From: Aestuariispira ectoiniformans | GTDB taxonomy: Bacteria; Pseudomonadota; Alphaproteobacteria; UBA8366; Aestuariispiraceae | Assembly: GCF_025136295.1 (NCBI RefSeq) | Contig: NZ_CP062788.1 | Coordinates: forward strand, 4,109,588 to 4,173,587 | Length of the DNA stretch: 64,000 nt | Reading direction: 5' to 3' | Shown: positions 1-64,000 of the stretch, piece by piece | Numbering within the stretch: the stretch's first letter is position 1 | Layout: every line of letters begins with the position of its first letter | Program-made: the position numbers and the translations under genes | The notes under the pieces: generated by a model | Databases searched by the model: none | What the model was told of the DNA's origin: nothing | What the model saw: the letters and a program-made list of their open reading frames with translations, nothing else

Positions 1-481
1 AGCCAAATATCGCAAGACAACCAATAACAAAGGCGGTGTCGGTTGCCATCACGGTGCCCCAGCCGTGCATACCCGGTTTGTCCCACATGACAAACAGATA
101 TAGCGAAGCCGGAATGAGCATGCCGCCCAAAGCCGCAGCCAGAGGAAGAGCCGCGACCCGAAAATTCCTCAATTCACCAAGAATAAGCTCTCGCTTGAGT
201 TCCAGTGAGATCACGAAAAAAAAGAAGGTCATCAGCCCGTCATTGATCCAATGTCGCAAGGAACGGGTGAAATCCAGCTTTCCCATATGCAATCCTATGG
301 GCATTTCCCAAAATTGCAGGAACGAACCGGACCAGGTGGAGTTGGCCAGCACCAATGCCAGGAGTGCAGAAAGAAACAATAATCCTCCTGCCGCGGCCTC
401 AACTTTCAGAAACCGCAGGAACGGCCTTGTGACATAATCAACGATCTCACGAGGAAGATGAGTATCGTTTTGATCATTCAT
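1..481 (-). CDS. nhaA: Na+/H+ antiporter NhaA, N-terminal part
   Basis: NhaA exchanges sodium for protons across the inner membrane and supports pH and salt homeostasis. The minus strand reads openly from an ATG at 481 to the window edge, giving 160 codons of a protein usually near 390-450 residues. Visible family signatures are the helix motif FFVISLELKRELILGELR and the MATDTAFVIG stretch, which matches the ATD-AF motif of NhaA helix IV. Hydrophobic helices alternate with short loops throughout. The C-terminal half, including the paired aspartates of the ion site, lies outside the window. It is divergent from an SLC13-type permease, so both may serve sodium-linked transport; that link is inferred. 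Whether it is transposon cargo depends on where the transposon's left end lies, which is not seen. Confidence 0.9.
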   Translation of the reverse strand, partial: MNDQNDTHLPREIVDYVTRPFLRFLKVEAAAGGLLFLSALLALVLANSTWSGSFLQFWEMPIGLHMGKLDFTRSLRHWINDGLMTFFFFVISLELKRELILGELRNFRVAALPLAAALGGMLIPASLYLFVMWDKPGMHGWGTVMATDTAFVIGCLAIFG

Positions 482-796
482 AATCGGCCTTCGTCCAGTT
501 GGTCATGGTGACAGATGCCAGATGATAATATGTGAGTAGGTATTTGATGATACCAAGATACTGCCGATTGGCCCAGCTAACCGGATAACGGATTAAAACG
601 GGCCGAGGAAGAAGATCGTTACCGTGAGACTCGACCGGGGGCTTTCTGTATAATGAAATACCGGTTCCGACCTATAAGTCATATAGTATAGGCGGCTTGC
701 TCGCCATCTCCAGGCAAGTCGGCCTCAACACCGATTGCCAACCTGCCCTGACCGGGTTGATCCCCGCGTATCTGGCGAAACCATTAAGGGCGGCAT
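482..796. other. divergent intergenic region, nhaA / SLC13 permease
   Basis: This 315-bp gap must hold the promoters of the two divergent transport genes. The only clear site is a Shine-Dalgarno-like AAGGG at about 786-790 before the permease ATG at 797. No convincing operator, riboswitch or RNA gene was recognised. Confidence 0.4.
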
Positions 797-2653
797 ATGC
801 CAGAAATTTCAACAGCCACATTCCACATCTGGTCCACTTACGCGCTGGCCTTGGCTGCCATTGTAGGCTTTGCCTCAGAAAAGATACGCATCGAAATAAC
901 GGCGCTTCTGGTGCTGGTGGCATTACTCGTCTTGTTTGAGTTTTTTCCTCTCCTTGGCCCCGACGGAGAGAATTTGTTGGACGTTGGCAGCCTGCTGGCC
1001 GGGTTTGCAAATCCGGCACTTGTTGCTGTCTTGGCTCTGCTGATTCTCGGAAACGGATTGTGGCGTTCCGGCGCGCTGGACTGGGCATTGAGGCGTTTTC
1101 TGCAGCTTGTCGGTGACCGTCGCCTGCTTGCCATTGGCATCTGTTTCGCCACAGTGTTCGTGACGAGTCCTTTCATCAACAATACGCCTGTCGTTGTAAT
1201 TTTTATTCCGATCCTTGAAACGATCGTGCGGCGTTTCTCAATGGCGCCGAGTACCGTTATGATGCCGCTGTCATTCATCGCCATACTCGCGGGAATGACG
1301 ACCCTGATCGGGTCTTCCACAAATTTGTTGGTTTCTGGGACACTAGGCCAGTTGGGAAGAGGGGCGCTCGGCTTTTTTGATTTCGTTATTCCCGGCCTTG
1401 TGCTGGCGAGTGTCGGTCTCGTCTATGTTGTCCTTGTCATGCCACATTTCCTGCATCGACGCGCCTCGCCCGTGCAACGTTTCATATCGGGTAAGCACAG
1501 GCGTTTCATCACGCAGTTTACCGTGGGCGAGGAACCGAAACTTTTAAATATGCCGGTCCAATTCGGCCTTTTGGGCATCAGCGGGGCCCGTCTCATACTT
1601 CTTCAGCGTGGTGAGCATCCTTTCATCCCGCCTTATAACGACAATTTGACGATATCTAAGGGTGACATTCTGGTCGTCATGGCCACGCATGAAGCCCTAG
1701 CCGAAGCGCAGACCAAGTTTCCACATCTTATGTTCAGCATGTCGGGAGAGGAAGATATTCCCGCAGACGAAGAAGAACACGGCGTTCTGCTCTCGCGGAA
1801 CCAGATGGTTGCAGAAGTTATGATCGCTCCAGGGTCCCAACTTGCCGGCCATTCTTTGGAAGATATCGGTTTTCGTGCCCGATATGGCTGTCTGGTTCTG
1901 GGCATCGAGCGGCGTTCTCGGGTCATCCGGCGCCTCATTGGCAGCACACTTCGCGAGGGGGACATTCTCGTGGTGCAAGGTGATCGAAAAGCCTTGGACC
2001 ATATGCGGGCGCATCGCGGCGTCGTTGTGCTGGACGGTACCGCAAGGCCCCTCCCTGTGCCACGATCGGCGAAATTGGCCTGTGCCATCTTCTTTGGCAC
2101 TATAGTTGTCGCAGCCATGGGCATTTTACCGATCGCAGCGGCAGCGGTTGCCGGAAGCACATTGATGCTTACCAGTCGCGTATTGACCTTGAACCAGGCA
2201 ACCAATGCTCTGGACCGACGAATTTTCTTAATGGTGGGGACGTCCCTGGCGCTTGGCGCTGCGATGTTGAAGACCGGCGCCGCTGCCTATCTGGCGCAGG
2301 GCATGATTGGCCTGCTTGGTGCGGCCGGACCGGCTGTCGTCCTATCGGCCCTTTTCCTGATGGTCGCCTTGATGACAAACATATTGTCGAATAACGCAAC
2401 CGCCGTTCTTTTCACGCCGATATCTCTGGAATTAGCGAGCGGTTTGCAGGTTGACCCGATGCCTTTTGCCCTTGCTGTTCTATTCGGTGCCAACTGCTCC
2501 TTTGCGACGCCGGTCGGATATCAGACCAATCTCCTTGTGATGGGGCCCGGATATTATCGTTTCAAGGATTTCCTGCGCGTCGGCATACCGCTGGTCGGCC
2601 TGTTATGGGGCGCTTTCAGTTTGTTCATGCCTTGGTATTATGGCCTGCTATAA
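797..2653 (+). CDS. SLC13-type anion permease with two RCK_C domains
   Basis: This is an inner-membrane transporter of the ArsB/NhaD/SLC13 superfamily, of the bacterial type that carries regulatory RCK_C (TrkA-C) domains in its central loop. It is 618 residues, normal for that architecture. Residues 1-205 and 425-618 are rich in membrane helices. In between, residues about 215-310 and 332-413 read as two RCK_C modules, each ending in a phrase of the type GDILVVMA or GDILVVQG. The conserved NNTPVVVIF and NNATAVLFTP helix-hairpin motifs occur at similar places in the two membrane halves, as expected for inverted repeats. The substrate cannot be read from sequence; sulfate, dicarboxylates and other anions are known in the family. 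It starts at an ATG with AAGGG upstream and is divergent from nhaA. Confidence 0.87.
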   Translation: MPEISTATFHIWSTYALALAAIVGFASEKIRIEITALLVLVALLVLFEFFPLLGPDGENLLDVGSLLAGFANPALVAVLALLILGNGLWRSGALDWALRRFLQLVGDRRLLAIGICFATVFVTSPFINNTPVVVIFIPILETIVRRFSMAPSTVMMPLSFIAILAGMTTLIGSSTNLLVSGTLGQLGRGALGFFDFVIPGLVLASVGLVYVVLVMPHFLHRRASPVQRFISGKHRRFITQFTVGEEPKLLNMPVQFGLLGISGARLILLQRGEHPFIPPYNDNLTISKGDILVVMATHEALAEAQTKFPHLMFSMSGEEDIPADEEEHGVLLSRNQMVAEVMIAPGSQLAGHSLEDIGFRARYGCLVLGIERRSRVIRRLIGSTLREGDILVVQGDRKALDHMRAHRGVVVLDGTARPLPVPRSAKLACAIFFGTIVVAAMGILPIAAAAVAGSTLMLTSRVLTLNQATNALDRRIFLMVGTSLALGAAMLKTGAAAYLAQGMIGLLGAAGPAVVLSALFLMVALMTNILSNNATAVLFTPISLELASGLQVDPMPFALAVLFGANCSFATPVGYQTNLLVMGPGYYRFKDFLRVGIPLVGLLWGAFSLFMPWYYGLL

Positions 2654-2916
2654 ATTTTTTCGGTCTCCCGGTGACGAGGCGGCACCAACTATAGCGCCAA
2701 ACCACAACAATAGCGTCAGCTTGCGGCGTCTTCGTGATTTGTTATTCCCGCTGACCTGGGTTCGACGCATAGAAATGAATCGCGTCGTGACTAACCTGGA
2801 TCAGCCCGCAGGATGGGCGCCAGCTATACAATCCTCCAGAATCCCCAGTCATGTGGCGTTGTTGGGTCGCTGACGAATATTATGCGAGGTGGAGCAAATC
2901 CACCGGAGGACTTGAA

Positions 2917-3267
2917 ATGAATATTCCTGAATGGTTAAAACCCGGTATCTATGGCGCAGTAATCGGCGCTGTCGGTCTTGCTGTTGTCGGATTCTCATGG
3001 GGCGGGTGGATGACCGCTGGAGAAGCAAATAAACTGGCAATGACGCAGGCGCATGATAGTGCAATCGCGGCGCTGGTTCCGGTATGCCTCGACAATTCGC
3101 GGACAGATATTGATCGCATCGCCAAGCTGTCATCGATCCGAGAAATGTCGAATTACAAACGCAGGGACGCCGTGATAGAAGCCGGTTGGGCAACCATCCC
3201 AGGCACAGACACCCCGAATAGAGACCTCGCGCAAGCCTGCATGGACGCTCTAAAAATTGATGGATAG
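2917..3267 (+). CDS. small single-helix membrane protein
   Basis: The ATG at 2917 is preceded by a strong ribosome binding site (GGAGGA at 2905-2910), so it is preferred over upstream in-frame starts. The 116-residue product has one hydrophobic segment near residues 10-32 (IYGAVIGAVGLAVVGFSWGG), then a mostly soluble tail with conserved-looking cysteines in PVCLDN and AQACMDAL. I recognise this shape from conserved hypothetical proteins in alphaproteobacteria but can assign no function. It lies between the SLC13-type permease and insertion-sequence debris and could be transposon cargo. The tail probably faces the periplasm if the helix acts as an uncleaved signal anchor; that is an inference. 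Confidence 0.6.
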   Translation: MNIPEWLKPGIYGAVIGAVGLAVVGFSWGGWMTAGEANKLAMTQAHDSAIAALVPVCLDNSRTDIDRIAKLSSIREMSNYKRRDAVIEAGWATIPGTDTPNRDLAQACMDALKIDG

Positions 3268-3285
3268 TGATACGGGTATTGTCAC

Positions 3286-3612
3286 GGGGTACTGTCAGAC
3301 AAAACCGAAACAGTCTCGAACAGCTTGCCCACGCCAAATTTAAGCGGCCAATTGCCGCCACTCAGCCAGGGCGGCCGCACGGTTTTCCTTGAAAGCGGTT
3401 CGAGAGATGAGGGCGCGCTGTAGGGCGACGGTATTGCTTCACTGCCTTACGCAGAAATCTGAAAGCAGCTCGGCGGTCCCGCTCCTTTTGTAACATAGGT
3501 CTCCAGTATTTCCCCTTCGTGATCGACCGCCCGCCAGCGGTCGCGTCTTTTGCCGATAATCCGGACAAAAACTTCGTCGAGAGGCCATGCCCGGTTGGGA
3601 TAACATCGGTTT
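3286..3612 (-). pseudogene. decayed IS6-family transposase relic
   Basis: Three short pieces of an IS6-family DDE transposase lie in three different minus-strand frames. DEVFVRIIGKRRDRWRAVDH and ILETYVTK match the first catalytic-aspartate region. DRRAAFRFLRKAVKQYRRP follows after a frameshift. AFKENRAAALAEWRQL plus a stop at 3340-3342 matches the usual C-terminal tail. The middle of the catalytic domain, about 100 residues, is missing. A possible terminal repeat, GGGTACTGTCAGAC, starts at 3287. The upstream N-terminal part is cut off exactly where the left inverted repeat of the next insertion sequence begins, so the IS3 element inserted into this older relic. It cannot encode an active transposase. 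Confidence 0.65.
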
Positions 3613-3613
3613 T

Positions 3614-3637
3614 GACCTGCGCCCTTAAATTTCCTCC
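3614..3637. repeat. left terminal inverted repeat of the IS3 element
   Basis: This 24-bp repeat begins GACCTGCGCCC and ends TTTCCTCC, and it pairs with the right repeat at 4837-4859. Confidence 0.8.
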
Positions 3638-3677
3638 AGATTTAGGTAGAGTCCGTCGACCTTAAGGAGACGGAATA

Positions 3678-3944
3678 ATGAAGCGCAGTCGGTTTAGCGA
3701 AGAACAGATTATCGGGATATTGAAGGAGCAGGAGGCCGGCCAGAAGACGGCGGATGTCTGCCGCCGTCATGGCGTAAGCGAGGGCACGTTCTACAAATGG
3801 AAGTCCAGGTATGGCGGGCTGGAAGTGTCGGAGGCAAAGCGTCTAAAGGCGCTTGAAGACGAGAACAGCCGGTTGAAGAAGCTGCTGGCCGAGGCGATGC
3901 TGGACAACGCCATGCTCAAGGATGTCGCTTCAAAAAAATGGTGA
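3678..3944 (+). CDS. IS3-family transposase OrfA
   Basis: OrfA supplies the DNA-binding N-terminus of the IS3 transposase. The 88-residue product starts [19 protein letters not shown], a typical helix-turn-helix of this group, and continues through [16 protein letters not shown] into a leucine-zipper-like segment ([20 protein letters not shown]) used for multimerisation. It ends at a TGA directly after a run of seven adenines at 3932-3938. In the orfA frame this reads A-AAA-AAA, the classic minus-one slippery heptamer, and it leads into the orfB frame at 3938. The intact family member would thus make an OrfAB fusion by programmed frameshifting. Confidence 0.9.
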
Positions 3945-4834
3945 CGCCCGCTGTCCGGCGACAAGCCGTCGCTCATCTGCGTGAAGCCCATGGGGTGAGC
4001 GAGCGGCGGGCGTGTCTTGTGTTGGGAGCGGATCGAAGTACGGTTCGTTACCGGTCCCGTCGATCGGACGATACCACGGTCCGGGAACGTTTGCGTGCCC
4101 TATCCCGAGAACGTCGCCGTTTCGGCTACCGCCGCCTGCATCTGCTGCTGGCCCGCGAGGGGATCACGATGAACCAAAAGAAGCTGAGGCGCCTGTATCG
4201 CGAGGAGAAACTTCAGGTGCGTCGCCGTGGCGGGCGGAAGCGTGCCTTGGGAACACGCGCGCCGATATCGCTGCCTGACGGACAGAACCAACGTTGGTCG
4301 CTGGACTTCGTATCGGATGCCTTCACCGATGGTCGTCGGTTTCGGATCTTTGCTGTGGTGGATGACTTCACGCGCGAATGTTTGGCCCTGGTCGCGGACA
4401 CGTCCCTGTCCGGTATCCGGGTTGCCAGAGAGCTTGATGCCCTGGTGTGGCAACGCGGGACCAAGCCCAAGACCATCGTAAGCGACAACGGGACGGAATT
4501 CACCAGCGTGGCAATCCTGCGTTGGAGCCAGGACCAAAAGGTGGTCTGGCATTACATCGCGCCAGGCAAACCCATGCGGAATGGCTTCGTTGAGAGTTTC
4601 AACGGACGACTGCAGGACGAATGCCTGAATGAGACACTGTTTACATCGCTCAGGCAGGCCCGCATCTAGCTGGCCGTTTGGAAGGAGGACTACAACACCG
4701 TCAGACCACATTCGAGCCTTGGCGGACTTGCCCCTGCCGAGTTTGCCGCAAAAGCCTGTCCGGGGCATGCCCCGGACAGGCTTGCCATTCACCAATCAAC
4801 GAGCCATCAATCAACCAAAGGACTCACCCTCTGA
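3938..4834 (+). pseudogene. IS3-family transposase OrfB, interrupted by a stop codon
   Basis: OrfB carries the DDE catalytic domain. The frame opens at ATG 3938 and shows the three acidic residues in [19 protein letters not shown] and [16 protein letters not shown]. An in-frame TAG at 4667-4669, directly after [10 protein letters not shown], stops translation after 243 residues. Read through, the frame continues LAVWKEDYNTVRPHSSLGGL to a natural TGA at 4832-4834 just inside the right repeat. Relatives usually have GAG (Glu) at the stop position, so one G-to-T change explains it. The product keeps DDE but loses about 55 C-terminal residues, so activity is doubtful. The lost tail includes a 32-bp palindrome, listed separately. 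Confidence 0.82.
4752..4783. repeat. perfect 32-bp palindrome inside orfB tail
   Basis: Each 16-base half reads AAGCCTGTCCGGGGCA on its own strand, and the two halves abut with no spacer. The sequence could form a very stable hairpin or cruciform. It lies in the part of orfB downstream of the nonsense codon and keeps the orfB frame open. It looks like a REP-type palindromic unit rather than transposase-derived coding sequence. Confidence 0.75.
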
Positions 4835-4836
4835 CC

Positions 4837-4859
4837 GGAGGAAAGTTGGGGCGCAGGTC
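4837..4859. repeat. right terminal inverted repeat of the IS3 element
   Basis: Its reverse complement begins GACCTGCGCCC and ends TTTCCTCC, matching the left repeat apart from a one-base gap and a few substitutions. Confidence 0.78.
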
Positions 4860-4860
4860 T

Positions 4861-4984
4861 CCTCCCATACGGCCGCTTCCGCACCAAGATAGCGTCCGCG
4901 GCTGCTGCCGCAATCGCAAACCGTCCATTCGGATGCCGCGAGACGTCTAACGTCACCACATTCGAGGCAATGGAGAAGCTTCAT
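4861..4984 (-). pseudogene. 5' fragment of a small zinc-ribbon-like gene cut by the IS
   Basis: From an ATG at 4984 the minus strand reads MKLLHCLECGDVRRLAASEW, then VCDCGSSRGRYLGAEAAV, and then runs straight into the right end of the IS3 element. The CxxC...CxC pattern with the GRYL motif recalls a family of short conserved proteins of mobile and accessory regions, normally about 90-120 residues. Only about 41 codons remain before the IS sequence takes over, so the gene is truncated at its 3' end. The assignment rests on this short similarity from memory and is tentative. Confidence 0.45.
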
Positions 4985-5479
4985 AGTATACCACCGTCTT
5001 TTAATCCAAGGCTTCTACTTTCCCTTGCTTGGACGGTTACGAGATAGGAGTTCCCGCTCCAGAGTTGTACTTCTTGCCATCAACCACCTTTAAGAAAACT
5101 TGGCAGAGCCAAAGCATAGTAGCTTTCATCCAAGTGCCTTATATCTTGAATTGACCTGCGACGTTACAGCCAATTTCTACCAACCTATTGATACCAAAAT
5201 TCCTATTGCGTCCTGAGAATTCTGACAATGGAGCATTTCTAACGCGTACGCCTGAAACATTAATATATAAAATGGCGTTCTTCCAAAGCCACAGCACAAC
5301 ATTCCTGCAACCCCGCAAATCCCGATGGTGTAATCGGGAGTGCATATCAGTATGGGGTAACGCTAAATGTTTCGTATGTCCCGAATTGTACTATTTGAAC
5401 GAACTCCTGCTACTAAACAGCGTCGTAACTGCATATTTTAACTGGACAAAAGTCTTTCCGGCGATAGGCTCCATTTGAT
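4985..5479. other. AT-rich gap upstream of the GHKL gene
   Basis: This stretch of about 495 bp is visibly more AT-rich than the genes around it. Open frames here match nothing I recognise and lack good ribosome binding sites. It probably carries the promoter of the GHKL/response-regulator operon that starts at 5480, but no clear -35/-10 pair was picked out. Confidence 0.35.
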
Positions 5480-7828
5480 ATGAGCAAGATTGAATTCAAG
5501 ATAAGCACACATCTTAAAGATGTCATCGGACGCGACTTAGTGACAAATGAGTTTGTCGCAATTTTCGAACTTGTGAAAAACTCGTTTGATGCCAGAGCAA
5601 AGCACGTCTGGATTACATTCGATCTCGAGTCAGACCTGATCACCATCGTAGATGATGGCAAAGGCATGTCCGTGGACGATGTGAAGGATAAGTGGCTTTT
5701 TGTTGCTTATTCTGCAAAAGCAGATGGAACCGAGGATGCCGATAGCACCAGAGACTACCGCGATCGAATTAAGGTCGGCGGCTATGCCGGAAGCAAGGGG
5801 ATTGGGAGGTTCTCATGCGACACACTTGGGACGACACTCGAGCTTTATTCTTGCGTTGGGGAAAAAGGTGCCCCCGTCACTAAACTGAAAGTCGACTGGG
5901 AAGAGTTCGAACAAAACAGTAAGGACGAGTTCGATACGATTAAGGTGGAACTTGATGAGAATAGCTCTTTCCCAAAGACGGATGAAGTTGTTCCACCAAG
6001 CCCGCACGGTACCATGTTGCAAATCACAGGGCTACGCAATGAATGGGATGCGGACACCATCGCAAGACTACGTCGTTACCTGGCAAAGCTCATTGACCCC
6101 TTTGGAACCACGGACGACGTTGAAGTCTCATCGGTTCTTGTCGGTTCTGACCTAAACGACCAAGACTTAAACGGCCCCATTTCCAATGACATCGCAGACG
6201 TCTTGAGGGACAAGACGACCAGAATGGAAGTGGAGATCGCCGGCGGCAAAATACGCTCCTCCCTCATAGATCGTGGGCGCGTGATATATGAGATTTCGGA
6301 GGATAGCCCATACGAAGACCTGACAAATGCAACGATCCGAGGGGAGGTTTTCTTTCTCAATCGAAGCGCCAAAGCGACCTTTGCCCGTAGGATGAAAGTG
6401 CCGGTAGTAGAGTTCGGAAGCGTCTTCCTGTTCCTAAATGGCTTCCGGGTATTTCCCATCGGAGAGGAAGCCAACGACAGCTTCGGCCTGAACCGCAGGA
6501 AACAACAGGGTACCTCACGTTATCTCGGGACACGAGATGTTCTTGGGCGTGTCGACATCAAGGCCCCTCCTCGCATGTTCCGGGAGGCATCAAGCAGGGA
6601 TGCAGGGTTGATTGAGGACGCGCATTGGCGCGAACTCTATGACGCTGTGCGCAAGCACATGATTTTCAGGCTCGAGCGATATGTCGTGGGCGTGAACTGG
6701 CAGGACAGTGCTGATCAAAGTCGGGATACACCTGAAGGGCTTGAAACTGATCCCGCCCGGCGTAGAATTTTGACAGTAATTGGAGGATTTGCTCGATCCA
6801 AAGGTGTTGAGATTATCAGTTTCGACCGCGACATTCTGGAGTTGGCGGATGCAAGGGAAGAGGCCAGCCGAAAAGCACTTGAGGACCTGTCAATTATTGC
6901 GGAACGGGAGGGAGACACAATCCTCCTTAAGCGCATCAAGGAGACGCAAGCACAGATCGCCGAACTGGAACGGTCAGAGGCCGAAGCCAGAAAGGAGGCC
7001 CAACGTTATGCTGAAGAGAGTGCGAAATCTGATGCCAGGATTTCGCAGCTTGAGAAACAGGCTCAGTACCTTGCATCAGGACAAGATCTTGATGCTGAAC
7101 GCATTCGCCTCCTCTTGCATCAGGTAAATATTTATGCGGGCCATGTTGATGCCGGAACCGGGAGGGCACTGGCAAACACCGGTGACCTCCTTCGCCAGCT
7201 CGCCGATGTCGAGAATTTGGATGAAGATGACCTTGATGACTTGGTTGGATCACTCCGCCATGGCCTCCGACAAGTGCTTGATAACTTGTCCTATACCAGG
7301 CTCGAAAATGATCGGCTCCGATCAATTTCACGTTTCGCACCCAATATCCGGGTTGACCTCGAAACAAGTGATGTTGACGGCAACATTGTAGAATTTCTAT
7401 CGGAATACTTCTCTGTGTTGCTTGGTGACTCGTCACAACTTCCCACGCCAACCTTCGAATCGAACGACATTTCCCTTAATCGGACTTTCTCACCATTTGA
7501 CCTTGCCGTGATCGTGGACAACCTGATTGACAACGCGCGCAAGGCAAAAGCCCATGCGATCCTGTTCAAAGCCGGGCGCCGGAAAGCCGGAAAACGCCTT
7601 GTCATCAATGTTTCTGATGACGGTCTAGGCTTTGACCTAGGCCGGATGGACCCAGCACGCATCTTCGAGAAACACTACTCCGCCACCACAGGTGGTACGG
7701 GGCTTGGCCTCTATCACGTCCGGCAGGTTCTTGAGGAAATGGGAGGGTCAATTGAACTTGACCCCAATGGAGAGCCCGGCAGGGCTGATTTCGTGATCAC
7801 GATACCGGGGGCGATAAATGAACCTTGA
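5480..7828 (+). CDS. sensor-like protein with two GHKL ATPase domains
   Basis: The 782-residue protein has an N-terminal GHKL ATPase of the Hsp90/MutL/MORC kind and a C-terminal histidine-kinase-type GHKL domain. N-terminal motifs are the N box ELVKNSFDA (E30, N34, D37), DDGKGM at 58-63 and the lid GSKGIGRFS at 104-112. Residues about 455-545 are highly charged and probably coiled coil. A helical segment (LLLHQVNIYAGHV, near residue 545) sits where a dimerisation/phosphotransfer domain would be and contains candidate histidines. The C-terminal domain shows VDNLIDNA (about 678), SDDGLGFD (about 712) and GTGLGLY (about 738). The next gene overlaps by 11 bp and encodes a receiver protein, so phosphotransfer between them is likely but inferred. 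MutL/MORC-like GHKL ATPases are known beside bacterial restriction-modification genes, as here. There is no membrane segment, so it is cytosolic. Confidence 0.85.
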   Translation: MSKIEFKISTHLKDVIGRDLVTNEFVAIFELVKNSFDARAKHVWITFDLESDLITIVDDGKGMSVDDVKDKWLFVAYSAKADGTEDADSTRDYRDRIKVGGYAGSKGIGRFSCDTLGTTLELYSCVGEKGAPVTKLKVDWEEFEQNSKDEFDTIKVELDENSSFPKTDEVVPPSPHGTMLQITGLRNEWDADTIARLRRYLAKLIDPFGTTDDVEVSSVLVGSDLNDQDLNGPISNDIADVLRDKTTRMEVEIAGGKIRSSLIDRGRVIYEISEDSPYEDLTNATIRGEVFFLNRSAKATFARRMKVPVVEFGSVFLFLNGFRVFPIGEEANDSFGLNRRKQQGTSRYLGTRDVLGRVDIKAPPRMFREASSRDAGLIEDAHWRELYDAVRKHMIFRLERYVVGVNWQDSADQSRDTPEGLETDPARRRILTVIGGFARSKGVEIISFDRDILELADAREEASRKALEDLSIIAEREGDTILLKRIKETQAQIAELERSEAEARKEAQRYAEESAKSDARISQLEKQAQYLASGQDLDAERIRLLLHQVNIYAGHVDAGTGRALANTGDLLRQLADVENLDEDDLDDLVGSLRHGLRQVLDNLSYTRLENDRLRSISRFAPNIRVDLETSDVDGNIVEFLSEYFSVLLGDSSQLPTPTFESNDISLNRTFSPFDLAVIVDNLIDNARKAKAHAILFKAGRRKAGKRLVINVSDDGLGFDLGRMDPARIFEKHYSATTGGTGLGLYHVRQVLEEMGGSIELDPNGEPGRADFVITIPGAINEP

Positions 7829-8753
7829 ATTCGGCATCCTGTGGATAGAGGACGAATATTCCCCAGCAGAGGAGGAAGATTTGCGCGAGGCGGCTACTAA
7901 TGCCGGTTTCGTGGCCAATATCAGGAATTCATTGGACGGGGAAGAGATCGAGGAACTCGCGAAAGAGCAGAGGTGCTATCACCCGTTCGACTTCATCCTG
8001 CTAGATCTTAATTTGGCAAAAGGCGTGAAAGGCAATGCCCTCGCACCACGAATCAGACAACTTTTCCCCTCGACTCCAATTCTCTTTTATAGTGGGAGTT
8101 GCTCGGAAGACGAGCTTCGTCAACACATGGCCCACGATAAGATTGAAGGTGTTTTTTGTGCCCATCGGACTACCTTTCTTAAACGTGCATCCGAAATCAT
8201 TTCTAACCTCGCACAATCACTGAATCGATTGTCTGGGATGCGGGGACTTGCGATGGAGGTTGTGGCGAAAACTGATTCGCTTTGTAAGGAAGTTGTAGTC
8301 TCGCTCCACGAAAGAGGTCTTGTAGAAGGCTTCGACGAGAAACTTGCTAAAGAAGTGGTGAAGTATGCTCAAAGAACAGTTGACGAGTTTCCCAAGATTG
8401 ATGGTCTGAAAGCTCAATTGGAAAATAGGGCTGTCGATAGCATGAAGCTCTTTAAAGTATTTCGTGATTCACTTAAGGCAGCCATCCGGGATATGGAACC
8501 AGGAGAAGAACAAGATAGATTGAGGCATCTAAGCGAAAGGACGAGGGGTTTTCGTGATGATGTATTAGAATGCAGAAATACACTCGGTCATGCAAGGGAA
8601 ACCAAGACCGAAAATGGTTGGGAAATATGTGATTCGGATGGGAAGGTTATTATGACCGTTCATGATTTCCCAAATCATAGGAAAAATTTCCTGGAGAATC
8701 TCCAAGCCATTAGAGAAATCCATCAGTTCTTTGTCCCCTTAGAGGCCGACTGA
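7818..8753 (+). CDS. response regulator with a C-terminal HEPN-like domain
   Basis: The 311-residue protein begins with a receiver domain: acidic residues in LWIEDEY (E11-E13), the predicted phosphoacceptor D63 in FILLDLNL, and the PILFYSGS strand. The C-terminal half (about 160-311) is helical and is no known DNA-binding output domain. It contains LECRNTLGHARE, where R253, N254 and H258 form the RNxxxH signature of HEPN ribonucleases, followed by a polar ENGWEICD turn. A receiver fused to a HEPN domain suggests phosphorylation-controlled RNA cleavage; that is an inference. Translation is coupled to the GHKL gene by an 11-bp overlap. It is convergent with the methyltransferase gene. Confidence 0.75.
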   Translation: MNLEFGILWIEDEYSPAEEEDLREAATNAGFVANIRNSLDGEEIEELAKEQRCYHPFDFILLDLNLAKGVKGNALAPRIRQLFPSTPILFYSGSCSEDELRQHMAHDKIEGVFCAHRTTFLKRASEIISNLAQSLNRLSGMRGLAMEVVAKTDSLCKEVVVSLHERGLVEGFDEKLAKEVVKYAQRTVDEFPKIDGLKAQLENRAVDSMKLFKVFRDSLKAAIRDMEPGEEQDRLRHLSERTRGFRDDVLECRNTLGHARETKTENGWEICDSDGKVIMTVHDFPNHRKNFLENLQAIREIHQFFVPLEAD

Positions 8754-8804
8754 TTTTTCAATTTCGACAGGAATCGGGAAAATCGGTCTGCTTTAAATGA
8801 CATT

Positions 8805-10091
8805 TCAATCGAGGCCTATTTCCTTGAGCACGAGGACGAGGTTTGCAAGTGCCTCTCCCAGCAGGGGCGGAACGGCGTTGCCGACTTGAGTATAACGCGG
8901 ACATGCTGATTTGCGTAACTTTCCGCCAGTGGTGTATGGCCCCTGAAACTCAAACCAGTCAGGAAATGATTGCAGTCTCGCATTCTCCCGAACCGTCAGG
9001 ATACGCGGTTCGCTATAGTGGATAAGGTCATCCGGCAAAGTCGTAATCGTGGCGGAAGGACGGTTACTAGCCATAGGCGTGGTAGCCTGCTTCTTGAGGC
9101 CAAATTTTTCTTTGTCATCCTTTGACAGAGTGCGACCCCGCCTGCACGTTTCCAGTATTCTGGTGAACCTGTCAGTAACGATCTCAGTATGACGAGGTAG
9201 GCGTAGGCTGTTTGGCGCGGTGCCGTTGACAATGCCTTGCCGCATCAACATCTGGTAATTTGTCAGCCGACGTGGGCGTTCATACCTGATTTGCTTGAAA
9301 CCGCTAACGCCACCATCGACTGCGTCTATGAGCTCCTTGCCCATGGTTTCTAAGTCCGACAAAGCTTGTTTTGCTGTAACCGGCTTAGAAACCGGCAGTT
9401 TCTTAGCCTTGAGAAAATCTTCACGTGAATCGCTGAGAACGTCAAAAGGGTCTTTTACCCAATCGCCATCTCTCTTCTCCGCGACAATGATAAATCGTGG
9501 GCGCAACTGAGGCACCCCCCAATTCGCTGATCCAACAAGCTTGCTCTTTGCCCTGTACCCAAGACCCTCGAGCCTCTGCATTACCTTTTGGGCATAAGGC
9601 ACTTCACCTTCTGAATCCGTGTCAAATTTGGCATTAAACCCCTTCACGTTTTCGATCAGAATAAAGCGTGGCTGGACTAACTCAACAACCTTCAGATACT
9701 GCTCTGTAAGCGTATTCCTTGGGTCATTTGGATCCCGGCGACCAGCTGATGAAAACCCCTGGCAAGGGGGCCCGCCAACAATTAGGTCGATTTCTCCACG
9801 AAGTTTGGTGAGATACGAAGAGTAATTATCTAGGAACTCGGTTATGTCATGTGCTTCGCACGGGAGCCATCCTGGCCAGTCGTATTCAAAACGCCCGGAA
9901 TCGATGAGGTTGTGCTTAAGGGTTGAAAAGGCGTCAGCATGCCTTTCTATAGCAAAGTTACCTTTCCAGCCTGCATTCAGCAAGCCCAGTGAAAGCCCTC
10001 CACACCCGGCAAATAAGTCAATGAACTTGCCCACGCATCTACCCTGAATAGCATTTTTGTTATTTTGCCCGTGGCTTGGAATCACATGCAA
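8805..10091 (-). CDS. DNA (cytosine-5) methyltransferase
   Basis: This enzyme transfers a methyl group from S-adenosylmethionine to C5 of cytosine in a specific DNA site. The 428-residue protein has the ordered motifs of the family: FIDLFAGCGG (motif I, residues 23-32), GGPPCQGFSSAGRR with nucleophile C110 (motif IV), FILIENVKG (motif VI), RPRF (motif VIII), RENARLQSFPDWFEF (motif IX) and QVGNAVPPLL (motif X). The target site cannot be read from sequence. It diverges from a vsr gene 61 bp away, the usual partner of Dcm-type enzymes. No restriction endonuclease for the same site is recognisable beside it, so it is either an orphan or protects against an unrecognised nuclease in this cargo block. 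Confidence 0.95.
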   Translation of the reverse strand: MHVIPSHGQNNKNAIQGRCVGKFIDLFAGCGGLSLGLLNAGWKGNFAIERHADAFSTLKHNLIDSGRFEYDWPGWLPCEAHDITEFLDNYSSYLTKLRGEIDLIVGGPPCQGFSSAGRRDPNDPRNTLTEQYLKVVELVQPRFILIENVKGFNAKFDTDSEGEVPYAQKVMQRLEGLGYRAKSKLVGSANWGVPQLRPRFIIVAEKRDGDWVKDPFDVLSDSREDFLKAKKLPVSKPVTAKQALSDLETMGKELIDAVDGGVSGFKQIRYERPRRLTNYQMLMRQGIVNGTAPNSLRLPRHTEIVTDRFTRILETCRRGRTLSKDDKEKFGLKKQATTPMASNRPSATITTLPDDLIHYSEPRILTVRENARLQSFPDWFEFQGPYTTGGKLRKSACPRYTQVGNAVPPLLGEALANLVLVLKEIGLD

Positions 10092-10152
10092 GCCTATAAT
10101 TCAAGGTTAATTAGCAAAAATTTGTTTTCCTTGTCCAGGATGATTTTCGGCC

Positions 10153-10629
10153 TTGGTAGATTTTTTGAACCCAATTGAGCGTAGCGAGCGCATGTCCCGA
10201 ATCCGGGGCAAGGACACCAAACCTGAATTTGTCGTTCGCCAACTCCTGCACGCTAACGGCTTTCGATATCGCCTGCATAGAAAAGACTTACCAGGGAGAC
10301 CCGACCTAGTTCTGCCAAAACATAAACTCGCGATATTTGTTCATGGTTGTTTCTGGCACGCGCACAATTGCCATATTTTCACTATGCCCAAAACCAAAAC
10401 GGCGTTTTGGAAATCCAAGTTCCAAACAAACATCGAGAGGGACATTAAAAACCGCGATGCCTTGGTTAAGGGTGGATGGCGCGTATTGTACATCTGGGAA
10501 TGTGCTATTTCAGGAAAAACACGATTAGCCAATGACGAATTGTTTCGCCAGTTTCGCCAGTTCCTGAAGAGCCAAAACCTTGATACAGGTGAAATAGAAG
10601 GAAGCTCAGCCAAGCCCCTTGGAAGCTAG
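10153..10629 (+). CDS. vsr: very short patch repair endonuclease Vsr
   Basis: Vsr nicks next to T:G mismatches that arise when 5-methylcytosine deaminates, starting repair to C:G. The 158-residue product matches the family length. From the TTG start at 10153, the catalytic residues fall at D51 (GRPDLV), H64 and H69 (FVHGCFWH), which are the same numbers as in E. coli Vsr, so this start is preferred over the internal ATG at 10192. The zinc-site motif GCFWHAHNC is intact. It is divergent from the cytosine methyltransferase, whose product it would protect from mutation, and its 3' end converges on tnsE with a 4-bp overlap. Confidence 0.95.
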   Translation: MVDFLNPIERSERMSRIRGKDTKPEFVVRQLLHANGFRYRLHRKDLPGRPDLVLPKHKLAIFVHGCFWHAHNCHIFTMPKTKTAFWKSKFQTNIERDIKNRDALVKGGWRVLYIWECAISGKTRLANDELFRQFRQFLKSQNLDTGEIEGSSAKPLGS

Positions 10630-12227
10630 CTGATATACCCCGCCATTCGGGCAAACCAGCCCTGCAATTCATCGGGCTCGAGATACCCTGGAGCTTTCGA
10701 ACGTGGATGTTTTACGCTTTGGTTCACTTGGCATTCCCGATTCAGGAATTTAGTCGGCCAACAAAGTGATCGCTTGACCACTCGCTGCATGACCTGATTA
10801 ACAAATTCGTCAGAATCCTGTGCAGAGAAGGTGAGTATCTTCGTCGCCAACGATTTCTTGGCATCGGATGTGTCCACCTCCAGAAGATGTCGGATATTGC
10901 CGCCGGCGGTTTTCACCACGACATGCATATAGCGTCGCCGCGAACCATCGGCATTGAGATAGAGGTGGCATCGCACCAATTCCGGCATTGGCAGGATATT
11001 CCGGCTCAACACCGCAATTCCTCCCTCATCTTCCAGAAGATCCACCAACCTATTAAACTGTGCGAACTTACCTTCCATATTTGCTAGGTCGACAGTTTCT
11101 TCCAACTGGTCAAAATCCGCACCGGGGACATGACCACTAGCAGTCCCTTCCGCCACACTGCCTGTGAGATTGACGCTGGCTTCCCCCTCTTCGTCACTTC
11201 CACCCGCAATACCGCCGGCATGTTTGCTCTTATCGATACGTTTAGTCTTAACGGGCTTTTGAAACTGCAGCCCAACATTCGGCGTATGGGCAATCAGTCG
11301 CGCACCGCTCCCTTCCTTAGCATCATCATCCTGAATTTCCAGATCATCGTCCTCCGGGACCGGAGCAACCGATTTCCCTCCGGCCTTTCCGCCTGGCTCG
11401 TATCCTTCAGGCGTCACGAAATGCACTTCCCCCTCCACACCGGAGTTTAGCCCCCTGACTCCCGTAATTTGGTAAACATAGAAAACGTTCAGCTTCTTCG
11501 CATAATGGCCACGAACTTCAATAGAACACCCAGCCAGGTTCGGTGGTTTAAAATCAAAAGCCCACCGGAGATATTTCGAACTCTCTTGTTGATGCCGCAA
11601 TCGATGGCCGTAAATGGTGTTAAACGAATCCTGAGCTTCATCGTTGAGAAGCAGCCATGCGAGATGAGCGCGATAGGCACTGTGACCGAGGTAATATTTT
11701 GGAAAATCGGTGCCTAGAAGCACTTCAATCACTGCCAAATCCGCCGACGGTCGATTAACGCGGAAGGAATCCGCAAGACCATTCGGTTGAAAGGCCAAAT
11801 GCGCCAGAAATGCTGATGGAAAGAATAGAACTCGCGCCAGCTCCAGTTTGGGTATCCATAACTGTACCCCATCCGCATGCATAAAATAGCATAGCTGCTG
11901 GCCTGCGTCGGCCGGTGGTACATTCCTTAAGAACAACGGGCAGTCCCGAATTTTCGCCTCCGGCCATGTTTCTATAGGGGGCAGAGTAAAGCTGCTGCGG
12001 TATCCGCGGTCTGTAAAGCTGGGAATTGAAGAACGATCATAATAGCGTCCCAAACCCAATTTAGGCATCAGGCCGAAATGGAGGTTACAAGGCGTCACTT
12101 CCTCCCCAACCAGATAATAGGCGGCGATTTGCCAGTCGCTGTCGATGACGCCCTTCCGCTTGAAACAATTCCCCAGAAACTTAAGGACTGATTTATCAGG
12201 AATCTTTCGAATTGTGACCCGGTTCAA
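10626..12227 (-). CDS. tnsE: Tn7-like transposition protein TnsE
   Basis: TnsE directs Tn7-type elements to replicating DNA, especially conjugal plasmids, through the sliding clamp and 3' recessed ends. The 533-residue product (Tn7 TnsE is 538) shows shared phrases along its length: PKLELARVLFF near residue 125, FDFKPPNLAG near 226, an acidic low-complexity linker (VPEDDDLEIQDDDAKEG), and the C-terminal VVKRSLCWPT. The start is TTG at 12227, overlapping the end of tnsD by 32 bp; no better start lies nearby. It is the last gene of the tns operon. Its presence implies that the element can use both chromosomal-site and plasmid-directed pathways, as Tn7 does. Confidence 0.9.
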   Translation of the reverse strand: MNRVTIRKIPDKSVLKFLGNCFKRKGVIDSDWQIAAYYLVGEEVTPCNLHFGLMPKLGLGRYYDRSSIPSFTDRGYRSSFTLPPIETWPEAKIRDCPLFLRNVPPADAGQQLCYFMHADGVQLWIPKLELARVLFFPSAFLAHLAFQPNGLADSFRVNRPSADLAVIEVLLGTDFPKYYLGHSAYRAHLAWLLLNDEAQDSFNTIYGHRLRHQQESSKYLRWAFDFKPPNLAGCSIEVRGHYAKKLNVFYVYQITGVRGLNSGVEGEVHFVTPEGYEPGGKAGGKSVAPVPEDDDLEIQDDDAKEGSGARLIAHTPNVGLQFQKPVKTKRIDKSKHAGGIAGGSDEEGEASVNLTGSVAEGTASGHVPGADFDQLEETVDLANMEGKFAQFNRLVDLLEDEGGIAVLSRNILPMPELVRCHLYLNADGSRRRYMHVVVKTAGGNIRHLLEVDTSDAKKSLATKILTFSAQDSDEFVNQVMQRVVKRSLCWPTKFLNRECQVNQSVKHPRSKAPGYLEPDELQGWFARMAGYIS

Positions 12228-13764
12228 CTGATCGGGCCTCCAGATTCTTGATTAAGACTTCGGTCGACGCCCGGATGGTTTCTGCTCTCACCCCTGCCAA
12301 CCGCTTGATCCGCCACGCCGAAGGCACACATCCAGCCCCTACCAATTGTCGATACGCAACCTGGCATCGTCGCTTTTGATGCTCCTCTATACTTTCTGCC
12401 CGTTTTTCCAAAAAACTACGCGATAGCGGCAACTTGTCCAAATTTTTCTCAAGGGTCGACCCGTTCGTGAAATGCCCAAGATACCAGGACGCTGACCATC
12501 TCTTTGGGTGATCCAGATGCCTCTGCACTTGACGTCGAATAGCGATTAATCGGCGGCAAACCTCATAATCCCTGGCTTTCCAGTCCACACGTCGCTGCCG
12601 TCCCTCACCGACAAATTTATGGTTCTCGTTCACCCGGAGAAGCCAGTCCCGATCATGTCGAAAAAGCCAAGCATATGTGGCTTGGCCGCCTGACAGCACG
12701 AATCGGGCATGTATTATCCCCTTTGAACCGGACTGCTCCAGAAGGGCACACCATTGCTCGCGATGTTCCAAAACCTCGGCCGCCGCACCATTGTCGCTGG
12801 AGGGTCGGCACGAAGAATCTCCGCTATCCAAATGCGCAACAGTCTTGAGAATATCTTCAACGGCCTCATTCCTCCCGAAGGCTCCCCAGACAACCAAATG
12901 CTCCAGGAAGGAAAAGGACTTCCGGTGTTTCCTGAACATCGCAATAAGCCAGGAATTCTGCACCTCCTGTAGAGGTAGGCCGTGCCGGGCAAGCCAGTCG
13001 TCAGACCAGCAGCCCCGGACTTTCTGGACAATTTCCCGGTAGCGAACCTGCCTCCCTCTAGAGAGACCGCTATCTTCCGCTAGATGTCGATAAAAATTGG
13101 TCCATTGTTTGTACGTCGGCGATCGGCACGGGGGAGCATCAAGAAGCTGAAGAATGCGGCCCGCCAGCCAGCACGCATTCCCCTTCGCAGACTGCTCTTT
13201 GTCAGGTGCTAGCCATTTCGGGCATGTTCGCGGCGTCGCAGGAGAATATCGGTGTTTTTCATTTCGTTGGTAGCTGACAACGGAACTCTCAAACGGTCCA
13301 TGCTTGAGGCAAATATCCTGCTCACCGACCTGCCAGTCACGACGCCAATAGAACTCTCCATGCTTGAGATATTGTTCCTGCAAGCAAGCAGGGCAGTAAC
13401 GCAGATATGCAGGTTGTTTGACACGGCCTGCGCAGCGGCCGAGAAGTGTGTGTATGTGGCCCCCTCTACCATGGAACATCCAATCGAGCGCAGCTTGCCT
13501 CCGGCCCTCCGGGACAAAGGGGGCATACAATGGAAACAGGGTATGCTTGTAAACAACATCCAGAGCGCTGATATGCCAATAACGACCAACACGGCCCAGT
13601 AGCGCTTCCAAGTGCACATTCATGTCAACCGACGCGGTCAGTTGACGATCTCCAAACAAGTCATCCAATACCTGTTTGGCTTCTACCGTCCCTGTGTGGA
13701 CAGCGTAGCGTGCCAGAACACTGTAGAGCAGTTCTCCCGGATAGGGGACCGGGAAGTATTGCAT
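12196..13764 (-). CDS. tnsD: Tn7-like target selector TnsD (TniQ family)
   Basis: TnsD binds the 3' end of glmS and recruits the TnsABC machinery to attTn7. The 522-residue product has an N-terminal TniQ domain (PYPGELLYSVLARYAVHTG) and a CCCH zinc site at C124, C127, C152 and H155 (YCPACLQE and CLKHG), the same residue numbers as in Tn7 TnsD. The C-terminal half is basic and would bind DNA. Its ATG at 13764 follows the tnsC stop by 4 bp. The position of this transposon 24 bp from the glmS stop shows the pathway has worked in this lineage. Confidence 0.95.
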   Translation of the reverse strand: MQYFPVPYPGELLYSVLARYAVHTGTVEAKQVLDDLFGDRQLTASVDMNVHLEALLGRVGRYWHISALDVVYKHTLFPLYAPFVPEGRRQAALDWMFHGRGGHIHTLLGRCAGRVKQPAYLRYCPACLQEQYLKHGEFYWRRDWQVGEQDICLKHGPFESSVVSYQRNEKHRYSPATPRTCPKWLAPDKEQSAKGNACWLAGRILQLLDAPPCRSPTYKQWTNFYRHLAEDSGLSRGRQVRYREIVQKVRGCWSDDWLARHGLPLQEVQNSWLIAMFRKHRKSFSFLEHLVVWGAFGRNEAVEDILKTVAHLDSGDSSCRPSSDNGAAAEVLEHREQWCALLEQSGSKGIIHARFVLSGGQATYAWLFRHDRDWLLRVNENHKFVGEGRQRRVDWKARDYEVCRRLIAIRRQVQRHLDHPKRWSASWYLGHFTNGSTLEKNLDKLPLSRSFLEKRAESIEEHQKRRCQVAYRQLVGAGCVPSAWRIKRLAGVRAETIRASTEVLIKNLEARSVEPGHNSKDS

Positions 13765-13768
13765 CGCC

Positions 13769-15385
13769 TTAGGCTGATTTCGGCAGCCCCTCCTTCAAAC
13801 TCAGCACTATTCCTGCATCTTCGAAGGCTTCATAGGCTTTACCCTCGACGCCATTCGCAAGTACTGATCGCAAGTCATCGCTATCGAGTATATTCCATTG
13901 GGAGCGTTTGACTGGTTTTGCCCTTTTTGGTGCCGGCTGGTCCGGCGCCTTGACCGCAAACTTGGTCAGTTCGTGGATAGCCGTCGCCAATGGTAAGTTA
14001 GGCTTCCTCGCCAGAAATTCATCGACAAGCGGTATGGCAACATCTTGCTGCACACCCATACTTTTCAAGATATCGACCAATCGCCCAGCCTTTGAACCCG
14101 ACGGCATGGATGGCGACGACACCGTTTCATGATCTATCCTCGTCGCTAACTCAGCGGATACAATTTGAGCACTCACCGGAGGCATTTCCAAATCTCCGTA
14201 TAAGGCAATAGCCTCATAGTCGCCTTCGCGGAGCGCCTTCAACATCGGATGGACCGGCCGGAATTCATCCTCATATACTTGCCGAAGCAAACCCGGTGAA
14301 ATGCGTTCAAACTGGGTAACAATAGCGCGATGCTGTGACAGCGCGAACAGCTTCACCGCGACATCTATGACCCCCTGAGACAGATCGTAGAACGTCTGCC
14401 TCAGCTCGTCGTCCAGCGGCCCAGTTTTCTGCAGCCACTGATATTTCCAAAGCAACTTGGTGAATGCGTCCCACTGCGATCCTGGGAGCATCCTGTCCCA
14501 ATCCAGGCTCCCCATACCAGCTGCGCGTCGCGCGGTTCTCATGTCCAGCCCGAACAGACCACGCGCTTTGGGTGTACCAACCATCACCACTGGTACGCCG
14601 ATTGTGTTCACCAATGTCACGAAGAAATTGAGCATCTTCTTGATGCCGCCGGATTTGGCTTCGTTCAGATGCTGAATCTCATCAATTACAAGAACTCCTA
14701 GCGCGTGGAGGTTGGCCAAATGCGCCATGCGCGCCAACATTACCTCCAAACTGAGGCGCTTGCTTCCGTAACGTTTGGTATAGTCTGTATCCAGGATTCG
14801 GTCTGTTGCCTGGAAGAAACTGTAACACAGGCTCTTTAGGGTGCCATCGTGTGGGCAATCCAACTTGAGATATGTGAGTTGGGTAATATTGTATTCCTCG
14901 TGGAATAGCGCCTGCGGATATGTTGAGAGAATTCGATTGAGCGCCGTAGTTTTGCCACATCCCGAGCAACCTATGAAGGCCAGGCTTTTTGCCGTCGAGC
15001 GAACCGTCTCGAAAACTTTGGCTTTCAAATCCTTCTGCATCAGGCGTTCATAGCCGTTTTGCAGCTGGCTGTAGTAGGCACCGGTCTTGGGGTTACGCCC
15101 CGTATATCCCCCACGGATCAGCAAGGACAATTTGCTTTCCAACTCCAAATGGACAGTCAATGGCTGAAAAAAATTATCCAGCAATCGCATGATCGCGTGT
15201 TGGCGGATCACTCCCGGCAATGCTTGTTCCATATTGTCGAAAGCAGGTAACTGTCGCAGTGTTCTTGCTACTTCCACGCTGTCCCGGATTGCCGGCAAGG
15301 CAGCTATCAGCGGATTGTCCCTATACTCAGGAAGTCCGGGATCACAGTAGACAGCCTTATATATACGCCTGGGCACTTCAGTCAT
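13769..15385 (-). CDS. tnsC: Tn7-like regulator ATPase TnsC
   Basis: TnsC is the AAA+ ATPase that links the target selectors to the TnsAB transposase and gives target immunity. From the preferred ATG at 15385 the product is 538 residues (Tn7 TnsC is 555). The Walker A motif GCSGCGKT is at 139-146, and a Walker B motif LVIDEIQHL lies about 110 residues later. The ATG at 15385 overlaps the tnsB stop by 8 bp and has a purine-rich GGACGAGG upstream; a start seven codons earlier is possible. N-terminal sequence (VPRRIYKAVYCDPGLPEY) is typical of Tn7 TnsC rather than the shorter TnsC of Cas-associated Tn7 relatives. Confidence 0.95.
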   Translation of the reverse strand: MTEVPRRIYKAVYCDPGLPEYRDNPLIAALPAIRDSVEVARTLRQLPAFDNMEQALPGVIRQHAIMRLLDNFFQPLTVHLELESKLSLLIRGGYTGRNPKTGAYYSQLQNGYERLMQKDLKAKVFETVRSTAKSLAFIGCSGCGKTTALNRILSTYPQALFHEEYNITQLTYLKLDCPHDGTLKSLCYSFFQATDRILDTDYTKRYGSKRLSLEVMLARMAHLANLHALGVLVIDEIQHLNEAKSGGIKKMLNFFVTLVNTIGVPVVMVGTPKARGLFGLDMRTARRAAGMGSLDWDRMLPGSQWDAFTKLLWKYQWLQKTGPLDDELRQTFYDLSQGVIDVAVKLFALSQHRAIVTQFERISPGLLRQVYEDEFRPVHPMLKALREGDYEAIALYGDLEMPPVSAQIVSAELATRIDHETVSSPSMPSGSKAGRLVDILKSMGVQQDVAIPLVDEFLARKPNLPLATAIHELTKFAVKAPDQPAPKRAKPVKRSQWNILDSDDLRSVLANGVEGKAYEAFEDAGIVLSLKEGLPKSA

Positions 15386-17471
15386 CGGCCTCGTCCTCAT
15401 CATCAAACAAGCTGTCGACCATGTCCGGGTAGGAAAAATCCGATTCGTCTTCCTTCACCAATCGGATAATCTCCGCCGAGCCCTTCTGCCTTTTCTTGTG
15501 GATTTTGGCTGCAGCAGCCTTTCGCTCCCGATGTTTTTCTTCTTCGCGATTTCCGCGGATGTCACGGAGTCTCTCCCGACTGCTGACATCACCTAAATCT
15601 GGCTTCTGCTCCCGGGCATGCGCTGCGATTTCTTCCAGACGTCGCTCCAATTCCGCTTGCGTGACTTCGGACCTGGATTTCGCCTTGGCCTGAGTGCGGG
15701 TTTCCGCGTCCTTCTTCCTCCACAGCTCATGGAAAGTCATACCCGCAAACCGTCTGCTTCGATTCGTGAGGTCACATGGCCAATAGTCAGGTTTGTTAGC
15801 ATCGGGAAACAAGTAAATCCGGTCCACATAGCGATGGTCATAGGCTACAAGAACCTTTTTGGGACGATTGCCTTTCACCCGATCGAACCAACCGGTCTGC
15901 AGAGCCTCCTGGCAAGTGTAGTAGGCGCCGAACAGACATATTCCCAGTTCGGAAACAGTAGCTTCCTTTTGAGGCAACAAACTAATAGCAACAATCTTTT
16001 CCGGGAACCTACGGAGCCGACCGGTTCGGTTGGCCAATCCCCAGCTCCAAAGTTCCAGGGGCACTGAAGGCAGGTCATCGGGCAAGTCGGCGTCTCTGTC
16101 GTATTTTTCCAAGGAGCGGTTCTGGTTGTGCCAAAGCACACTATGTACGATCATCCTAGTAAAATCGTCGATCGTCAGCGTCGCATCCAGACGATAATCG
16201 CGTACTCCACGCTTCTTGCTGGGTTTACCGTCGACAACGCCCTCTGCGAATGGTTTGAACTCTTCCTGCACAGTACGGAAATAACGTTCGACGATTCCCT
16301 TTGCATCGCCGCGATAGGCTGGCGCATTTTCAATTCTCACCCCAAACCTTGTGATTAGGGCATTCACCTGATGACCGAGCAACTCGCCGCGATCCGCGAG
16401 AATGGCATCTGGGAGACCCGACGTCGGCCAATCCTCCATTTCAATGGAGATACCAAGCTGATCGCAATAAGAAACTTTGTCCGCACTGGCATGCGCCAGA
16501 GCCATCATCGCACTGGCATAGGACGGCCCTTCAAAACCGACATAAAGTCCCGCAACCATACGAGAAAAAACGTCTATTACGAAGTAGACAACTGGACGAC
16601 CGACGATCTTTGACCTGCCCACTGTCGAAACCAGGTAAACATCTGCGATCGTCGCGTCGATCTGAAAGCGTGCCCCCGGTCCGAACACCTCCGAGTTGGA
16701 AGTGCTTGTCAGAGGCCGGATGTCTTTGTTGTATATGATATCGGATGTTCTTCTGCGAACAACTTCCCGCGGTTCGTACTCCCTACTTGCAAAAAACTGG
16801 AATTGCCGTTTGGTGGGGTATTCCCAATCTTCGGAAGGTGCGTAGCGCGCCTTATACAGATTCATAAAATGCCGGTAGGCCGAAGCCAGAGAACGCTTCT
16901 TCTTGGACTTCAAATATGCGCTTTCAATCGACATCCGGAACAGGCGCTCGATATCAGGGGTGATAAGAACACGTTCGCCTTCTCTTCGTGATCGCTTTCT
17001 CCCTAGCCGCCCTTTCGCCTTCCGGCGCTTTCCCGCGGCCCCAGACAGGTGATAATCAGGAAGCAACGCGTTGATCGTCATGCCACGCTGCCAATAGCGT
17101 CTTAGAAGACGATAAATCGTTTGTTTGGTTGTTTGGTGCTGACCGAGCACCTTCCTGACCAGAGCACCACGTTCGGCTTTGTCGAATATTGCCGGTGTAT
17201 CGACAATATCCCGGATCAATCGCCAGCCACGTTCCCGAACTTGAAATGCTTTGCTGTCTTCATCAGCGAATGCCATTGTCTGTGCGAGAAATGGGTCATC
17301 AACAACCGTCGCGGCACCTTCCGCAAACAACCGCTCCAGTTCTTCGGTGTCGCGTTTCTCCGGGAACGCCCCACTGCCATCCAGGTCGATAAGAATGGTA
17401 GTCTCACTATTGGACCACAAAACCCTATATTGGCCGCCGGAAAGCGAGAACACGGTATTAACCTGCAGCAC
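15378..17471 (-). CDS. tnsB: Tn7-like DDE transposase TnsB
   Basis: TnsB is the retroviral-integrase-type transposase that binds the repeats at the transposon ends and makes the 3' breaks and strand transfer. From the GTG at 17471, which has a strong GGAGGGAGG ribosome binding site, the product is 697 residues (Tn7 TnsB is 702) and begins VLQVNTVFSL, like the start of Tn7 TnsB. The DDE triad is D272 (RFQIDATIAD), D360 (ILADRGELL) and E395 (KGIVERYF), one residue from the Tn7 numbers. An upstream TTG at 17489 is possible. The gene overlaps tnsA by 14 bp. The C-terminal tail is charged and would contact TnsC. Confidence 0.96.
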   Translation of the reverse strand: MLQVNTVFSLSGGQYRVLWSNSETTILIDLDGSGAFPEKRDTEELERLFAEGAATVVDDPFLAQTMAFADEDSKAFQVRERGWRLIRDIVDTPAIFDKAERGALVRKVLGQHQTTKQTIYRLLRRYWQRGMTINALLPDYHLSGAAGKRRKAKGRLGRKRSRREGERVLITPDIERLFRMSIESAYLKSKKKRSLASAYRHFMNLYKARYAPSEDWEYPTKRQFQFFASREYEPREVVRRRTSDIIYNKDIRPLTSTSNSEVFGPGARFQIDATIADVYLVSTVGRSKIVGRPVVYFVIDVFSRMVAGLYVGFEGPSYASAMMALAHASADKVSYCDQLGISIEMEDWPTSGLPDAILADRGELLGHQVNALITRFGVRIENAPAYRGDAKGIVERYFRTVQEEFKPFAEGVVDGKPSKKRGVRDYRLDATLTIDDFTRMIVHSVLWHNQNRSLEKYDRDADLPDDLPSVPLELWSWGLANRTGRLRRFPEKIVAISLLPQKEATVSELGICLFGAYYTCQEALQTGWFDRVKGNRPKKVLVAYDHRYVDRIYLFPDANKPDYWPCDLTNRSRRFAGMTFHELWRKKDAETRTQAKAKSRSEVTQAELERRLEEIAAHAREQKPDLGDVSSRERLRDIRGNREEEKHRERKAAAAKIHKKRQKGSAEIIRLVKEDESDFSYPDMVDSLFDDEDEADD

Positions 17472-18306
17472 GGCGCCCTCCCTCCGCAACGAGGGACGAG
17501 TTCACAGCGATATCCGATGCCATCAACGTCTGATAAGGGACTTGAATATCAAACAACAAATAACGTTGGCTGAGCAGAATTCGGAGCCAGTAAAGCGCCT
17601 CTCCCGCTTCCAAACTGTAATTCAAGTCCAATTGCTGGGCCAAAGCGACAAGCTTTCTGCGAGGTGACTCTTCAATACAACGCAGAAACAGTTGGGTATA
17701 TCTCTGGAGATCCTCAGCCGACGGACTCTCCATGGAAACAGCGGTCAACCATTTAATATTGGCAACAGCGTCCTTTGAGACATCCCGATCGGTTATCAGA
17801 AACCATGGGACATCCAGTGCCTTCCAGTAGCGACGTTCCAGCTCCAACTTCTCGACGGTCCGAGCATCGTTGAGGTCGCTCGCGTATTTAACCTGAATGG
17901 CAAATTTTCTGTGGATCCAGGACGGCGAATCAACCAGGAAATCGGATGTCGCGACCTGGTTAACGCCACCCATTGCCGGATGGCGTATCCCGGCTTCCGC
18001 CGCCAAACTGACCGTCTTGTCCCGCCGGAGCGGATATTGCTCGCGAATGTCGGTGACGTCAGCACTCCAATCAAGAGACAGGAATACTGCCAGTTCCAGA
18101 TCGGAAAGCAGGTGGTGTATGCGGTTCGTTTTAGCGCCTAGCACGCGATGCGAGCGGCCTTTCGACGAAACATCCTGGACTGTAAGGAAGGGTTTGTAAT
18201 CTGACAGCCGCCCCTGGCCACAGCCCTTCTCGAGGCGCCGTTCGATATCGCGTTCAGACAATCCCGGTGTCTTGGCCAACGTCACCTCCCTGATATAGGG
18301 AGGCAA
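17458..18306 (-). CDS. tnsA: Tn7-like endonuclease subunit TnsA
   Basis: TnsA is the restriction-enzyme-like partner of TnsB that cuts the 5' strands, which makes transposition cut-and-paste. The 282-residue product has the catalytic set E71 (SDLELAVFLSL), D122 (TSDFLVDS), Q138 and K140 (FAIQVKY). The spacing of 51, 16 and 2 residues is identical to E63, D114, Q130 and K132 of Tn7 TnsA. The start is TTG at 18306; a GTG at 18285 is an alternative. It is the first gene after the right end, so its promoter must lie within or beside the TnsB binding repeats, which would allow TnsB to repress the operon as in Tn7. Confidence 0.95.
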   Translation of the reverse strand: MPPYIREVTLAKTPGLSERDIERRLEKGCGQGRLSDYKPFLTVQDVSSKGRSHRVLGAKTNRIHHLLSDLELAVFLSLDWSADVTDIREQYPLRRDKTVSLAAEAGIRHPAMGGVNQVATSDFLVDSPSWIHRKFAIQVKYASDLNDARTVEKLELERRYWKALDVPWFLITDRDVSKDAVANIKWLTAVSMESPSAEDLQRYTQLFLRCIEESPRRKLVALAQQLDLNYSLEAGEALYWLRILLSQRYLLFDIQVPYQTLMASDIAVNSSLVAEGGRRAAG

Positions 18307-18326
18307 CGTAACACGTCCACCGGCGG

Positions 18327-18386
18327 TATGATACTTTATTGTTCAGTATGATACTTTATTGTCGAGTATGACACTTTATTGTTCTC
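18327..18386. repeat. three tandem 20-bp TnsB-type sites in the right end
   Basis: Three direct repeats run back to back: TATGATACTTTATTGTTCAG (18327-18346), TATGATACTTTATTGTCGAG (18347-18366) and TATGACACTTTATTGTTCTC (18367-18386). On the reverse strand they contain ACAATAAAGT, the core of Tn7 TnsB binding sites. Tn7 has four overlapping sites at its right end; three are visible here. They lie directly upstream of tnsA and so probably also act as its operator. Confidence 0.88.
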
Positions 18387-18418
18387 CCACAGGACCGCGC
18401 CTTCCCCCGCAGGATTTA
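18387..18418. other. transposon right terminus and attTn7 junction
   Basis: The transposon's terminal bases are CCACA (18387-18391), the reverse of TGTGG. The next five bases, GGACC (18392-18396), should be the target duplication; the second copy lies at the unseen left end. From the insertion to the glmS stop codon (18416-18418) there are 24 bp, the canonical attTn7 spacing. Confidence 0.85.
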
Positions 18419-20245
18419 TTCGACCGTCACGCTCTTCGCCAGGTTACGCGGTTGGTCCACGTCGGTGCCTTTAAGGACGGCTGTGTGATAGGACAGCAGC
18501 TGCACCGGCACAGTGTAGAGAATGGGTGCGACGAAGGGGTCGACGGTGGGCAGTTCGATGCTGGCCGCCGGTTTCGCCTGACGTTCCATCTTGGCAATAC
18601 CCTCCTTGTCGGAGAGGAAGATCACCTTGCCGCCACGGGCAATGGTTTCCTGCACGTTGGAGGCGGTTTTCTCAAACAGCTCGTCATTGGGGGCGACCAC
18701 CACGATCGGCACATTTTCGTCGATCAGGGCAATCGGCCCGTGCTTCATCTCACCCGCCGCATAGCCTTCGGCATGGATATAGGAGATTTCCTTCAGCTTC
18801 AGCGCCCCTTCCAGGGCGATCGGGAAGGACGCCCCACGCCCCAGGTAAAGCACATCGCGCGCCTTGGCGACGATCTGCGACAATTCGCGGATATGATCAT
18901 CGTGGTTCAGAACCTCCGCCACGCGGCCCGGCACTTCAGCCAGTGCGGAAGCCAACTGGGCTTCCCTCTCCCGGCTCAACACGCCGCGCGCCTTGGCGAC
19001 ACCGATGGCGAAACAGGCGAGCACGGTCAACTGCGTGGTGAAGGCCTTGGTGGAGGCAACACCGATTTCCGGACCGGCATGCGTGCGCAGGATCGCATCG
19101 CTCTCGCGGTCGATTGTGCTTTCCGGCACGTTGACGACGGACAGGACATGCTGGCCCTCGCGTTTGCACAGGCGCAACGCCTCCAGCGTATCCATGGTCT
19201 CGCCGGATTGGCTGATGAACATCGCCAGGCCGTCTTTCGGCAGCGGCGGGTTGCGATAGCGGAATTCAGAGGCGAAATCGACCTCCACCGGCACGCGTGC
19301 AAGCTGTTCCAGCCAGTATTTGGCAACCATGCCCGCGTAATAGGCGGTGCCGCAGGCGGTGATCGTGATCTTCGGCACATCCGCCAGATCCACCGGCAGG
19401 TCCGGCAAGGTGATGGTCTGGGCGGCGGGGTTCAACACGGTGGACAGCGTGTCGCCAACGACCGTCGGCTGTTCGTAGATTTCCTTCAGCATGAAATGCG
19501 GGAAATTGCCCTTGCCCACCATGGCACCGGAAACGGCCGTCTGCACCACAGCACGCTCAACGGGATTACTGTCGGTATCAAAAACTTCCGCACTGTCATG
19601 GGTCAGGACGGCCCAGTCACCTTCCTCCAGATAGCTGATCCGGCGGGTCAGCGGCGCCAGGGCCAGGGCGTCGGAGCCGAAGAACATTTCGCCCTCACCA
19701 TAACCGATAGCAAGCGGGCTGCCACGGCGCGCACCAATCATCAGGTCGTGCTCGCCCTTGAAGATCATGACAAAGGCAAAGGCCCCTTCCAGACGCGGCA
19801 GCAATTTGCCGACGGCCTCTTTCGGGGAAAGCCCGTCTTCCAGATAGGCACTGATCATATGGGCGACGACTTCGGTATCCGTTTCGGAGGTGAAGGTCAC
19901 GCCGCGCGTCGCCAATTCGTCGCGCAATTCCTGGTAATTCTCGATGATGCCGTTATGAACGATGGCGGTATTCTCACCCATATGCGGGTGGGCGTTGTTT
20001 TCCGACGGCACCCCGTGGGTTGCCCAGCGGGTGTGACCGATCCCGGTCGTACCGCCCAGCGGCTGTTCGGCCAGGACATTTTGAAGATTGACCAGCTTGC
20101 CTTCGGCACGGCGACGGTCAATACCGCCATCAATCAGCGTCGCGATCCCCGCGCTGTCATAACCGCGATATTCAAGCCGCTGCAGGCCGTCCACCAGCAA
20201 GGGGGCTACATCGCGCTTTCCGATAATTCCAATAATTCCACACAT
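18416..20245 (-). CDS. glmS: glutamine-fructose-6-phosphate aminotransferase GlmS
   Basis: GlmS makes glucosamine-6-phosphate from fructose-6-phosphate and glutamine, the first step to UDP-GlcNAc for peptidoglycan and lipopolysaccharide. The 609-residue product has the same length as E. coli GlmS. It starts MCGIIGIIG, so C2 becomes the N-terminal nucleophile, followed by GHTRWATHG and HNGIIENY of the glutaminase domain. Two SIS sugar-isomerase domains follow (ITACGTAYYAGMVAKYW and LGRGASFPIALEGALKLKE). It ends QPRNLAKSVTVE; the DNA of this end is the TnsD recognition region. It lies 47 bp downstream of glmU, probably in one operon. The transposon inserted beyond the stop codon, so the enzyme is intact. 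Confidence 0.98.
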   Translation of the reverse strand: MCGIIGIIGKRDVAPLLVDGLQRLEYRGYDSAGIATLIDGGIDRRRAEGKLVNLQNVLAEQPLGGTTGIGHTRWATHGVPSENNAHPHMGENTAIVHNGIIENYQELRDELATRGVTFTSETDTEVVAHMISAYLEDGLSPKEAVGKLLPRLEGAFAFVMIFKGEHDLMIGARRGSPLAIGYGEGEMFFGSDALALAPLTRRISYLEEGDWAVLTHDSAEVFDTDSNPVERAVVQTAVSGAMVGKGNFPHFMLKEIYEQPTVVGDTLSTVLNPAAQTITLPDLPVDLADVPKITITACGTAYYAGMVAKYWLEQLARVPVEVDFASEFRYRNPPLPKDGLAMFISQSGETMDTLEALRLCKREGQHVLSVVNVPESTIDRESDAILRTHAGPEIGVASTKAFTTQLTVLACFAIGVAKARGVLSREREAQLASALAEVPGRVAEVLNHDDHIRELSQIVAKARDVLYLGRGASFPIALEGALKLKEISYIHAEGYAAGEMKHGPIALIDENVPIVVVAPNDELFEKTASNVQETIARGGKVIFLSDKEGIAKMERQAKPAASIELPTVDPFVAPILYTVPVQLLSYHTAVLKGTDVDQPRNLAKSVTVE

Positions 20246-20292
20246 ATCCGTCTGTCCCTCTCAAGCAGCCTGTCTATGCCCCAAAGACCGGC

Positions 20293-21657
20293 CTAATTGT
20301 TCTTCTCTTGCGCCTTGGCCTCTTTGATTGCCTTGGCTTTCTCCCGGAAGACCGAGGCTGCCCCGCTCTTCTCGACCTGTTTGCCCCGGGCAATCGCCAG
20401 GGCGTTGTCTTCCACATTGCCGGTGATCACACTACCTGCGCCGACAATTGCGCCCGCGCCAACTTCCACCGGTGCCACCAGTGCACTGTTGGAACCGATG
20501 AAGGCCCCTTCACCGATGATCGTGGGCGATTTATTGAAACCATCATAATTGCAGGTGATCGTGCCCGCACCGATATTCGACTTCGCGCCGACCTGTGCGT
20601 CACCCAGATAGGTCAGGTGATTGACCTTGGCCCCGGCCCCGACCGTGGTTTTCTTGGTTTCCACGAAGTTGCCGACCTTGGCCCCTTCGGAAAGAACAGT
20701 CCCTTCCCGCAGGCGGGCATAGGGGCCGACCATCGCACCACTTTCCACAACCGCCCCTTGCAGGTGGCTGAAAGCATGGATGATGACATCATCTGCAACG
20801 CGGACACCCGGACCGAAATAGACGCTCTGCTCGACAATCACATCCCGGCCGATCACGGTGTCATAGGAGAACCAGACAGATGCCGGGTCACGCAGGGTTG
20901 CGCCATTGACCATCGCCTCAAGGCGGCGCTTGTCCTGCCAGATGCGTTCGGCGCGCGCCAGGTCCGCCCGGCTGTTGACACCCAGCACCTCATCTTCCGC
21001 CGCCATGGCGACCGCACAATGATAGCCCTTGTCCCGGGCGATGCCGACGATATCCGTCAGGTAATACTCCGCGCTGGCGTTTTCATTTCCAATCTCGTCC
21101 AACAACGGCAGGGCCAATTTCGCATCCAGCGCCATGACACCGGAATTGCAGACGCCGATTTCGCGCTGTTTATGGGTGGCATCCTTATGTTCGACGATGG
21201 CCTGCAGGCTGCCATCGCTTTCCTGCACAAGGCGGCCATATCCGGTCGGGTCTTCCGGCTCAAAACCGAGCACGACCACCGCCGCCCCTTCCTCACAGGC
21301 GGCGACCATCCGCTCAAGCGTTGCCACCTCGATAAAAGGCGTATCACCAAACAGGATAAGGACCGTTCCCTCGTTGAAACCTTCCAGGGCCGGAAGCGCC
21401 GCCATGACCGCATCGGCCGTTCCGGCCTGACGTTCCTGAGTGGCGATCTGCGCAGGTGCCACTGCTGCTGCGACGTTGTCCATTCCCGGCCCGACGACGA
21501 CCACCGTCCGGTCCGCGCCCAATGCATCCACCGCGGCCTGTACATGGCCGACCATCGGACGATTGGCGATTTCGTGGAGAACCTTCGGCAGGGCGGATTT
21601 CATCCGTGTCCCCTTGCCCGCGCCAAGAATAATTGCTGCGCGAGGATGGCTTGTCAT
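20293..21657 (-). CDS. glmU: bifunctional UDP-GlcNAc pyrophosphorylase/acetyltransferase GlmU
   Basis: GlmU acetylates glucosamine-1-phosphate and then couples it to UTP to make UDP-GlcNAc. The 454-residue product (E. coli 456) has the N-terminal uridylyltransferase signature LGAGKGTRMKSALPKVLHE and the C-terminal left-handed beta-helix of hexapeptide repeats, with VGNFVETKK and NYDGFNKSPTIIGEGAFIG conserved. It sits just upstream of glmS on the same strand, so the two pathway steps are co-transcribed. The start is ATG 21657. Confidence 0.98.
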   Translation of the reverse strand: MTSHPRAAIILGAGKGTRMKSALPKVLHEIANRPMVGHVQAAVDALGADRTVVVVGPGMDNVAAAVAPAQIATQERQAGTADAVMAALPALEGFNEGTVLILFGDTPFIEVATLERMVAACEEGAAVVVLGFEPEDPTGYGRLVQESDGSLQAIVEHKDATHKQREIGVCNSGVMALDAKLALPLLDEIGNENASAEYYLTDIVGIARDKGYHCAVAMAAEDEVLGVNSRADLARAERIWQDKRRLEAMVNGATLRDPASVWFSYDTVIGRDVIVEQSVYFGPGVRVADDVIIHAFSHLQGAVVESGAMVGPYARLREGTVLSEGAKVGNFVETKKTTVGAGAKVNHLTYLGDAQVGAKSNIGAGTITCNYDGFNKSPTIIGEGAFIGSNSALVAPVEVGAGAIVGAGSVITGNVEDNALAIARGKQVEKSGAASVFREKAKAIKEAKAQEKNN

Positions 21658-21821
21658 ATGTGAATACCCAAATTTATGCGACCGAAAAGAAAACGCGCCT
21701 GCAGGGCTGCTTTCCTGCAGGGCAAACTGCCACAGGACGGAACTTTCGCCAAGTCACATCCTGTTACCGTTTTTTGCTATATGTTGCAGATTGTTAAAGA
21801 ACGGCACCCCCGAAGAAAGAC

Positions 21822-22091
21822 CTAATGCCGGGTGTGCCTGAAAGTGTCCTTGTAGATATCAAGCACCTTCAAGACATCCTTGCGTTGTTCGGGACTGATA
21901 CCGGTGAGCCTGCCGCCCAGTATCATCCGAATATTGTCACCCGTTCCGCCCCGTGCGGATACCGCCACGATCAGGCTATGTGCCAGATCAGGGCCGATAA
22001 CCGCGGCAAGACGCGTTTCCAGCTTTGGCAAACCGTTATACATGGAGTGGGCCATGGCACCATACTCCCCCATACCAGAACGTCCCCCCAT
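21822..22091 (-). CDS. small hypothetical protein
   Basis: The 89-residue frame reads sensibly as a compact soluble protein (LPKLETRLAAVIGPDLAHSL, RMILGGRLTGISPEQRKDVL) with regular helix-like spacing of hydrophobic residues. I do not recognise the family. Possible starts are ATG 22091 and the internal ATGs in MGEYG, MAHSM and MYNGL. It is 164 bp upstream of glmU on the same strand and divergent from the DeoR-type regulator. A plus-strand frame over the same bases looks less protein-like. Confidence 0.5.
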   Translation of the reverse strand: MGGRSGMGEYGAMAHSMYNGLPKLETRLAAVIGPDLAHSLIVAVSARGGTGDNIRMILGGRLTGISPEQRKDVLKVLDIYKDTFRHTRH

Positions 22092-22302
22092 ACTTCCTTC
22101 AAGGGCAGATTACCATATTTAAATAAATTTTTGATAAAATTTTATCAAATGGATATTCGCTTCCCGTAACCCTGAAACGATATCGGCGCAAAAGAAAATA
22201 ATTCGATCATAAATCAATCATTTCTTTCCCTTTGCAACCATTCTGTAACGCATCTACTGTATGCCAAGCGCAAATCACCGCATGACACACCAGAATTAGA
22301 GT

Positions 22303-23109
22303 ATGGCCCAGCAACAACAGATATTTGAACGGCAAACAAAAATTGCCGAACTCGTCCGAACGGCAGGTTTTATCAGCGTAGATAGTCTGGCACAGCATTT
22401 CGGCGTCACACCGCAAACCATCCGGCGCGACGTGAACAAACTTTGCGACGAGGGCATGCTGCGTCGTATTCACGGCGGCGTTGCCCCACCGGCGGATCGC
22501 CCCAACATCGACTATCGCAAACGAAAGCTGATCAATCTCAAAGCCAAGGAAGAGATCGCCGCCACCGTGGCCGAACGCATTCCGGATCATGCCAGCCTTG
22601 CCATTTCCATCGGCACGACACCCGAACTATGCGCCAAGGCCCTGAGCGGCCACAGCCATCTGCGCATTTTTACGAATAATTTCAACGCAGCCTTCGTCTG
22701 CTGTGAAAACGCCACTTTTGAAGTCACCGTTCCGGGTGGCCGTTTGCGCAACAAGGACAAGGACCTTTTGGGAAGCTCCGCCGTTGATCTTTTCAAGGCC
22801 TATAAAGTAGACGTGGGCGTATTCGGGGTGGGCGGCGTGGACAGCGACGGCACCCTGCTGGACTTCTACGAAGGCGAGGTCGGCGCACGGCAGGCGATCC
22901 TGGCGAATTGCCGCCGCGCCTATCTGGTTCTGGACCAGAGCAAATTCGGCCGCACCGCCCATGTCCGCGGCGGCCATATCACCGAGGTGGATGCGGTTTT
23001 CTGCGATGCCCCACCACCGGAAAGCATCCGGCATATTCTGGAAGACGCCGGGGTCGAACTTGTTATCTGTGACAATGGCGGAAAAAAGAAACGGCCAGCC
23101 CTGGGATAG
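22303..23109 (+). CDS. DeoR/GlpR-family transcriptional regulator
   Basis: These repressors bind operators through an N-terminal helix-turn-helix and sense a phosphorylated sugar with a C-terminal DeoRC domain. The 268-residue product has the winged helix in residues about 10-60 (FISVDSLAQHFGVTPQTIRR, then DVNKLCDEGMLRRIHGG) and the sensor signature ISIGTTPELCAKAL, with VGVFGVGGVDSDGTLLDFYE further on. The sequence is closest in character to GlpR, which responds to glycerol-3-phosphate, but no glycerol genes are next to it, so the ligand is open. It reads toward a HAD phosphatase gene 72 bp downstream. Confidence 0.9.
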   Translation: MAQQQQIFERQTKIAELVRTAGFISVDSLAQHFGVTPQTIRRDVNKLCDEGMLRRIHGGVAPPADRPNIDYRKRKLINLKAKEEIAATVAERIPDHASLAISIGTTPELCAKALSGHSHLRIFTNNFNAAFVCCENATFEVTVPGGRLRNKDKDLLGSSAVDLFKAYKVDVGVFGVGGVDSDGTLLDFYEGEVGARQAILANCRRAYLVLDQSKFGRTAHVRGGHITEVDAVFCDAPPPESIRHILEDAGVELVICDNGGKKKRPALG

Positions 23110-23181
23110 GCGTTGCCATTCCCGACCGGGGGCGGCATCTTCTTCGTCTCATAAAAACGGAATACTTGGGGGGTGGGCATC

Positions 23182-23910
23182 ATGACAGAGCCGATGACGT
23201 TCAGGCATACGCTGGTCTTTGACCTCGACGGCACATTGATCGAAAGCGACCGTGACCTGGCCCGGGCCGCGAACCGCCTTCTGGCCGAACGGGACCGCCC
23301 CGCGTTGACGCTGGACCGCGTCCGCAGTTTTGTCGGTGATGGTGCCAGAAAGCTGGTGGAACGCTGTTTTGAAGCCACCGGCGGCCTGCCCGCCTCTCTG
23401 GACGACCTGACCGCCCGTTTCATTGCCCTTTATGAAGAAAACATCGCCGACGAGACGACTGCCTTTGACGGGGTCCATGAAACCCTGACGGCGTTGCGTG
23501 CAAAGGGTCATCGTCTTGCCGTCTGCACCAACAAGCCGGAAACGGCAACGCGTCGCCTGCTCGATATTCTCGGGCTGGCGGATTATTTCGAAGATCTGGT
23601 CGGCGGAGACAGCCTGCCGGTGCGCAAACCCGACCCGGGCCATATCCTCGCCCTTCTGGACCGGATGCAGGTTTCGCCGAAAGACGCCGTTATGGTGGGC
23701 GACAGCGGCAATGACATTTTCGCCGGACGGGACGCAGGCCTGAAGACGATTCTGGTGACTTTCGGCTATTGTCGCACACCGCATGAGAAATTACCGGCGG
23801 ATGCCATGGTCGATCATTTCAGCCAAATCCCGGACATTCTCGCGCAGTTCAGTCAGCCCCACCGCAAGGCAGGCACGAACGCGCTTGACAGTGCAGCCCC
23901 CGCCCCGTAA
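23182..23910 (+). CDS. gph: phosphoglycolate phosphatase-like HAD hydrolase
   Basis: Phosphoglycolate phosphatase removes phosphate from 2-phosphoglycolate formed in DNA repair and photorespiration-like reactions. The 242-residue product shows HAD motif I FDLDGTLIESD, motif II VCTNKP, the conserved lysine in VRKPDPGH and motif IV MVGDSGNDIFAGRDAG, with an alpha-helical cap between motifs I and II. ATG 23182 is preferred over GTG 23173 because the purine-rich GGGGGGTGGG lies at a better distance. Related HAD phosphatases use other sugar phosphates, so the exact substrate is a family-level guess. It follows the DeoR-type regulator and may be its target. Confidence 0.85.
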   Translation: MTEPMTFRHTLVFDLDGTLIESDRDLARAANRLLAERDRPALTLDRVRSFVGDGARKLVERCFEATGGLPASLDDLTARFIALYEENIADETTAFDGVHETLTALRAKGHRLAVCTNKPETATRRLLDILGLADYFEDLVGGDSLPVRKPDPGHILALLDRMQVSPKDAVMVGDSGNDIFAGRDAGLKTILVTFGYCRTPHEKLPADAMVDHFSQIPDILAQFSQPHRKAGTNALDSAAPAP

Positions 23911-23958
23911 ACACCGCTCCGCACGCCACACGGCGGCATCGTCCAAAAAGCGACGGAC

Positions 23959-24033
23959 GGGCGCGTAGCTCAGCGGGAGAGCACTGCCTTCACACGGCAG
24001 GGGTCACAGGTTCAATCCCTGTCGCGCCCACCA
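23959..24033 (+). tRNA. tRNA-Val(CAC)
   Basis: A full cloverleaf with encoded CCA is present. The acceptor GGGCGCG (23959-23965) pairs with CGCGCCC (24023-24029), followed by discriminator A and CCA. The anticodon stem CTGCC/GGCAG encloses the loop TTCACAC, giving anticodon CAC, which reads the valine codon GUG. The T loop TTCAATC is standard. Confidence 0.96.
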
Positions 24034-24288
24034 TATTTAGCCACCACTACGAAATTTTATTGCTATTTTCTGCAAACCGTGTTTATTGCGCTGCACAGGC
24101 ACCGTGCGAAGAGAACGACCCGATCGTTGGCAGTGTTTGTAGGGTGCAGCGGGCCACAGGCCCTGCAGTTTTATAAGTGTGCTATAAGCACGAACACCCC
24201 CAGAGGCTGATCTCCGCAAGCTTCCACGGAAAACGCCGCCGCGGCATAGCATGTGCCGTCCGCGTGGCCCATTGACGAGAGTTATTGC

Positions 24289-25704
24289 TTGACCCAATTT
24301 ACCGACCTTGGTCTTACCAAGGCTATCCTTCGTGCCGTATCGGACGAAGGCTACACCAATCCCACCCCGATTCAGGCCCAGGTCATCCCCGCCATGCTGG
24401 CAGGCAAGGATGTTCTTGGCACCGCACAGACCGGAACCGGCAAAACCGCCTCCTTCGTGCTGCCCCTGTTGCATCGGATCGTTGACGAGAAGCTGCGCCC
24501 GCGCGAGAAAAGCTGCGGCGCGCTGATCCTTGTGCCGACGCGTGAGCTGGCCGCCCAGGTGGTGGACAATATCCGCAACTATGGCCGGCATATGAAACAT
24601 TCCGTTGCCATGGTCATCGGCGGCGCAAAAGCAGGCCCGCAGATCCAGGCCATGAAACGCGGCGTCGACATTCTGGTCGCGACGCCCGGCCGGTTGGAAG
24701 ACCTGGTCTCCACCGGCGACATCCGCCTGGACGCCACGCAGACCGTCATCCTGGATGAGGCCGACCAGATGCTGGATTTCGGCTTTGTCCCGGCGATCCG
24801 CCGCATCCTGAAAAAGATCCCGGCAGCACGGCAAACGGCGCTTTTGTCTGCCACGATGCCGCCCGCCATCCGCTCGCTTGCCGATGACTTCCTAAACCAG
24901 CCGGAAGAAATTTCCGTTGCGAAGGTTTCCAAACCGATCGAAAAGATCCAGCAGAAAGTGATCTATTCGGCGAAAACAGCCAAACGCAATCTGCTGGTCG
25001 AAGTCCTGAACGCAGAGGACATTGACCGCGCCGTCGTCTTTACCCGCACCAAACACGGCGCGAACAAGGTGACCCAGCATCTGGACAAGGCCGGACTTTC
25101 CGCCGCCGCCATTCATGGTAACAAGAGCCAGAACCAGCGGCAGTTGGCCCTGGCAGGCTTCCGTTCCGGCAAGATCAAGATTCTGGTCGCCACCGACATT
25201 GCCGCACGCGGCATCGACGTGGACGGCGTCTCCCATGTGGTCAACTTTGAGCTGCCCAATGTGCCTGAGGTCTATGTCCACCGGATCGGTCGGACGGCGC
25301 GCGCGGGCAAAAGCGGCATTGCCATCTCCCTGGTCGAAGAGACGGAAATCCCCTATCTGCGGGATATCCAGAAACTGATCGGTGAAAAGATCGAGGCGGC
25401 AAACGATCCCGTTGTTTCGGGCGAAGCGAATGACAATAGCGCTGCGGAACCCAGCCGTAACACGCCCAACCAGCGGAACCAGCGTAATCGCGGCCGCGGC
25501 CGCGGTCGTGGCAAGCCCTCAGCCGACAAAGCACAGGGTGACAAGCCACAGCAGGCACAAAGCAAAAGCCGCCCGGCCAAAGGCCCGAAGAGACCGGCTT
25601 CTAAAAAGCCAGCCTCAAGGAAACAGGGTGGACGCCGGACTGGTGACGATTCCGCGAAGGCGGGCCTGAACCGAATGTTTGCCAATATCGGCACCAAAGG
25701 CTGA
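24289..25704 (+). CDS. DEAD-box RNA helicase, RhlE-like
   Basis: DEAD-box helicases unwind short RNA duplexes in ribosome assembly and mRNA turnover. The 471-residue product begins with the Q motif (FTDLGLTKAI, NPTPIQAQ), then AQTGTGKT (motif I), PTRELAAQ (Ia), LDEADQML (II), SATMP (III), VFTRTK (IV), ATDIAARGID (V) and HRIGRTARAG (VI). The last 90 residues are a basic, glycine/arginine/lysine-rich tail (RGRGRGRGKPS) for RNA binding, typical of the RhlE group. The start is set at TTG 24289, giving MTQFTDLGL, with GAGAG upstream; a GTG at 24253 would add 12 residues that do not fit the family. Confidence 0.93.
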   Translation: MTQFTDLGLTKAILRAVSDEGYTNPTPIQAQVIPAMLAGKDVLGTAQTGTGKTASFVLPLLHRIVDEKLRPREKSCGALILVPTRELAAQVVDNIRNYGRHMKHSVAMVIGGAKAGPQIQAMKRGVDILVATPGRLEDLVSTGDIRLDATQTVILDEADQMLDFGFVPAIRRILKKIPAARQTALLSATMPPAIRSLADDFLNQPEEISVAKVSKPIEKIQQKVIYSAKTAKRNLLVEVLNAEDIDRAVVFTRTKHGANKVTQHLDKAGLSAAAIHGNKSQNQRQLALAGFRSGKIKILVATDIAARGIDVDGVSHVVNFELPNVPEVYVHRIGRTARAGKSGIAISLVEETEIPYLRDIQKLIGEKIEAANDPVVSGEANDNSAAEPSRNTPNQRNQRNRGRGRGRGKPSADKAQGDKPQQAQSKSRPAKGPKRPASKKPASRKQGGRRTGDDSAKAGLNRMFANIGTKG

Positions 25705-25722
25705 CCTGCTCTTCCGGAGCAA

Positions 25723-26706
25723 TCAACTGTCTATCGCCGCCATAAAGGCCGGGGGATATCGCTCTCCTTCGGTCTTTGGCGGCAGCCTTTCCTCCAGATG
25801 CAAAAGATCGTCCTGCGTCAGCACCAGTTGTGCGGCCTGCGCATTTTCCCGAACCCTCTGCGGGTTGCGTGTTCCCGGAATAGGAATGACCCTGCCCTGG
25901 CGGTGCAACAGCCAGGCCAGCGCCACCTGCGCAGGCGTAGCATCTTTCTCTCGCGCAAGCCTTTCCAGGGCATCAACAAATCCTTTGTTCGCAGCCATGC
26001 TTTCCGGTTGGTAGCGGGGATTGTGCCGCCGCATATCCACAGGCGCCAGTTGATCGACCGACTTTATCTGCCCCGCCAGAAAGCCACGCCCCAACGGGCT
26101 ATAGGCCAACAGGGCAATATCCTTATCCGCCAGGGCCTGCAAAATGCCGTCTTCCACATGGCGTTCCCAAAGGGAATATTCGGTCTCCAGAACCGCCAGC
26201 GGATGAACCTCATGCGCCCGCACAATCGTCGCCGGTGAGGCTTCCGACAGTCCGATTTCCCGCACCTTACCGGCCAGCACCAGATCGCGCAGAACGCCAA
26301 CGCTTTCCTCGATCGGCACAGCCGGGTCGACGCGGCAAAGGATCAGAATATCAATCGCCTCGACATTCAGGCGCCGAAGCGAGTTTTCACAGGCCTCGCG
26401 CAGATAGGCAGGGCTGCCGTCAATCCGCGTGGGCCTTCCATTCTCATCCGGCCGCATGCCTGTTTTCGTGGCCAGGAGCATTTGATGACGACGCTCCGCC
26501 ACGACTTCGCCAATCAGGGTTTCATTCGCGCCCCTGCCGTAGAAATCGGCTGTGTCCATCAGATTGATACCGCAATCAATGGCCGCATGAATCGTTCTCA
26601 GCGCCTGCGACCTGTCGACGGCCCCATAGCCACCGCTCAACCCCATACAGCCCAACCCCATGGCGGAAACCGCCATGCCGCTTTTTCCGATTCGCCGTTG
26701 CTCCAT
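25723..26706 (-). CDS. aldo/keto reductase with altered catalytic residue
   Basis: Aldo/keto reductases are NADPH-dependent enzymes with a TIM-barrel fold. The 327-residue product has the normal length and the catalytic D51 (MDTADFYG), Y56 and K81 (LATKTG). The fourth tetrad residue, normally His in a phrase like QHRVDP, is C124 (ILCRVDPAVP; the codon is TGC). The C-terminal PIPGTRNPQRVRENAQA NADP-binding segment is intact. The family resemblance is to the AKR13/YakC type, which reduces aldehydes. It is divergent from an AraC-type regulator 32 bp away, which probably controls it. Confidence 0.92.
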   Translation of the reverse strand: MEQRRIGKSGMAVSAMGLGCMGLSGGYGAVDRSQALRTIHAAIDCGINLMDTADFYGRGANETLIGEVVAERRHQMLLATKTGMRPDENGRPTRIDGSPAYLREACENSLRRLNVEAIDILILCRVDPAVPIEESVGVLRDLVLAGKVREIGLSEASPATIVRAHEVHPLAVLETEYSLWERHVEDGILQALADKDIALLAYSPLGRGFLAGQIKSVDQLAPVDMRRHNPRYQPESMAANKGFVDALERLAREKDATPAQVALAWLLHRQGRVIPIPGTRNPQRVRENAQAAQLVLTQDDLLHLEERLPPKTEGERYPPAFMAAIDS

Positions 26707-26738
26707 TTCACATCACTCGTCTATAGTTTGCCGGAGAG

Positions 26739-27536
26739 GTGGAAATAGCCGCTATGGATCGCTCGGGATTGGATAAATCGGCCAGACAGGCGGAAATTTG
26801 TTTTCGCCCCCAGGGCCCCTTGTGCCGGATCGTGCGCGAAATTGCGATCTCGCAACAGCCTTCCCTGGCAAAAGACGCAGTCCTTCTGCCACGTGGTGGT
26901 ATGGACCTTCTGTTCTTTCTGGGTGAACAGACTGCCGCAGCATTTCTCATGGGAACATATACATCCGTTCGACGGAAGCCCGGAAACAGAAAGGGACAAA
27001 CACTGGCTGTCCGCTTTTACCCGGGCGGACATGCAGGCATTTTTCCGGACACCGCAAAAGAACTGGCCAATAGCCACACCCCTGTCGGCAGCCTGGAGGC
27101 AAAGGGGATTACAGAGCTTCTGAACCGTCTGGCGGATGAGCCCGATACCCGCAAACGCCTGACATTGCTGGAAAATGACCTGACCGGCCGGATGAGGACG
27201 GTTTCATCCAAACGCTTTGCCCTGCTCAGCCATTCGACAAAACTGATGGATGGCGGAATTATGGGCATCCGGGAGCTGGCCGGTGCCGTGGACAGCACGC
27301 CACGCAGCCTGCACCGGCTGTTTCTGGAGGAACTTGGCATAAGCCCCAAGAATTTCAGCAGGATCATCCGCTTCCGCAGGGCCGTTGCGGAGGCGAGGAA
27401 CACACAATCCCCCGACTGGGCCGGGATCGCAGCGGGCTGCGGCTATTATGACCAGTCGCATATGATCCGGGACTTTCAGGCAATCGCGCGGACCTCTCCT
27501 CAAAAACTCCTGAAGGAAATCGGCGCAAAAGTCTAA
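26739..27536 (+). CDS. AraC-family transcriptional regulator
   Basis: The 265-residue protein has an AraC-type DNA-binding domain in its last 90 residues: GIRELAGAVDSTPRSLHRLF is the first helix-turn-helix, and WAGIAAGCGYYDQSHMIRDF is the second, ending TSPQKLL. The N-terminal part (residues 25-150) resembles the DUF6597-type sensor half of such regulators (PQGPLCRIVREI, LPRGGMDLLFFLGE). The start may be GTG 26739 or ATG 26754. Divergent placement 32 bp from the aldo/keto reductase gene suggests that it regulates that gene and itself. Confidence 0.88.
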   Translation: MEIAAMDRSGLDKSARQAEICFRPQGPLCRIVREIAISQQPSLAKDAVLLPRGGMDLLFFLGEQTAAAFLMGTYTSVRRKPGNRKGQTLAVRFYPGGHAGIFPDTAKELANSHTPVGSLEAKGITELLNRLADEPDTRKRLTLLENDLTGRMRTVSSKRFALLSHSTKLMDGGIMGIRELAGAVDSTPRSLHRLFLEELGISPKNFSRIIRFRRAVAEARNTQSPDWAGIAAGCGYYDQSHMIRDFQAIARTSPQKLLKEIGAKV

Positions 27537-28441
27537 TTTGAAGCGTCGGAACAATACCCTTCCAGCAGATTCCGTTTTTTCTGCAACCCTTCCCACAGGA
27601 AATCAAGCAGGGCCCTTACCCTGGCCGCATGGCGCAGATCGGGATGCACCAGCAGCCAAAGCTCCGTCTCCATGGCCGGAACCGGGTCGGAAAGGCGACA
27701 TAGGCCGGGATCGGGATCCCCCAGGTAGCAAGGCAGGGCAGCCACGCCCAACCCCGCGCCCGCCGCAACGGACAGCGCCAGAAGCGAATTGGCCTTATGG
27801 ACAATCCGCTCCGCCGGTATCTGCGAGGCAATCCATCTGGCGGACCGGCTCTGGCTCAAGCTGTCATCGGGGCAAAGCCAGTCGTGGGCGTCCAACGCCA
27901 GGTCTTTTCCCCGCCCCGACAGGTAGTCCTCAGAGGCATAAAGAGCCGTGCCCACAATGGATATCCTGCGCCCCGCCAGCTCTTCCGGCGCAGAGGCAGC
28001 GGGGCGGAGCGCCACATCCGCGTCACGCTTGCTGAGGCGGAAAAAGGCGTTGTCGATTGCCGTCTCCACAACGATCGCCGGGTATTCCTCGTGGAAGGCC
28101 TGCAACAGCGGCGCAACCGTTGTCATCAGCGTATCCGGCAGGGTCAGGCGGACAACGCCTGACGGGCTCAAAGCCTCCCCGGCGACACGCCGCTCCAGTT
28201 CACCCAAGGCATCCAGTATCTGTGCTGCGGCGGCGATTACTTCTTCTCCGGCCGGGGTCGGTACATATCCATCCCGGGCCCGGTTGAACAAATGCGCGCC
28301 CAAGCGTGCCTCCAACGCCTGCAAACGCCGGAAGGCCGTCGAATGGTCAATCTGTAGCGACCGCGCCGCGCCTGTAAGACTGCCCATCTCGCCAATTGCC
28401 TGGGCGAGACGCAAGTCATCCCATTTGTATTTATCTTGCAT
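27533..28441 (-). CDS. LysR-family transcriptional regulator
   Basis: The product from ATG 28441 is about 302 residues. It has the N-terminal winged helix-turn-helix (AIGEMGSLTGAARSLQIDHS, then FRRLQALEARLGAHLF) and a C-terminal substrate-binding domain (VVRLTLPDTLMTTVAPLLQAF, ALSVAAGAGLGVAALPCYLG). An upstream ATG at 28456 would add five residues. Its DNA-binding domain resembles LysR proteins that begin with DLR and carry HSTAFRR in the recognition helix. It converges on the AraC gene and diverges from the glutathione transferase gene, its likely target. Confidence 0.92.
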   Translation of the reverse strand: MQDKYKWDDLRLAQAIGEMGSLTGAARSLQIDHSTAFRRLQALEARLGAHLFNRARDGYVPTPAGEEVIAAAAQILDALGELERRVAGEALSPSGVVRLTLPDTLMTTVAPLLQAFHEEYPAIVVETAIDNAFFRLSKRDADVALRPAASAPEELAGRRISIVGTALYASEDYLSGRGKDLALDAHDWLCPDDSLSQSRSARWIASQIPAERIVHKANSLLALSVAAGAGLGVAALPCYLGDPDPGLCRLSDPVPAMETELWLLVHPDLRHAARVRALLDFLWEGLQKKRNLLEGYCSDASN

Positions 28442-28564
28442 AATATGCAAACACATCTTTCAGTTTTGCCGTATTTCCTTGCAAAGATAACAATCCAATA
28501 TCCGTCATGCAATTCACCCCTTTGCAATCCGCGCAAGGATTGCCAACCCTCATGGGAGGAAAAC

Positions 28565-29242
28565 ATGACGGAACTCACGCTCATCAGTTACGATCTCTGC
28601 CCCTATGTTCAGCGGGCCTCTATTGCCCTGCAGGAAAAAGGCATCCCTTTCAAACGCATCAATATCGACCTCAACAACAAGCCGGACTGGTTTTTGGAGA
28701 TCTCGCCACGCGGTAAGGTTCCCTTGTTGAAACTCGAGGACGGCACCGTTCTCTTCGAATCCTCCGTTATTTGCGAATATCTGGAAGACCGGTATCCCAA
28801 TCCCCTGCACCCGCGCGATCCGATCGCAAGGGCGGGCCATCGTGCCTGGATGGAATTCGGGACGGCGGTGCTGGGCGATATCTGGCATTTGGAAACAACA
28901 GGCAACGAGGCCGTTTATCACCAGAGGGCTGCCGCCATTCGCCAGAAATTCCAGCGCGTGGAAGACGTTCTGCAAGACGGCCCCTATTTTGCCGGAACCA
29001 CCTTTTCGCTGGTCGACGCTGTATTCGGGCCTGTGTTCCGCTATTTCGACCTGTTCGATCAACTGGCCGACCATGGCATCTTCGATGACCTGCCAAAGAT
29101 TCGGGCCTGGCGCAGCGCCCTTGCTGACCGCACCAGCATTCACGATGCGGTGGCGCCCACATACCTGGACCGCCTGCGGTCATTCCTCGCCGACCACGAC
29201 GCCTACCTCTTGCGGCAGGCCCGTGAAGAGGCGCTGGCATGA
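28565..29242 (+). CDS. glutathione S-transferase family protein
   Basis: The 225-residue product has an N-terminal thioredoxin-like GST domain (residues 3-80: SYDLCPYVQRASIALQEKGI, then PRGKVPLLKLEDG and FESSVICEYLEDRYP) and a C-terminal helical domain. C11 in the SYDLCPYVQ motif marks a CPxx-type active site, as in Omega/Beta-like or glutaredoxin-like GSTs rather than serine or tyrosine types. The start is ATG 28565 with GGGAGGA just upstream. The following SMR transporter gene overlaps by 4 bp (ATGA), so the two are translated together and may act on one toxic compound. Confidence 0.93.
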   Translation: MTELTLISYDLCPYVQRASIALQEKGIPFKRINIDLNNKPDWFLEISPRGKVPLLKLEDGTVLFESSVICEYLEDRYPNPLHPRDPIARAGHRAWMEFGTAVLGDIWHLETTGNEAVYHQRAAAIRQKFQRVEDVLQDGPYFAGTTFSLVDAVFGPVFRYFDLFDQLADHGIFDDLPKIRAWRSALADRTSIHDAVAPTYLDRLRSFLADHDAYLLRQAREEALA

Positions 29243-29565
29243 CCTCTTCAATTGCCTGGATATTGCTCATAATATCCGGATTGCTTGATGTCGCCTGGGC
29301 CGTCAGCATGAAATATGCTGACGGCTACAGCCGGCCTGGCTGGTCGGTCCTGTCTCTCGGATTGCTCGCGGCTTTCGTCTATCTTCTTGGACGGTCACTG
29401 GCAGTATTGCCGGTGGGAACCGCCTATGCGGTCTGGACAGGTATTGGTGCGGTCGGCACCACCGCATTGGGAGTTTTTCTGTTCCAGGAGCCTGTCAACG
29501 CCATCCGCCTGTGCTCCGTCTTCCTCGTCGTCGCGGGGATTGCAGGACTGAAGCTGTCATCGTAA
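29239..29565 (+). CDS. small multidrug resistance (SMR) transporter, Gdx/SugE-like
   Basis: SMR proteins are four-helix dual-topology dimers that exchange protons for small cations. The 108-residue product has the SugE/Gdx phrases PVGTAYAVWTGIGAVGTTALG and FLFQEPVNAIRL. The invariant membrane glutamate of helix 1 (E13 in Gdx, GLLEVVWA) is replaced by aspartate, D17, in GLLDVAWAVSMKY (codon GAT). Substrate by resemblance would be guanidinium or small quaternary ammonium ions. No guanidine riboswitch is visible upstream, and the gene is coupled to the GST gene instead. Confidence 0.92.
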   Translation: MTSSIAWILLIISGLLDVAWAVSMKYADGYSRPGWSVLSLGLLAAFVYLLGRSLAVLPVGTAYAVWTGIGAVGTTALGVFLFQEPVNAIRLCSVFLVVAGIAGLKLSS

Positions 29566-29662
29566 TCGGGCATCACGCACCCGCCTCCCTCCTACCCAAC
29601 CACCGCATACCATTGGTTTCACCGTGATATAGTTGGATATCGCACCCTGTGGGAGGGGCCCG

Positions 29663-29995
29663 ATGACGACATTGGTTTTTCGACTTTGGCTGGTTATAGC
29701 CACTGCACTTTGGTTGTATTTCGGGCCGAAGACCTTTTTTGACAATCAGGATTACCGTGAAACGATCCAACAGATTTCATCAATCGAATCAAGTCAATCG
29801 CCACCGCAGGCGGACATGGCGCGCAGGAACACCCTGCCCGCAGGCGCACAGGAGACGCGCAATCAGTATGAAAGCGCTTTGGAAAAACGCAGCCAGTTAA
29901 GAGAACGCCTGACCACGGACCTGATCGGCATCACCGTTCCCCTTGCCTTTCTTGTCCTTTTCTGGCTCGCAAGCGGACCGATGCGCAGAAGATAG
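29663..29995 (+). CDS. small two-helix membrane protein
   Basis: From ATG 29663, preceded by GGGAGGGG, the 110-residue product has a hydrophobic helix at residues about 5-25 (FRLWLVIATALWLYFGPKTF), a polar, probably helical middle (residues 30-85), and a second hydrophobic helix near the end (GITVPLAFLVLFWLASG) before a basic RRR tail. The function is unknown and no family is recognised. Confidence 0.6.
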   Translation: MTTLVFRLWLVIATALWLYFGPKTFFDNQDYRETIQQISSIESSQSPPQADMARRNTLPAGAQETRNQYESALEKRSQLRERLTTDLIGITVPLAFLVLFWLASGPMRRR

Positions 29996-30189
29996 CGCAA
30001 TCACAACCCCTGATTGGTTGACCGAAAAGTCACTATAGTAGTAACAGAAACGCGGGTAACGGCAGATAAGATGAAATGTCATTCCCACTCGGGAAATTCG
30101 AGAGTAGAATATATCAATTATTGAAGTGATTTCGAACAACCCGGCGACCAAAAAGGTAACGCCGGGTAGCTGTTATTCTTGGGGGATTT

Positions 30190-31044
30190 ATGAAAGGCCT
30201 GTGCAAGCTCTTGAAGCGGCGTCGCACCATGGTATGGAAATCGGCCTGTTCATTGCCGGTTCTCCTCTCTGCCTTCCTGTCGGTTGCGGCTTCGGCCTCC
30301 CCTTTGAATAAGGAAATCATTTTTGCCTATCCCCCTCAGGGATACCCGCCCTATATCATCACCGCAGACGGCGACGGCGCCCCCACCGGTATTGTTGCAG
30401 ACGCCTTTTCGCAGATTTCACGGGAGACCGGCTACAAGGTTGTCTTTCGCCAATATCCCGACCGGCGCGCGCAAATCCTGCTACAGCGTGGCAAGATCGA
30501 CGCCATCGCCTTTGCCCGTGAGTGGGTCCAGTCGCCCGACAACTATCGTTGGACAAAGCCCCTCCTGAAAGTGGCCGACCATCTGATCTTCGATGCCCAC
30601 AGGGTGATCAAACACGCCGACATCCAAAGCCTGCGCGGCAAGATGATCGGCACCATGGTTGCCTTCATCTACCCCAGCTTTGAAAACGCCTTTAATACCC
30701 AGGCAATCACACGAACAGATGCACCGGCGTTCAGGAACCTGTTCCTGATGCTTAAGTCCGGACGCGTCGATGCCGTCCTTCTGGATGAGCGTGTGGCCGG
30801 GTGGTATATCGCACAGTCTCCGGACCTTCGGCCAGACGACTTCGCCATCCGCAAACCCGGATTTGACGCTGTCGGCTATCGCATCATGATGCCAACCCTC
30901 ACTCCGTTGGGCTGGGAGGGTTTCATTGAGAAATACGATAAGAAGCTGGATCAGTGGAAATCCAATGGCCATCTGCAGGCCCTCATCAGCCGCTACGCAA
31001 TCAAGCTCAAGCAGGCTACCCGCGACGGTGAAGACGGCTCTTAA
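30190..31044 (+). CDS. periplasmic solute-binding protein, family 3 type
   Basis: The 284-residue product has an N-terminal export signal (basic LCKLLKRRRTMVWK, hydrophobic PVLLSAFLSVAA, likely cleavage after ASA) and a mature domain of the amino-acid binding SBP_bac_3 kind. Recognisable phrases are GAPTGIVADAFSQISRETGY, LLQRGKIDAIAFAREW and LRGKMIGTMVAFIYPSFENA. No permease or ATPase genes are next to it, so it may be an orphan receptor-like protein of the kind common in alphaproteobacteria. ATG 30190 follows GGGGGATTT at good spacing; ATG 30229 is an alternative that still leaves a signal peptide. Its 3' end overlaps the convergent FecR/RTX gene by 4 bp. Confidence 0.82.
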   Translation: MKGLCKLLKRRRTMVWKSACSLPVLLSAFLSVAASASPLNKEIIFAYPPQGYPPYIITADGDGAPTGIVADAFSQISRETGYKVVFRQYPDRRAQILLQRGKIDAIAFAREWVQSPDNYRWTKPLLKVADHLIFDAHRVIKHADIQSLRGKMIGTMVAFIYPSFENAFNTQAITRTDAPAFRNLFLMLKSGRVDAVLLDERVAGWYIAQSPDLRPDDFAIRKPGFDAVGYRIMMPTLTPLGWEGFIEKYDKKLDQWKSNGHLQALISRYAIKLKQATRDGEDGS

Positions 31045-33305
31045 GACGCGTCGGGATGCACCTCGGCCATGATCTGGATTGCGTGACCGTCCCAGTTGAT
31101 CGCACCATCAGCCGGTAGATCGCCCGGATTTCTGCCGTCGATCTGGAGGCTATCACCACCATCGTCATGATGCTGGACCGTCAAAGTGTGTTGCGTCTGA
31201 CTGCCATCATTATCATTAAACACAACCGTCAAAGTGTTATTGTCGTCGGTCATATCCACGACATCGGCAAGACTTAACGAGGCGTTCAACGGCCCCTCAA
31301 TACCAGTCATATCAAGAACTTCGACATTGTGCAGGCCCTGATAACCGCCATCCTCAAGGGTAACCGAGTCACCACTGTGAGAAACAACGCGGACCGTGTC
31401 CATGCCCTGCCCACCATCCACGCCGGATGTATCGAAATTGCTCAACTTGAGGCTTGAATCCGCGCCCAATGCATCATTGACGACGGCGCTGTAATCCTGG
31501 TGACTGCCTAGCTCGCCTCCCGTCAGGGCTGTCGCTGCAATCTGCATGATGTCGTTCCCACGGCCACCCAGCAACAGGTCATCCCCACCGTTACCGACCA
31601 AGGTATCATCACCATTCCCACCGACCAGAACGTCCGTGCCAGCCGTACCTTCGAATACGTCTGTCCCATTCCCTCCCAGCCTCAGATTGACCTGGTTGAG
31701 ATCATAAACCTCGTCACCGACGGAAACCTGCAGGTCTTCCACATCGCTGATATTGAGATTCAGCGCCGAGATATTCAAATCGGTCGCACTGCCGTCATGC
31801 AGGGCATTATAGGCGTCTCTCAATTCACCCAATGCGCTTACCCATTGATCCGACGAACCGTCAAGGTGGATTTTCAGCAGGTCATCACCCCCGCCGCCCT
31901 CAACACTGGTTGAGGTGGAAAGGTCATCGCCCTGCGAGAACGATACCGACAGGATATCATTCCCTTCCGTGCCCGAAATCGTCACGCCCCCGTCGGACCC
32001 ACCCGAACCTGGATCTGGGTCAGGGGCTGGAGCAGGATCTGGGGCAGTGTCAGATGTGGTGCCAGTGACATCCTGCTGAGCGTTGTTGTTGTCGCCTGCG
32101 CCGACCGTGCCACTCTGGTCGCCTGCCGGGGAACCGGTCGCTCCGTCGTCACCCGGGAGTGTATCGACACCATCATCCGCACCCGTGCCGGTATCTGCCG
32201 CCGCACCGGCCACGGTCTGGTCAAACTGGTCCAGGAAGGCCTGGTTCCCTACCCCCGCGTCGGCCCCGGCGGGCCCTGATGCCGCGTCCACGCCGCCGCC
32301 ATCGCCTGATGGTGCGTCGTTCTGACCGTGATTGCTGTGATTCAATTCACTGGGGTCGATATGCGGTTGCGGTGGATGCAAATCCAACGCGCGGCCATAA
32401 GTGTCATGCTGTCCGCCCGGGTCCAGGGAGAAGACATCCGACGGCGATGACAGGGAACTTGCCACCTGGGTGGAATCCCCGAAGGCCGCCAGAAGGGAAA
32501 CGCCATAACTGTTGCCAACGGTCACCGCACCCTCAAAAAGGGTAACAGTGGTCTCACCACCCACGGCGGCAACATCGACACCGTATTTCGTGCCGCGGAT
32601 ACCGATTGTGGCAACCGGCGTCGAGACGGAAACGCTGTCCGGGTCGTTCTTGCCGATGACGCCACTGGCAAAAACAAAAGCACCGCGAACGATGTTAAAG
32701 CTTTGCGCGCCAAGATGGGTCGACGGGTCATAGACCATGTCGTCGAGGATAATGCGCCCGTCCTCGCCCATGGACATGGTGCTCTTGTCAACGAAGACGA
32801 TACCCAAGGCGCCGTCGGAACCGGTTTCAAGAATGTCATCGGCAAAAACCGGGTCACCGTTTTGCAAGGTCTCCCGCGTTCCGTCCGCATGAATGGCAGT
32901 CGCTGCCCCTTCAAGCCCTTCGATCGTGCCGATCGGCTGTCCCAGGACATCCGCGTCGCCTGCCTGCGCATATTGACCGGGCGCCAAAGGCCCCGCCATG
33001 CGTGTCGCCATGGCAGCGGTAATCACCGCGCCGCCTTCGGTCATGAGATCCGGTGCGATATCGCCAAGGAAGTAATCTTGAAGATGAACCTCGTCCCCGC
33101 CAGGCCCGGTCAGGACAAGGTCATGGCCAACACGGCTGTATTCCGCATCCAGGATAAGAGTGCCATGAGGCACGATGACGGTTTCCGCCCCGTCCACGAC
33201 AATCTGTGTGGCGGCAGGCTGAGCGTCAAAATCCCCATCGGAAAGCTGTCTTGCAGGCATTCCCGATTGTCCTGTCTCTCCGCCCTGGTTTTGCGGCGTT
33301 GCCAT
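31041..33305 (-). CDS. FecR-domain protein with RTX calcium-binding repeats
   Basis: The 754-residue product, from ATG 33305, is acidic and has no N-terminal signal peptide. Residues about 140-290 form a FecR-type domain (DDILETGSDGALGIVFVDKS, STPVATIGIRGTKYGVDV, TVTLFEGAV). A low-complexity Gly/Asp/Ala/Pro linker follows (residues 310-460). The C-terminal third holds haemolysin-type nonapeptide repeats (GGNGDDTLVGNGGDDLL, GGRGND) and similar beta-rich modules. This layout is found in large RTX adhesins and surface proteins secreted by type I systems, where no classical signal is needed. No type I secretion genes are in the window. A longer reading frame upstream to 33437 is unlikely to be translated. 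Confidence 0.8.
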   Translation of the reverse strand: MATPQNQGGETGQSGMPARQLSDGDFDAQPAATQIVVDGAETVIVPHGTLILDAEYSRVGHDLVLTGPGGDEVHLQDYFLGDIAPDLMTEGGAVITAAMATRMAGPLAPGQYAQAGDADVLGQPIGTIEGLEGAATAIHADGTRETLQNGDPVFADDILETGSDGALGIVFVDKSTMSMGEDGRIILDDMVYDPSTHLGAQSFNIVRGAFVFASGVIGKNDPDSVSVSTPVATIGIRGTKYGVDVAAVGGETTVTLFEGAVTVGNSYGVSLLAAFGDSTQVASSLSSPSDVFSLDPGGQHDTYGRALDLHPPQPHIDPSELNHSNHGQNDAPSGDGGGVDAASGPAGADAGVGNQAFLDQFDQTVAGAAADTGTGADDGVDTLPGDDGATGSPAGDQSGTVGAGDNNNAQQDVTGTTSDTAPDPAPAPDPDPGSGGSDGGVTISGTEGNDILSVSFSQGDDLSTSTSVEGGGGDDLLKIHLDGSSDQWVSALGELRDAYNALHDGSATDLNISALNLNISDVEDLQVSVGDEVYDLNQVNLRLGGNGTDVFEGTAGTDVLVGGNGDDTLVGNGGDDLLLGGRGNDIMQIAATALTGGELGSHQDYSAVVNDALGADSSLKLSNFDTSGVDGGQGMDTVRVVSHSGDSVTLEDGGYQGLHNVEVLDMTGIEGPLNASLSLADVVDMTDDNNTLTVVFNDNDGSQTQHTLTVQHHDDGGDSLQIDGRNPGDLPADGAINWDGHAIQIMAEVHPDAS

Positions 33306-33605
33306 CCTGTGCCCCTTATTCCCCCCCGGGTTATGCCCCCGGAAATTCAGAGATATTATCGCAGAAAATCCCGGCATTGCCCATTGGTTTATGCCCAATG
33401 TCACGCCGGTTTTACAGGCTTCGCAGCAAAACCACACCGGGCTACCGCAAGGCTTGCGCTGTTATAGGGCAGCCTCACGATTTCCCCAAGCATAAATAAC
33501 GCTTCCCCACCCAGACACCCCTCGCGTTTCTCCTTGATTTAGCGGTACAAACCGGCAAATTTAGCGCAGCAGACATCCCAAACCAAAGGGGCGAGTGAAG
33601 ATACT
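33306..33605. other. intergenic region, FecR/RTX gene and yciI-like gene
   Basis: This 300-bp divergent gap holds the upstream regions of two genes. An AAGGGG-like Shine-Dalgarno site precedes the minus-strand ATG at 33305, and GAGTGAAG precedes the plus-strand ATG at 33606. Nothing else was recognised. Confidence 0.4.
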
Positions 33606-33890
33606 ATGGCCTATGTTATCGAATGCACAGACAAGGCGAACGCGATTGACATCCGCAAGGCAAACCGGGAAGCCCATCTGATCTATCTGGACAGCCACAA
33701 GGACAGAATTATTGCCGCCGGCCCCCTTCTCGACAGCACCGGTGACGGCATGATCGGCTCTCTCCTGATCATGGATTTCGATAATGACGCAGACGTGGAA
33801 GCCTTCTGCAGCAATGATCCCTATGCCAAGGCAGGACTGTTCGAAAAAGTCTCCTACCGCCCTTGGAAAAAGGTTTACCCGGCCGGTTAA
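33606..33890 (+). CDS. YciI-family protein
   Basis: The 94-residue protein matches YciI-like ferredoxin-fold domains in length and pattern: NREAHLIYLDSHKDRIIAAG, PLLDSTGDGMIGSLLIMDFD, then the DPYAKAGLFEKVSYRPWKKV ending. The conserved histidine (H24 in REAHL) and the Asp of NDPY are present. The family's role is poorly known; some members act as small dehydrochlorinases or monooxygenase-like enzymes. It ends about 100 bp before tRNA-Arg. Confidence 0.9.
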   Translation: MAYVIECTDKANAIDIRKANREAHLIYLDSHKDRIIAAGPLLDSTGDGMIGSLLIMDFDNDADVEAFCSNDPYAKAGLFEKVSYRPWKKVYPAG

Positions 33891-33991
33891 GCATAACGGG
33901 CGGGCAGAAATATCAGGGTTGCGTTGAAATTCTTTCTTTTCAACTTCCTCCCGACAAGATATACAATCGCCCGTCCGCAAGCGACATTTGC

Positions 33992-34068
33992 GCACCCATA
34001 GCTCAGCTGGATAGAGCGCTGCCCTCCGAAGGCAGAGGTCAGAGGTTCGAATCCTCTTGGGTGCGCCA
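33992..34068 (+). tRNA. tRNA-Arg(CCG)
   Basis: The acceptor GCACCCA (33992-33998) pairs with TGGGTGC (34058-34064), followed by discriminator G and an encoded CCA. The anticodon stem CTGCC/GGCAG encloses CTCCGAA, giving anticodon CCG, which reads CGG. The T arm is AGAGG TTCGAAT CCTCT. The 3' end abuts an accessory region, a common place for integrated elements. Confidence 0.96.
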
Positions 34069-34540
34069 TTTTCCTTTTAAAATCAAAATATTACACGAAA
34101 CTCTAATGTTGATTTTTTACTTGACATTTTGAGTGTGTCACTAGTGTGTCTGGAGTATTCGTTCTGGCTGCTAAAGTAATCGATCGGCGTGGTGCAAGAC
34201 TAGGGTTAAAATGGGCGTTTTCCCGTAGCGGCACGTAGCGATTTCATTCCCACCTTCTTACAAACGGCAAACAAAATAGTATCATTTTGCAAGCGCCGAG
34301 ATGCCAATATCGCATATGGCATAGACTAGGCTACAAAGACGCACTCTTTGCGTTAAAAACTTCAAAATTGCAGGCAACATTAATTGAACTATCACAGATA
34401 GTATTGGTATATGATATCTGGATAATGAATTGCCTCCAGCACGGGAATGCTAAGGCAAGTGGTTTGGTACACGAGTTTGTCAGGACGGGCTTTGGGAAAC
34501 ATGTCCTGACATTTGGGGTACATGTGAGGGGAAGTATAAG
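34069..34540. other. gene-free AT-rich stretch after tRNA-Arg
   Basis: About 470 bp of AT-rich sequence follows the tRNA and shows no convincing gene. GTGTGTCACTAGTGTGTC near 34133-34150 repeats GTGTGTC twice. The tRNA 3' end is intact here; I saw no second copy of it further right, so no attachment-site pair can be drawn. A purine-rich GAGGGGAAG at about 34527-34535 serves the lipoprotein gene that starts at 34541. Confidence 0.4.
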
Positions 34541-36067
34541 TTGAGAGGCAAGAAGCTAGTTGCCCTGGTTGCATCCACGGCACTGATTTCTGGTTGTGTA
34601 ACCACCGGACATGATTCCGGCCCCATGAAATCGGAAAATGCCTGTGAGTATGACACAACCACCTATATTGCGGCCGGCGCAGTCGCCGGCGCCGTACTCG
34701 GCCTGATTATTGGAGGCAAAAAGAACCGTGCCGCAGGAGCTTTAATCGGAACAGCCGTCGGCGGCATCGCAGGAAAGGCAACACAAAGCTATCTCGAATC
34801 TAGGTGCAGGCGCCTGGCTGAAGCGAAGAAACAGCTGAAGGTCGCTACAGTAGAGACAGAGCAGATTCAGGTTCCTCGACTGGACCATGCCCCAGAAGGC
34901 AATATGCAAGGTACCGGGCAGGAAGTCGAAACCAGCCCTGCTATCAAGCTGAATATCTCTATCGAAAGTATGTTTGCCAGCGGCAGTTCCTCCCTGAGCC
35001 GTGAAGCACGCGAGGACTTCAGAACCCTGGCAAAAACCTTCGCAGATACCGACCGAAAGGTTCTGATCGTCGGCCACACGGATTCAACCGGTGACGACAG
35101 GACGAACCAGCAGCTGTCAGAGGAACGCGCGAAGACTGTCGCCCTCCTATTTCAGGAAGAAGGCATTCCGGTCCATTCCCTTTATTTCAAGGGCGCAGGC
35201 GCAAGCCAGCCTGTTGCCAGCAATGACACAGTCGAAGGGCGTGCCAAAAATCGTCGTGTCGAAGTCATCGAACTCGAAGACGAAGCGAGCGTCCTGACCT
35301 ACGCCCAACTCTCAACGTCGAACCCCGAAAGCCTGCCCTTGTCCGCTCCGCCCCGTAGTGATGTCGCTGAGAAAGACAACGAAAACAGCAAGCAAACAAA
35401 ACCGTCGTCTCAACCGCCCACATTTGCCAAGGCGCTGCGCCAAGACCACTCCCTTGATTTCGGCGGGAAACCAGTGGACCAAACCGGCGCAGACATAGCC
35501 TCTCTCGTTGGTGCGGAGAAAGACAGTGGGGGCTTATTGGGCAATGTTTCGATCTTCTCGAAGGCCTTTGCAAGTGACGACCTCTCCGAAAATCCCCTGC
35601 TAACCACCAGCTGCATTGCTGATAGTTATCGAGAGCAAGGTGAGGTCAAATCGTTATCAACCGGGACGTCGACAAGACGGTCTATCGGTGACTATGCACC
35701 CGGCCTCTACTCGACATCCTGGTCTGAAAAGCTGAATAGCCACTTGGTTGCCATGACGCATGTCGCCGTGTCGCGTGACGGCGACACGGACCCTGGCACA
35801 CCGGACGTGTTCGTTTTCGCCAATTTCAAGCCGGGCCAGGAAAAACCGACCATCGAGGCAGTTGGGAAGCCCCGAACTTACATGGGAGAGGCAGGTATCC
35901 TTTACCGCGTCTTCATGAGTAAAGAAGCTTGGCCTATTCGCTGTATTGACCTGGTTTTCGATCAAAAATCACCAGAGAAGGCAGCCTACGGGCGCCTCTA
36001 TTACGACAAGGACGGTAAGGTTTACGCCGCCTCCTATATGCCCACCCTCGTCCGTTCGGGCAGTTGA
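34541..36067 (+). CDS. OmpA-family lipoprotein
   Basis: The 508-residue product starts at TTG 34541 and has a lipoprotein signal ending LISGC (C19), so it should be lipid-anchored in the outer membrane or envelope. A glycine-zipper segment follows (AAGAVAGAVLGLIIGGKKNR, GALIGTAVGGIAG). Residues about 135-245 are an OmpA/MotB-type peptidoglycan-binding domain (FASGSSSLSREAREDFRTLA, VLIVGHTDSTGDDRTNQQLS, RAKNRRVEVIE). The rest (residues 250-508) is a linker and a domain I do not recognise. It is the first gene of a three-gene cluster with a five-helix membrane protein and an exported VWA-like protein, separated by 22 bp and then overlapping. Together they could span the envelope. Confidence 0.85.
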   Translation: MRGKKLVALVASTALISGCVTTGHDSGPMKSENACEYDTTTYIAAGAVAGAVLGLIIGGKKNRAAGALIGTAVGGIAGKATQSYLESRCRRLAEAKKQLKVATVETEQIQVPRLDHAPEGNMQGTGQEVETSPAIKLNISIESMFASGSSSLSREAREDFRTLAKTFADTDRKVLIVGHTDSTGDDRTNQQLSEERAKTVALLFQEEGIPVHSLYFKGAGASQPVASNDTVEGRAKNRRVEVIELEDEASVLTYAQLSTSNPESLPLSAPPRSDVAEKDNENSKQTKPSSQPPTFAKALRQDHSLDFGGKPVDQTGADIASLVGAEKDSGGLLGNVSIFSKAFASDDLSENPLLTTSCIADSYREQGEVKSLSTGTSTRRSIGDYAPGLYSTSWSEKLNSHLVAMTHVAVSRDGDTDPGTPDVFVFANFKPGQEKPTIEAVGKPRTYMGEAGILYRVFMSKEAWPIRCIDLVFDQKSPEKAAYGRLYYDKDGKVYAASYMPTLVRSGS

Positions 36068-36089
36068 TTTTTTCAAGAGAGATTTCGAG

Positions 36090-37640
36090 ATGGATTCTAT
36101 CATTGATTTTCTGGATGCCTACCGCGCCATCATTGGTGCCGTGGTCGTAACGCTGCTTGCAACAGTCATCATCATCAAATGGTGGGACGAGGTAAAACTT
36201 TTTTGGAAGAGCGTCGGCTACGGCCTTCCGCTGATCGGCAAGGTCAGCCGCCTTTCAAAAGACACAGCACGCGATAGCTCGGGATGGTTCCAGTCAGAGA
36301 AGGCCCTGTGTCATTCCTTCTATTCCGACATCAAAAAAATTGCCGCTGATCCTCAGATGTTTGACCGTGCCACCAGTTATCTGGGCAAAGTACAAGAGCG
36401 TGGTCGTAACGAACTCAGCCTCTTCATGTGGGTCGTCATCGTCGCCCTGGTCTTCGTGGAAGCCCTCGGCTTTGCCTATGTGCTGTCGGGTTATACACTG
36501 CCGGGTGCCAGCGAAAAAATGCAGGTGCAGGGCGCCTTCGGCATCGCATTTCTAATTTCCTGTGTACTTGTCTGGCTCACCCACAGTGCCGGTTCTGAAT
36601 TCCATAAGCGCAGCTTAATCAAAAAGGCCCGCACCTGGTGGCAGCACGATCAGTCGCCGGAGCGGCCGAATTTGATTGGTGCCCGAAATGACGTGTCTCT
36701 CGAGAATGACCATTTTGATGACGGCATGCCGAGCTATCTACAAATCGTTCACCGTCTGGACACCAATGCCCGCGTAACACCTGGTTTCCCAATTTGGTCT
36801 ACCATCGCTTTCGCGGCCATCGCATTTGTTGCGATTGGGGCAACTGTTGTTCGGTATGAAACCTATAAGCAGGAACGTGTAGCAGAATCCACGCTGGGAT
36901 CCGTTTCGACATCTGAGGGCGGTTTTTCCCTTGAAAACCTGATGGGGAATTCGGAACTGCCTTCCGCGATAACGGAGCCTCAAGCAGAAGCAGACAAAGC
37001 CGCGGAAGATGAAAGTGCTGGTTCTCGGGATACGGCCAACTTTACCACCTACGCAATTCTGGCGGTTCTGTTCGTCCTTATTCAGGTCATGGGTATTGGT
37101 ATCGGCTATCGCACCGGATTTGCCGGGCGAGAATCGAAGAAGGCTCGAGGCATCATTCAGGACTTCAACAGCCGGGCGGAATATGAAACCTGGTACGAGC
37201 GCAAGAGAGATGCCATCGCGCGCATTGCACAAAAGCATTTGTCAGCCCTGCAAAGCAAACTGGCCCAATATGCACAGGAAATGAGTATTGATCGTGAAGA
37301 TCGCAATATTCTGCACTCTGCTGCGGACCGGACTTTCCCGGTTCATTATGAGAACCAGTTGAAGGAAGAAGAGCGTCTCCGTCGCACCAGTGAGGCCATC
37401 ACCAGCGAACGAAAACGAACCGTGACACCAACGGCTTCCGCGGTCGACGCAATGGCCACAAATGAGAACATTCGTACGAAGGCTGAGCCCCCCGACACAA
37501 GAACAGAAACGCCGGAAGAGATGGAAGCCCGCCTCCGTGCGGAGCTAATGGCGGAAGCCACCAGAGCGGCGGAGCCCAAAGAAACCGAAGAGCAGATGCG
37601 TGAACGGCTGCGCAGAGAAATGGGGATTTCCGACAATTGA
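36090..37640 (+). CDS. five-helix membrane protein with charged C-terminal tail
   Basis: From ATG 36090 the product is 516 residues. Hydrophobic helices lie near residues 8-30 (AIIGAVVVTLLATVIIIKWW), 112-135 (WVVIVALVFVEALGFAYVL), 145-165 (GAFGIAFLISCVLVWLTHS), 230-250 (IWSTIAFAAIAFVAIGATVV) and 320-340 (YAILAVLFVLIQVMGIGIGY). The last 170 residues are strongly charged and probably cytoplasmic and coiled (KEEERLRRTSEAITSERKR, EEMEARLRAELMAEATRAAE). I do not recognise the family, and it lacks the helix layout of MotA/ExbB proteins. It sits between an OmpA-type lipoprotein and a VWA-like exported protein, with a TGATG overlap to the latter, so it is probably the inner-membrane part of their complex. 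Confidence 0.72.
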   Translation: MDSIIDFLDAYRAIIGAVVVTLLATVIIIKWWDEVKLFWKSVGYGLPLIGKVSRLSKDTARDSSGWFQSEKALCHSFYSDIKKIAADPQMFDRATSYLGKVQERGRNELSLFMWVVIVALVFVEALGFAYVLSGYTLPGASEKMQVQGAFGIAFLISCVLVWLTHSAGSEFHKRSLIKKARTWWQHDQSPERPNLIGARNDVSLENDHFDDGMPSYLQIVHRLDTNARVTPGFPIWSTIAFAAIAFVAIGATVVRYETYKQERVAESTLGSVSTSEGGFSLENLMGNSELPSAITEPQAEADKAAEDESAGSRDTANFTTYAILAVLFVLIQVMGIGIGYRTGFAGRESKKARGIIQDFNSRAEYETWYERKRDAIARIAQKHLSALQSKLAQYAQEMSIDREDRNILHSAADRTFPVHYENQLKEEERLRRTSEAITSERKRTVTPTASAVDAMATNENIRTKAEPPDTRTETPEEMEARLRAELMAEATRAAEPKETEEQMRERLRREMGISDN

Positions 37641-38500
37641 TGGCGACAATGACAGAAATACTTCGGAAGCTGTGCCTGCCCCTTGCTCTGGTTACGCTCG
37701 CAACCGGCCTTTCGGCTCACGCCGTTGCCGCGACAAAAGAGATCGGCAGCTGTTACAACGCCGTCAAACTCAACGACATGGCCGCCCCGGCACTGAAGCG
37801 GGAAATCTATGTGGTGGTGGACCAAACCGTCGAGTTTGATTTGCCGTTGCAGGAGCAGGCCTATCAAAAGCTCATGAAATTCCTACGCCCTGGCGACCGC
37901 GTGGTTCTTGTTAGTTTTTCGGCCTATGCCAAAGGCCGATATACCCAAGTCCTTTTTGATGGAACGCTGGATACAAGGCTTGACGACGAACAGCGCTATG
38001 ACGTTCCCAAAAAAATCCTAAAAGTTCTGGACCATTGTTTCAGTGTTCAGGATCAGGGCGTGCGTCAACTCACGGGGAAAACGCTTATTGAGATATTCAA
38101 AGGCGCTCGCAGCGACCTACCCAATACCGAGATCATTCAAACCCTGCGCCTGGTCGCAAATCAACTCATGTCCAAGCCCAAAGCGCCACAGCAATATCTC
38201 TTCATCATCTCCGATATGCTGGAACACTCAGAAGTGACGTCGTTTTACAGCCATGGGTCGGTGCGACACCTTGATCCCCAGGCTGAACTGGAAAAAGTGA
38301 AAAAACTGGGGCCTCTTGGAGACAGTTACAACGACACCAAAGTCTACGTCTTGGGTGCCGCCTATTCTCTGAAAGGCACCTATCGCTCATCCGTAGAAAT
38401 GAAATCCGTCCGGGCATTCTGGCAAGCGTATTTCGATGCATCTGGCGGTCATCTGATCGAGTTTGGTATGCCGGCGCTGTTGGGGGAGATTGGGGAGTGA
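37640..38500 (+). CDS. exported VWA-like protein
   Basis: From ATG 37640, whose first base is the last base of the preceding TGA, the product is 286 residues. It has a signal peptide (KLCLPLALVTLATGLSAHAVAA). The mature part resembles a von Willebrand A fold: strand EIYVVVDQTVEF, GDRVVLVSFSAYAKG, a threonine in QLTGKTLIEIFKGA, QQYLFIISDMLEHSEV and KVYVLGAAYSLKG. The metal-site motif, normally DxSxS, is altered to DQTVE. Being exported, it would act in the periplasm with the OmpA-type lipoprotein. The function is unknown. Confidence 0.68.
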   Translation: MATMTEILRKLCLPLALVTLATGLSAHAVAATKEIGSCYNAVKLNDMAAPALKREIYVVVDQTVEFDLPLQEQAYQKLMKFLRPGDRVVLVSFSAYAKGRYTQVLFDGTLDTRLDDEQRYDVPKKILKVLDHCFSVQDQGVRQLTGKTLIEIFKGARSDLPNTEIIQTLRLVANQLMSKPKAPQQYLFIISDMLEHSEVTSFYSHGSVRHLDPQAELEKVKKLGPLGDSYNDTKVYVLGAAYSLKGTYRSSVEMKSVRAFWQAYFDASGGHLIEFGMPALLGEIGE

Positions 38501-38582
38501 AACTGAGTTAATGAGATGAACAGACAAGCTCATTAACGGCATCTAATGGATGTGACTTACCATGGGCTTTGGTGCATTGTTA

Positions 38583-39641
38583 TTAGGATGCTTCGTAGCT
38601 CATCGCAATGAGTGCGGATACATTTTCGATATCTTTCTTCGACTTGATTGTGATTTCCAAGTCGCCGGTGCCGAAATGCCCGATTTGGCGCACGTCACGC
38701 ATCATCATTGGATCCATGTCAACGGTGTCGGGATCAAGGTTCAAGTAAACGCGCACAACACGTTTTTGATTGTATATTTGGACTGACGCAAAGTTCCGGT
38801 TTCGCCGAAATGCCATATAATGCTTCTGTGGGTGAATAGTTACATCGTCGCCTAATGCCCGAAGCGTCCCAGCAAGTTTGTCATAGACTGCCCGCAAGTC
38901 CTTTGGTGCAGCCTCGATTTTGTCCTTTACCGTGACAACTGGCTTCCCAGCCTTCACTTTCACGCTACCGCCTCGGCTCGGAACAGCTTCTTCCAGCTCT
39001 TCAGCCAGTTTCGGCAATACAAGAAGCCGATGTATCAGCCCTTCAACCGTGTCCAGTATGACGGCGATTTGCTCTTTCGTTGGTGCCCAACCGCGATGGG
39101 CAGCGGCGTTACCCGCATCGACTACGGGATTCAAGATTTCTCGTTCGTGTTGAGACAGCATGCCGCCGTCCTGCAAGGCTTGTAGACCTTTCTGGAAATT
39201 ACCCTTGTCACCAACAGTCAACACAATCAAGCGATCTATCAACGTCCGCGAACCGAACGTTGCGAGATAATGAGAGCCGGTTTGAAGGGAATTATAGATT
39301 TCGTCTGAAATCTCACGAAGAGTAGGGTCTGGAAGGTCTTCAAACCACGCTGGCGGATTGCGGTAGGTGACGGGCGGATAGATTACCTCGTCCCATTTTC
39401 CCTGGTTGTCAGATTCGCCTTTATACGGTTTATCAAAATATTCAACATCTTCCGAAAACAGCGTCATCTTGACAAGTTCAAGATTCTCGCAACCACAGCA
39501 TTCAATTATCAGCATGCGTTGCTTAAACCAAACCATCTGATTGTCGTCGTCATCATGCTTGTTGTATTCGCCGCGAACAAAATGCTTGGTCTTCTGCTTA
39601 CAGGCATTGCAGAAAAACCATTCAATTCGCTCTTCAGTCAT
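38583..39641 (-). CDS. DUF4145-DUF5655 protein with N-terminal zinc ribbon
   Basis: The 352-residue protein has an N-terminal zinc ribbon (CNACKQKTKH near 11-20 and CCGCE near 48-52), a central DUF4145-like helical domain (residues about 115-215) and a C-terminal DUF5655-like domain (YDKLAGTLRALGDDVTIHPQ, VQIYNQKRVVRVYLNL, IKSKKDIENVSALI). DUF4145 is related to HEPN domains; the place of the RNxxxH motif reads DAGNAAAHRGW, so Arg is Gly177 while N178 and H182 remain. That suggests an inactive or structural HEPN. It is the last gene of a six-gene operon headed by hsdR, coupled by a 4-bp ATGA overlap to the HNH gene. Both DUFs are found in defence-gene neighbourhoods. Confidence 0.75.
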   Translation of the reverse strand: MTEERIEWFFCNACKQKTKHFVRGEYNKHDDDDNQMVWFKQRMLIIECCGCENLELVKMTLFSEDVEYFDKPYKGESDNQGKWDEVIYPPVTYRNPPAWFEDLPDPTLREISDEIYNSLQTGSHYLATFGSRTLIDRLIVLTVGDKGNFQKGLQALQDGGMLSQHEREILNPVVDAGNAAAHRGWAPTKEQIAVILDTVEGLIHRLLVLPKLAEELEEAVPSRGGSVKVKAGKPVVTVKDKIEAAPKDLRAVYDKLAGTLRALGDDVTIHPQKHYMAFRRNRNFASVQIYNQKRVVRVYLNLDPDTVDMDPMMMRDVRQIGHFGTGDLEITIKSKKDIENVSALIAMSYEAS

Positions 39642-40483
39642 GACTTTTCCTCTGACTGCTTTTCGTCGTATAGAGCAAAATTCAGCTCCATGACGAATTC
39701 GTCAGGGTCATCGCCGGACACCTCGCAAAAATCCAAAATTTCTATCCAAGGGTTTCCACCCGGTTTTCGATCCCAAAGACTAACTATATATTTTCCCGGA
39801 ATGTGATCTTCATCGATGCTGCCCAGACAATGATCTTCGATAAGTTCCATATTGCTCTTAAGCTTGGCGTGAGAGATCCTGAATACGGAAATCACCTCTT
39901 GGACGGGAAGCCCCCCCAGATCTCTCCGCTTCATCCTCTCCGCGATGCGCAGTGCAAAACGTCGTTGATTTAATGGAAGCTCAGATAATTTCTCAACGAA
40001 TTGCCTAACCCCATCTACTTCTTCTTTCGCCGTACATATTTCTTCAATTTTAAGCGCTTTGGAGAGACGCTTAAGGTTATTGGGCATCTTGGGCATAGTT
40101 TGTTGAGTGAGATCTGCGTATTCCTCTAGAAACTGCAACTCTGCCTTGCGAAACCGTTCTTCGTGTTGCTTTTTGTAACGCTTTAGCAGTTCGGCTGGGA
40201 ACTTATCTTCATTCGCTTTATCGTCGATCACATCGTGGCAGTTTGCACAGACAACAAATAGGTTCTCTATTGCGCGACGATCTTCGTTGCTCATGTTCTC
40301 TTCAAATCGAGCGCCACCCTTTTCTGCTGCATAAATATGCGCGACCTTTCCAATCATTGTCCCTAACTCATGAACCAGTGGATTGTTGCAGCCTGGCATT
40401 GCGCACAAGTTTCCGCTATGCGCAAAAAGCTTTTTAAGAACGCTTGTTGTTGGCGTGAGACGTTGAACTTCTTCCTTACTCAT
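39638..40483 (-). CDS. HNH endonuclease-domain protein
   Basis: From ATG 40483 the product is 281 residues. The N-terminal 90 residues form an HNH nuclease: C28 and C32 (LCAMPGCNN), H49 (KVAHIYA), N74 (AIENLFVVC), and C79, C82, H83 (CANCHDVID). The remainder is helical and charged, then ends with a domain (YIVSLWDRKPGGNPWIEIL) I do not recognise. The ATG lies 8 bp inside the upstream HEPN/zinc-ribbon gene, and the stop overlaps the next gene by 4 bp, so it is translated as part of the type I restriction operon. An upstream in-frame start at 40549 would lie deep within the previous gene and is less likely. Confidence 0.82.
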   Translation of the reverse strand: MSKEEVQRLTPTTSVLKKLFAHSGNLCAMPGCNNPLVHELGTMIGKVAHIYAAEKGGARFEENMSNEDRRAIENLFVVCANCHDVIDDKANEDKFPAELLKRYKKQHEERFRKAELQFLEEYADLTQQTMPKMPNNLKRLSKALKIEEICTAKEEVDGVRQFVEKLSELPLNQRRFALRIAERMKRRDLGGLPVQEVISVFRISHAKLKSNMELIEDHCLGSIDEDHIPGKYIVSLWDRKPGGNPWIEILDFCEVSGDDPDEFVMELNFALYDEKQSEEKS

Positions 40484-41570
40484 CTCGTGTCCACCCTGCT
40501 TTTCCTTCGCACTTTTCGCAGCCCGACCAGTAGGTACCTTCTGCTTCACCGGTGAATGGCTCGCTGCACCACTCGCAATATTCGATTTTTCCAGGCCAAC
40601 TAAAACAGTTAAAACAAAATACTATCTCGCCATTATCAAGCGTGCCCGCCGTTTCAGGAATGTGCCCACACTCGGTGCAAAATGCGGGTTGATTGGGTTC
40701 GTCGTGCCTCGCTTTACCTTCAATCGTGTATTCAAAAAGTACGTCGTCTAAATCAATTGACGAGCCACAGTGCTCGCACGTCCACTGCTCGCATTCTTCC
40801 AGCGACAGTAGGGTTTTCTCTTTGCAATCTTCGTCAGGGCAGATATGCAGTAGGAAGCTTTCTTCAGCGAGGCAAACCCGGCATTCGTGCTCTTGTGGGC
40901 CGATTTCGTCAAGCACTTGGGCCTCAAAGCCGCAGGCACTGCAAGTTGCCAAAATCGCACCATCTTGACGAGCAGCCTCTAGTTCTGGTCGGATTTGGTC
41001 GTAGACGGTAGTAAGGTACTCGCGATGGCGCTTCATCGCTAAGTTGATTTCTGCCACTTGATGCTGAAAATCGGCAAATACTTCTTGCCATTCGTCGCCA
41101 AGTAGGCGGCGCAGGTAGAACCACCCCCGACATTGCTCCAAGATAACAACTTCTTTTTGTTTCTCTTGGTCCGGCTCGTTTGCATTGATGGGATGGTGGA
41201 AATGCACCATCCTGTTTCTATGCTTTCTTAGTTCATCGAATGAATTGAAAGCATTGGGAGAAACAGCAACCTTGGCCACCTTTTTTAACCGTTGAACAGC
41301 CTGCTTCAAGCCAACAGTGTGAGCTTCGCCGTTCAGGAATTCATCAATGTCCGCTTTATTGGGGTCGACTACGATTAGTGTCCAGTGTTCGTGCATCAGG
41401 CGCGCTTTTACAAGAAGTTCAACGCCAGAGTAGAAATTTATAACGGAGTATTTCAGTGTGTCCGGCGAGACATTTTCCCAAAGCTGCTCGATAGCTCTTG
41501 TGACGAAGCCAAAGCCATTTTCGCATAGGTGTGTGAATTGCTCATCGTGGGTCAGTATCCTTCTAACCAT
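40476..41570 (-). CDS. HEPN-motif protein with C-terminal zinc ribbons
   Basis: The 364-residue protein has an N-terminal helical domain (residues 1-180) containing DELRKHRNRMVHFHH, where R118, N119 and H123 make a complete RNxxxH HEPN ribonuclease signature. The C-terminal half is a string of zinc ribbons with CxxC pairs (CSACG, CRVC, CEHCG, CTECG, CFNC, CEWC, CEKC). This pairing of a HEPN domain with nucleic-acid-binding zinc ribbons fits an RNA-cleaving effector or a toxin; that role is inferred. Its ATG at 41570 directly follows the hsdS stop codon with no bases between (TAGATG), so the restriction operon translates it. Confidence 0.75.
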   Translation of the reverse strand: MVRRILTHDEQFTHLCENGFGFVTRAIEQLWENVSPDTLKYSVINFYSGVELLVKARLMHEHWTLIVVDPNKADIDEFLNGEAHTVGLKQAVQRLKKVAKVAVSPNAFNSFDELRKHRNRMVHFHHPINANEPDQEKQKEVVILEQCRGWFYLRRLLGDEWQEVFADFQHQVAEINLAMKRHREYLTTVYDQIRPELEAARQDGAILATCSACGFEAQVLDEIGPQEHECRVCLAEESFLLHICPDEDCKEKTLLSLEECEQWTCEHCGSSIDLDDVLFEYTIEGKARHDEPNQPAFCTECGHIPETAGTLDNGEIVFCFNCFSWPGKIEYCEWCSEPFTGEAEGTYWSGCEKCEGKAGWTRDE

Positions 41571-43361
41571 CTACTCACCGGCGTTCACAAACAAAGTTTC
41601 GAGCTCGACCATCGCGTTTTGGATCGAGGCTTCGGTGAGGCGTAGCTTTTCGATCTTAGGGCGCCACTCATCGTCGGCTTCGATGTAGGAAAGGACCGCT
41701 GCTGGAGTTGGGCGTGTGCCCTCGTGATCGAGCGCCAGTATGGCATAGTCTATGGTCGCAAGCATCTCCCATATGTCGTTGGACTTGTATTTGAAACGGT
41801 CGCGAACCCACGCGGCGGTAGGCGCGAACTTATAGCGTTCTATCCACTCATCCATTTCTGCGGCGGTGTCGCCCGGCGCGTTGCCTTCTCCAAATTTTCC
41901 GGTCGCCCGTTTGACCCAATTCTTCTCCGTGGCAATCTTGATGCCACCGGAATAGCGCATAGTGGGATTATAGGGGCCTGCGGCCTTCCTCAGGTAATTT
42001 TTGTCGAGCACGCGCTCTCCCATATGGCGACGCGCGAAATAAACTGCTTTTTGAAGTCTGAAGTTACCTATCGGCTGGCCGTTGTCTTCCTGGAACGCTC
42101 TAATGATAGCCCCAACAAGCACCGCTTCCTTGAATGACGTGTCGATAACTGTGTCCTGTGTGGTGGGAATTTGGATAACGTTTGCTTCTGATGTCACGGG
42201 AGCAGAGTGAGATGTATTCGCTCGCCGTTCGAAAATCTCATGCAACATCGCGGGAATAAGGGCTTGTGTGTCTTTAGCAGTCGCGGCCCTAATGGCACGC
42301 ACCTGTTCGACTTGAGCACATAGCTCTACAAATCGCCGCTGAACGTCAATATCGGGGACAGGAACGTGAATTTTCTCCGCCTTCTTGATCCCCAATGTCC
42401 GGTTCCGCCCGGCCCCACCGGGCGAGGCTTCACCAACCTTTTGTAGCCCTTCTGGAGTGAGAAGATAGAACCGCAGGAACTCCGCCAAGGCGAGTTCGTT
42501 CTTGGGAACGCAAGTCAAAAAGCGATGCGATCCGACGCGACCATGATCTTCAGCTCCAGGGACTGCGATTGCGCCCTCCCATGCGAACACGATGTTAAAA
42601 AGCAAATCACCTTTGTGAATTTCGAATAGGCGCTTGTTGCCCACATCGGCACCAGTAAGCGTTGGTTTGTGAAAAGTACCCTTGCCGAAAGAACGCACAC
42701 CTAGCTCTGGGTATTCCCCATCAAGAAGGACTTCGACGGGGCGCCGCACGAGCGGTGCTACTTCGGAAAGCGGTCGGTACTTTACACCGTCGATGATTTC
42801 TTGGAACGCGTTGAACAGCATAGCGTTGGCTTCGCGTTCGACCACCTCTAATTCGGCTTCTCGTTCCCTCAGTTTCGCTTGCACTTCGTCTAGCCTACAA
42901 ACAAGATCTCGCTGTTCATCGAGTGGTGGAATAGGTATTGAGACGTTGAGAAACGCTTGTGGCTTTAGTCTGTTTTGTCCACTCGTCCCGCGAGAAAGTT
43001 TGTCACATTGCTCCCAAAGCAAATGTGACTTGGTGAACCAATAGAAAAATCTAGGAAGCAACGCAGTTTGATCTATCACATAGAGAGGAAATTCCGGCGA
43101 AACAAAGCAACCGTGCAATTCCTTACTAACTACACTTACACTGCCATTTCGCGCCCAAATCTTATTGACGATAATATCGTCCTCCTTGAGCCGAGACAAA
43201 GCGCTGTAACGGGTTTCAGCACCTGTTATGGTATCACGCTCGTATGCTCCTGCTCCCCACAGACGGACCCCAACTTGTCGATACTTCTTCGTCGGCTCTA
43301 CTGGCTCTGAACGTTTAGCCAGACACGCTAACGAAGATAATTTCACTGTATTCCAGGCCAC
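41571..43361 (-). CDS. hsdS: type I restriction specificity subunit HsdS with extra C-terminal domain
   Basis: HsdS gives sequence specificity to the HsdR-HsdM complex. Residues 1-185 and 190-395 are two target-recognition halves, each ending in a coiled helix (IPIPPLDEQRDLVCRLDEVQ, then VPDIDVQRRFVELCAQVEQV). A typical HsdS would end near residue 410. Here about 185 more residues follow, containing IGNFRLQKAVYFARRHMG and AAGPYNPTMRYSGGIK, which resemble the start of DUF4065/Panacea-type domains known from antitoxins. The start is GTG 43361, sharing its first base with the hsdM stop (TAGTG). The fused domain sits directly before the HEPN gene, so it might control that protein. Confidence 0.85.
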   Translation of the reverse strand: MAWNTVKLSSLACLAKRSEPVEPTKKYRQVGVRLWGAGAYERDTITGAETRYSALSRLKEDDIIVNKIWARNGSVSVVSKELHGCFVSPEFPLYVIDQTALLPRFFYWFTKSHLLWEQCDKLSRGTSGQNRLKPQAFLNVSIPIPPLDEQRDLVCRLDEVQAKLREREAELEVVEREANAMLFNAFQEIIDGVKYRPLSEVAPLVRRPVEVLLDGEYPELGVRSFGKGTFHKPTLTGADVGNKRLFEIHKGDLLFNIVFAWEGAIAVPGAEDHGRVGSHRFLTCVPKNELALAEFLRFYLLTPEGLQKVGEASPGGAGRNRTLGIKKAEKIHVPVPDIDVQRRFVELCAQVEQVRAIRAATAKDTQALIPAMLHEIFERRANTSHSAPVTSEANVIQIPTTQDTVIDTSFKEAVLVGAIIRAFQEDNGQPIGNFRLQKAVYFARRHMGERVLDKNYLRKAAGPYNPTMRYSGGIKIATEKNWVKRATGKFGEGNAPGDTAAEMDEWIERYKFAPTAAWVRDRFKYKSNDIWEMLATIDYAILALDHEGTRPTPAAVLSYIEADDEWRPKIEKLRLTEASIQNAMVELETLFVNAGE

Positions 43362-44914
43362 TATGCCATCTCCGACAGAGTGCGCTTAATATCGTCCATG
43401 ATTGCAAGAATGCGTTGTTCCTTGGCATCAATGCTTTCGACGATTTCAAGTGGGGTGCGATGATCAACAGTGCCACCCGCATTAGGGTTCTTCAGGTCAA
43501 GATTGCAGTCAACAACACGCCCCGTTTCGTCGGTCTTGATGAGGTCCGGCCCGTGCACTTTCCACGCCTGTTCATTTTCCTCCCTAGTATACCACCAATT
43601 GAGGCAGGGCTTCAGTTCGTCAAAGGTCAACGGAACGGTTTTCGAATATTTCTTACGTCCTTCCGGTTTGGGCTGTTCGTAAAACCAGATATCATCGGTT
43701 ACCTTCGTCGTATCGAAGAAAATGATGTTCGCGGGAATATCCGTGTAGGGCGCAAAAACGCCTTCGGGCAGGCGAAGGACGGTGTGAAGATTGAATTCCT
43801 TCAGCAAGTCCGCCTTGATGCGTGCTGCGATACCACCACCAAACAACACGCCATGAGGGACAACGACGGCAGCGCGGCCTTTACCCCCTCGTTTTACACG
43901 CCGCATGATGAGTTGCAGGAACAGCAAGGCCGTTTCCGACGTACGCCGGTCTTCCGGGAAATTGTTCAGGATGCCGGTTTCTTCCTCCCCACCAAAGGGA
44001 GGGTTGGTCAGAATAACCTCTACACGGTCGGCTTCGCCAATTTCCGACAGGCGAATCTTCAACGAATTGTCCGGCGTTATTTTGGGCGCTTCCAACCCAT
44101 GCAGCAGGAGGTTCATCTGCACGAGAAGGAAGGGAAGTGGCTTTGCTTCGCCGCCATAAATGCTCGACGATTGGAGTATTTTGCGCTTTTCGACTGTATC
44201 GGCTTGTCTGGCCATATGCTCGTAGGCTTCGGTCAAGAATCCGCCAGTGCCGCAAGCCGGGTCGAGAACCGCCTCGCCAAGCTGCGGATTGGTCACCTCG
44301 ACCATGAAACGCACGATGGGACGTGGTGTATAGAACTCACCGGAATCCCCCGCCGCATCGCGCATTTCACGCAGCAGGGTTTCATAGAGCCGACCAAGTG
44401 TGTGAATTTCGTCTGAGGAATCGAAATGGATACCGTCAATGAGATTAATGACGTCACGCAGCAGGTAACCGCTTTCCATACGGTTTGACAGACCTCGGAA
44501 AACGGTTGCGATGACGTCTTTACGCCCGCGAGTGCCATTGTTGCCGCGAAGATTTCGTAGATAGGCGAACAGGCCCGGACCTTTGTTCCCATCCGGGCGG
44601 TCAGCCTCGTCCAAGGTCAGAAAATCGATTAGATCAGGACCGGTGATACCGCCTTCTTCGGCTGCCCAATCGCGCCAACGATAAGGCGCTTCGATGGCTC
44701 CGTGATATGTTTTACCCGCGACTTCCGCACGTTCTTCCTCAATATGCTCCATGTCGTCCAAGAATTTCAGGAACATAATCCAGGTGAGCATCGGCAGGCG
44801 GTCGAGATCGCCACTCAGTCCCTTGTCTTTACGCATAATTTTGCGCGCCGACTTGATTATACTGTCAAGGCGTTGGGCGGTCGTTTGTGGTTTCTTTTTT
44901 GGTTGGCGTGCCAA
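43361..44914 (-). CDS. hsdM: type I restriction-modification methyltransferase HsdM
   Basis: HsdM methylates adenine at N6 in the site chosen by HsdS. The 517-residue product has the N-terminal HsdM helical domain (LDRLPMLTWIMFLKFLDDME) and the methyltransferase motifs DPACGTGGFL (SAM binding) and NPPFGG (catalytic N-P-P-F). It also has the family phrase GEFYTPRPIVRFMV. The start is TTG 44914. It lies 15 bp downstream of hsdR and overlaps hsdS by one base, so R, M and S are one operon. Confidence 0.96.
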   Translation of the reverse strand: MARQPKKKPQTTAQRLDSIIKSARKIMRKDKGLSGDLDRLPMLTWIMFLKFLDDMEHIEEERAEVAGKTYHGAIEAPYRWRDWAAEEGGITGPDLIDFLTLDEADRPDGNKGPGLFAYLRNLRGNNGTRGRKDVIATVFRGLSNRMESGYLLRDVINLIDGIHFDSSDEIHTLGRLYETLLREMRDAAGDSGEFYTPRPIVRFMVEVTNPQLGEAVLDPACGTGGFLTEAYEHMARQADTVEKRKILQSSSIYGGEAKPLPFLLVQMNLLLHGLEAPKITPDNSLKIRLSEIGEADRVEVILTNPPFGGEEETGILNNFPEDRRTSETALLFLQLIMRRVKRGGKGRAAVVVPHGVLFGGGIAARIKADLLKEFNLHTVLRLPEGVFAPYTDIPANIIFFDTTKVTDDIWFYEQPKPEGRKKYSKTVPLTFDELKPCLNWWYTREENEQAWKVHGPDLIKTDETGRVVDCNLDLKNPNAGGTVDHRTPLEIVESIDAKEQRILAIMDDIKRTLSEMA

Positions 44915-44929
44915 GGCTATATCTCTTTC

Positions 44930-47308
44930 TTATGCACTATAAAGACGCTTCTGCAACTCGTTGACGGCTTCCCGCATGGCCTTGCCGCCGCCAAAGCGTG
45001 CAGCGATTTCCACGACGTTTCCCCAATCATTAAAAGGTGGAATTTCAAGCACGTCTGGCAGCTTGAATTGCGCGGTTCCATGGTCCGCATATTTCTCAAT
45101 GAGAGCATTGAGCACTTCGCGGGCCTTCTCTCCATGCTTCTCGAAGAAGGCCGACTCTTCGCGCTTCAACCTTTCAGCACGCTCACGCCGCGTGCGTAGG
45201 GGGGCGTTATAGGCGAGGTGGCAAAGCAGGTCAAAAGGATCGGCGTCGGGCTTGCCTACATCCACACCGAGTGTTTGCGTGTCAATGCCCTTGTCTTCAA
45301 GCTGTTCAATAATGTCGGCACGACGCGTAGGATCCAGCCAGTCATTCCTTAGTTCGGAAGCATTCGGATAGAGCGTACGCACCTTTTCGCCAGTATAGTC
45401 TGTCAGTTGGCGAACGATGAGCTGTTTGCCCTCGGAATCGAGTTCATAGACCAAATGGCCGATTATTTCGACGCTGCCGCCGTCATAATAGAACTTTCGT
45501 GGCAAGTCCGGTTCCGTGTCGTCAGATAGGCCGCCATCCAGATCGTCTATTGCGGTCGTATCGGTATCGCCAGGGGTGTCGGTCTCTTCGGTGATTTCCG
45601 TTTCGTCGACAACATCACCGTCTTCGTCGATAACCTGTTCACGCTCCCCAACCGGATCACCATCAAAGGCCGGATCGGCAAATTTTTCTGTGGCGGTGCC
45701 AGTATAATCGATGATGTTAAAAGCCAGCTTGCCGTAGTCGGGGCGCAGGCGTGTTCCGCGCCCGATTATCTGCTTGAATTCTGGCATTGAGCCAACGACC
45801 CGCGCCAGTACTACATTCTTGCATGTGGGAGCATCGACACCCGTCGTCAGCATTTGTGAGGTTGTTAGGATGACGGGCGTAGACTTTTCAATATCCTGAA
45901 ATTTGGCACGGTGCGCAGAACCGATGTCTCCTTCGTCGGAAGTTACGCGGCATACATAGTCGGGGTATTGTTTCACTAGGTCCGAGTTGATACGCGCGAG
46001 CGCATTACGCATCTCAAGGGCATGTTCTTGATTGACACAGAAGACGATGGTTTTCGCAAAACGATCTGTTTGCTTAAGGAAGGTTGTCAAATGCGCCGCA
46101 AACGCTTCGGTTCTAGCCCGCAGGGCAACGACGCGTTCGAAATCTCGGGTCCCATACTGAGCGTCTGGTATTTCGCGTCCGTAGCGGTCGAGTTCCCCTT
46201 GAGATGGCCGCCAACCCACCGCATCGAAATCTGAAATCACACGGTGCACGCGGTAGGGTGCTAAAAAGCCATCGGCGATGCCTTGGGCAAGACTATATTC
46301 GTAGACCGGATCACCGAAGTAGTTGTAGGTGTCGGCATTGTCCTCGCGCCTTGGCGTGGCCGTCATGCCAATCTGATAGGCCGGTTCGAACCATTCCAGA
46401 ATTTCTCGCCAATTGCTGTCGTCGCGCGCACTACCACGGTGACATTCATCGACAATAATGAGGTCAAAAAAGTCCTTCGCATATTCTTTGAAGAGGCCAT
46501 CGCGGGACTCGTCACCTGCAATAGCCTGGTAGATTGCGAAATAGATATCGCGACCCTTGCTGATTTCACCGCCGGAAATTTTGAAGCGGGCATCACCAAA
46601 GGCGCTAAAGTCTTTGTCTTTAGGATCGTCCACCAGAACATTTCGGTCCGCTAAGAAAAGAATTTTTGGCTTTCGGTTTTTGCCCTTTGGGTTCCAACCG
46701 CCGTTCCATAGCTTCCAGCAGATTTGAAACGCAACAGCCGTTTTGCCTGCACCGGTACAAAGGGTTAGCAAAACGCGCCTGCGTTGCTGAAGGATCGACT
46801 GGACCGCACGATTAACCGCAATTTCCTGGTAGTAGCGAAGCGGTTTGTCCTTGTCGGGAAAGGTCGGAGAAAGGAGGTGTTCTTTGATATCGTTGTCTAA
46901 GTTTTCGGATTGGGAAAGACGCCCCCAAAGCTCTTCAGGCGATGGAAAAGTGGTTAGGTCGCGTTCAATACCGGTGGTGTAGTCGACCTCGATAATTTCC
47001 CGGCCATTGGTAGCATAGGCGAATTTCAGACCAAGAATCTCCGCGTATTCCTTAGCCTGCTGTAGGCCATTTGCAGCGTGTTTGTATTTGGATTTCGCTT
47101 CAACCACCGCAATGGGGAAGTCTGACCGATAGCGCAGTATGAAGTCGGCGCGCTTTTGTCGTCCCCGACGCGCTTTCCCACCCACGAACACGATTCGTCC
47201 ATCGGTAAAGGACCGTTGCTCGTTGATTGCGTACGGCGGATTATCCCATCCAGCTTCAACGAGCTTCGGTATCACCTCTTTTCGACATGTATCTGCCTCA
47301 GTATCCAA
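44930..47308 (-). CDS. hsdR: type I restriction endonuclease subunit HsdR
   Basis: HsdR translocates and cuts unmodified DNA. The 792-residue product is of the shorter EcoEI/EcoAI-like class. It has a PD-(D/E)XK nuclease (ADFILRYRSDFPIAVVEAKS), a superfamily 2 helicase with CTGAGKT, VDECHRG, MTATPRR and GRGTRLRPD, and the C-terminal EcoEI_R_C domain (EIPPFNDWGNVVEIAARFGG). An acidic linker rich in Asp/Glu/Thr runs near residues 560-600. The start is TTG 47308 behind a GGGGGGAG ribosome binding site. It heads the six-gene operon that also contains the HEPN, HNH and DUF4145 genes. Confidence 0.96.
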   Translation of the reverse strand: MDTEADTCRKEVIPKLVEAGWDNPPYAINEQRSFTDGRIVFVGGKARRGRQKRADFILRYRSDFPIAVVEAKSKYKHAANGLQQAKEYAEILGLKFAYATNGREIIEVDYTTGIERDLTTFPSPEELWGRLSQSENLDNDIKEHLLSPTFPDKDKPLRYYQEIAVNRAVQSILQQRRRVLLTLCTGAGKTAVAFQICWKLWNGGWNPKGKNRKPKILFLADRNVLVDDPKDKDFSAFGDARFKISGGEISKGRDIYFAIYQAIAGDESRDGLFKEYAKDFFDLIIVDECHRGSARDDSNWREILEWFEPAYQIGMTATPRREDNADTYNYFGDPVYEYSLAQGIADGFLAPYRVHRVISDFDAVGWRPSQGELDRYGREIPDAQYGTRDFERVVALRARTEAFAAHLTTFLKQTDRFAKTIVFCVNQEHALEMRNALARINSDLVKQYPDYVCRVTSDEGDIGSAHRAKFQDIEKSTPVILTTSQMLTTGVDAPTCKNVVLARVVGSMPEFKQIIGRGTRLRPDYGKLAFNIIDYTGTATEKFADPAFDGDPVGEREQVIDEDGDVVDETEITEETDTPGDTDTTAIDDLDGGLSDDTEPDLPRKFYYDGGSVEIIGHLVYELDSEGKQLIVRQLTDYTGEKVRTLYPNASELRNDWLDPTRRADIIEQLEDKGIDTQTLGVDVGKPDADPFDLLCHLAYNAPLRTRRERAERLKREESAFFEKHGEKAREVLNALIEKYADHGTAQFKLPDVLEIPPFNDWGNVVEIAARFGGGKAMREAVNELQKRLYSA

Positions 47309-47806
47309 GAAAACTCCCCCCCTAATGCCGCGCTTCTAACGCGATCAACTAATTCAACTTTCGCCAAGTACTTCGCGTCTCTTCTAACAATCTCTAGCAG
47401 CCAGCTCGACATGGTTCCAAGGAAACCTCAGATCGTCATCGAAGTTCGAAGGTCAGGCTTCCGCATTTCGACCACTTCGTACATTCATCGTCACGCCACA
47501 AGATTTCCATAAGCACAACCTACTCCTCTGCCGTATTGGAGCAGGACGGCTTTATAGTCAACCGCTTCGGGCGATGCATCACCAGTTGACAGCCTCGCAC
47601 AATGGTCGCGGCTCTATCAACGTGAAAACACACAAGCCAGAACAGTCTGAAGACGGCAACACACCAGCCGATACGTGGCCAGTCGAACGATACGCCAATA
47701 GCGGCTCAACGGAAGTAAATGATATCAATTTTGACGAATTTGCGAACCAGCACCAGTAACTGTGACATGCGACATTGTTGGAAATGGCGATAGTTACGCC
47801 CCTACT
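47309..47806. other. gap upstream of hsdR
   Basis: About 500 bp lie between hsdR and the XRE gene, both on the minus strand. It should contain the promoter of the six-gene operon. Only a short plus-strand frame (47574-47759, polar and unlike known proteins) is open, and it has no good ribosome binding site. No gene is called. Confidence 0.35.
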
Positions 47807-48067
47807 CTATGTCCGCTGAAACCGAACTCCAGCTCCACCACCATTTTCCGGAAAAAACTCTATTCCTGCGTCGATCATAGCCTGCGCAAGCGCTACAAGG
47901 TTGTTGTGAACCGGGGTCCGTGTTCCACGTTCAAAATCCGCTACAGTTGAACGGCCGACATGAGCCTTTTCCGCCAGTTCTGTCTGCGACCACCCAAGCA
48001 GTCCGCGTCCTGCTCTACATAAAGCTGGCGAGAAAAATTGACTAATCTCATACAAATTGTTTGACAT
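47807..48067 (-). CDS. XRE-family transcriptional regulator
   Basis: The 86-residue protein is a single Cro/C1-type helix-turn-helix: ALCRAGRGLLGWSQTELAEK, AHVGRSTVADFERGTRTP, then VALAQAMIDAGIEFFPEN, a C-terminal phrase common in small XRE proteins of alphaproteobacteria. It is divergent from the PD-(D/E)XK protein gene. An inverted repeat, AATGTC-T-GACATT at 48087-48099, and a related TTGACATAAT next to its own start codon are candidate operators, so it probably represses both itself and the divergent gene. Confidence 0.88.
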   Translation of the reverse strand: MSNNLYEISQFFSPALCRAGRGLLGWSQTELAEKAHVGRSTVADFERGTRTPVHNNLVALAQAMIDAGIEFFPENGGGAGVRFQRT

Positions 48068-48086
48068 AATTCATTCCTTCATACAT

Positions 48087-48099
48087 AATGTCTGACATT
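48087..48099. promoter_or_regulatory. candidate XRE operator between divergent genes
   Basis: AATGTC and GACATT form a perfect 6-bp inverted repeat around a central T. A similar half (TTTGACATAAT) lies at about 48060-48070, overlapping the XRE start codon. Two related sites in a short divergent region are typical of autoregulated XRE genes. Confidence 0.5.
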
Positions 48100-48126
48100 A
48101 GCCATTCTGCTTAAGGAGAGCAACCC

Positions 48127-48828
48127 ATGAACCAAGAAGTCACCCTCCCCGATACCGTCACCAATTTCATTGCCCATGCGATCGAAGGCGCGTTGGACAA
48201 GACTTTCGAACCGGATCCTCTCTACGGGCCGGAATATTCCGGGCTGCAGAGCGTGCTGGCCTCGATGCAGAAACGCCATGGCCATGTTGTGAACCTCTGC
48301 ATCTGTGAAGCCGTAAGTCTCAGCAGGTTCCACACCGTCCTCGAGACCGGCGATTTCTATGTCACCAACGCCGCAGATCGGATTGCCGAACAGTCTCTGT
48401 TCGACGGGAACGCCCTGCCCGATCTGACTTACGGCGCGGAACCGACACGTCGTATCCGCCTGGACCTTGCAGTGATCGATCACCGCACAAATACCGTGAC
48501 CGCCTACGAGATCAAACGCGGCAACGGTATGCTCGATGCAGGCAAACGCCGTCAGGTGATGCGCGACATGCTCTGTGCCCGCATGCTGATCAAGAGCTTC
48601 GCCGCACAGCAGGGCTATAAGGTCGAAGCCGGAGATGCAAAAACGATCTTCTATTATGGCAAACGCTGCCTGCCCGAAGACTTCGCCCTGACCGGTTCGC
48701 AGTTGGACGAGCATTTCAGTTTCCCGGTGACTGCCCTGGTCGATGCCGGTACCGATCACTTCCGAGACAGCATCAAAGACGCGATCCCGCGCCTGACCGA
48801 GACGGCCCTGTTCAGCCAGGTCGCCTGA
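48127..48828 (+). CDS. PD-(D/E)XK nuclease-like protein
   Basis: The 233-residue protein has the core of a PD-(D/E)XK fold: RRIRLDLAVID (catalytic Asp in LDLAV), a turn, then VTAYEIKRGNG, where E-x-K lies on the next strand, followed by the helix AGKRRQVMRDML. It has no signal peptide. Such small nuclease-like proteins occur in restriction, repair and mobile-element loci; the substrate is unknown. Its ATG at 48127 has AAGGAGAG upstream. It is divergent from the XRE gene and is followed by an AAA+ ATPase gene 130 bp away on the same strand. Confidence 0.7.
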   Translation: MNQEVTLPDTVTNFIAHAIEGALDKTFEPDPLYGPEYSGLQSVLASMQKRHGHVVNLCICEAVSLSRFHTVLETGDFYVTNAADRIAEQSLFDGNALPDLTYGAEPTRRIRLDLAVIDHRTNTVTAYEIKRGNGMLDAGKRRQVMRDMLCARMLIKSFAAQQGYKVEAGDAKTIFYYGKRCLPEDFALTGSQLDEHFSFPVTALVDAGTDHFRDSIKDAIPRLTETALFSQVA

Positions 48829-48898
48829 ACCAATATCGCGTCTTTGCCGCTGGCGGGATACCCGCCCCTAACTCCCTAACACAATTCGCGCGCCTTTG

Positions 48899-48921
48899 GT
48901 GGCCGCAGAGCCTGCGGCCAC
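48899..48921. repeat. 10-bp-stem hairpin upstream of the AAA+ gene
   Basis: GTGGCCGCAG and CTGCGGCCAC pair perfectly around a three-base AGC loop. There is no T-run, so it is not a standard terminator. It lies between the nuclease-like gene and the AAA+ gene and might shape mRNA stability or translation. Confidence 0.55.
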
Positions 48922-48958
48922 TGACGCTCCCTCTATGTCTAATTCCCCGAGGATCGCC

Positions 48959-50425
48959 ATGAGTGACGATTGCCCGACACGCGACATTCCGACCCTGATG
49001 TGGTGGCGCCGCCTGCCGATGCGGCAACTAGCGGGGCAATGCTCCACCCTGCGATCGACCGTGGTCGAGGCAAGCCGGACCCATCTGCCGCCGCACCTCT
49101 TGTCGCAAGCCATGGCCGACGAGGCTGATCATCTGCCACTCGTCGCCTGCTGGTTACTGCCCACCAGTGTGGATCGGGACCTCATCGGCAGCTGGCTGCT
49201 GCTGGGAGCCTTGCTGGACGACAAACTCAGCGGCGAGGCTCTGGTCCAGCTGCTCTGGCAAGAGGCGATGTTTGTCCGGCGCGACCAGGCCAATGAACAA
49301 GATCGCAATGAGACGCTTAACGGCGTGTTGTTTCTGGCCGCGCAGTGGAGCCTTAAATATCCCGTGTCTTTGACCTGCAACCTGCTCGACACGCGTTTTC
49401 ATCTGGCGGTGATCGGAGACGCTATGCAGGTCTATGCCACATTCGACGCCGGAGAGGAAAGCGATCCCTGGGCAAAGCCCAAACAGGGGCTGTCCCGCTT
49501 CGCAACACAAGAAACCGAGACCGGTGAAATCGATTTCACCGGACCTGAACTGCAGGTCATTCAAGGTCGCCAGGACACCAAGGACGATCCGGCCCTGCGG
49601 GTCCGATATAAATCCCTCTGGCATGCCCTGCCGCTGGCGGGCGGCCAGTTCAGTCCTGACCGGATCGAGACGGCGTTGACGAATGAGTTTCCCTGGATGC
49701 AGGAGGCGATCAAGCAGATCGCCGACGATCTACGGCTGATGCATTTTGCCGGAAGGCCCTGGTTGCATTTCCGGCCATTGCTACTGGTCGGACCGCCCGG
49801 GGTCGGCAAGACCCGTCTTGCCCACCGATTGGCCCGGATGGCCGGAACCGGTTTCGCCGAAGTCAATGCCGGTGGCGCCAGTGACAACCGCATGCTGGCC
49901 GGAACTGCCCGGGGCTGGTCTTCCGCCCAGCCTTCCCTGCCGCTAATCACCATCAGCCGATGCGGCACCGCCAACCCGGTGATCGTCGTCGACGAGATCG
50001 ACAAGGCCGTCTCCGGTGGCCACAACGGCGACCTCCGCGCGACACTGCTCTCCCTATTGGAGCCCGAGACGGCCCGGAGCTGGTTCGACGAATGCTTACT
50101 AGCTAGTTGCGATCTCAGTCAGGTTTCCTGGCTGCTGACTGCGAATAGCCTCGACGGCATTCCGGCTCCTTTGCTTTCGCGGCTTCGTATCGTGAAGGTG
50201 GGCCACCCGGAGGCGGAACATTTCGAGGCGCTGATCCAGGGTATCCAGCAGGATCTGGCCGCCGAGCTGGACCTGCCGCTTTCCCTGCTGCCGGAATTGG
50301 ACGAGCGGGCTGAAGAGCGGCTCCGCGAGCGTTTCGCAAAGGGCCTCAGCGCCCGCAAACTCCGGGCCGCCGTCGAGAGTGCGATTGCCGCCGTGACCCC
50401 GCTCGCAAGGCCGCCGGTTCACTGA
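48959..50425 (+). CDS. Lon-like AAA+ ATPase
   Basis: From ATG 48959 (GAGGATCG just upstream), the product is 488 residues. The N-terminal 270 residues match no family I know. The AAA+ module has Walker A LLVGPPGVGKTRLAHRLA, a GGASDNRMLAGTARGW pore-loop-like segment as in Lon, Walker B VIVVDEIDKA, sensor 1 WLLTANSLDGIPAPLLSRLR and a C-terminal helical lid ending GLSARKLRAAVESAI. There is no Lon protease domain. A small acidic protein gene follows 75 bp later, and a decayed copy of both genes lies at 57770-58540, which indicates they move or duplicate as a unit. The role is unknown. Confidence 0.8.
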   Translation: MSDDCPTRDIPTLMWWRRLPMRQLAGQCSTLRSTVVEASRTHLPPHLLSQAMADEADHLPLVACWLLPTSVDRDLIGSWLLLGALLDDKLSGEALVQLLWQEAMFVRRDQANEQDRNETLNGVLFLAAQWSLKYPVSLTCNLLDTRFHLAVIGDAMQVYATFDAGEESDPWAKPKQGLSRFATQETETGEIDFTGPELQVIQGRQDTKDDPALRVRYKSLWHALPLAGGQFSPDRIETALTNEFPWMQEAIKQIADDLRLMHFAGRPWLHFRPLLLVGPPGVGKTRLAHRLARMAGTGFAEVNAGGASDNRMLAGTARGWSSAQPSLPLITISRCGTANPVIVVDEIDKAVSGGHNGDLRATLLSLLEPETARSWFDECLLASCDLSQVSWLLTANSLDGIPAPLLSRLRIVKVGHPEAEHFEALIQGIQQDLAAELDLPLSLLPELDERAEERLRERFAKGLSARKLRAAVESAIAAVTPLARPPVH

Positions 50426-50500
50426 GGACAAGCACAAACGCCGGAAAACAAGTCGACCGCGCTGCCCGCAGGCCCCAAACAAAGAAAGGATGCAGCGATC

Positions 50501-50764
50501 ATGCAGGATAACGATACCCAGACCGTCCCTGTGCCCAGGCTCCTGATCGAACTCAGGGATGGGTCGATCTCCAGGATCATCGCGGACCAGCCGATTGCCA
50601 CCCTCACCATCGACCCGGCCGGTTCGGCCGATCACCCGCAGGCTCTCGGATTTGTCGCCGCCGGGGCCGACGAGATCTTCTCGCGGCAGGATTTCGACCG
50701 GTTGCTGCGGAACCGGTTCGACCGCGTCCTCGACCTTCTCAACGACCCACCGCCGCCGGACTGA
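50501..50764 (+). CDS. small acidic protein, copy 1
   Basis: The 87-residue protein begins MQDNDTQTVPVPRLLIELRD and ends RNRFDRVLDLLNDPPPPD. A homologous copy starts at 58268, about 70% identical by eye, and conserves VPRLLIELR-G, DQP, LTIDPAGSA, GADEI-SR-DFDRLLR and the proline-rich end. The ATG follows AAAGAAAGGA. I recognise no family. It lies just after the AAA+ gene and may be its partner or substrate adaptor. Confidence 0.7.
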   Translation: MQDNDTQTVPVPRLLIELRDGSISRIIADQPIATLTIDPAGSADHPQALGFVAAGADEIFSRQDFDRLLRNRFDRVLDLLNDPPPPD

Positions 50765-50940
50765 GGCAATACAGCGCTCATTTTCCGAAGGCGGGAGACA
50801 GCAGACAGGAATAGTCAAATTTTCTTAATTCTCCTTGCCCCAATCTCACCCTGCCTTAAGACAGAAACGCTCGGCAAACGGGTTCAAATAATGTCGATGG
50901 CCTGAGCCTAAGATCCCGCATTACACAGAGGCAATTCGAC

Positions 50941-52044
50941 CTAACCTGATTGGTAGGGCACGCTGTCGATCACCCCTCTCCGGATCATGCTGGGTGTTGC
51001 CTCCAGACGTTTGGCGCAATGTCCCGCCAGGCTGGCTGCACTTGAAAAACCGGCAGCATAGGCGACAGAGGTAATTGACTTGGATGTGTTCCGCAGCATC
51101 CACACAGCCGCTTTGAGCTTTGCCTCTATCAGGAAGTTTTGAGGCGACATCCCCACCTGCGCTTTAAACAGGCGCAGGAAATGCCGCTCTGTCAGGCCGA
51201 GGGAGGCTGCAAGCTCCGATATACGGGGATTATCCGTTGACCGGCTTTCCAGAATCACCAGCGCCTTTTGGATTCGTGGGTCTGAAATATCGAGATATCG
51301 GTTCATGCCTACACGTTCCAGGGTACCGAGGGAACCGCGCTCGGTCAGCGACAGTTGATGCACCGATTTGGCAGAGCGCTCCGGCCCGAAATGTTCCCCG
51401 ATGATCTTCGTCATGTAAGAGAGGATCGAGATTCCGCCCGGTACGGTCACTATTCCATCCCGCCCCTCGAAATCTGATTTTGAGGTGAACCTGTGCCCCG
51501 GAAAGGCCAGTTCGAAATCCGCCGTGTGGTAGGGGTGAATACAGGCCAGTTGGCCTTCGAGGAGTTTTTCTTCCGCCAGGACAAAACTGCCCGTGCATAG
51601 CCCCACAATCACACAACCCACCTTATGCGTCGCGTGAATATAGGCGCGGTGCCGATCGGGCGCCTTCTCAAGGTCCTTCAATAGGCCGCCGATGACGAAG
51701 AGATAATCAAATTCACTCGGGTTCACATAGGGATGTGTGGTCCGCAGCTCAATCCCACAGCTTGATCGAATGACTTGTTCCTCGGCACCCAGGATTTCCC
51801 ATCGTGCATAACGCTGCTCTGAATGGTCGCCATAATCGCCCGCATGGCGCAGGCTTTCGACAATTCCGGTAAAGGACATGAGCGGAAAGGTCGGCCAGAG
51901 AAGAATGCCCACCGTCAGTCGGCTTCCCTGACCGCCCGCATTCGGAAGCCTCCGGTCCCAGATGTCGTCGAGCCAGTTGACATAGGCTTCGCCTCCGACC
52001 TGCCTTGCTTCCCTGTCTGTTTCCATCTCACCCGCCACCGCCAT
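50941..52044 (-). CDS. GlxA-type AraC-family regulator
   Basis: The 367-residue product combines an N-terminal DJ-1/PfpI-like domain (residues 42-215: LTVGILLWPTFPLMSFTGIV, VIVGLCTGSFVLAEEKLLEG with the nucleophile-elbow cysteine, VPGGISILSYM) and a C-terminal AraC DNA-binding domain (ISELAASLGLTERHFLRLFK, then SVAYAAGFSSAASLAGHCAK). GlxA-type regulators commonly control amine, betaine or amino-acid catabolism. It is divergent from the amino-acid ABC transporter cluster and is probably its regulator. Confidence 0.92.
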   Translation of the reverse strand: MAVAGEMETDREARQVGGEAYVNWLDDIWDRRLPNAGGQGSRLTVGILLWPTFPLMSFTGIVESLRHAGDYGDHSEQRYARWEILGAEEQVIRSSCGIELRTTHPYVNPSEFDYLFVIGGLLKDLEKAPDRHRAYIHATHKVGCVIVGLCTGSFVLAEEKLLEGQLACIHPYHTADFELAFPGHRFTSKSDFEGRDGIVTVPGGISILSYMTKIIGEHFGPERSAKSVHQLSLTERGSLGTLERVGMNRYLDISDPRIQKALVILESRSTDNPRISELAASLGLTERHFLRLFKAQVGMSPQNFLIEAKLKAAVWMLRNTSKSITSVAYAAGFSSAASLAGHCAKRLEATPSMIRRGVIDSVPYQSG

Positions 52045-52176
52045 GTCTGATTATTGAATAAAATGTCTGATAAGAGGAAGCCTGTCCAGTTTTCATCATG
52101 CTATCCGGTCTGTGGCTCAAGAGACGGCCAGGAAAAGCCCGGAAAAGAGCCGAGACAACACAATGGGGAGCTGAAA

Positions 52177-53040
52177 ATGCTAAACAGACGGAATCTTCTT
52201 ATCGGTATGGCGCTGGTCGCCGGCGCAATGTCGGCAAGCCCGGCCTCTGCCTTTGACCTTGTCGAGAAAGGTAAGCTGACGGTCGCCTTTACCGGCGATA
52301 TGCCAGGCTCCGGTTGGCGCGACGGAAAACTCGTCGGCTATGACGGCGAGATCATGCAGCATATCGCCGACAAGCTCGGCCTGAAAATCAAACCCGCGCT
52401 CATGGAATGGTCGGGCACGATCGCCTCCGTTCAGGCCGGACGCGTCGACGTAATGCTGGGGACCATGGGGTGGACCAAGCAGCGCACGAAAATCATGACC
52501 CTTTCCGAGCCAATCCATTATTTCAAGAATGGCATTATGCAATCCAAAGACACCAACTGGGATACGTTGGCCGATCTGGAAGGCAAGAAGGTCGGCACGA
52601 TCACGGGCTTTAGCTTTGTACCGGAACTGCGCAAAATTCCGGGATTGGAACTGAACCTCTACGACACCTCGGATGCCGCTGTGCGCGACCTTCTGGCGGG
52701 CCGTATTGCCGCGGTCATCGGCGATCCGCCGGTCATCAGCTATGCAATCAGTCAGAACCCGGATTGGGGCATGCATTTCAAAGCTTTCACGGACAACAAC
52801 CCGGATTTCCCGTTGCTGACCGGCATGGGACAGACTGTCTTTGGCTTCAACAAAGCCGATGACGATTTGCGCCAGGCTGTCGACAAGGTCATCAAAACAA
52901 TGTGGGCAAGCTGCGAGATGAAGGATATCGGCGCGCGTTACGGCCTGAAAGGGGGCGTATGGTATACCGCCGACGGTCAGAATTTCCGGGCCGACGTCGA
53001 TCGACCGGACAATTACACGCTTCCGGAATGTTCCAACTGA
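52177..53040 (+). CDS. amino-acid ABC transporter substrate-binding protein
   Basis: The 287-residue product has a signal peptide (LLIGMALVAGAMSASPASA) and a family 3 solute-binding domain: GKLTVAFTGDMPGSGWRDGK, LVGYDGEIMQHIADKLGL and LAGRIAAVIGDPPVISYAIS. It delivers a polar amino acid or related compound to the permeases encoded downstream. The start is ATG 52177 with GGGGAG upstream; longer frames to 52054 are unlikely. It is the first gene of a transport and catabolism cluster running to 57610. Confidence 0.92.
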   Translation: MLNRRNLLIGMALVAGAMSASPASAFDLVEKGKLTVAFTGDMPGSGWRDGKLVGYDGEIMQHIADKLGLKIKPALMEWSGTIASVQAGRVDVMLGTMGWTKQRTKIMTLSEPIHYFKNGIMQSKDTNWDTLADLEGKKVGTITGFSFVPELRKIPGLELNLYDTSDAAVRDLLAGRIAAVIGDPPVISYAISQNPDWGMHFKAFTDNNPDFPLLTGMGQTVFGFNKADDDLRQAVDKVIKTMWASCEMKDIGARYGLKGGVWYTADGQNFRADVDRPDNYTLPECSN

Positions 53041-53111
53041 GCCATGCAGAATCACGGCGAAGAGGCTATGAAACGCCTCTTCGTTCGCCCATCAGCAACG
53101 AGGAACGCGCT

Positions 53112-53879
53112 GTGAGTAAATCTATCTTGAATGTGCGCGGTTTGCGCAAATCCTACGGCTCGTTCGATGTCTTGAAAGGCATCGATTTTGAGGTGGCTCA
53201 AGGCGAGAAGATCGCACTGATCGGCCCATCCGGCTCAGGCAAATCCACCTGCCTGCGCTGTATGAATTTCCTGGAAGCGCCAACTGCGGGCGAAATCCTG
53301 CTCGATGGCGAACGCGTCGGCATGATCGACAACGGCAGCACATCTCGCGTTATGAGCAACCGGGAGCTCGCTCCCCTGCGGGCGCAGATGGGCATGGTGT
53401 TTCAGGGCTTCAATCTCTGGCCGCATCTGAGCGTCCGCGAAAATGTGGCGATTGCCGTCCGGAAAGTTCAGAAGGCTACAGTCGCAGAGGCAAATGATCT
53501 GGCCGAAGCGATGCTCGCGAAAGTTCACATGGCCGAAAAGGCCCAGGCGATGCCCGGACAACTCTCCGGCGGTCAGCAGCAACGCGTCGCCATCGCTCGC
53601 GCATTAGCGCAACGGCCCAAACTAATGCTCTTTGACGAGCCGACCTCCGCCCTCGACCCGGAATTGGTGGGGGAGGTTCTCAACGTCATTCACGAACTTG
53701 CCGACGAAGGCCGCACGATGCTTCTGGTGACCCATGAGATCGCCTTTGCGCGCGATGTCGCGGATCGGGTGATGTTCCTCTACGACGGCGTGATCGAGGA
53801 AGAAGGTCCGGCACGGCAGGTTGTTGAAACACCATCCAAAGAGCGCACCCGGGCCTTCCTGAGCCGGATGCACGGGTGA
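53112..53879 (+). CDS. amino-acid ABC transporter ATP-binding protein
   Basis: From GTG 53112 (GAGGAA upstream) the product is 255 residues. It has Walker A GPSGSGKST, the Q loop MVFQGFNLWPHLSV, signature LSGGQQQR, Walker B LMLFDEPTSALDP and switch histidine LLVTHEIAFA. The pattern is that of GlnQ/HisP ATPases that power polar amino-acid uptake. The two permease genes follow at once. Confidence 0.96.
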   Translation: MSKSILNVRGLRKSYGSFDVLKGIDFEVAQGEKIALIGPSGSGKSTCLRCMNFLEAPTAGEILLDGERVGMIDNGSTSRVMSNRELAPLRAQMGMVFQGFNLWPHLSVRENVAIAVRKVQKATVAEANDLAEAMLAKVHMAEKAQAMPGQLSGGQQQRVAIARALAQRPKLMLFDEPTSALDPELVGEVLNVIHELADEGRTMLLVTHEIAFARDVADRVMFLYDGVIEEEGPARQVVETPSKERTRAFLSRMHG

Positions 53880-53883
53880 CCCT

Positions 53884-54540
53884 ATGGACTTTTACCTCAA
53901 TACATTGCTGCCGGGCCTCTTGACCGGAGCCGGTGTCACCGTAACGGTGACGCTCGCATCGCTGAGCATCGCCGTTGTCTTAGGCTTCCTTTTGGCGCTT
54001 CTACGCCAGTTCGCATCCTTGAAAGTCATGAATTTGGCCATCGACGTCTATGTGGAATTCTTTCGCAACATTCCGGCGTTGACGCATCTTTTCATCCTCT
54101 ATTTCGGCCTCGCCTCCATCGGTGTGACGATCACCTCGATTCCAGCCGCAATCCTGGGACTGGGCCTTATTGGGGCGGCCATCACATGCGACATTTACCG
54201 AAGCGGATTTGCCGCGCTGGGCCTGGGCCAAACCGAGGCAGCCCGTGCCGTGGGCATGACGCCGATGCAGACGATCCGCTACATTCTATCGCCTCAAGCC
54301 TTCCGAATTGCGATGCCGCCCCTTGGCAATTACGCGCTGCAACTCATGAAGGACACCTCAATTGTTTCCGCAATCGCCGCCCCTGAAATCATGTTCTTCG
54401 CACGTTCCATGGTCACGTCATCCTTCAAGACGACGCTGATCTACAGCTCGGTTGCGTTGATCTATCTTGCCATGAGCATACCACTTGCCTGGGGCGTTGC
54501 TCGGCTGGAAGGCAAATTGGGAGGTAATGCTCATGTCTGA
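53884..54540 (+). CDS. amino-acid ABC transporter permease 1
   Basis: The 218-residue inner-membrane protein is a HisM/HisQ-type permease with about five helices. The EAA-like coupling loop is AARAVGMTPMQTIRYILSPQ, preceded by the family phrase DVYVEFFRNIPALTHLFIL. It starts 4 bp after the ATPase gene and overlaps permease 2 by 8 bp. Confidence 0.95.
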   Translation: MDFYLNTLLPGLLTGAGVTVTVTLASLSIAVVLGFLLALLRQFASLKVMNLAIDVYVEFFRNIPALTHLFILYFGLASIGVTITSIPAAILGLGLIGAAITCDIYRSGFAALGLGQTEAARAVGMTPMQTIRYILSPQAFRIAMPPLGNYALQLMKDTSIVSAIAAPEIMFFARSMVTSSFKTTLIYSSVALIYLAMSIPLAWGVARLEGKLGGNAHV

Positions 54541-55204
54541 TTTTCTTGCAGTCTTCAGCCAATATGGCGGCGAATGGGGCCCGCGCCTTGCCGGCGCTGC
54601 AATCGTCTCCGCCCGGATTTCGCTTCTCGGCTTCGCCCTGGCGGCTGTGGCGGGTCTCCTGCTGGGTTTGGCGCAGGCGTCAAAGTCACGCCTCATACGC
54701 ACATTGGCCAAAGGCTATATTGTCTTCTTCCGTGGCGTGCCAGTGCTGGCAATCCTGTTTCTGATCTATTTCGGTCTGCCGGGAATTGGCGTGGTCTTCA
54801 ACGCGGAGACAGCGGCGGTCCTGGGCCTGGGCCTGGCTTTCGCCGCCCAGATGGCCGAGGTTTACCGGGCTGGTTTCAATTCTATCCCGAAAGGGCAATG
54901 GGAGGCATCTGCAAGTGTCGGCATGAGCCCGGCACAGTCACTCTTTTTTATCATCCTGCCACAAGTCACAAGAATCATAGCCGCCCCCCTGATCGTCACC
55001 TTCGTTGCACTGCTGAAGGACAGCTCCCTGGCCTCGCTGATCACAGTGAAGGAGTTGGTGTTGGAAGGGCGGTCCCTGGCAACGGAGTTTTTCCTGCCGA
55101 TGCATATCTATATCTGGGTGGGGGCCATGTATTTCCTCATCGCCTTCCCCCTTTCCATGGCAGCGAAATATCTGTCTCGTCGCGCCCAACGCGCAGGTCG
55201 GTAG
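54533..55204 (+). CDS. amino-acid ABC transporter permease 2
   Basis: From ATG 54533, with GGGAGG upstream, the 223-residue product is the second permease of the HisM type, with GYIVFFRGVPVLAILFLIYF and the coupling loop EASASVGMSPAQSLFFIILP. It would pair with permease 1 as a heterodimer. The 8-bp overlap with the previous gene points to coupled translation. Confidence 0.95.
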   Translation: MSDFLAVFSQYGGEWGPRLAGAAIVSARISLLGFALAAVAGLLLGLAQASKSRLIRTLAKGYIVFFRGVPVLAILFLIYFGLPGIGVVFNAETAAVLGLGLAFAAQMAEVYRAGFNSIPKGQWEASASVGMSPAQSLFFIILPQVTRIIAAPLIVTFVALLKDSSLASLITVKELVLEGRSLATEFFLPMHIYIWVGAMYFLIAFPLSMAAKYLSRRAQRAGR

Positions 55205-55205
55205 C

Positions 55206-55925
55206 ATGATTGACAACAGGACAAGACGTCCGCTGATCGGCATCACTGTCGACCGGATCGAGAAGAATGAGCCGACCGATGCCTCCTACAGCGTCCGTTG
55301 CAATTATGTGGAAGCGCTGAGCGACACTGGCGCACAAAGCATCCTGCTTCCCTTCGACCCCGACGCAATTAGCCTCTACGCCAACCTTTGTGACGGATTT
55401 CTGGTAACCGGTTCCCATCCGGGCGAGATCGGTTCCCTGAAAAGACAGGCCTTTGACAGAGCACTCATCCGGACAGCACTGGAGGAGGAAATCCCGCTCC
55501 TGGGCATTTGCAATGGTATGCAGATGATCGGTCTCGCTTTGGGGGGAGAGCTTCTGCCCGCCACCGACGAAGGCCCCGACAAAACAATTAACCACAATCC
55601 CGAGCCAATCCCCAACAGCCCAGCACATCCGATCGTCCCTACACCAGACACTAGACTCGCGCATATGGCTCTGGGGGGAGGAACCAGTGAAATCCTCGTT
55701 AATTCTCTCCACAAGCAGGCCCTGGCTCATACCGGGAACTTTCATGTCGCGGCCACGGCGCCGGACGGTATCGTCGAGGCCCTTGAGGTTCCCGGCCACC
55801 CCTTTGCCATGGGCGTTCAGTGGCATCCCGAATACCGCCTGACGGCGTTTGACCGGACAATTCTCACTTGTTTCGTATCTGCCTGCTTCAAAAGAAAGGA
55901 GTCTCACCCGTGCCCCAAACACTGA
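55206..55925 (+). CDS. PuuD-like class I glutamine amidotransferase (peptidase C26)
   Basis: The 239-residue product belongs to the gamma-glutamyl hydrolase family that includes PuuD, which releases GABA from gamma-glutamyl-GABA. The nucleophile is C102 in LGICNGMQMIGLALGG; the catalytic His and Glu are in MGVQWHPEYR. The substrate pocket cannot be read from sequence, so it may act on another gamma-glutamyl compound imported by the adjacent ABC system. It starts one base after permease 2 ends and overlaps the RidA gene start by 16 bp. Confidence 0.9.
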   Translation: MIDNRTRRPLIGITVDRIEKNEPTDASYSVRCNYVEALSDTGAQSILLPFDPDAISLYANLCDGFLVTGSHPGEIGSLKRQAFDRALIRTALEEEIPLLGICNGMQMIGLALGGELLPATDEGPDKTINHNPEPIPNSPAHPIVPTPDTRLAHMALGGGTSEILVNSLHKQALAHTGNFHVAATAPDGIVEALEVPGHPFAMGVQWHPEYRLTAFDRTILTCFVSACFKRKESHPCPKH

Positions 55926-56377
55926 CCCCTGGCGAGGCGCTGGAAGCCCTTGGCTTGACCCTGCCAAAACCGCCTGCAGCCCCCGGCAGCTTTGTCGGTG
56001 CTCTTGTTCATGGTGGACAGGTGATTGTATCGGGACAGGTCCCTCTGCATAACGGTCAGGTCTTTGCAACGGGCCGCCTGGGCGACGATATCTCAATCGA
56101 GACAGGACAAGAGGCGGCACGTATCTGCCTTCTCAACGCACTGGCACAACTCAGCCATGCCACCGGCGGCCTGGACAATGTCAAAGGTTTTGGCCGCATG
56201 GCCGGTTATGTGTCGGCAACGCCCGACTTCACCCAGCATGGCGCTGTGATCGAAGCCGCGTCCGAGCTTTTGGTTCAAATCTTCGGCGACAAGGGAGCCC
56301 ATGCGCGATGTGCCATTGGCGTCGCGTCACTGCCACGCGGTGTCCCTGTGGAAATTGAACTGACGGCGTTTCTTTGA
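55910..56377 (+). CDS. RidA/YjgF-family protein
   Basis: RidA-type proteins hydrolyse reactive enamine/imine intermediates made by amino-acid-degrading enzymes. From GTG 55910 (AAAGGAG upstream) the product is 155 residues, in the longer Rid subfamily. It has ALVHGGQVIVSGQVPLHNGQ, NALAQLSHATGGLDNVKGFG and the C-terminal ARCAIGVASLPRGVPVEIE, whose Arg is the residue that binds the carboxylate in active Rid proteins. Directly downstream is a DadA-like oxidase that would make imines, which fits the clean-up role. Confidence 0.92.
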   Translation: MPQTLTPGEALEALGLTLPKPPAAPGSFVGALVHGGQVIVSGQVPLHNGQVFATGRLGDDISIETGQEAARICLLNALAQLSHATGGLDNVKGFGRMAGYVSATPDFTQHGAVIEAASELLVQIFGDKGAHARCAIGVASLPRGVPVEIELTAFL

Positions 56378-56386
56378 GAGGTCAAA

Positions 56387-57610
56387 ATGGCGAAAATTGC
56401 CGTTGTTGGCGCCGGTATCATAGGCGCCACGTCCGCCTTCATCCTCGCACGTGCGGGGCATGAGGTCACCCTCATCGACCGCAACGCCGAGAGCTGTCTT
56501 GGCGCATCGCAACGCAATGGGGCACAGTTGAGCTATGCCTATTGCGATGCGCTTGGCTCTCCCTCGCTCATACGACACCTGCCGGAGATCCTTCTGGGCC
56601 ACGACCCGGCATATCGGGTCAGTTTGGCGCTGGACCCGGAATTCCTGATCTGGGGACTTCGCTTCCTGACGAATTCGACCCACACTCGATTTTTGCGCAA
56701 CACGGAAGCACTGCTACAAATTGCGGATGTCAGCAAGCAACTGCTGGCGGAACTGATTTCGACATATGATCTTTCCTTCAACTACCGCATCGCCGGGAAA
56801 CTGGTTCTAGTCCCTTCGACCCCGGGCATTGAAGCGGCCCGATCCCTCATGACATGGAAAACGCAGCGTGGACTGAAGCAGGTTCTACTGTCTCGCCAGG
56901 AAGCGGAAAGCATCGAACCTGCGCTGAAACAGTATCAAGACGAATTCGCCGCCGCCGTTTACAGCCCTGAAGACGCCGTCGGCTGCCCCCGCCAGTTCAG
57001 CAAGCAGCTTCTTGCTATTGCCACAGAACAGTTCGGCCTTCGAACCCGCTTTGGTGTGACCGCAAAACGGATCGTCACCCGGCAGAACCGCGCCTGTGGC
57101 ATAGAGCTGGACAAAGAAGAGCGGGAGCCATGCGATATCGTTGTGGTTTCAACCGGCATCGGCTCCTCCCTTCGCACGCAGGTGCGACCACGCTATGCAC
57201 AGATATGGCCTGTCCAAGGTTACTCCGCGAGCCTGCCTGTTTCAGAGGGGCTGTTCAATGTGTCGATCACCGATACGCGGCGCAAACTGGTATTCGCACG
57301 TCTGGGCGGTGAACTCAGAATTGCCGGGATCGCCGATATCGGCAGCCGTGATCTAGCTTTCCGGCAAGATCGTTTCCAGGCCCTTGTCGACGGCGCCAGA
57401 AGCGCCTTCGGTTCTACTGTCAATGTTGACGAGGGATCGATTTCTCCCTGGGCAGGCGCCAGACCGGTGACACCGAGTTCAATTCCGGTCATCGCACGCA
57501 CACCGACAAAAGGGGTCTTTGCCAATTATGGACACGGCACGCTTGGCTGGACACTCGCTTTAGGGGCCTCGGAAGAACTCCGGAGACTGATTGACGAGGA
57601 TTGTGCCTAG
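56387..57610 (+). CDS. DadA-like FAD-dependent amino-acid oxidoreductase
   Basis: The 407-residue enzyme has an N-terminal FAD-binding Rossmann motif IAVVGAGIIGATSAFILARA and the DAO fold of D-amino-acid dehydrogenase-like proteins (CLGASQRNGAQLSYAYCDAL; C-terminal GARPVTPSSIPVIARTPTKG and NYGHGTLGWTLALG). It probably oxidises an amino acid or amine imported by the adjacent ABC transporter to an imine. It is the last gene of the cluster, 9 bp after ridA. Whether the substrate is a D-amino acid or another amine is open. Confidence 0.92.
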   Translation: MAKIAVVGAGIIGATSAFILARAGHEVTLIDRNAESCLGASQRNGAQLSYAYCDALGSPSLIRHLPEILLGHDPAYRVSLALDPEFLIWGLRFLTNSTHTRFLRNTEALLQIADVSKQLLAELISTYDLSFNYRIAGKLVLVPSTPGIEAARSLMTWKTQRGLKQVLLSRQEAESIEPALKQYQDEFAAAVYSPEDAVGCPRQFSKQLLAIATEQFGLRTRFGVTAKRIVTRQNRACGIELDKEEREPCDIVVVSTGIGSSLRTQVRPRYAQIWPVQGYSASLPVSEGLFNVSITDTRRKLVFARLGGELRIAGIADIGSRDLAFRQDRFQALVDGARSAFGSTVNVDEGSISPWAGARPVTPSSIPVIARTPTKGVFANYGHGTLGWTLALGASEELRRLIDEDCA

Positions 57611-57769
57611 ACGACGTTGAACGGCAAGACAGTATCTATGCGAGGTCAGCGTAGAATTACTTCCCCCACATAAAAACATTGCTCCAGTCATTGTATCGGC
57701 ACCTGTTTGTTCACAGCTGCCTCATTACTTGTCATGACGATTGCAGAATGCGCCCGCACCGTTAGGGCC

Positions 57770-57969
57770 AGATAATCTGACAACCGATCCTGCTGCCAGT
57801 CACGATCGACGGATGGCGTCTCCTTCGCACTGACACCTCTGCATCATATAAATCAACCATCTCAGGGCCGAGCATTTCGACCAAGGGCTCAGCGTCCGCA
57901 AACTCCGGGCCGCCGTCGAGAGTGCGATTGCGGCTGTCACCCCATTGTCCACGCCGGTGCGGCACTAGC
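57770..57969 (+). pseudogene. decayed copy of the AAA+ ATPase 3' end
   Basis: Bases 57888-57947 match 50341-50400 of the intact AAA+ gene almost base for base (encoding GLSARKLRAAVESAIAAVTP), ending in a stop at 57967-57969. Upstream, 57866-57887 still resembles the EHFE region, fused by an internal deletion. About 57780-57830 is a weaker match to the sensor 1 region. No open frame remains. It lies in front of a second copy of the small acidic gene, in the same order as at 48959-50764. Confidence 0.75.
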
Positions 57970-58267
57970 AGGTTCAGGGAAAAATTCGCCCTAAACCCTG
58001 GCAATTCGTTTCCCCAAAGTTGGTGAAGGGGGTGGTTAAAATCGTGTCCTAACCGGACTAATGATGTGATCAAACTCAGGAGTAACGGGGGGAGCAGGTT
58101 TCAGACCGTAATCGGGGCCAGTCGAGGAAAACGTCCTGACCAAATAGTCAATATGGCTCCCGGTCCGCATCCGGCAGATGAGAGCGGAAAGTGGCCCCAG
58201 GTCAGGAACCGGATCGGCACAGCCGCGCCGTCAGCAGCCCATAGCTCAAAGAAAGGACCCAACGACC

Positions 58268-58540
58268 ATGCAGGATGACGCTACCAACAGCCAGGCTGTT
58301 CCCGTTCCAAGGCTCCTGATCGAACTCAGGGAGGGAGGCATCTCTAGGATCGTCAGCGACCAGCCGGTCTCTATCCTCACCATTGATCCTGCCGGATCGG
58401 CAAGTAATCCACAAGCCCTCGGGCTCGTTGCTTCGGGGGCCGACGAGATCCTCTCCCGCCGGGACTTCGACCGATTGCTGCGGACCCGGTTCGACCGGCT
58501 CCTCGACCTTCTCAGTGCCCCGCCGCCGCCCCCGGACTGA
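58268..58540 (+). CDS. small acidic protein, copy 2
   Basis: The 90-residue product starts MQDDATNSQAVPVPRLLIEL and ends FDRLLDLLSAPPPPPD. It is a close relative of the 50501-50764 protein, with the changes mostly conservative. The ATG follows CAAAGAAAGGACCC, much like copy 1. Unlike its AAA+ neighbour copy, the gene is intact, so selection may act on it independently of the ATPase. Confidence 0.72.
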   Translation: MQDDATNSQAVPVPRLLIELREGGISRIVSDQPVSILTIDPAGSASNPQALGLVASGADEILSRRDFDRLLRTRFDRLLDLLSAPPPPPD

Positions 58541-59082
58541 GACAGATGCCCCACCGGCCCCCACTCAAATTTTGAGGAAACGATTTACCGGGGTTGCGAG
58601 GCTTTTTGATTCAGTTGGGAGTCGAATGTGCGGGGTTAGGAAACGACAACAGGCAAACTTTTTCAGTTTATCTTACCCCGATCTCACCCTGTTTCAGGGG
58701 TAAGTGGCACCGGAAACAGGGTGGAACGACCCGCTTTCACATCAGGTTGCATGGGTCCTAAATTACATCGACCTGATTCCGCTCAGGGACCGGTGAAAGC
58801 GGTCGATTTCCGCTTCCGGAACAGGGGGTAACGATTTGATCCGGTTAGAACACGTTTTCGCGGACAAAACAGGGAAAAGCCAATGCCCGCAGCCCGGCTC
58901 ATCCTGTCCACAAAAAATTCAGGTCCCCTGGAAGGAGGAGGGCGATGGACGATTTCCGGGGTCCTAATCCGACGGTGCCGGTTCCTATGGCAAAGTCGAT
59001 CCGTCTGCCTCGCTCGTCGGCGCGCCGCCGTCACTCAAGTAATGGGAGATGGATATCTTTCGGCTGGGCCGGTTCTATTGGA
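58541..59082. other. intergenic stretch with remnants of the duplicated cassette
   Basis: This 540-bp gap includes ACCCCGATCTCACCCTG near 58676-58692, which resembles CCCCAATCTCACCCTG downstream of copy 1 near 50839. The duplicated unit therefore extended past the small gene. A GGAAGGAGG site and ATG at 58945 open a frame whose beginning (MDDFRGPNPTVPVP) loosely recalls the small acidic proteins, but it then runs antisense to the XRE gene. No gene is called. Confidence 0.4.
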
Positions 59083-59421
59083 TCAGTCCCCGTGGGACCG
59101 GTTCCCGCCAAGAAGCTCGATCATACCGACCGCTTTCTCGAGGGTGTCGCGATCGAGAGCACGGGCCGTATCCACGAGCCGCGTCATCAGCACCGTCCGC
59201 TCACGATCGGCCTCCGGTTCCGCGAAGAAATCCGCAACAGGAATTTCCAGGCCCACGGCCAGCCGTTCCAGGGTTTCGTAATTGGCAAGGCTGACCCCAC
59301 GCTCAAAGTTGGAAACCGCATCGACACTGCGGTCGATAAGGGAGGCAAGGTCCTCCTGGGTGAGGCCCCGACGCTTCCTGATCTCTCTAATCCGTAGTGC
59401 AACTCGATTTCTAATATCCAT
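59083..59421 (-). CDS. XRE-family transcriptional regulator
   Basis: The 112-residue protein has a Cro/C1 helix-turn-helix (IREIRKRRGLTQEDLASLID, then SVDAVSNFERGVSLANYETL) followed by a helical tail (RTVLMTRLVDTARALDRDTL) as found in small phage-type or plasmid-type repressors. It is divergent from a small membrane protein gene 131 bp away. The target is unknown. Confidence 0.88.
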   Translation of the reverse strand: MDIRNRVALRIREIRKRRGLTQEDLASLIDRSVDAVSNFERGVSLANYETLERLAVGLEIPVADFFAEPEADRERTVLMTRLVDTARALDRDTLEKAVGMIELLGGNRSHGD

Positions 59422-59552
59422 TAACGGATATTGTTTCGATTTTTATTCTTGATGAATGGATCAACGAGCGTTTATTCTTAAAATAATCGAGTATTAATAC
59501 GGGTTTCGATTGTAACACCCATTGCCGATGACAGGGGAGCTGTGCTGAGAGG

Positions 59553-60032
59553 ATGAGTAAGCCAGAATTTGTAACAATGAAGGGCCGTCTCGATACGGTC
59601 GGGACGTCTTCAGAAAGCATTGAGGGCACAATTTATTCGACGATGCTTGTCGGCGATCAGCTCTACAAGAACGTGCTCGTGACGCCGGAAGTCGACACCT
59701 ATTTTAATGTAGGTGACGAGATCGAGCTGCACTGCCTGCCCTATAACAATAACAAGACCTTGATCGCGGTCGCCCTTCGCCACCCGAAAACGGGTCGCCT
59801 CATTCGGGCGGATTACGCTCATATCCGTAAGAAACTGAACAGGACGATGCTCTTCCCTTACATTCAGCTCATTGCGATGGGGATTCTCCTGTCCTTGTTC
59901 GTAATCGGAGTTCCGATGATGATCTGGGGCATTGTCGGTCTGATCCGGCTCCCCTTCAAACTGCCTTCTGTTGAAGCGACAAACGCTTATATCGCGCGTC
60001 ACGATGGGCCCGTTATGGACCCGGCGGACTGA
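59553..60032 (+). CDS. small membrane protein of unknown function
   Basis: The 159-residue product has an N-terminal soluble region rich in beta-type pattern (VGDQLYKNVLVTPEVDTYFN, VGDEIELHCLPY) that resembles an OB-like or DUF-type fold, then two hydrophobic segments near residues 105-140 (PYIQLIAMGILLSLFVIGVP, MMIWGIVGLIRLPF). I recognise no family. A strong terminator lies about 78 bp downstream, so it is probably a single-gene transcript. Confidence 0.65.
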   Translation: MSKPEFVTMKGRLDTVGTSSESIEGTIYSTMLVGDQLYKNVLVTPEVDTYFNVGDEIELHCLPYNNNKTLIAVALRHPKTGRLIRADYAHIRKKLNRTMLFPYIQLIAMGILLSLFVIGVPMMIWGIVGLIRLPFKLPSVEATNAYIARHDGPVMDPAD

Positions 60033-60109
60033 CACCATCCCGGAAGCGGGCAGATCCATTCGGTCGATCCTGTTCAGACGAATGCCGCCGGACCGGTCGC
60101 AGGAAGAGA

Positions 60110-60146
60110 AACCCCGTCCAGGCGCACTTGGACGGGGTTGTTTTGT
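60110..60146 (+). terminator. Rho-independent terminator
   Basis: AACCCCGTCCA and TGGACGGGGTT make a perfect 11-bp stem around an 8-base loop, followed by GTTTTGT. It would end transcription of the membrane protein gene, and on the other strand the stem is preceded by A-rich sequence that gives limited bidirectional function. Confidence 0.85.
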
Positions 60147-60292
60147 CTGATCTGTGTTTGATCTGGTTTTGCAGCCGGGCTGCAAAGGGAGCTCGGTCTG
60201 CCGGTTAGATGCGGCCTTATCGGCATGAGTTCATCGAGGGCTTCGCCCAAGCAACCTCGGCGATCTCATATTTTGGATTTTTGGAAGAGAGA

Positions 60293-61603
60293 TCAGTCGA
60301 TCAGCTCTGCGCGCTCACGAACACCCCTTAGTATTGGGTCCCGGGTTCTCCCCGGCATAGCCGCCGCGTCGGCGGCTTCCGTCACATGCTGCAATGCCGA
60401 GTCGACCGACGTTTTTATTTCCGAAAGAAGCTCAGCCACATCCTCTTTCGGAAGGCCGGCGGCCTGGCCCGTTTGATAGAAATGTCGAGGGGTAATTTCC
60501 TGGAGCCGATAATGCCGGCGATCCCCGATTGCCATCGCCAGTTTGACCTTCTGAGGGACCAACTCCGGATATGGTGCGGCGCTCATAACGTCATAAATCG
60601 GTGTCAGCTTGAAACCGCCGGGTGACAGGAATATGGAGAAGTTCTTTGCGTGACCATCTATCGCGGCGAGAAGCCAAAAGACGATCTGAGCCTTGAGGAA
60701 ATTCAGGCGATCCGAACGCGGATTTGCTGATTGATGGAGCATATCCAGAATTTTGAGAATACCCGGGCCGCCGTCGCTTTCATATTTTCGCGTGGGCGGA
60801 ACAGCCATTGCCTGGCACAAGTCTTCCTGCGGCAATCGGTACAGCACTCCGTCTCGCCAATGTCTGTCAAATCGCTCCACGACAATGACCGGCTTATTGC
60901 CAAAATACCGGACTTCGGCATTTGCTGTTGGCAGCCCCAGAGCGGAGCAAATTTCCAAGCAGAACCATTCATTCCACGGTGTATCTGAAAAGTCCGCCCC
61001 ATTCGGCCCCTCGCCCATTGCCGGTTTGAATATGTGGGAGGTGGGTGTTGGACCAAGCGGGAGGTGCCATCCATCATCGAGATAAAGGAATGCTGTCTTC
61101 TCCTGCATGCCCGCGATGGAAATGCGGAAGTCTTCCTCGGATTTCTCGTCACCTCCATGGGCAGCCATCCCCAACGGGGCATTGGCTAAGCCCGCAAGAC
61201 GCTTTGCAATTTCGTCTTCATCGATCGGCCGACTTTTCATACTGGCAGAATCGCCCGGGTCCTCGCCCTCCGGAACAAAGCGTAGCGCGCCCACACAGTC
61301 ACGGCCTATTGCGGCAAGCAGATCGAATGTACCAGCGGAACCGGCCCCCTCACGGGCGGCGATTGCCTCCTTTACCCTCCGATCATCCGGCAGCAACCCA
61401 TCGAAAACGCCGGTAACCGCATCTCCGGTCCAAATCCAGTCGGAGAGAGGAAGGGATAGCGAAATCGGAAAGCCGCGACCTGAGGCAAGCCAGTTGTCGC
61501 TATAACGAAAAGACGTCGCCCCCGACGCGGCCCAGGCATAAGAGCCGACTTTTGTCTTCCCGATATAGATATCCAGAGCATGCGAGCGACGTTTGCGTCC
61601 CAT
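60293..61603 (-). CDS. HipA-family toxin kinase, module 1
   Basis: HipA-type kinases phosphorylate aminoacyl-tRNA synthetases or other targets and cause growth arrest. The 436-residue protein matches the family length. It has the N-terminal couple_hipA domain (YIGKTKVGSYAW, SLSLPLSDWIWTG), the HipA_C core with ISIAGMQEKTAFLYL, the kinase loop AIDGHAKNFSIFL and metal-binding YDVMSA. Catalytic D (in AIDGHAKN) and the HxKN residues are intact, so it should be active. The antitoxin gene hipB lies upstream with one base between. Confidence 0.92.
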   Translation of the reverse strand: MGRKRRSHALDIYIGKTKVGSYAWAASGATSFRYSDNWLASGRGFPISLSLPLSDWIWTGDAVTGVFDGLLPDDRRVKEAIAAREGAGSAGTFDLLAAIGRDCVGALRFVPEGEDPGDSASMKSRPIDEDEIAKRLAGLANAPLGMAAHGGDEKSEEDFRISIAGMQEKTAFLYLDDGWHLPLGPTPTSHIFKPAMGEGPNGADFSDTPWNEWFCLEICSALGLPTANAEVRYFGNKPVIVVERFDRHWRDGVLYRLPQEDLCQAMAVPPTRKYESDGGPGILKILDMLHQSANPRSDRLNFLKAQIVFWLLAAIDGHAKNFSIFLSPGGFKLTPIYDVMSAAPYPELVPQKVKLAMAIGDRRHYRLQEITPRHFYQTGQAAGLPKEDVAELLSEIKTSVDSALQHVTEAADAAAMPGRTRDPILRGVRERAELID

Positions 61604-61604
61604 G

Positions 61605-61856
61605 CTAATACTCCAATGGATCGAAGGACGGCTCCCGGCGAGCAGTGACGCTTAGATCCAACTCAAGGGCCGCGAGAACTTTGAGGATTGTATCAAGCCG
61701 TGATGCCGCCACGCCATTTTCCAGGTCAGAGATGAGCTGCTGGCGCATAGAGGCCTGCCGGGCGAGATCGACCTGCCGCCACCCCTTCTTTTTACGGGTG
61801 GTTCTGATCAATGCTCCGAGATCTGTCGCATTACGGATTATTGTCAGTTGGCCCAC
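61605..61856 (-). CDS. HipB-like XRE antitoxin, module 1
   Basis: The 83-residue protein, starting at GTG 61856, is a helix-turn-helix of the HipB type (RTTRKKKGWRQVDLARQASM, RQQLISDLENGVAASRLDTI) with a short tail. HipB binds HipA and represses the hipBA promoter. A candidate operator, ATACC-N10-GGTAT, lies 40 bp upstream of its start. It is translated just before hipA. Confidence 0.9.
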   Translation of the reverse strand: MGQLTIIRNATDLGALIRTTRKKKGWRQVDLARQASMRQQLISDLENGVAASRLDTILKVLAALELDLSVTARREPSFDPLEY

Positions 61857-61895
61857 ATTAAGCCCTTTCTAACGGGTACTTCGGATATTTTCATA

Positions 61896-61915
61896 ATACC
61901 CTGTATTTAAGGTAT
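61896..61915. promoter_or_regulatory. candidate HipB operator, module 1
   Basis: ATACC (61896-61900) and GGTAT (61911-61915) form an inverted repeat with a 10-base spacer, 40 bp upstream of the hipB start. E. coli HipB operators have a similar form, TATCC-N8-GGATA. Confidence 0.5.
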
Positions 61916-62140
61916 ATGGTTTTTATCCGATTTTCAAGGTACGGCGATATTGCAAACCATTCCCGACTGTCGATGCAACCCACACTAGGTAGATTTACCT
62001 CCCCCAGGAGAGTCGGAAATCCTATGAGATATAAAATACAGAAAACCTGACCTTAAGATCGGTCGAAGCAATGAATGACACCGCGCTCGCCGAATAGGCC
62101 CCCTGACGATGATAATCATCATTACTAAGAGGAAGCGCAG

Positions 62141-63358
62141 CTACTCGTTCAATATCGGCACCAATCTCATATGGCTTTCGATGGCCGCAATGATTTCCTC
62201 CGGCAATTGAACTTCCGAGTGAAAGTCAGCCCAAGTGTCCCTTATACGCACAGCCATCTCTTTTGCGGCTCTCATTGCTATTGCCCCCGGAAGTTTTGCC
62301 TGATCAATGAACGTCGTGAACCGGTCAGATGACAATTCGTGAAACTGCTTCGTCCCGGCGAAATTCATTCCGAGGTCTTCCTGTCCGACATATGTCAACG
62401 TAGACAGGTAGTCATACAGAGGAGCCAGCTTGGGCGTCTTCCCATCCGGGTAGATGAGCGACCAGTTCTTGAGATGCATATCCCCATTTCCGATGGCTGC
62501 ATTCAAAACGATCCGTTGGACAAAATCGACAATCGCCCCTTCGTCGGTTTCAGCCCAGAGAACCCTGGCGATCATGCCGAAGTTTCCCTTCTTATACTTG
62601 TCATTCGGATACACCCTGAAGACCTGGGCAAAATCTTCGATATGTATCCGTGCACCGTCTTCAGTCCGGTCGAATCTCTGAATAGCAAACACGTCACCCA
62701 AGTCAGTGCGGATACCGCTCGGCAGCCCTTCGATGACATCGATGGGAACGAGATCGAAGTCCGGAACATCAAAGCCGAGACGTTTTGCAAAGGTCATCAT
62801 CCAGAACTCATTCTCCGGAACGGCCTGGAATTTCTCCGAGGGAAACTTCAGTATCCAATTGCCACCTTTACCGGTTGCGGGAACCGTCAGCCCTCCGGAT
62901 GCAGCACGCAGAGCCGATAACTTCATCTGCACACCGGCCAAACTGAATTTCAGGGGGCCATCGCGGGTCGCGGTTTCATCTGCGGCCAACTCGTGCTCTG
63001 GAATGCCCTCGCTGTCTTCCTTGTTCAACCGTGCGATGACCGCGCCGGGCAAATCCTCTCCAAGCGCCTTGAGCAATTGAAATTCACGGGTCGGATGAAT
63101 GCCATCCTTCTCCGCCACATAGTCTCTGAGCTTACCTTCCGGGAGCAGGTTTGAAAGAAAGGGATCAATCTTGTTTTGCCGCGCCTTCAGCTTCAGAGTG
63201 ACGCCCCCTGACGGGGTTTTGAAGCCAAGGGAGGCCGTCGGCCGGTCAGGATTTGATATATAGCCTTCATCCAGCGAAAAGACAGAACGGTCCCCGCCCA
63301 GGTCAACGACCTGGCCGACACGAACTCCGTGTAGAATGATGTCCAATACCTCGGCCAC
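62141..63358 (-). CDS. HipA-family toxin kinase, module 2
   Basis: The 405-residue protein is a second HipA, only distantly like module 1. It has the N-terminal domain with GGVTLKLKARQNKIDPFLSN, the core phrase FSLAGVQMKLSALR, and the catalytic loop NAAIGNGDMHLKNWSLIY with LYDYLST following. The ATP-site lysine region (NWILKFPSEKF) is intact. Its length, shorter than E. coli HipA (440), fits the group of HipA proteins with a separate hipB. It follows hipB of module 2 by 3 bp. Confidence 0.92.
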   Translation of the reverse strand: MAEVLDIILHGVRVGQVVDLGGDRSVFSLDEGYISNPDRPTASLGFKTPSGGVTLKLKARQNKIDPFLSNLLPEGKLRDYVAEKDGIHPTREFQLLKALGEDLPGAVIARLNKEDSEGIPEHELAADETATRDGPLKFSLAGVQMKLSALRAASGGLTVPATGKGGNWILKFPSEKFQAVPENEFWMMTFAKRLGFDVPDFDLVPIDVIEGLPSGIRTDLGDVFAIQRFDRTEDGARIHIEDFAQVFRVYPNDKYKKGNFGMIARVLWAETDEGAIVDFVQRIVLNAAIGNGDMHLKNWSLIYPDGKTPKLAPLYDYLSTLTYVGQEDLGMNFAGTKQFHELSSDRFTTFIDQAKLPGAIAMRAAKEMAVRIRDTWADFHSEVQLPEEIIAAIESHMRLVPILNE

Positions 63359-63361
63359 CTA

Positions 63362-63658
63362 TCAGTCCTCGTCTTCCAGGGCGTAAAGCGGTTTTTCTTC
63401 GCCCTCGGATACCGTACTCCCTTCAAGCAGGGCTTCTATCGCCGGCACCAATTCCCTTGGGGCGAACACCATCTCAAGACCAAGGGCACGAAGCACCGCT
63501 ACCGTCGTTGCCGTGCGCGCGTTGGCCCCGCGTTCCAAGCTCGATATCTGAGCCTGGGTAACCCCCGCTTTCTGAGCAAGAGCATCTTGCGAAAGCCCGA
63601 GGGCCCGCCGTCTTCTTTTCAGGGTATCGCCTATGCTCTCTAGTTGAGTAAGTTTCAT
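63362..63658 (-). CDS. HipB-like XRE antitoxin, module 2
   Basis: The 98-residue protein has the helix-turn-helix TLKRRRRALGLSQDALAQKA, GVTQAQISSLERGANARTAT and an acidic C-terminal tail (EEKPLYALEDED) that may help bind HipA. It probably represses the operon through the inverted repeat at 63732-63778. Confidence 0.92.
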   Translation of the reverse strand: MKLTQLESIGDTLKRRRRALGLSQDALAQKAGVTQAQISSLERGANARTATTVAVLRALGLEMVFAPRELVPAIEALLEGSTVSEGEEKPLYALEDED

Positions 63659-63731
63659 ATCAAAACCAATATGACTTTAGTTTATCCATATCGATAGATA
63701 TATGAAACTACGCCCACAATCAAGGTACACG

Positions 63732-63778
63732 ATATAAATACCTATATAGAATACACAACTTCATATAGGTATTTATAT
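63732..63778. promoter_or_regulatory. 16-bp inverted repeat upstream of hipBA module 2
   Basis: ATATAAATACCTATAT (63732-63747) and ATATAGGTATTTATAT (63763-63778) are perfect reverse complements separated by 15 bp. They contain ATACC and GGTAT, like the module 1 operator. They lie 74 bp upstream of hipB and look like paired operator sites for a dimeric or tetrameric repressor. Confidence 0.6.
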
Positions 63779-63851
63779 AGAACTCTATTACCTGAATCTT
63801 CTTGAAGATAGGGCCATTCACCCTCCTCACACACAAACCGGACAGCACCTC

Positions 63852-64000
63852 CTACTCCCACTGATCCTCCTCATCATCATCCATCAGAGGCATGCATGCA
63901 CTGCTCCACATGCCGTTGGGGCGGCGGTCCAATCCATGGCTGGCGAGGGTAAGGGGCGAGATGTGATCGTAATGGTCCTTGATCACCTCGACCGAGTTGC
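63852..64000 (-). CDS. C-terminal end of an unrecognised gene
   Basis: The minus strand is open from the window edge to a TAG at 63852-63854, giving 48 residues that begin NSVEVIKDHYDHISPLTLAS, continue HGLDRRPNGMW and end with the acidic MDDDEEDQWE. I do not recognise the family; the acidic end is compatible with a protein tail. Most of the gene is outside the window. Confidence 0.45.
   Translation of the reverse strand, partial: NSVEVIKDHYDHISPLTLASHGLDRRPNGMWSSACMPLMDDDEEDQWE

Follow-up and report, generated by a model that had tools for sequence, protein, structure and literature searches.

In the Detocs system, a histidine-kinase/receiver phosphorelay reportedly turns on an enzyme that serves as the effector of phage defence, which we take here as a lead only; the effector is said to be of the nucleoside phosphorylase type, and the system reportedly works without a paraMORC module, a HEPN domain or a DNA methyltransferase. 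The nearest published counterpart is a two-component-like family, HEF_HK (PF19191)/Response_reg_2 (PF19192), described in 2021 (Bellieny-Rabelo et al, 2021; PMC8011034); like the sensor analysed here, its kinase-like protein is cytoplasmic and carries an N-terminal HATPase_c_3 and a C-terminal HATPase_c domain, and its gene neighbourhood likewise includes a receiver protein, a C5 methyltransferase and sometimes Vsr. The general architecture of dual-HATPase protein, receiver and C5 methyltransferase thus has a published precedent (PMC8011034), in which the term HEPN is absent and no HEPN output is reported. MORC/paraMORC ATPases of restriction–modification (R-M) systems also combine an N-terminal GHKL module with a nearby DNA methylase and Vsr (Iyer et al, 2008; PMC2292703). 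However, these ATPases work with helicases or nucleases, and that study mentions neither receivers nor two-component partners, whereas here the GHKL module forms one protein with a histidine kinase. In the Ymh family, HEPN domains are fused to paraMORC (Anantharaman et al, 2013; PMC3710099), again bringing together a paraMORC ATPase and a HEPN RNase in the vicinity of R-M genes; there, the HEPN domain sits directly on the ATPase, whereas in our locus it appears to sit on a separate receiver, connected to the ATPase by a putative phosphorelay. The Shedu protein VcSduA, which has a GHKL N-terminus and a tested role in phage defence, resembles the arrangement proposed below in that its GHKL ATPase domain is proposed to control an effector nuclease, but its DNase is part of the same chain and it works without kinase, receiver or methyltransferase (PMC12137116). 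Finally, a figure legend of the DefensePredictor study (PMC13092281) places HATPase and REC domains among predicted defence proteins, and overlap of these predictions with the present family is possible.

The locus studied here lies in a 64,000-nucleotide stretch of the Aestuariispira ectoiniformans genome (the window). It contains a sensor gene (5480..7828, plus strand, 782 aa; ORF call and Pfam) and a response regulator gene (7818..8753, plus strand, 311 aa; ORF call, Pfam, AlphaFold and conservation), whose positions and 11-bp overlap agree with the original prediction. That prediction described a two-gene unit and omitted the adjacent C5 methyltransferase, Vsr and Tn7-like context. The cytosine-5 DNA methyltransferase gene (8805..10091, minus strand; PF00145, E = 4.1e-53) is convergent with the sensor/regulator pair, and beyond it lies a gene for a Vsr mismatch endonuclease (10153..10629, plus strand; PF03852, E = 5.7e-32; TIGR00632). 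Vsr guards methylated cytosine against C-to-T mutation.

Next to Vsr, the Tn7-like transposition genes TnsE, TnsD/TniQ, TnsC, TnsB and TnsA (10626..18306, minus strand; Pfam) make up a complete TnsABCDE set at 10626-18385 of the window, at the 3′ end of glmS. The right end of the element (18327..18382, plus strand) carries three TATGATACTTTATTGT-type sites, copies of a 16-bp site at 20-bp spacing, a count that was reached by 0 of 100 shuffles in the site scan; the glmS 3′ end (minus strand) starts about 35 bp past them. Given the Tns genes and the right end beside glmS, a Tn7-like element inserted at its usual target carries the sensor, regulator, methyltransferase and Vsr genes as cargo. We looked for the left end of the element and did not find it; an IS3-type transposase gene is located at 3938-4669 and may have disrupted it. 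Among the relatives described below (numbered with the prefix L), Tns genes occur in the flank of L096 only, most relatives lying outside Tn7-like elements.

The view of the first gene product as a dual-GHKL sensor holds, with Pfam finding a paraMORC/MutL-type GHKL ATPase (HATPase_c_3, residues 25-156, E = 3.4e-20) and a C-terminal histidine-kinase ATPase (HATPase_c, residues 674-776, E = 4e-22). Between these domains lie a middle region, a coiled coil and a DHp-like helix with H547. Both ATPase domains are kept in all 60 relatives scanned with Pfam. In an alignment of 87 sensors, both GHKL domains keep their ATP-binding residues almost without exception, including N681/N685 and the glycine-rich motifs conserved in the kinase domain, and H547 is present in 86. 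The C-terminal half can be aligned with structurally characterised histidine kinases, and H547 lies in the helical region that precedes it. Residues 7-216, covering the N-terminal ATPase, match the BbrUII/HgiDII restriction enzymes of NF050001 (E = 8.9e-23), and judging by sequence this ATPase belongs with the paraMORC ATPases of R-M systems (PMC2292703). In PADLOC, the sensor gives weak partial matches to restriction enzymes, via the GHKL domain only. Membership in the HEF_HK/Response_reg_2 family was considered and ruled out by Pfam: HEF_HK (PF19191) is matched by 0 of 60 sensors of the present family, and Response_reg_2 (PF19192) has no match in the window regulator and matches 6 of 77 relatives weakly (best E = 0.0021). 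In a genuine HEF_HK locus, the kinase has 988 aa and the regulator 525 aa.

The response regulator consists of a receiver (residues 1-133) with the phosphoacceptor D63, followed by a helical region of 180 residues that contains a HEPN-type domain (about 138-305). The receiver is recognised by Pfam just under the curated cut-off (Response_reg, residues 16-104, E = 1.3e-6); its residues E11/D12, D63 and S92 are all present, and the AlphaFold model (pLDDT 92.7-93.6) together with Foldseek gives a confident receiver fold. As noted originally, R253, N254 and H258 form an RNxxxH motif (R253-N254-T-L-G-H258, codons at 8574..8591, plus strand), the predicted RNase active site. The motif satisfies the HEPN pattern Rx4-6H, in which N, D or H usually follows the arginine. 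In the model, helix 245-258 ends in this motif and is followed by a beta-hairpin and by helix 281-305. In descriptions of HEPN domains, the penultimate core helix ends with the motif, and a beta-hairpin directly after the motif has been described for Csx1 (PMC3710099); the regulator agrees with both descriptions.

Profile comparisons point in the same direction. The C-terminal domain aligns with Abi_2 over 119 columns (hhalign P = 0.00097), keeping RN..AH in register and placing R142/D153 against the conserved R and E of Abi_2, and less strongly with HEPN_Swt1 (P = 0.0034) and HEPN_MAE_28990 (P = 0.0039), whereas non-HEPN controls gave P = 0.81 and 0.72, and the value for one accepted HEPN family against another was P = 0.22. 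These comparisons were pairwise, with probabilities of just 9-22%, and are thus support rather than proof. Consistently, when 77 C-terminal domains were scanned singly, the commonest matches, all weak, were again Abi_2, HEPN_Swt1 and HEPN_MAE_28990. No HEPN family passes the Pfam cut-off for the window regulator, PADLOC returns no match for it, and Foldseek finds receivers only with the whole protein and no significant PDB or viral match with the isolated C-terminal domain. The proposed HEPN fold is therefore supported by the predicted topology and the profile comparison, but not by structural search. Motif, topology and profile comparison together make it very probable that the C-terminus is a HEPN domain, as had been suggested, in the place of a DNA-binding output. 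Separately, a gene encoding DUF4145, another HEPN family, together with DUF5655, adjoins a type I R-M locus (HsdR, HsdM, HsdS) at 38586-47308 of the window.

Relatives were collected by searching across genomes with a five-sensor alignment, which yielded 355 sensor relatives, of which 80 loci were read; locus counts refer to 79, one copy of an earlier locus having been dropped. Searches with the regulator alone (pattern scans of viral and genome contigs, and tblastn of plasmids) had returned nothing, whereas the sensor alignment succeeded. In these 79 loci, the gene immediately downstream of the sensor is nearly always of the receiver type, and 51 of 78 sensor/regulator pairs share a 4-nt stop–start overlap. 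Among the 82 downstream receiver-type proteins long enough to judge, a set that includes a few loci from other searches, 76 carry an RNxxxH-type motif in the equivalent region, so the match is not a chance one; the remaining six carry another output domain and not a degenerate copy of the motif. The expected invariance of the key residues is seen in the receiver-HEPN alignment, where D63, R253 and H258 are each present in 77 of 77 sequences, N254 in 73 and an acidic residue (D or E) at position 153 in all 77; this set was chosen partly by the motif, and in the unfiltered 83 regulators, which include the six with other outputs, the corresponding figures are 94% for R, 89% for N, 98% for H and 100% for D63. 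A small clade (L080, L082 and L093) has R-I-E-F-A-H for R-N-x-x-x-H, keeping the arginine and histidine and losing the polar residue. In L049 (Gluconacetobacter diazotrophicus PA1 5; 10295-12440), an IS3-family transposase gene (10553-11407) interrupts the response regulator; the sensor, methyltransferase and Vsr remain.

Receiver-HEPN proteins are found in at least ten phyla, yet within the window's class just 4 of 385 genomes have the sensor (E ≤ 1e-25), the pattern of a mobile trait. The sensor/regulator pair is a real, widespread and coherent system. The earlier remark that no named system has this exact pair stands for the databases and open-access papers searched, although it did not take the parallel 2021 family into account (PMC8011034); PADLOC, NCBIfam and PHROGs yield partial ATPase or receiver matches only. 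What is new here is the putative receiver-HEPN effector, the distinctive feature of the locus within the paraMORC/two-component/C5-methyltransferase kind.

The two-gene description proved too narrow, as 77 of the 79 loci also contain a C5 methyltransferase gene (75 identified by script, plus L104 and L107, in which its overlap with the called sensor start exceeded the script limit) and 22 contain Vsr. The methyltransferase gene usually lies directly upstream on the same strand or convergently downstream. It is not nearby in two Pseudomonas loci, L052 and L058, which keep the pair and Vsr. No family of restriction nucleases recurs beside the module, any one family accounting for at most 3 of 137 flanking proteins. 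A classical type II R-M system was accordingly rejected, there being a methyltransferase but no recurrent restriction endonuclease among the 137 neighbours. Since the methyltransferase is constant and no nuclease recurs, we regard the methyltransferase as a core part, with the receiver-HEPN protein occupying the place expected of the restriction enzyme.

The effector position is not filled by HEPN alone. The sensors of L120, L115, L109 and L041 are followed by a receiver of 225-230 residues without a HEPN domain and then by a protein of 210-238 residues, encoded directly after the receiver gene (L120:11032-11670, L115:4802-5437, L109:11009-11713 and L041:3435-4073, minus strand). Its HG and C residues are invariant (GHG ... 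SC.S), a pattern reminiscent of caspase-fold proteases, and we read this partner, at the level of motifs, as a putative caspase/CHAT-like protease; the sole family hint, for one of these proteins, is a weak Pfam match to the separase family Peptidase_C50 (E = 0.053). In the sensor tree, L120 falls within a group whose partners are receiver-HEPN proteins, which suggests at least two swaps of the output, and this exchange supports reading the receiver's partner as an effector. More distant relatives have longer receivers of 362, 464 and 525 aa (L043:8071-9156, L044:8461-9852 and L126:4171-5748, respectively) with other C-terminal domains; those of L043 and L126 have a similar phrase, NPVCDL and QPPCDS.

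The gene set probably amounts to an anti-virus or DNA-policing system that has so far escaped recognition. More specifically, we give an even chance to an R-M-like defence module in which the restriction arm is a phosphorelay-controlled RNase, reading its parts, their linkage and their residues from sequence; we infer the trigger, the direction of the signal, the RNase activity and the outcome. The C5 methyltransferase would mark host DNA, and the N-terminal paraMORC ATPase of the sensor would recognise unmarked DNA or an abnormal DNA state, leading the C-terminal kinase domain to autophosphorylate H547. The phosphate would then move to D63 of the receiver, which would free or dimerise the HEPN domain, and the ensuing RNA cleavage would stop growth or phage replication, while Vsr would repair mutations that arise from methylation. 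The residue set of a two-component system is present (phosphoacceptor H547, a kinase ATP-binding domain and receiver D63, the latter in 83 of 83 regulators), and a His-to-Asp relay is likely given the kinase-like C-terminal half, the position of H547 in the preceding helical region and the complete receiver. The trigger is a guess from gene linkage: the constancy of the methyltransferase suggests that the sensor reads the DNA methylation state. The two Pseudomonas loci without a nearby methyltransferase count against this, as its loss should kill if under-methylation is by itself enough to fire the effector, unless a different methyltransferase makes up for it. With somewhat less than even confidence, we extend the proposal to a widespread class of epigenetically gated immunity, in which methylation would mark self, a paraMORC kinase would read its absence and a His-Asp relay, rather than a DNase, would fire interchangeable effectors, a HEPN RNase in most lineages and a caspase-like protease in others.

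The same genes may be read differently. In one unlikely alternative, the pair is a two-component regulator of the neighbouring methyltransferase, and the helical domain of the response regulator controls expression by RNA binding, without cleavage. The authors of the 2021 study suggested that signalling governs R-M systems (PMC8011034), and some HEPN domains that lack the motif probably bind RNA only (PMC3710099); here, however, the catalytic motif is retained, most loci have no R-M nuclease to regulate, and the putative cysteine-protease partner of the sister sensors fits an effector better. A second alternative concerns what the module is selected for. Addiction by R-M systems is well established, and the module might mainly maintain its transposon, with loss of the methyltransferase leading to under-methylation and the RNase killing or stalling the cell, so that defence would be secondary. 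The Tn7-like cargo position and the tight linkage of methyltransferase and effector are in keeping with such a role, a form of which is discussed for R-M systems in PMC8011034, but we consider it improbable because most relatives reside outside Tn7-like elements and two loci hold the pair without the methyltransferase. Addiction and R-M-like defence are one mechanism and differ in selective benefit only. Least probable, and indeed very unlikely, is that the kinase acts as an antidote, constant phosphorylation of D63 silencing the RNase until a phage blocks the kinase or exhausts the ATP pool: HEPN toxins are often paired with modifying regulators (as in MNT-HEPN pairs) and the sensor and regulator genes are translationally coupled, but a role in DNA sensing, and not in constant silencing, is indicated by the large N-terminal ATPase related to restriction proteins and by the DNA methyltransferase linked to the pair.

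If the R-M-like defence module is correct, it would use DNA methylation as a mark of self, a two-component phosphorelay as the alarm and RNA cleavage as the response, and would thereby join two usually separate fields, DNA methylation and two-component signalling. Because H547, D63, R253 and H258 are conserved, every step can be tested, and the Pseudomonas loci L052 and L058 provide a natural test of methylation gating of the effector. A conserved methyltransferase that looks solitary would gain a partner. Bacterial paraMORC ATPases are relatives of eukaryotic MORC proteins whose function in bacteria is poorly understood, and the system would give them a testable role.

Follow-up and report, generated by a model that had tools for sequence, protein, structure and literature searches.

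A three-gene unit encoding an OmpA-type lipoprotein, a five-helix membrane protein and an exported VWA-like protein in Proteobacteria and Campylobacterota

Gene organization at the locus

The window analysed here is a 64,000-nucleotide stretch of the Aestuariispira ectoiniformans genome (contig NZ_CP062788.1). Three genes follow one another on its forward strand and form an operon. The first (34541..36067; TTG start at 34541, stop codon ending at 36067) encodes a lipoprotein of 508 amino acids and is separated by 22 bp from a gene for a 516-amino-acid inner-membrane protein with five transmembrane (TM) segments (36090..37640; ATG at 36090, stop codon at 37638-37640). The third gene (37640..38500; ATG at 37640), encoding an exported VWA-like protein of 286 amino acids, starts within the stop codon of the second (TGATG), resulting in a one-base overlap. 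All three reading frames, the gap and the overlap are as given in the initial annotation of this DNA, which had also placed the cluster after a tRNA and beside a restriction island. The tRNA is a tRNA-Arg (CCG; 33992..34068, forward strand) lying directly upstream of the island edge and ending 472 bp before the lipoprotein gene. The restriction island (38583..47308, reverse strand) is convergent with the trio and lies outside the three-gene unit. From Pfam, NCBIfam and PADLOC-type matches, it encodes a DUF4145/DUF5655 protein (PDC-S18 model), an HNH-type protein (39638-40549) whose matches are to CBASS and PDC effector models and not to ZorE, a DUF3644/HEC-08 protein, and the type I restriction-modification proteins HsdS, HsdM and HsdR (41571-47308). 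GC content is 0.48-0.54 over about 33-48 kb versus 0.55-0.60 in the flanks, and this low-GC island contains further PADLOC candidates besides the type I system. A second copy of the tRNA-Arg 3' end, sought within the window as a test of tRNA integration, was not found, nor was a syntenic empty site in relatives.

Features of the three proteins

The lipoprotein carries a lipobox (ISGC; Cys19) at its N-terminus, followed by glycine-zipper helices (residues about 39-98) and an OmpA-type peptidoglycan-binding domain (about 131-247; Pfam OmpA, 8e-21), in agreement with its first description as an OmpA-type lipoprotein. Past this domain, a disordered linker leads to a beta-rich C-terminal domain (about 300-508) that is private to the trio and has two invariant cysteines, C358 and C468. 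Residues D181 and R196 of the OmpA domain, the positions that bind diaminopimelate in such domains, are invariant in 49/49 lipoprotein homologues; both the fold and the Asp/Arg pair of the peptidoglycan-binding family are present. The modelled OmpA domain is closest to the periplasmic domains of PomB, PA0833, YiaD and YfiB (Z 16-19, maximum 19.1), YfiB being the top sequence match among solved structures. Fold-match lists for the full lipoprotein are occupied by OmpA domains, and a match to the ZorB3 model (2.1e-14) is confined to this domain. Under the Lol rule of E. coli, a residue other than Asp after the lipobox cysteine directs a lipoprotein to the outer membrane. Nearly all homologues fit this pattern, and the outer membrane is therefore the probable destination of the lipoprotein.

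Five hydrophobic segments (about 12-30, 111-136, 142-166, 235-258 and 312-338) and a long, charged, mostly helical or coiled tail give the second protein the general form proposed for it at the outset. The predicted topology is N-out/C-in, with the tail in the cytoplasm. E124 (mid TM2), R255 (TM4) and Q332 (TM5) are invariant in 60/60 homologues as well as in a divergent set (n=9); position 165 is a conserved H/E, and strict conservation is also seen at P47, G50, W66, E70, D210 and R222, all predicted to be cytoplasmic. The tail is variable in sequence, bears zinc ribbons in Aliarcobacter, and contains no known effector domain. No GGDEF or other known domain was found by Pfam in the window protein or among the listed matches of 60 members, and searches of Pfam, NCBIfam, PADLOC and the sequences in the PDB assigned the protein to no family. 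The single-chain AlphaFold model is confident (mean pLDDT 86.9) and shows long helices extending past the membrane. A Foldseek search gave no significant match (best E 0.6), and VIA fold matches (Z up to 7.0) are to unrelated helical proteins and are not meaningful; a MotA chain among the fold matches (Z 5.1, rmsd 11.2) falls within the noise. The initial annotation had judged this protein not to be MotA-like, and further searches bear this out at the level of sequence and profile: Pfam gave no MotA_ExbB match for the window protein, none appears in the matches listed for 60 members, and hhalign comparison with MotA/ExbB returned a probability of about 0.1-0.2%, as against 99.7% for an ExbB/MotA positive control. 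A weak ZorA2 match (0.0012) appears in a single one of the 60 members.

The third protein has a signal peptide, consistent with its export. Its VWA-like character escapes Pfam (best 0.14) and emerges from a profile-profile comparison with 31 VWA-family sequences, which aligned in full-length register with a score of 38.3 (P 7e-5); 30 column-shuffled controls scored at most 21.6 and a reversed control 16.7. The assignment as VWA-like, with a Rossmann-like fold register, is thus supported at the level of profiles. The full MIDAS motif reads DxSxS...T...D. Here the site is partial: D61, T63, D192 and E195 are invariant, but the third position of the D61-x-T63 element (residue 65) is variable. Two further invariant residues, C38 and C133, probably form a disulfide. 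Searches of Pfam, NCBIfam, PADLOC and the sequences in the PDB placed this protein, too, in no family.

Co-inheritance and genomic neighbourhoods

Searches across genomes found the trio at about 90 loci in Alpha-, Beta- and Gammaproteobacteria and in Campylobacterota, a recurrence far above chance. Gene order is almost always identical and the gaps are near zero: among 86 complete loci, the lipoprotein and membrane-protein genes are 0-60 bp apart in 77, and the VWA-like gene lies within 60 bp of the membrane-protein gene, or overlaps it, in 85. The membrane protein, the VWA-like protein and the C-terminal domain of the lipoprotein were also searched for with separate profiles over 398 Pseudomonadota genomes. 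The first two were found in the identical nine genomes, and the third in eight of those nine and in none of the remaining set. Because these independent searches return the same genomes (9, 9 and 8 of 398), the three genes are obligate partners inherited as one unit. The earlier idea that their products could together link cytoplasm, inner membrane and peptidoglycan is supported; they should reach outward as far as the outer membrane. Pairwise distances among the lipoproteins and among the VWA-like proteins are correlated accordingly (r=0.96).

The initial annotation had further suggested a link to defence. In the window the trio does lie in an island with restriction genes, but a general link of this kind is not supported. 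No PADLOC family occurs in more than 2 of 118 nearest-neighbour proteins, versus 2 of 110 distant controls, in a coarse test that counts per family, not per protein, among the first 25 families listed; a defence island as the general setting of the trio was rejected on these grounds. Most loci lie amid ordinary chromosomal genes, so that housekeeping-like positions with no defence genes nearby, the arrangement named at the outset as speaking against a defence role, are largely what was found; the exceptions are the window and a few relatives. Restriction-modification relatives lie near only one other trio locus (a distant one, at 25-27% identity), and ZorD models match just one of the 118 nearest neighbours, likely an SNF2-type helicase. 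A viral or phage origin was likewise rejected, with no matches in phages or IMG/VR viral contigs and no viral fold match; the missing viral matches carry little weight for or against an anti-phage reading.

An anti-phage role in the manner of Zorya, in which the anchored complex would detect phage entry and the tail would signal infection arrest, must nonetheless be considered. The trio is patchily distributed (about 2% of sampled Proteobacteria species) and some copies are plasmid-borne; besides the setting in the window, close relatives have HNH and DUF4435 genes (G002) or a KAP NTPase gene (L030) as neighbours. All this would suit a defence system, but defence genes are not overrepresented next to the trio in related genomes, the unit includes no effector gene, and the trio tree mostly tracks bacterial class, unlike that of a fast-moving arms-race gene. 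We regard this explanation as unlikely, albeit the strongest of the alternatives.

In several lineages, close same-strand downstream genes belong to membrane or envelope families, which favours an envelope role over a general link to defence. They include MscS in 8 related Pseudomonas loci, LemA in two lineages, LpxR (59 bp away in one lineage and 940 bp in a second), TM2 with a zinc ribbon, SHOCT and DUF6232. These genes vary by lineage, and part of the count comes from one Pseudomonas clade; beyond such lineage-bound synteny and varied membrane genes, no recurrent neighbour was found. A plasmid copy of the trio in Paraburkholderia adjoins two-partner secretion genes.

Relation to known envelope systems and possible function

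In Zorya, ZorB has a single N-terminal TM helix with a critical Asp and an OmpA domain (PMC11890865). Two traits are common to the trio and this system: an OmpA-type domain that binds peptidoglycan, and a membrane protein that extends far into the cytoplasm (PMC11890865). Its lipoprotein, however, begins with a lipobox signal and glycine zipper in place of ZorB's Asp-bearing helix, its membrane protein is not of the MotA/ExbB family as ZorA is, no ZorC/D, ZorE or ZorF/G accessory genes occur within the window, and the exported VWA-like protein is lacking from Zorya. Assignment to Zorya or another stator-type system was rejected on sequence and profile evidence. Like Tol-Pal, MotAB and PomAB, the trio would tie a peptidoglycan-bound OmpA domain to an inner-membrane machine with a buried acidic residue; unlike them, it shows no TolQ/MotA profile relation and has no single-TM TolR/MotB partner, the acid residing in the multi-TM protein itself. 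YfiBNR, a tripartite c-di-GMP signalling system of P. aeruginosa (PMC4655355), offers a closer parallel in that an outer-membrane OmpA-like lipoprotein (in the trio, predicted to be there from its lipobox +2 residue), a small periplasmic protein and an inner-membrane protein are co-encoded (PMC4655355). Yet the trio has neither a YfiN-type diguanylate cyclase, its membrane protein having five TM helices instead, nor a YfiR repressor: the periplasmic protein resembles VWA proteins and gave no YfiR-type Pfam match, and the lipoprotein has its extra private domain. The N-terminal part of the lipoprotein (lipobox, glycine zipper, OmpA domain) resembles YiaD, PA1041 and PA0833, but about 260 residues are added, including the trio-only domain, and the protein scores too low for the corresponding NCBIfam families (150 bits against a cut-off of 175 for YiaD, 111 against 250 for PA1041). 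No literature describing the trio was found in a search covering few subscription journals. Judged by its sequences, the trio belongs by membership to no described system.

From this well-supported architecture we infer a physical complex, and we tentatively favour an accessory system of three envelope proteins whose role would be to sense or brace the integrity of the envelope (the spacing or tension between outer membrane, peptidoglycan and inner membrane). The outer-membrane lipoprotein would grip peptidoglycan through its OmpA domain, with its C-terminal domain reaching into the periplasm. Probably stabilised by a disulfide, the VWA-like protein would serve as a periplasmic adaptor whose partner is the lipoprotein, the membrane protein's periplasmic loop or both; its degenerate metal site may make the contact. 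The five-TM protein would receive the state of the envelope, the membrane-embedded Glu124 together with R255 and Q332 being the likely conformational or ion-sensitive core, and relay it via its coiled tail to the cytoplasm. The mode of working would resemble that of YfiBNR or Tol-Pal, with membership in neither. Such monitoring or bracing is more likely than phage defence.

The Tol, Ton and Mot motors couple ion flow to periplasmic movement using other parts. It is conceivable, if rather improbable, that the trio is a new ion-driven force transducer in which ion flow via Glu124 moves the VWA-like protein and the lipoprotein. The invariant mid-membrane acid, the invariant R255 and Q332, the conserved H/E165, the long helices of the AlphaFold model and an OmpA anchor resembling that of PomB are what such a device might be expected to display; against it, sequence and profiles reveal no relation to MotA, ExbB or TolQ apart from the lone ZorA2 match, a MotB/TolR/ExbD-type partner is missing, and Glu124 could simply pair structurally with Arg. 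An energy-coupled trans-envelope machine built on a private five-TM family, whose buried Glu would drive or gate the VWA-like adaptor coupled to the wall-bound lipoprotein independently of the TolQ/ExbB/MotA lineage, is to be held at the same low probability. Slightly less probable again is a passive tether, without signalling, that under particular conditions would staple the two membranes and the wall together: lipoprotein, adaptor and anchor would suffice, and the tail's variable sequence, free of signalling domains and with zinc ribbons in Aliarcobacter, fits, but the conserved buried polar residues and the six conserved, predicted cytoplasmic positions (see above) exceed the needs of a staple. 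Exported VWA-like proteins frequently bind ligands, and this habit and the secretion genes beside the Paraburkholderia copy might suggest a pathway for export, assembly or surface decoration, of which the trio would be one part and whose substrate would be encoded elsewhere, but no recurrent substrate, chaperone or ATPase adjoins the trio and we consider this very unlikely.

The membrane protein, the adaptor and the C-terminal domain of the lipoprotein lie outside all family libraries searched, and they are found in common genera, including Pseudomonas, Aeromonas, Pectobacterium, Pantoea and members of the Burkholderiales. To our knowledge, few systems join outer membrane, peptidoglycan, inner membrane and cytoplasm, namely Tol-Pal, Ton, Mot, Zorya, YfiBNR and the secretion machines. 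The trio would extend this short list.

Architecture and co-inheritance of the trio

The three open reading frames lie exactly where the initial annotation had placed them. The first (34541-36067), which initiates with TTG behind a Shine-Dalgarno-like GAGGGG stretch, encodes a lipoprotein; the second (36090-37640), a membrane protein with five helices and a charged tail; the third (37640-38500), which starts inside the stop codon of the second (TGATG), a VWA-like protein with a signal peptide. No description of the trio was found in the literature searched. Protein searches recovered the genes in this order from large Pantoea, Paraburkholderia, Caballeronia, Acidiphilium and Aliarcobacter plasmids and from an Aeromonas caviae record; sampled Pseudomonadota genomes carry the trio as well, and a species-wide collection yielded 80 loci. 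The gap between the lipoprotein and membrane genes is 0-60 bp in 77 of 86 complete loci, and the VWA-like gene lies at most 60 bp from the membrane gene, or overlaps it, in 85 of the 86. In Vibrionaceae the lipoprotein gene comes last at three of four loci. In separate profile searches of 398 genomes, strong matches to the VWA-like protein (9 genomes), the membrane protein (9) and the C-terminal domain of the lipoprotein (8) fell in the same genomes, and none of the three was strongly matched alone in this sample, a few weak single matches being left out. Pairwise distances of the lipoprotein and the VWA-like protein correlate at 0.96. The trio is inherited as a unit, which does not by itself prove contact among its products. 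At one locus from a MAG (L077:9459-10001) the membrane protein's end is seemingly joined to the start of the lipoprotein; this appears to be an internal deletion or a misassembly.

Features of the three proteins

The lipoprotein combines a glycine zipper with an OmpA domain. Its lipobox cysteine is present in 48 of 49 aligned rows (the other has a gap) and is almost never followed by Asp at +2, the residue that tells membrane destination under the E. coli Lol rule; the protein is therefore probably located in the outer membrane. D181 and R196, the positions that bind diaminopimelate in OmpA domains, are invariant. The structures nearest to the OmpA region are PomB, PA0833, YiaD and YfiB, and the C-terminal domain is beta-rich with two invariant cysteines.

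A Pfam search finds nothing for the VWA-like protein. Its 43-row profile nevertheless aligns over most of its length with 31 VWA-family sequences (P 7e-5, score 38.3; 30 shuffled controls, at most 21.6; reversed, 16.7). D61-x-T63 and D192 align with MIDAS positions while the third coordinating position is unconserved, so that the predicted metal site is partial.

No significant family for the membrane protein appeared among the matches listed (Pfam, NCBIfam, PADLOC, PDB sequences), and its AlphaFold model (mean pLDDT 86.9) has no significant fold match in PDB or viral structures. The charge pattern suggests an N-out, C-in topology. E124 (mid TM2), R255 (TM4) and Q332 (TM5) are invariant across the 60 aligned rows as well as across nine divergent sequences, and all 60 rows have His or Glu at position 165 of TM3. 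This buried Glu-Arg-Gln set suggests a conformational switch or an ion-sensitive core. The cytoplasmic tail differs in sequence among homologues, the Aliarcobacter one (L003:9908-11515) carrying zinc ribbons there.

Genomic setting

A tRNA-Arg gene (33992-34068) lies 5' of the trio; on the 3' side are convergent genes for a DUF4145/DUF5655 protein, an HNH-type protein, a DUF3644-type protein and a complete type I restriction system. GC content is 0.48-0.54 over about 33-48 kb versus 0.55-0.60 in the flanks, and the trio is therefore island-borne in the A. ectoiniformans genome. The three small genes separating it from the restriction system (38583-41570, minus strand) match the defence-candidate models PDC-S18, HNH effectors and HEC-08/DUF3644. 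Directly 5' of the island, a large acidic protein (31041-33437, minus strand) has, by eye, a FecR-like N-terminal and a calcium-repeat-like C-terminal region. The gene at 48896-50425 encodes an AAA protein that has a Lon-like ATPase domain; a stretch 72% identical to its final 32 residues lies about 7.5 kb further downstream (about 57867-57962), perhaps a partial duplication.

The defence setting proposed initially did not extend to relatives, where PADLOC families show no excess beside the trio: among families listed, none occurred in more than two of the 118 nearest-neighbour proteins or of the 110 distant control proteins, both sets being taken from the same loci. The majority of loci lie amid ordinary genes with lineage-bound synteny, and the tree of the membrane and VWA-like proteins mostly tracks bacterial class. 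Exceptions occur close to the window's clade, where HNH, DUF4435 or KAP NTPase genes adjoin the trio (G002 and L030, two loci of relatives), so this branch may have a defence role; as an account of the trio, phage defence ranks second and seems unlikely. The KAP NTPase, DUF4435 and HNH genes beside the closest relatives of the window trio (L030:3363-6587; L029:341-1432 and 6066-7505) are unlike the surroundings of most of the family.

In several lineages the close same-strand 3' neighbour is of a membrane or envelope family: MscS (41-170 bp, eight related Pseudomonas loci), LemA (34 and 67 bp, two lineages), LpxR (59 bp in one lineage, 940 bp in another), a TM2 protein bearing a zinc ribbon (57 bp), DUF6232 (93 bp) and a SHOCT protein (29 bp) (loci L082, L083, L077, L049, L065, L067-L069, L071, L075, L092, L028, L033, L032, L029). 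This guilt by association with the envelope is modest, because neighbour identity varies and closely related loci are counted more than once.

Known systems and a possible role at the envelope

The initial annotation had likened the general idea to Zorya. Under the definition used here (PMC11890865) the trio is not Zorya: the membrane protein has no MotA/ExbB relation (listed Pfam matches, profile comparison), the lipoprotein has no TM helix carrying Asp, and no partner gene lies in the window. Profile tests speak against Tol-Pal and Mot; in the fold comparison of the membrane protein a MotA chain came up at Z 5.1 (rmsd 11.2), within noise. That the trio, with its possibly ion-sensitive core, is a new ion-driven transducer ranks third and is less probable still than phage defence. 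YfiBNR is closest in layout, and its OmpA domain nearest by sequence, but it has an inner-membrane cyclase and YfiR, both of which the trio lacks.

In the best-supported arrangement the parts would form a chain that leads from outer membrane and wall, by way of the periplasm, to inner membrane and cytoplasm; its part-to-part contacts and output we infer. The lipoprotein would form the outer membrane and wall end, the VWA-like protein would act as a periplasmic adaptor joining it to the membrane protein, and the five-TM protein with its coiled tail would form the inner membrane and cytoplasm end. Our leading, though tentative, reading is that the trio may serve as a sensor or brace of envelope integrity.
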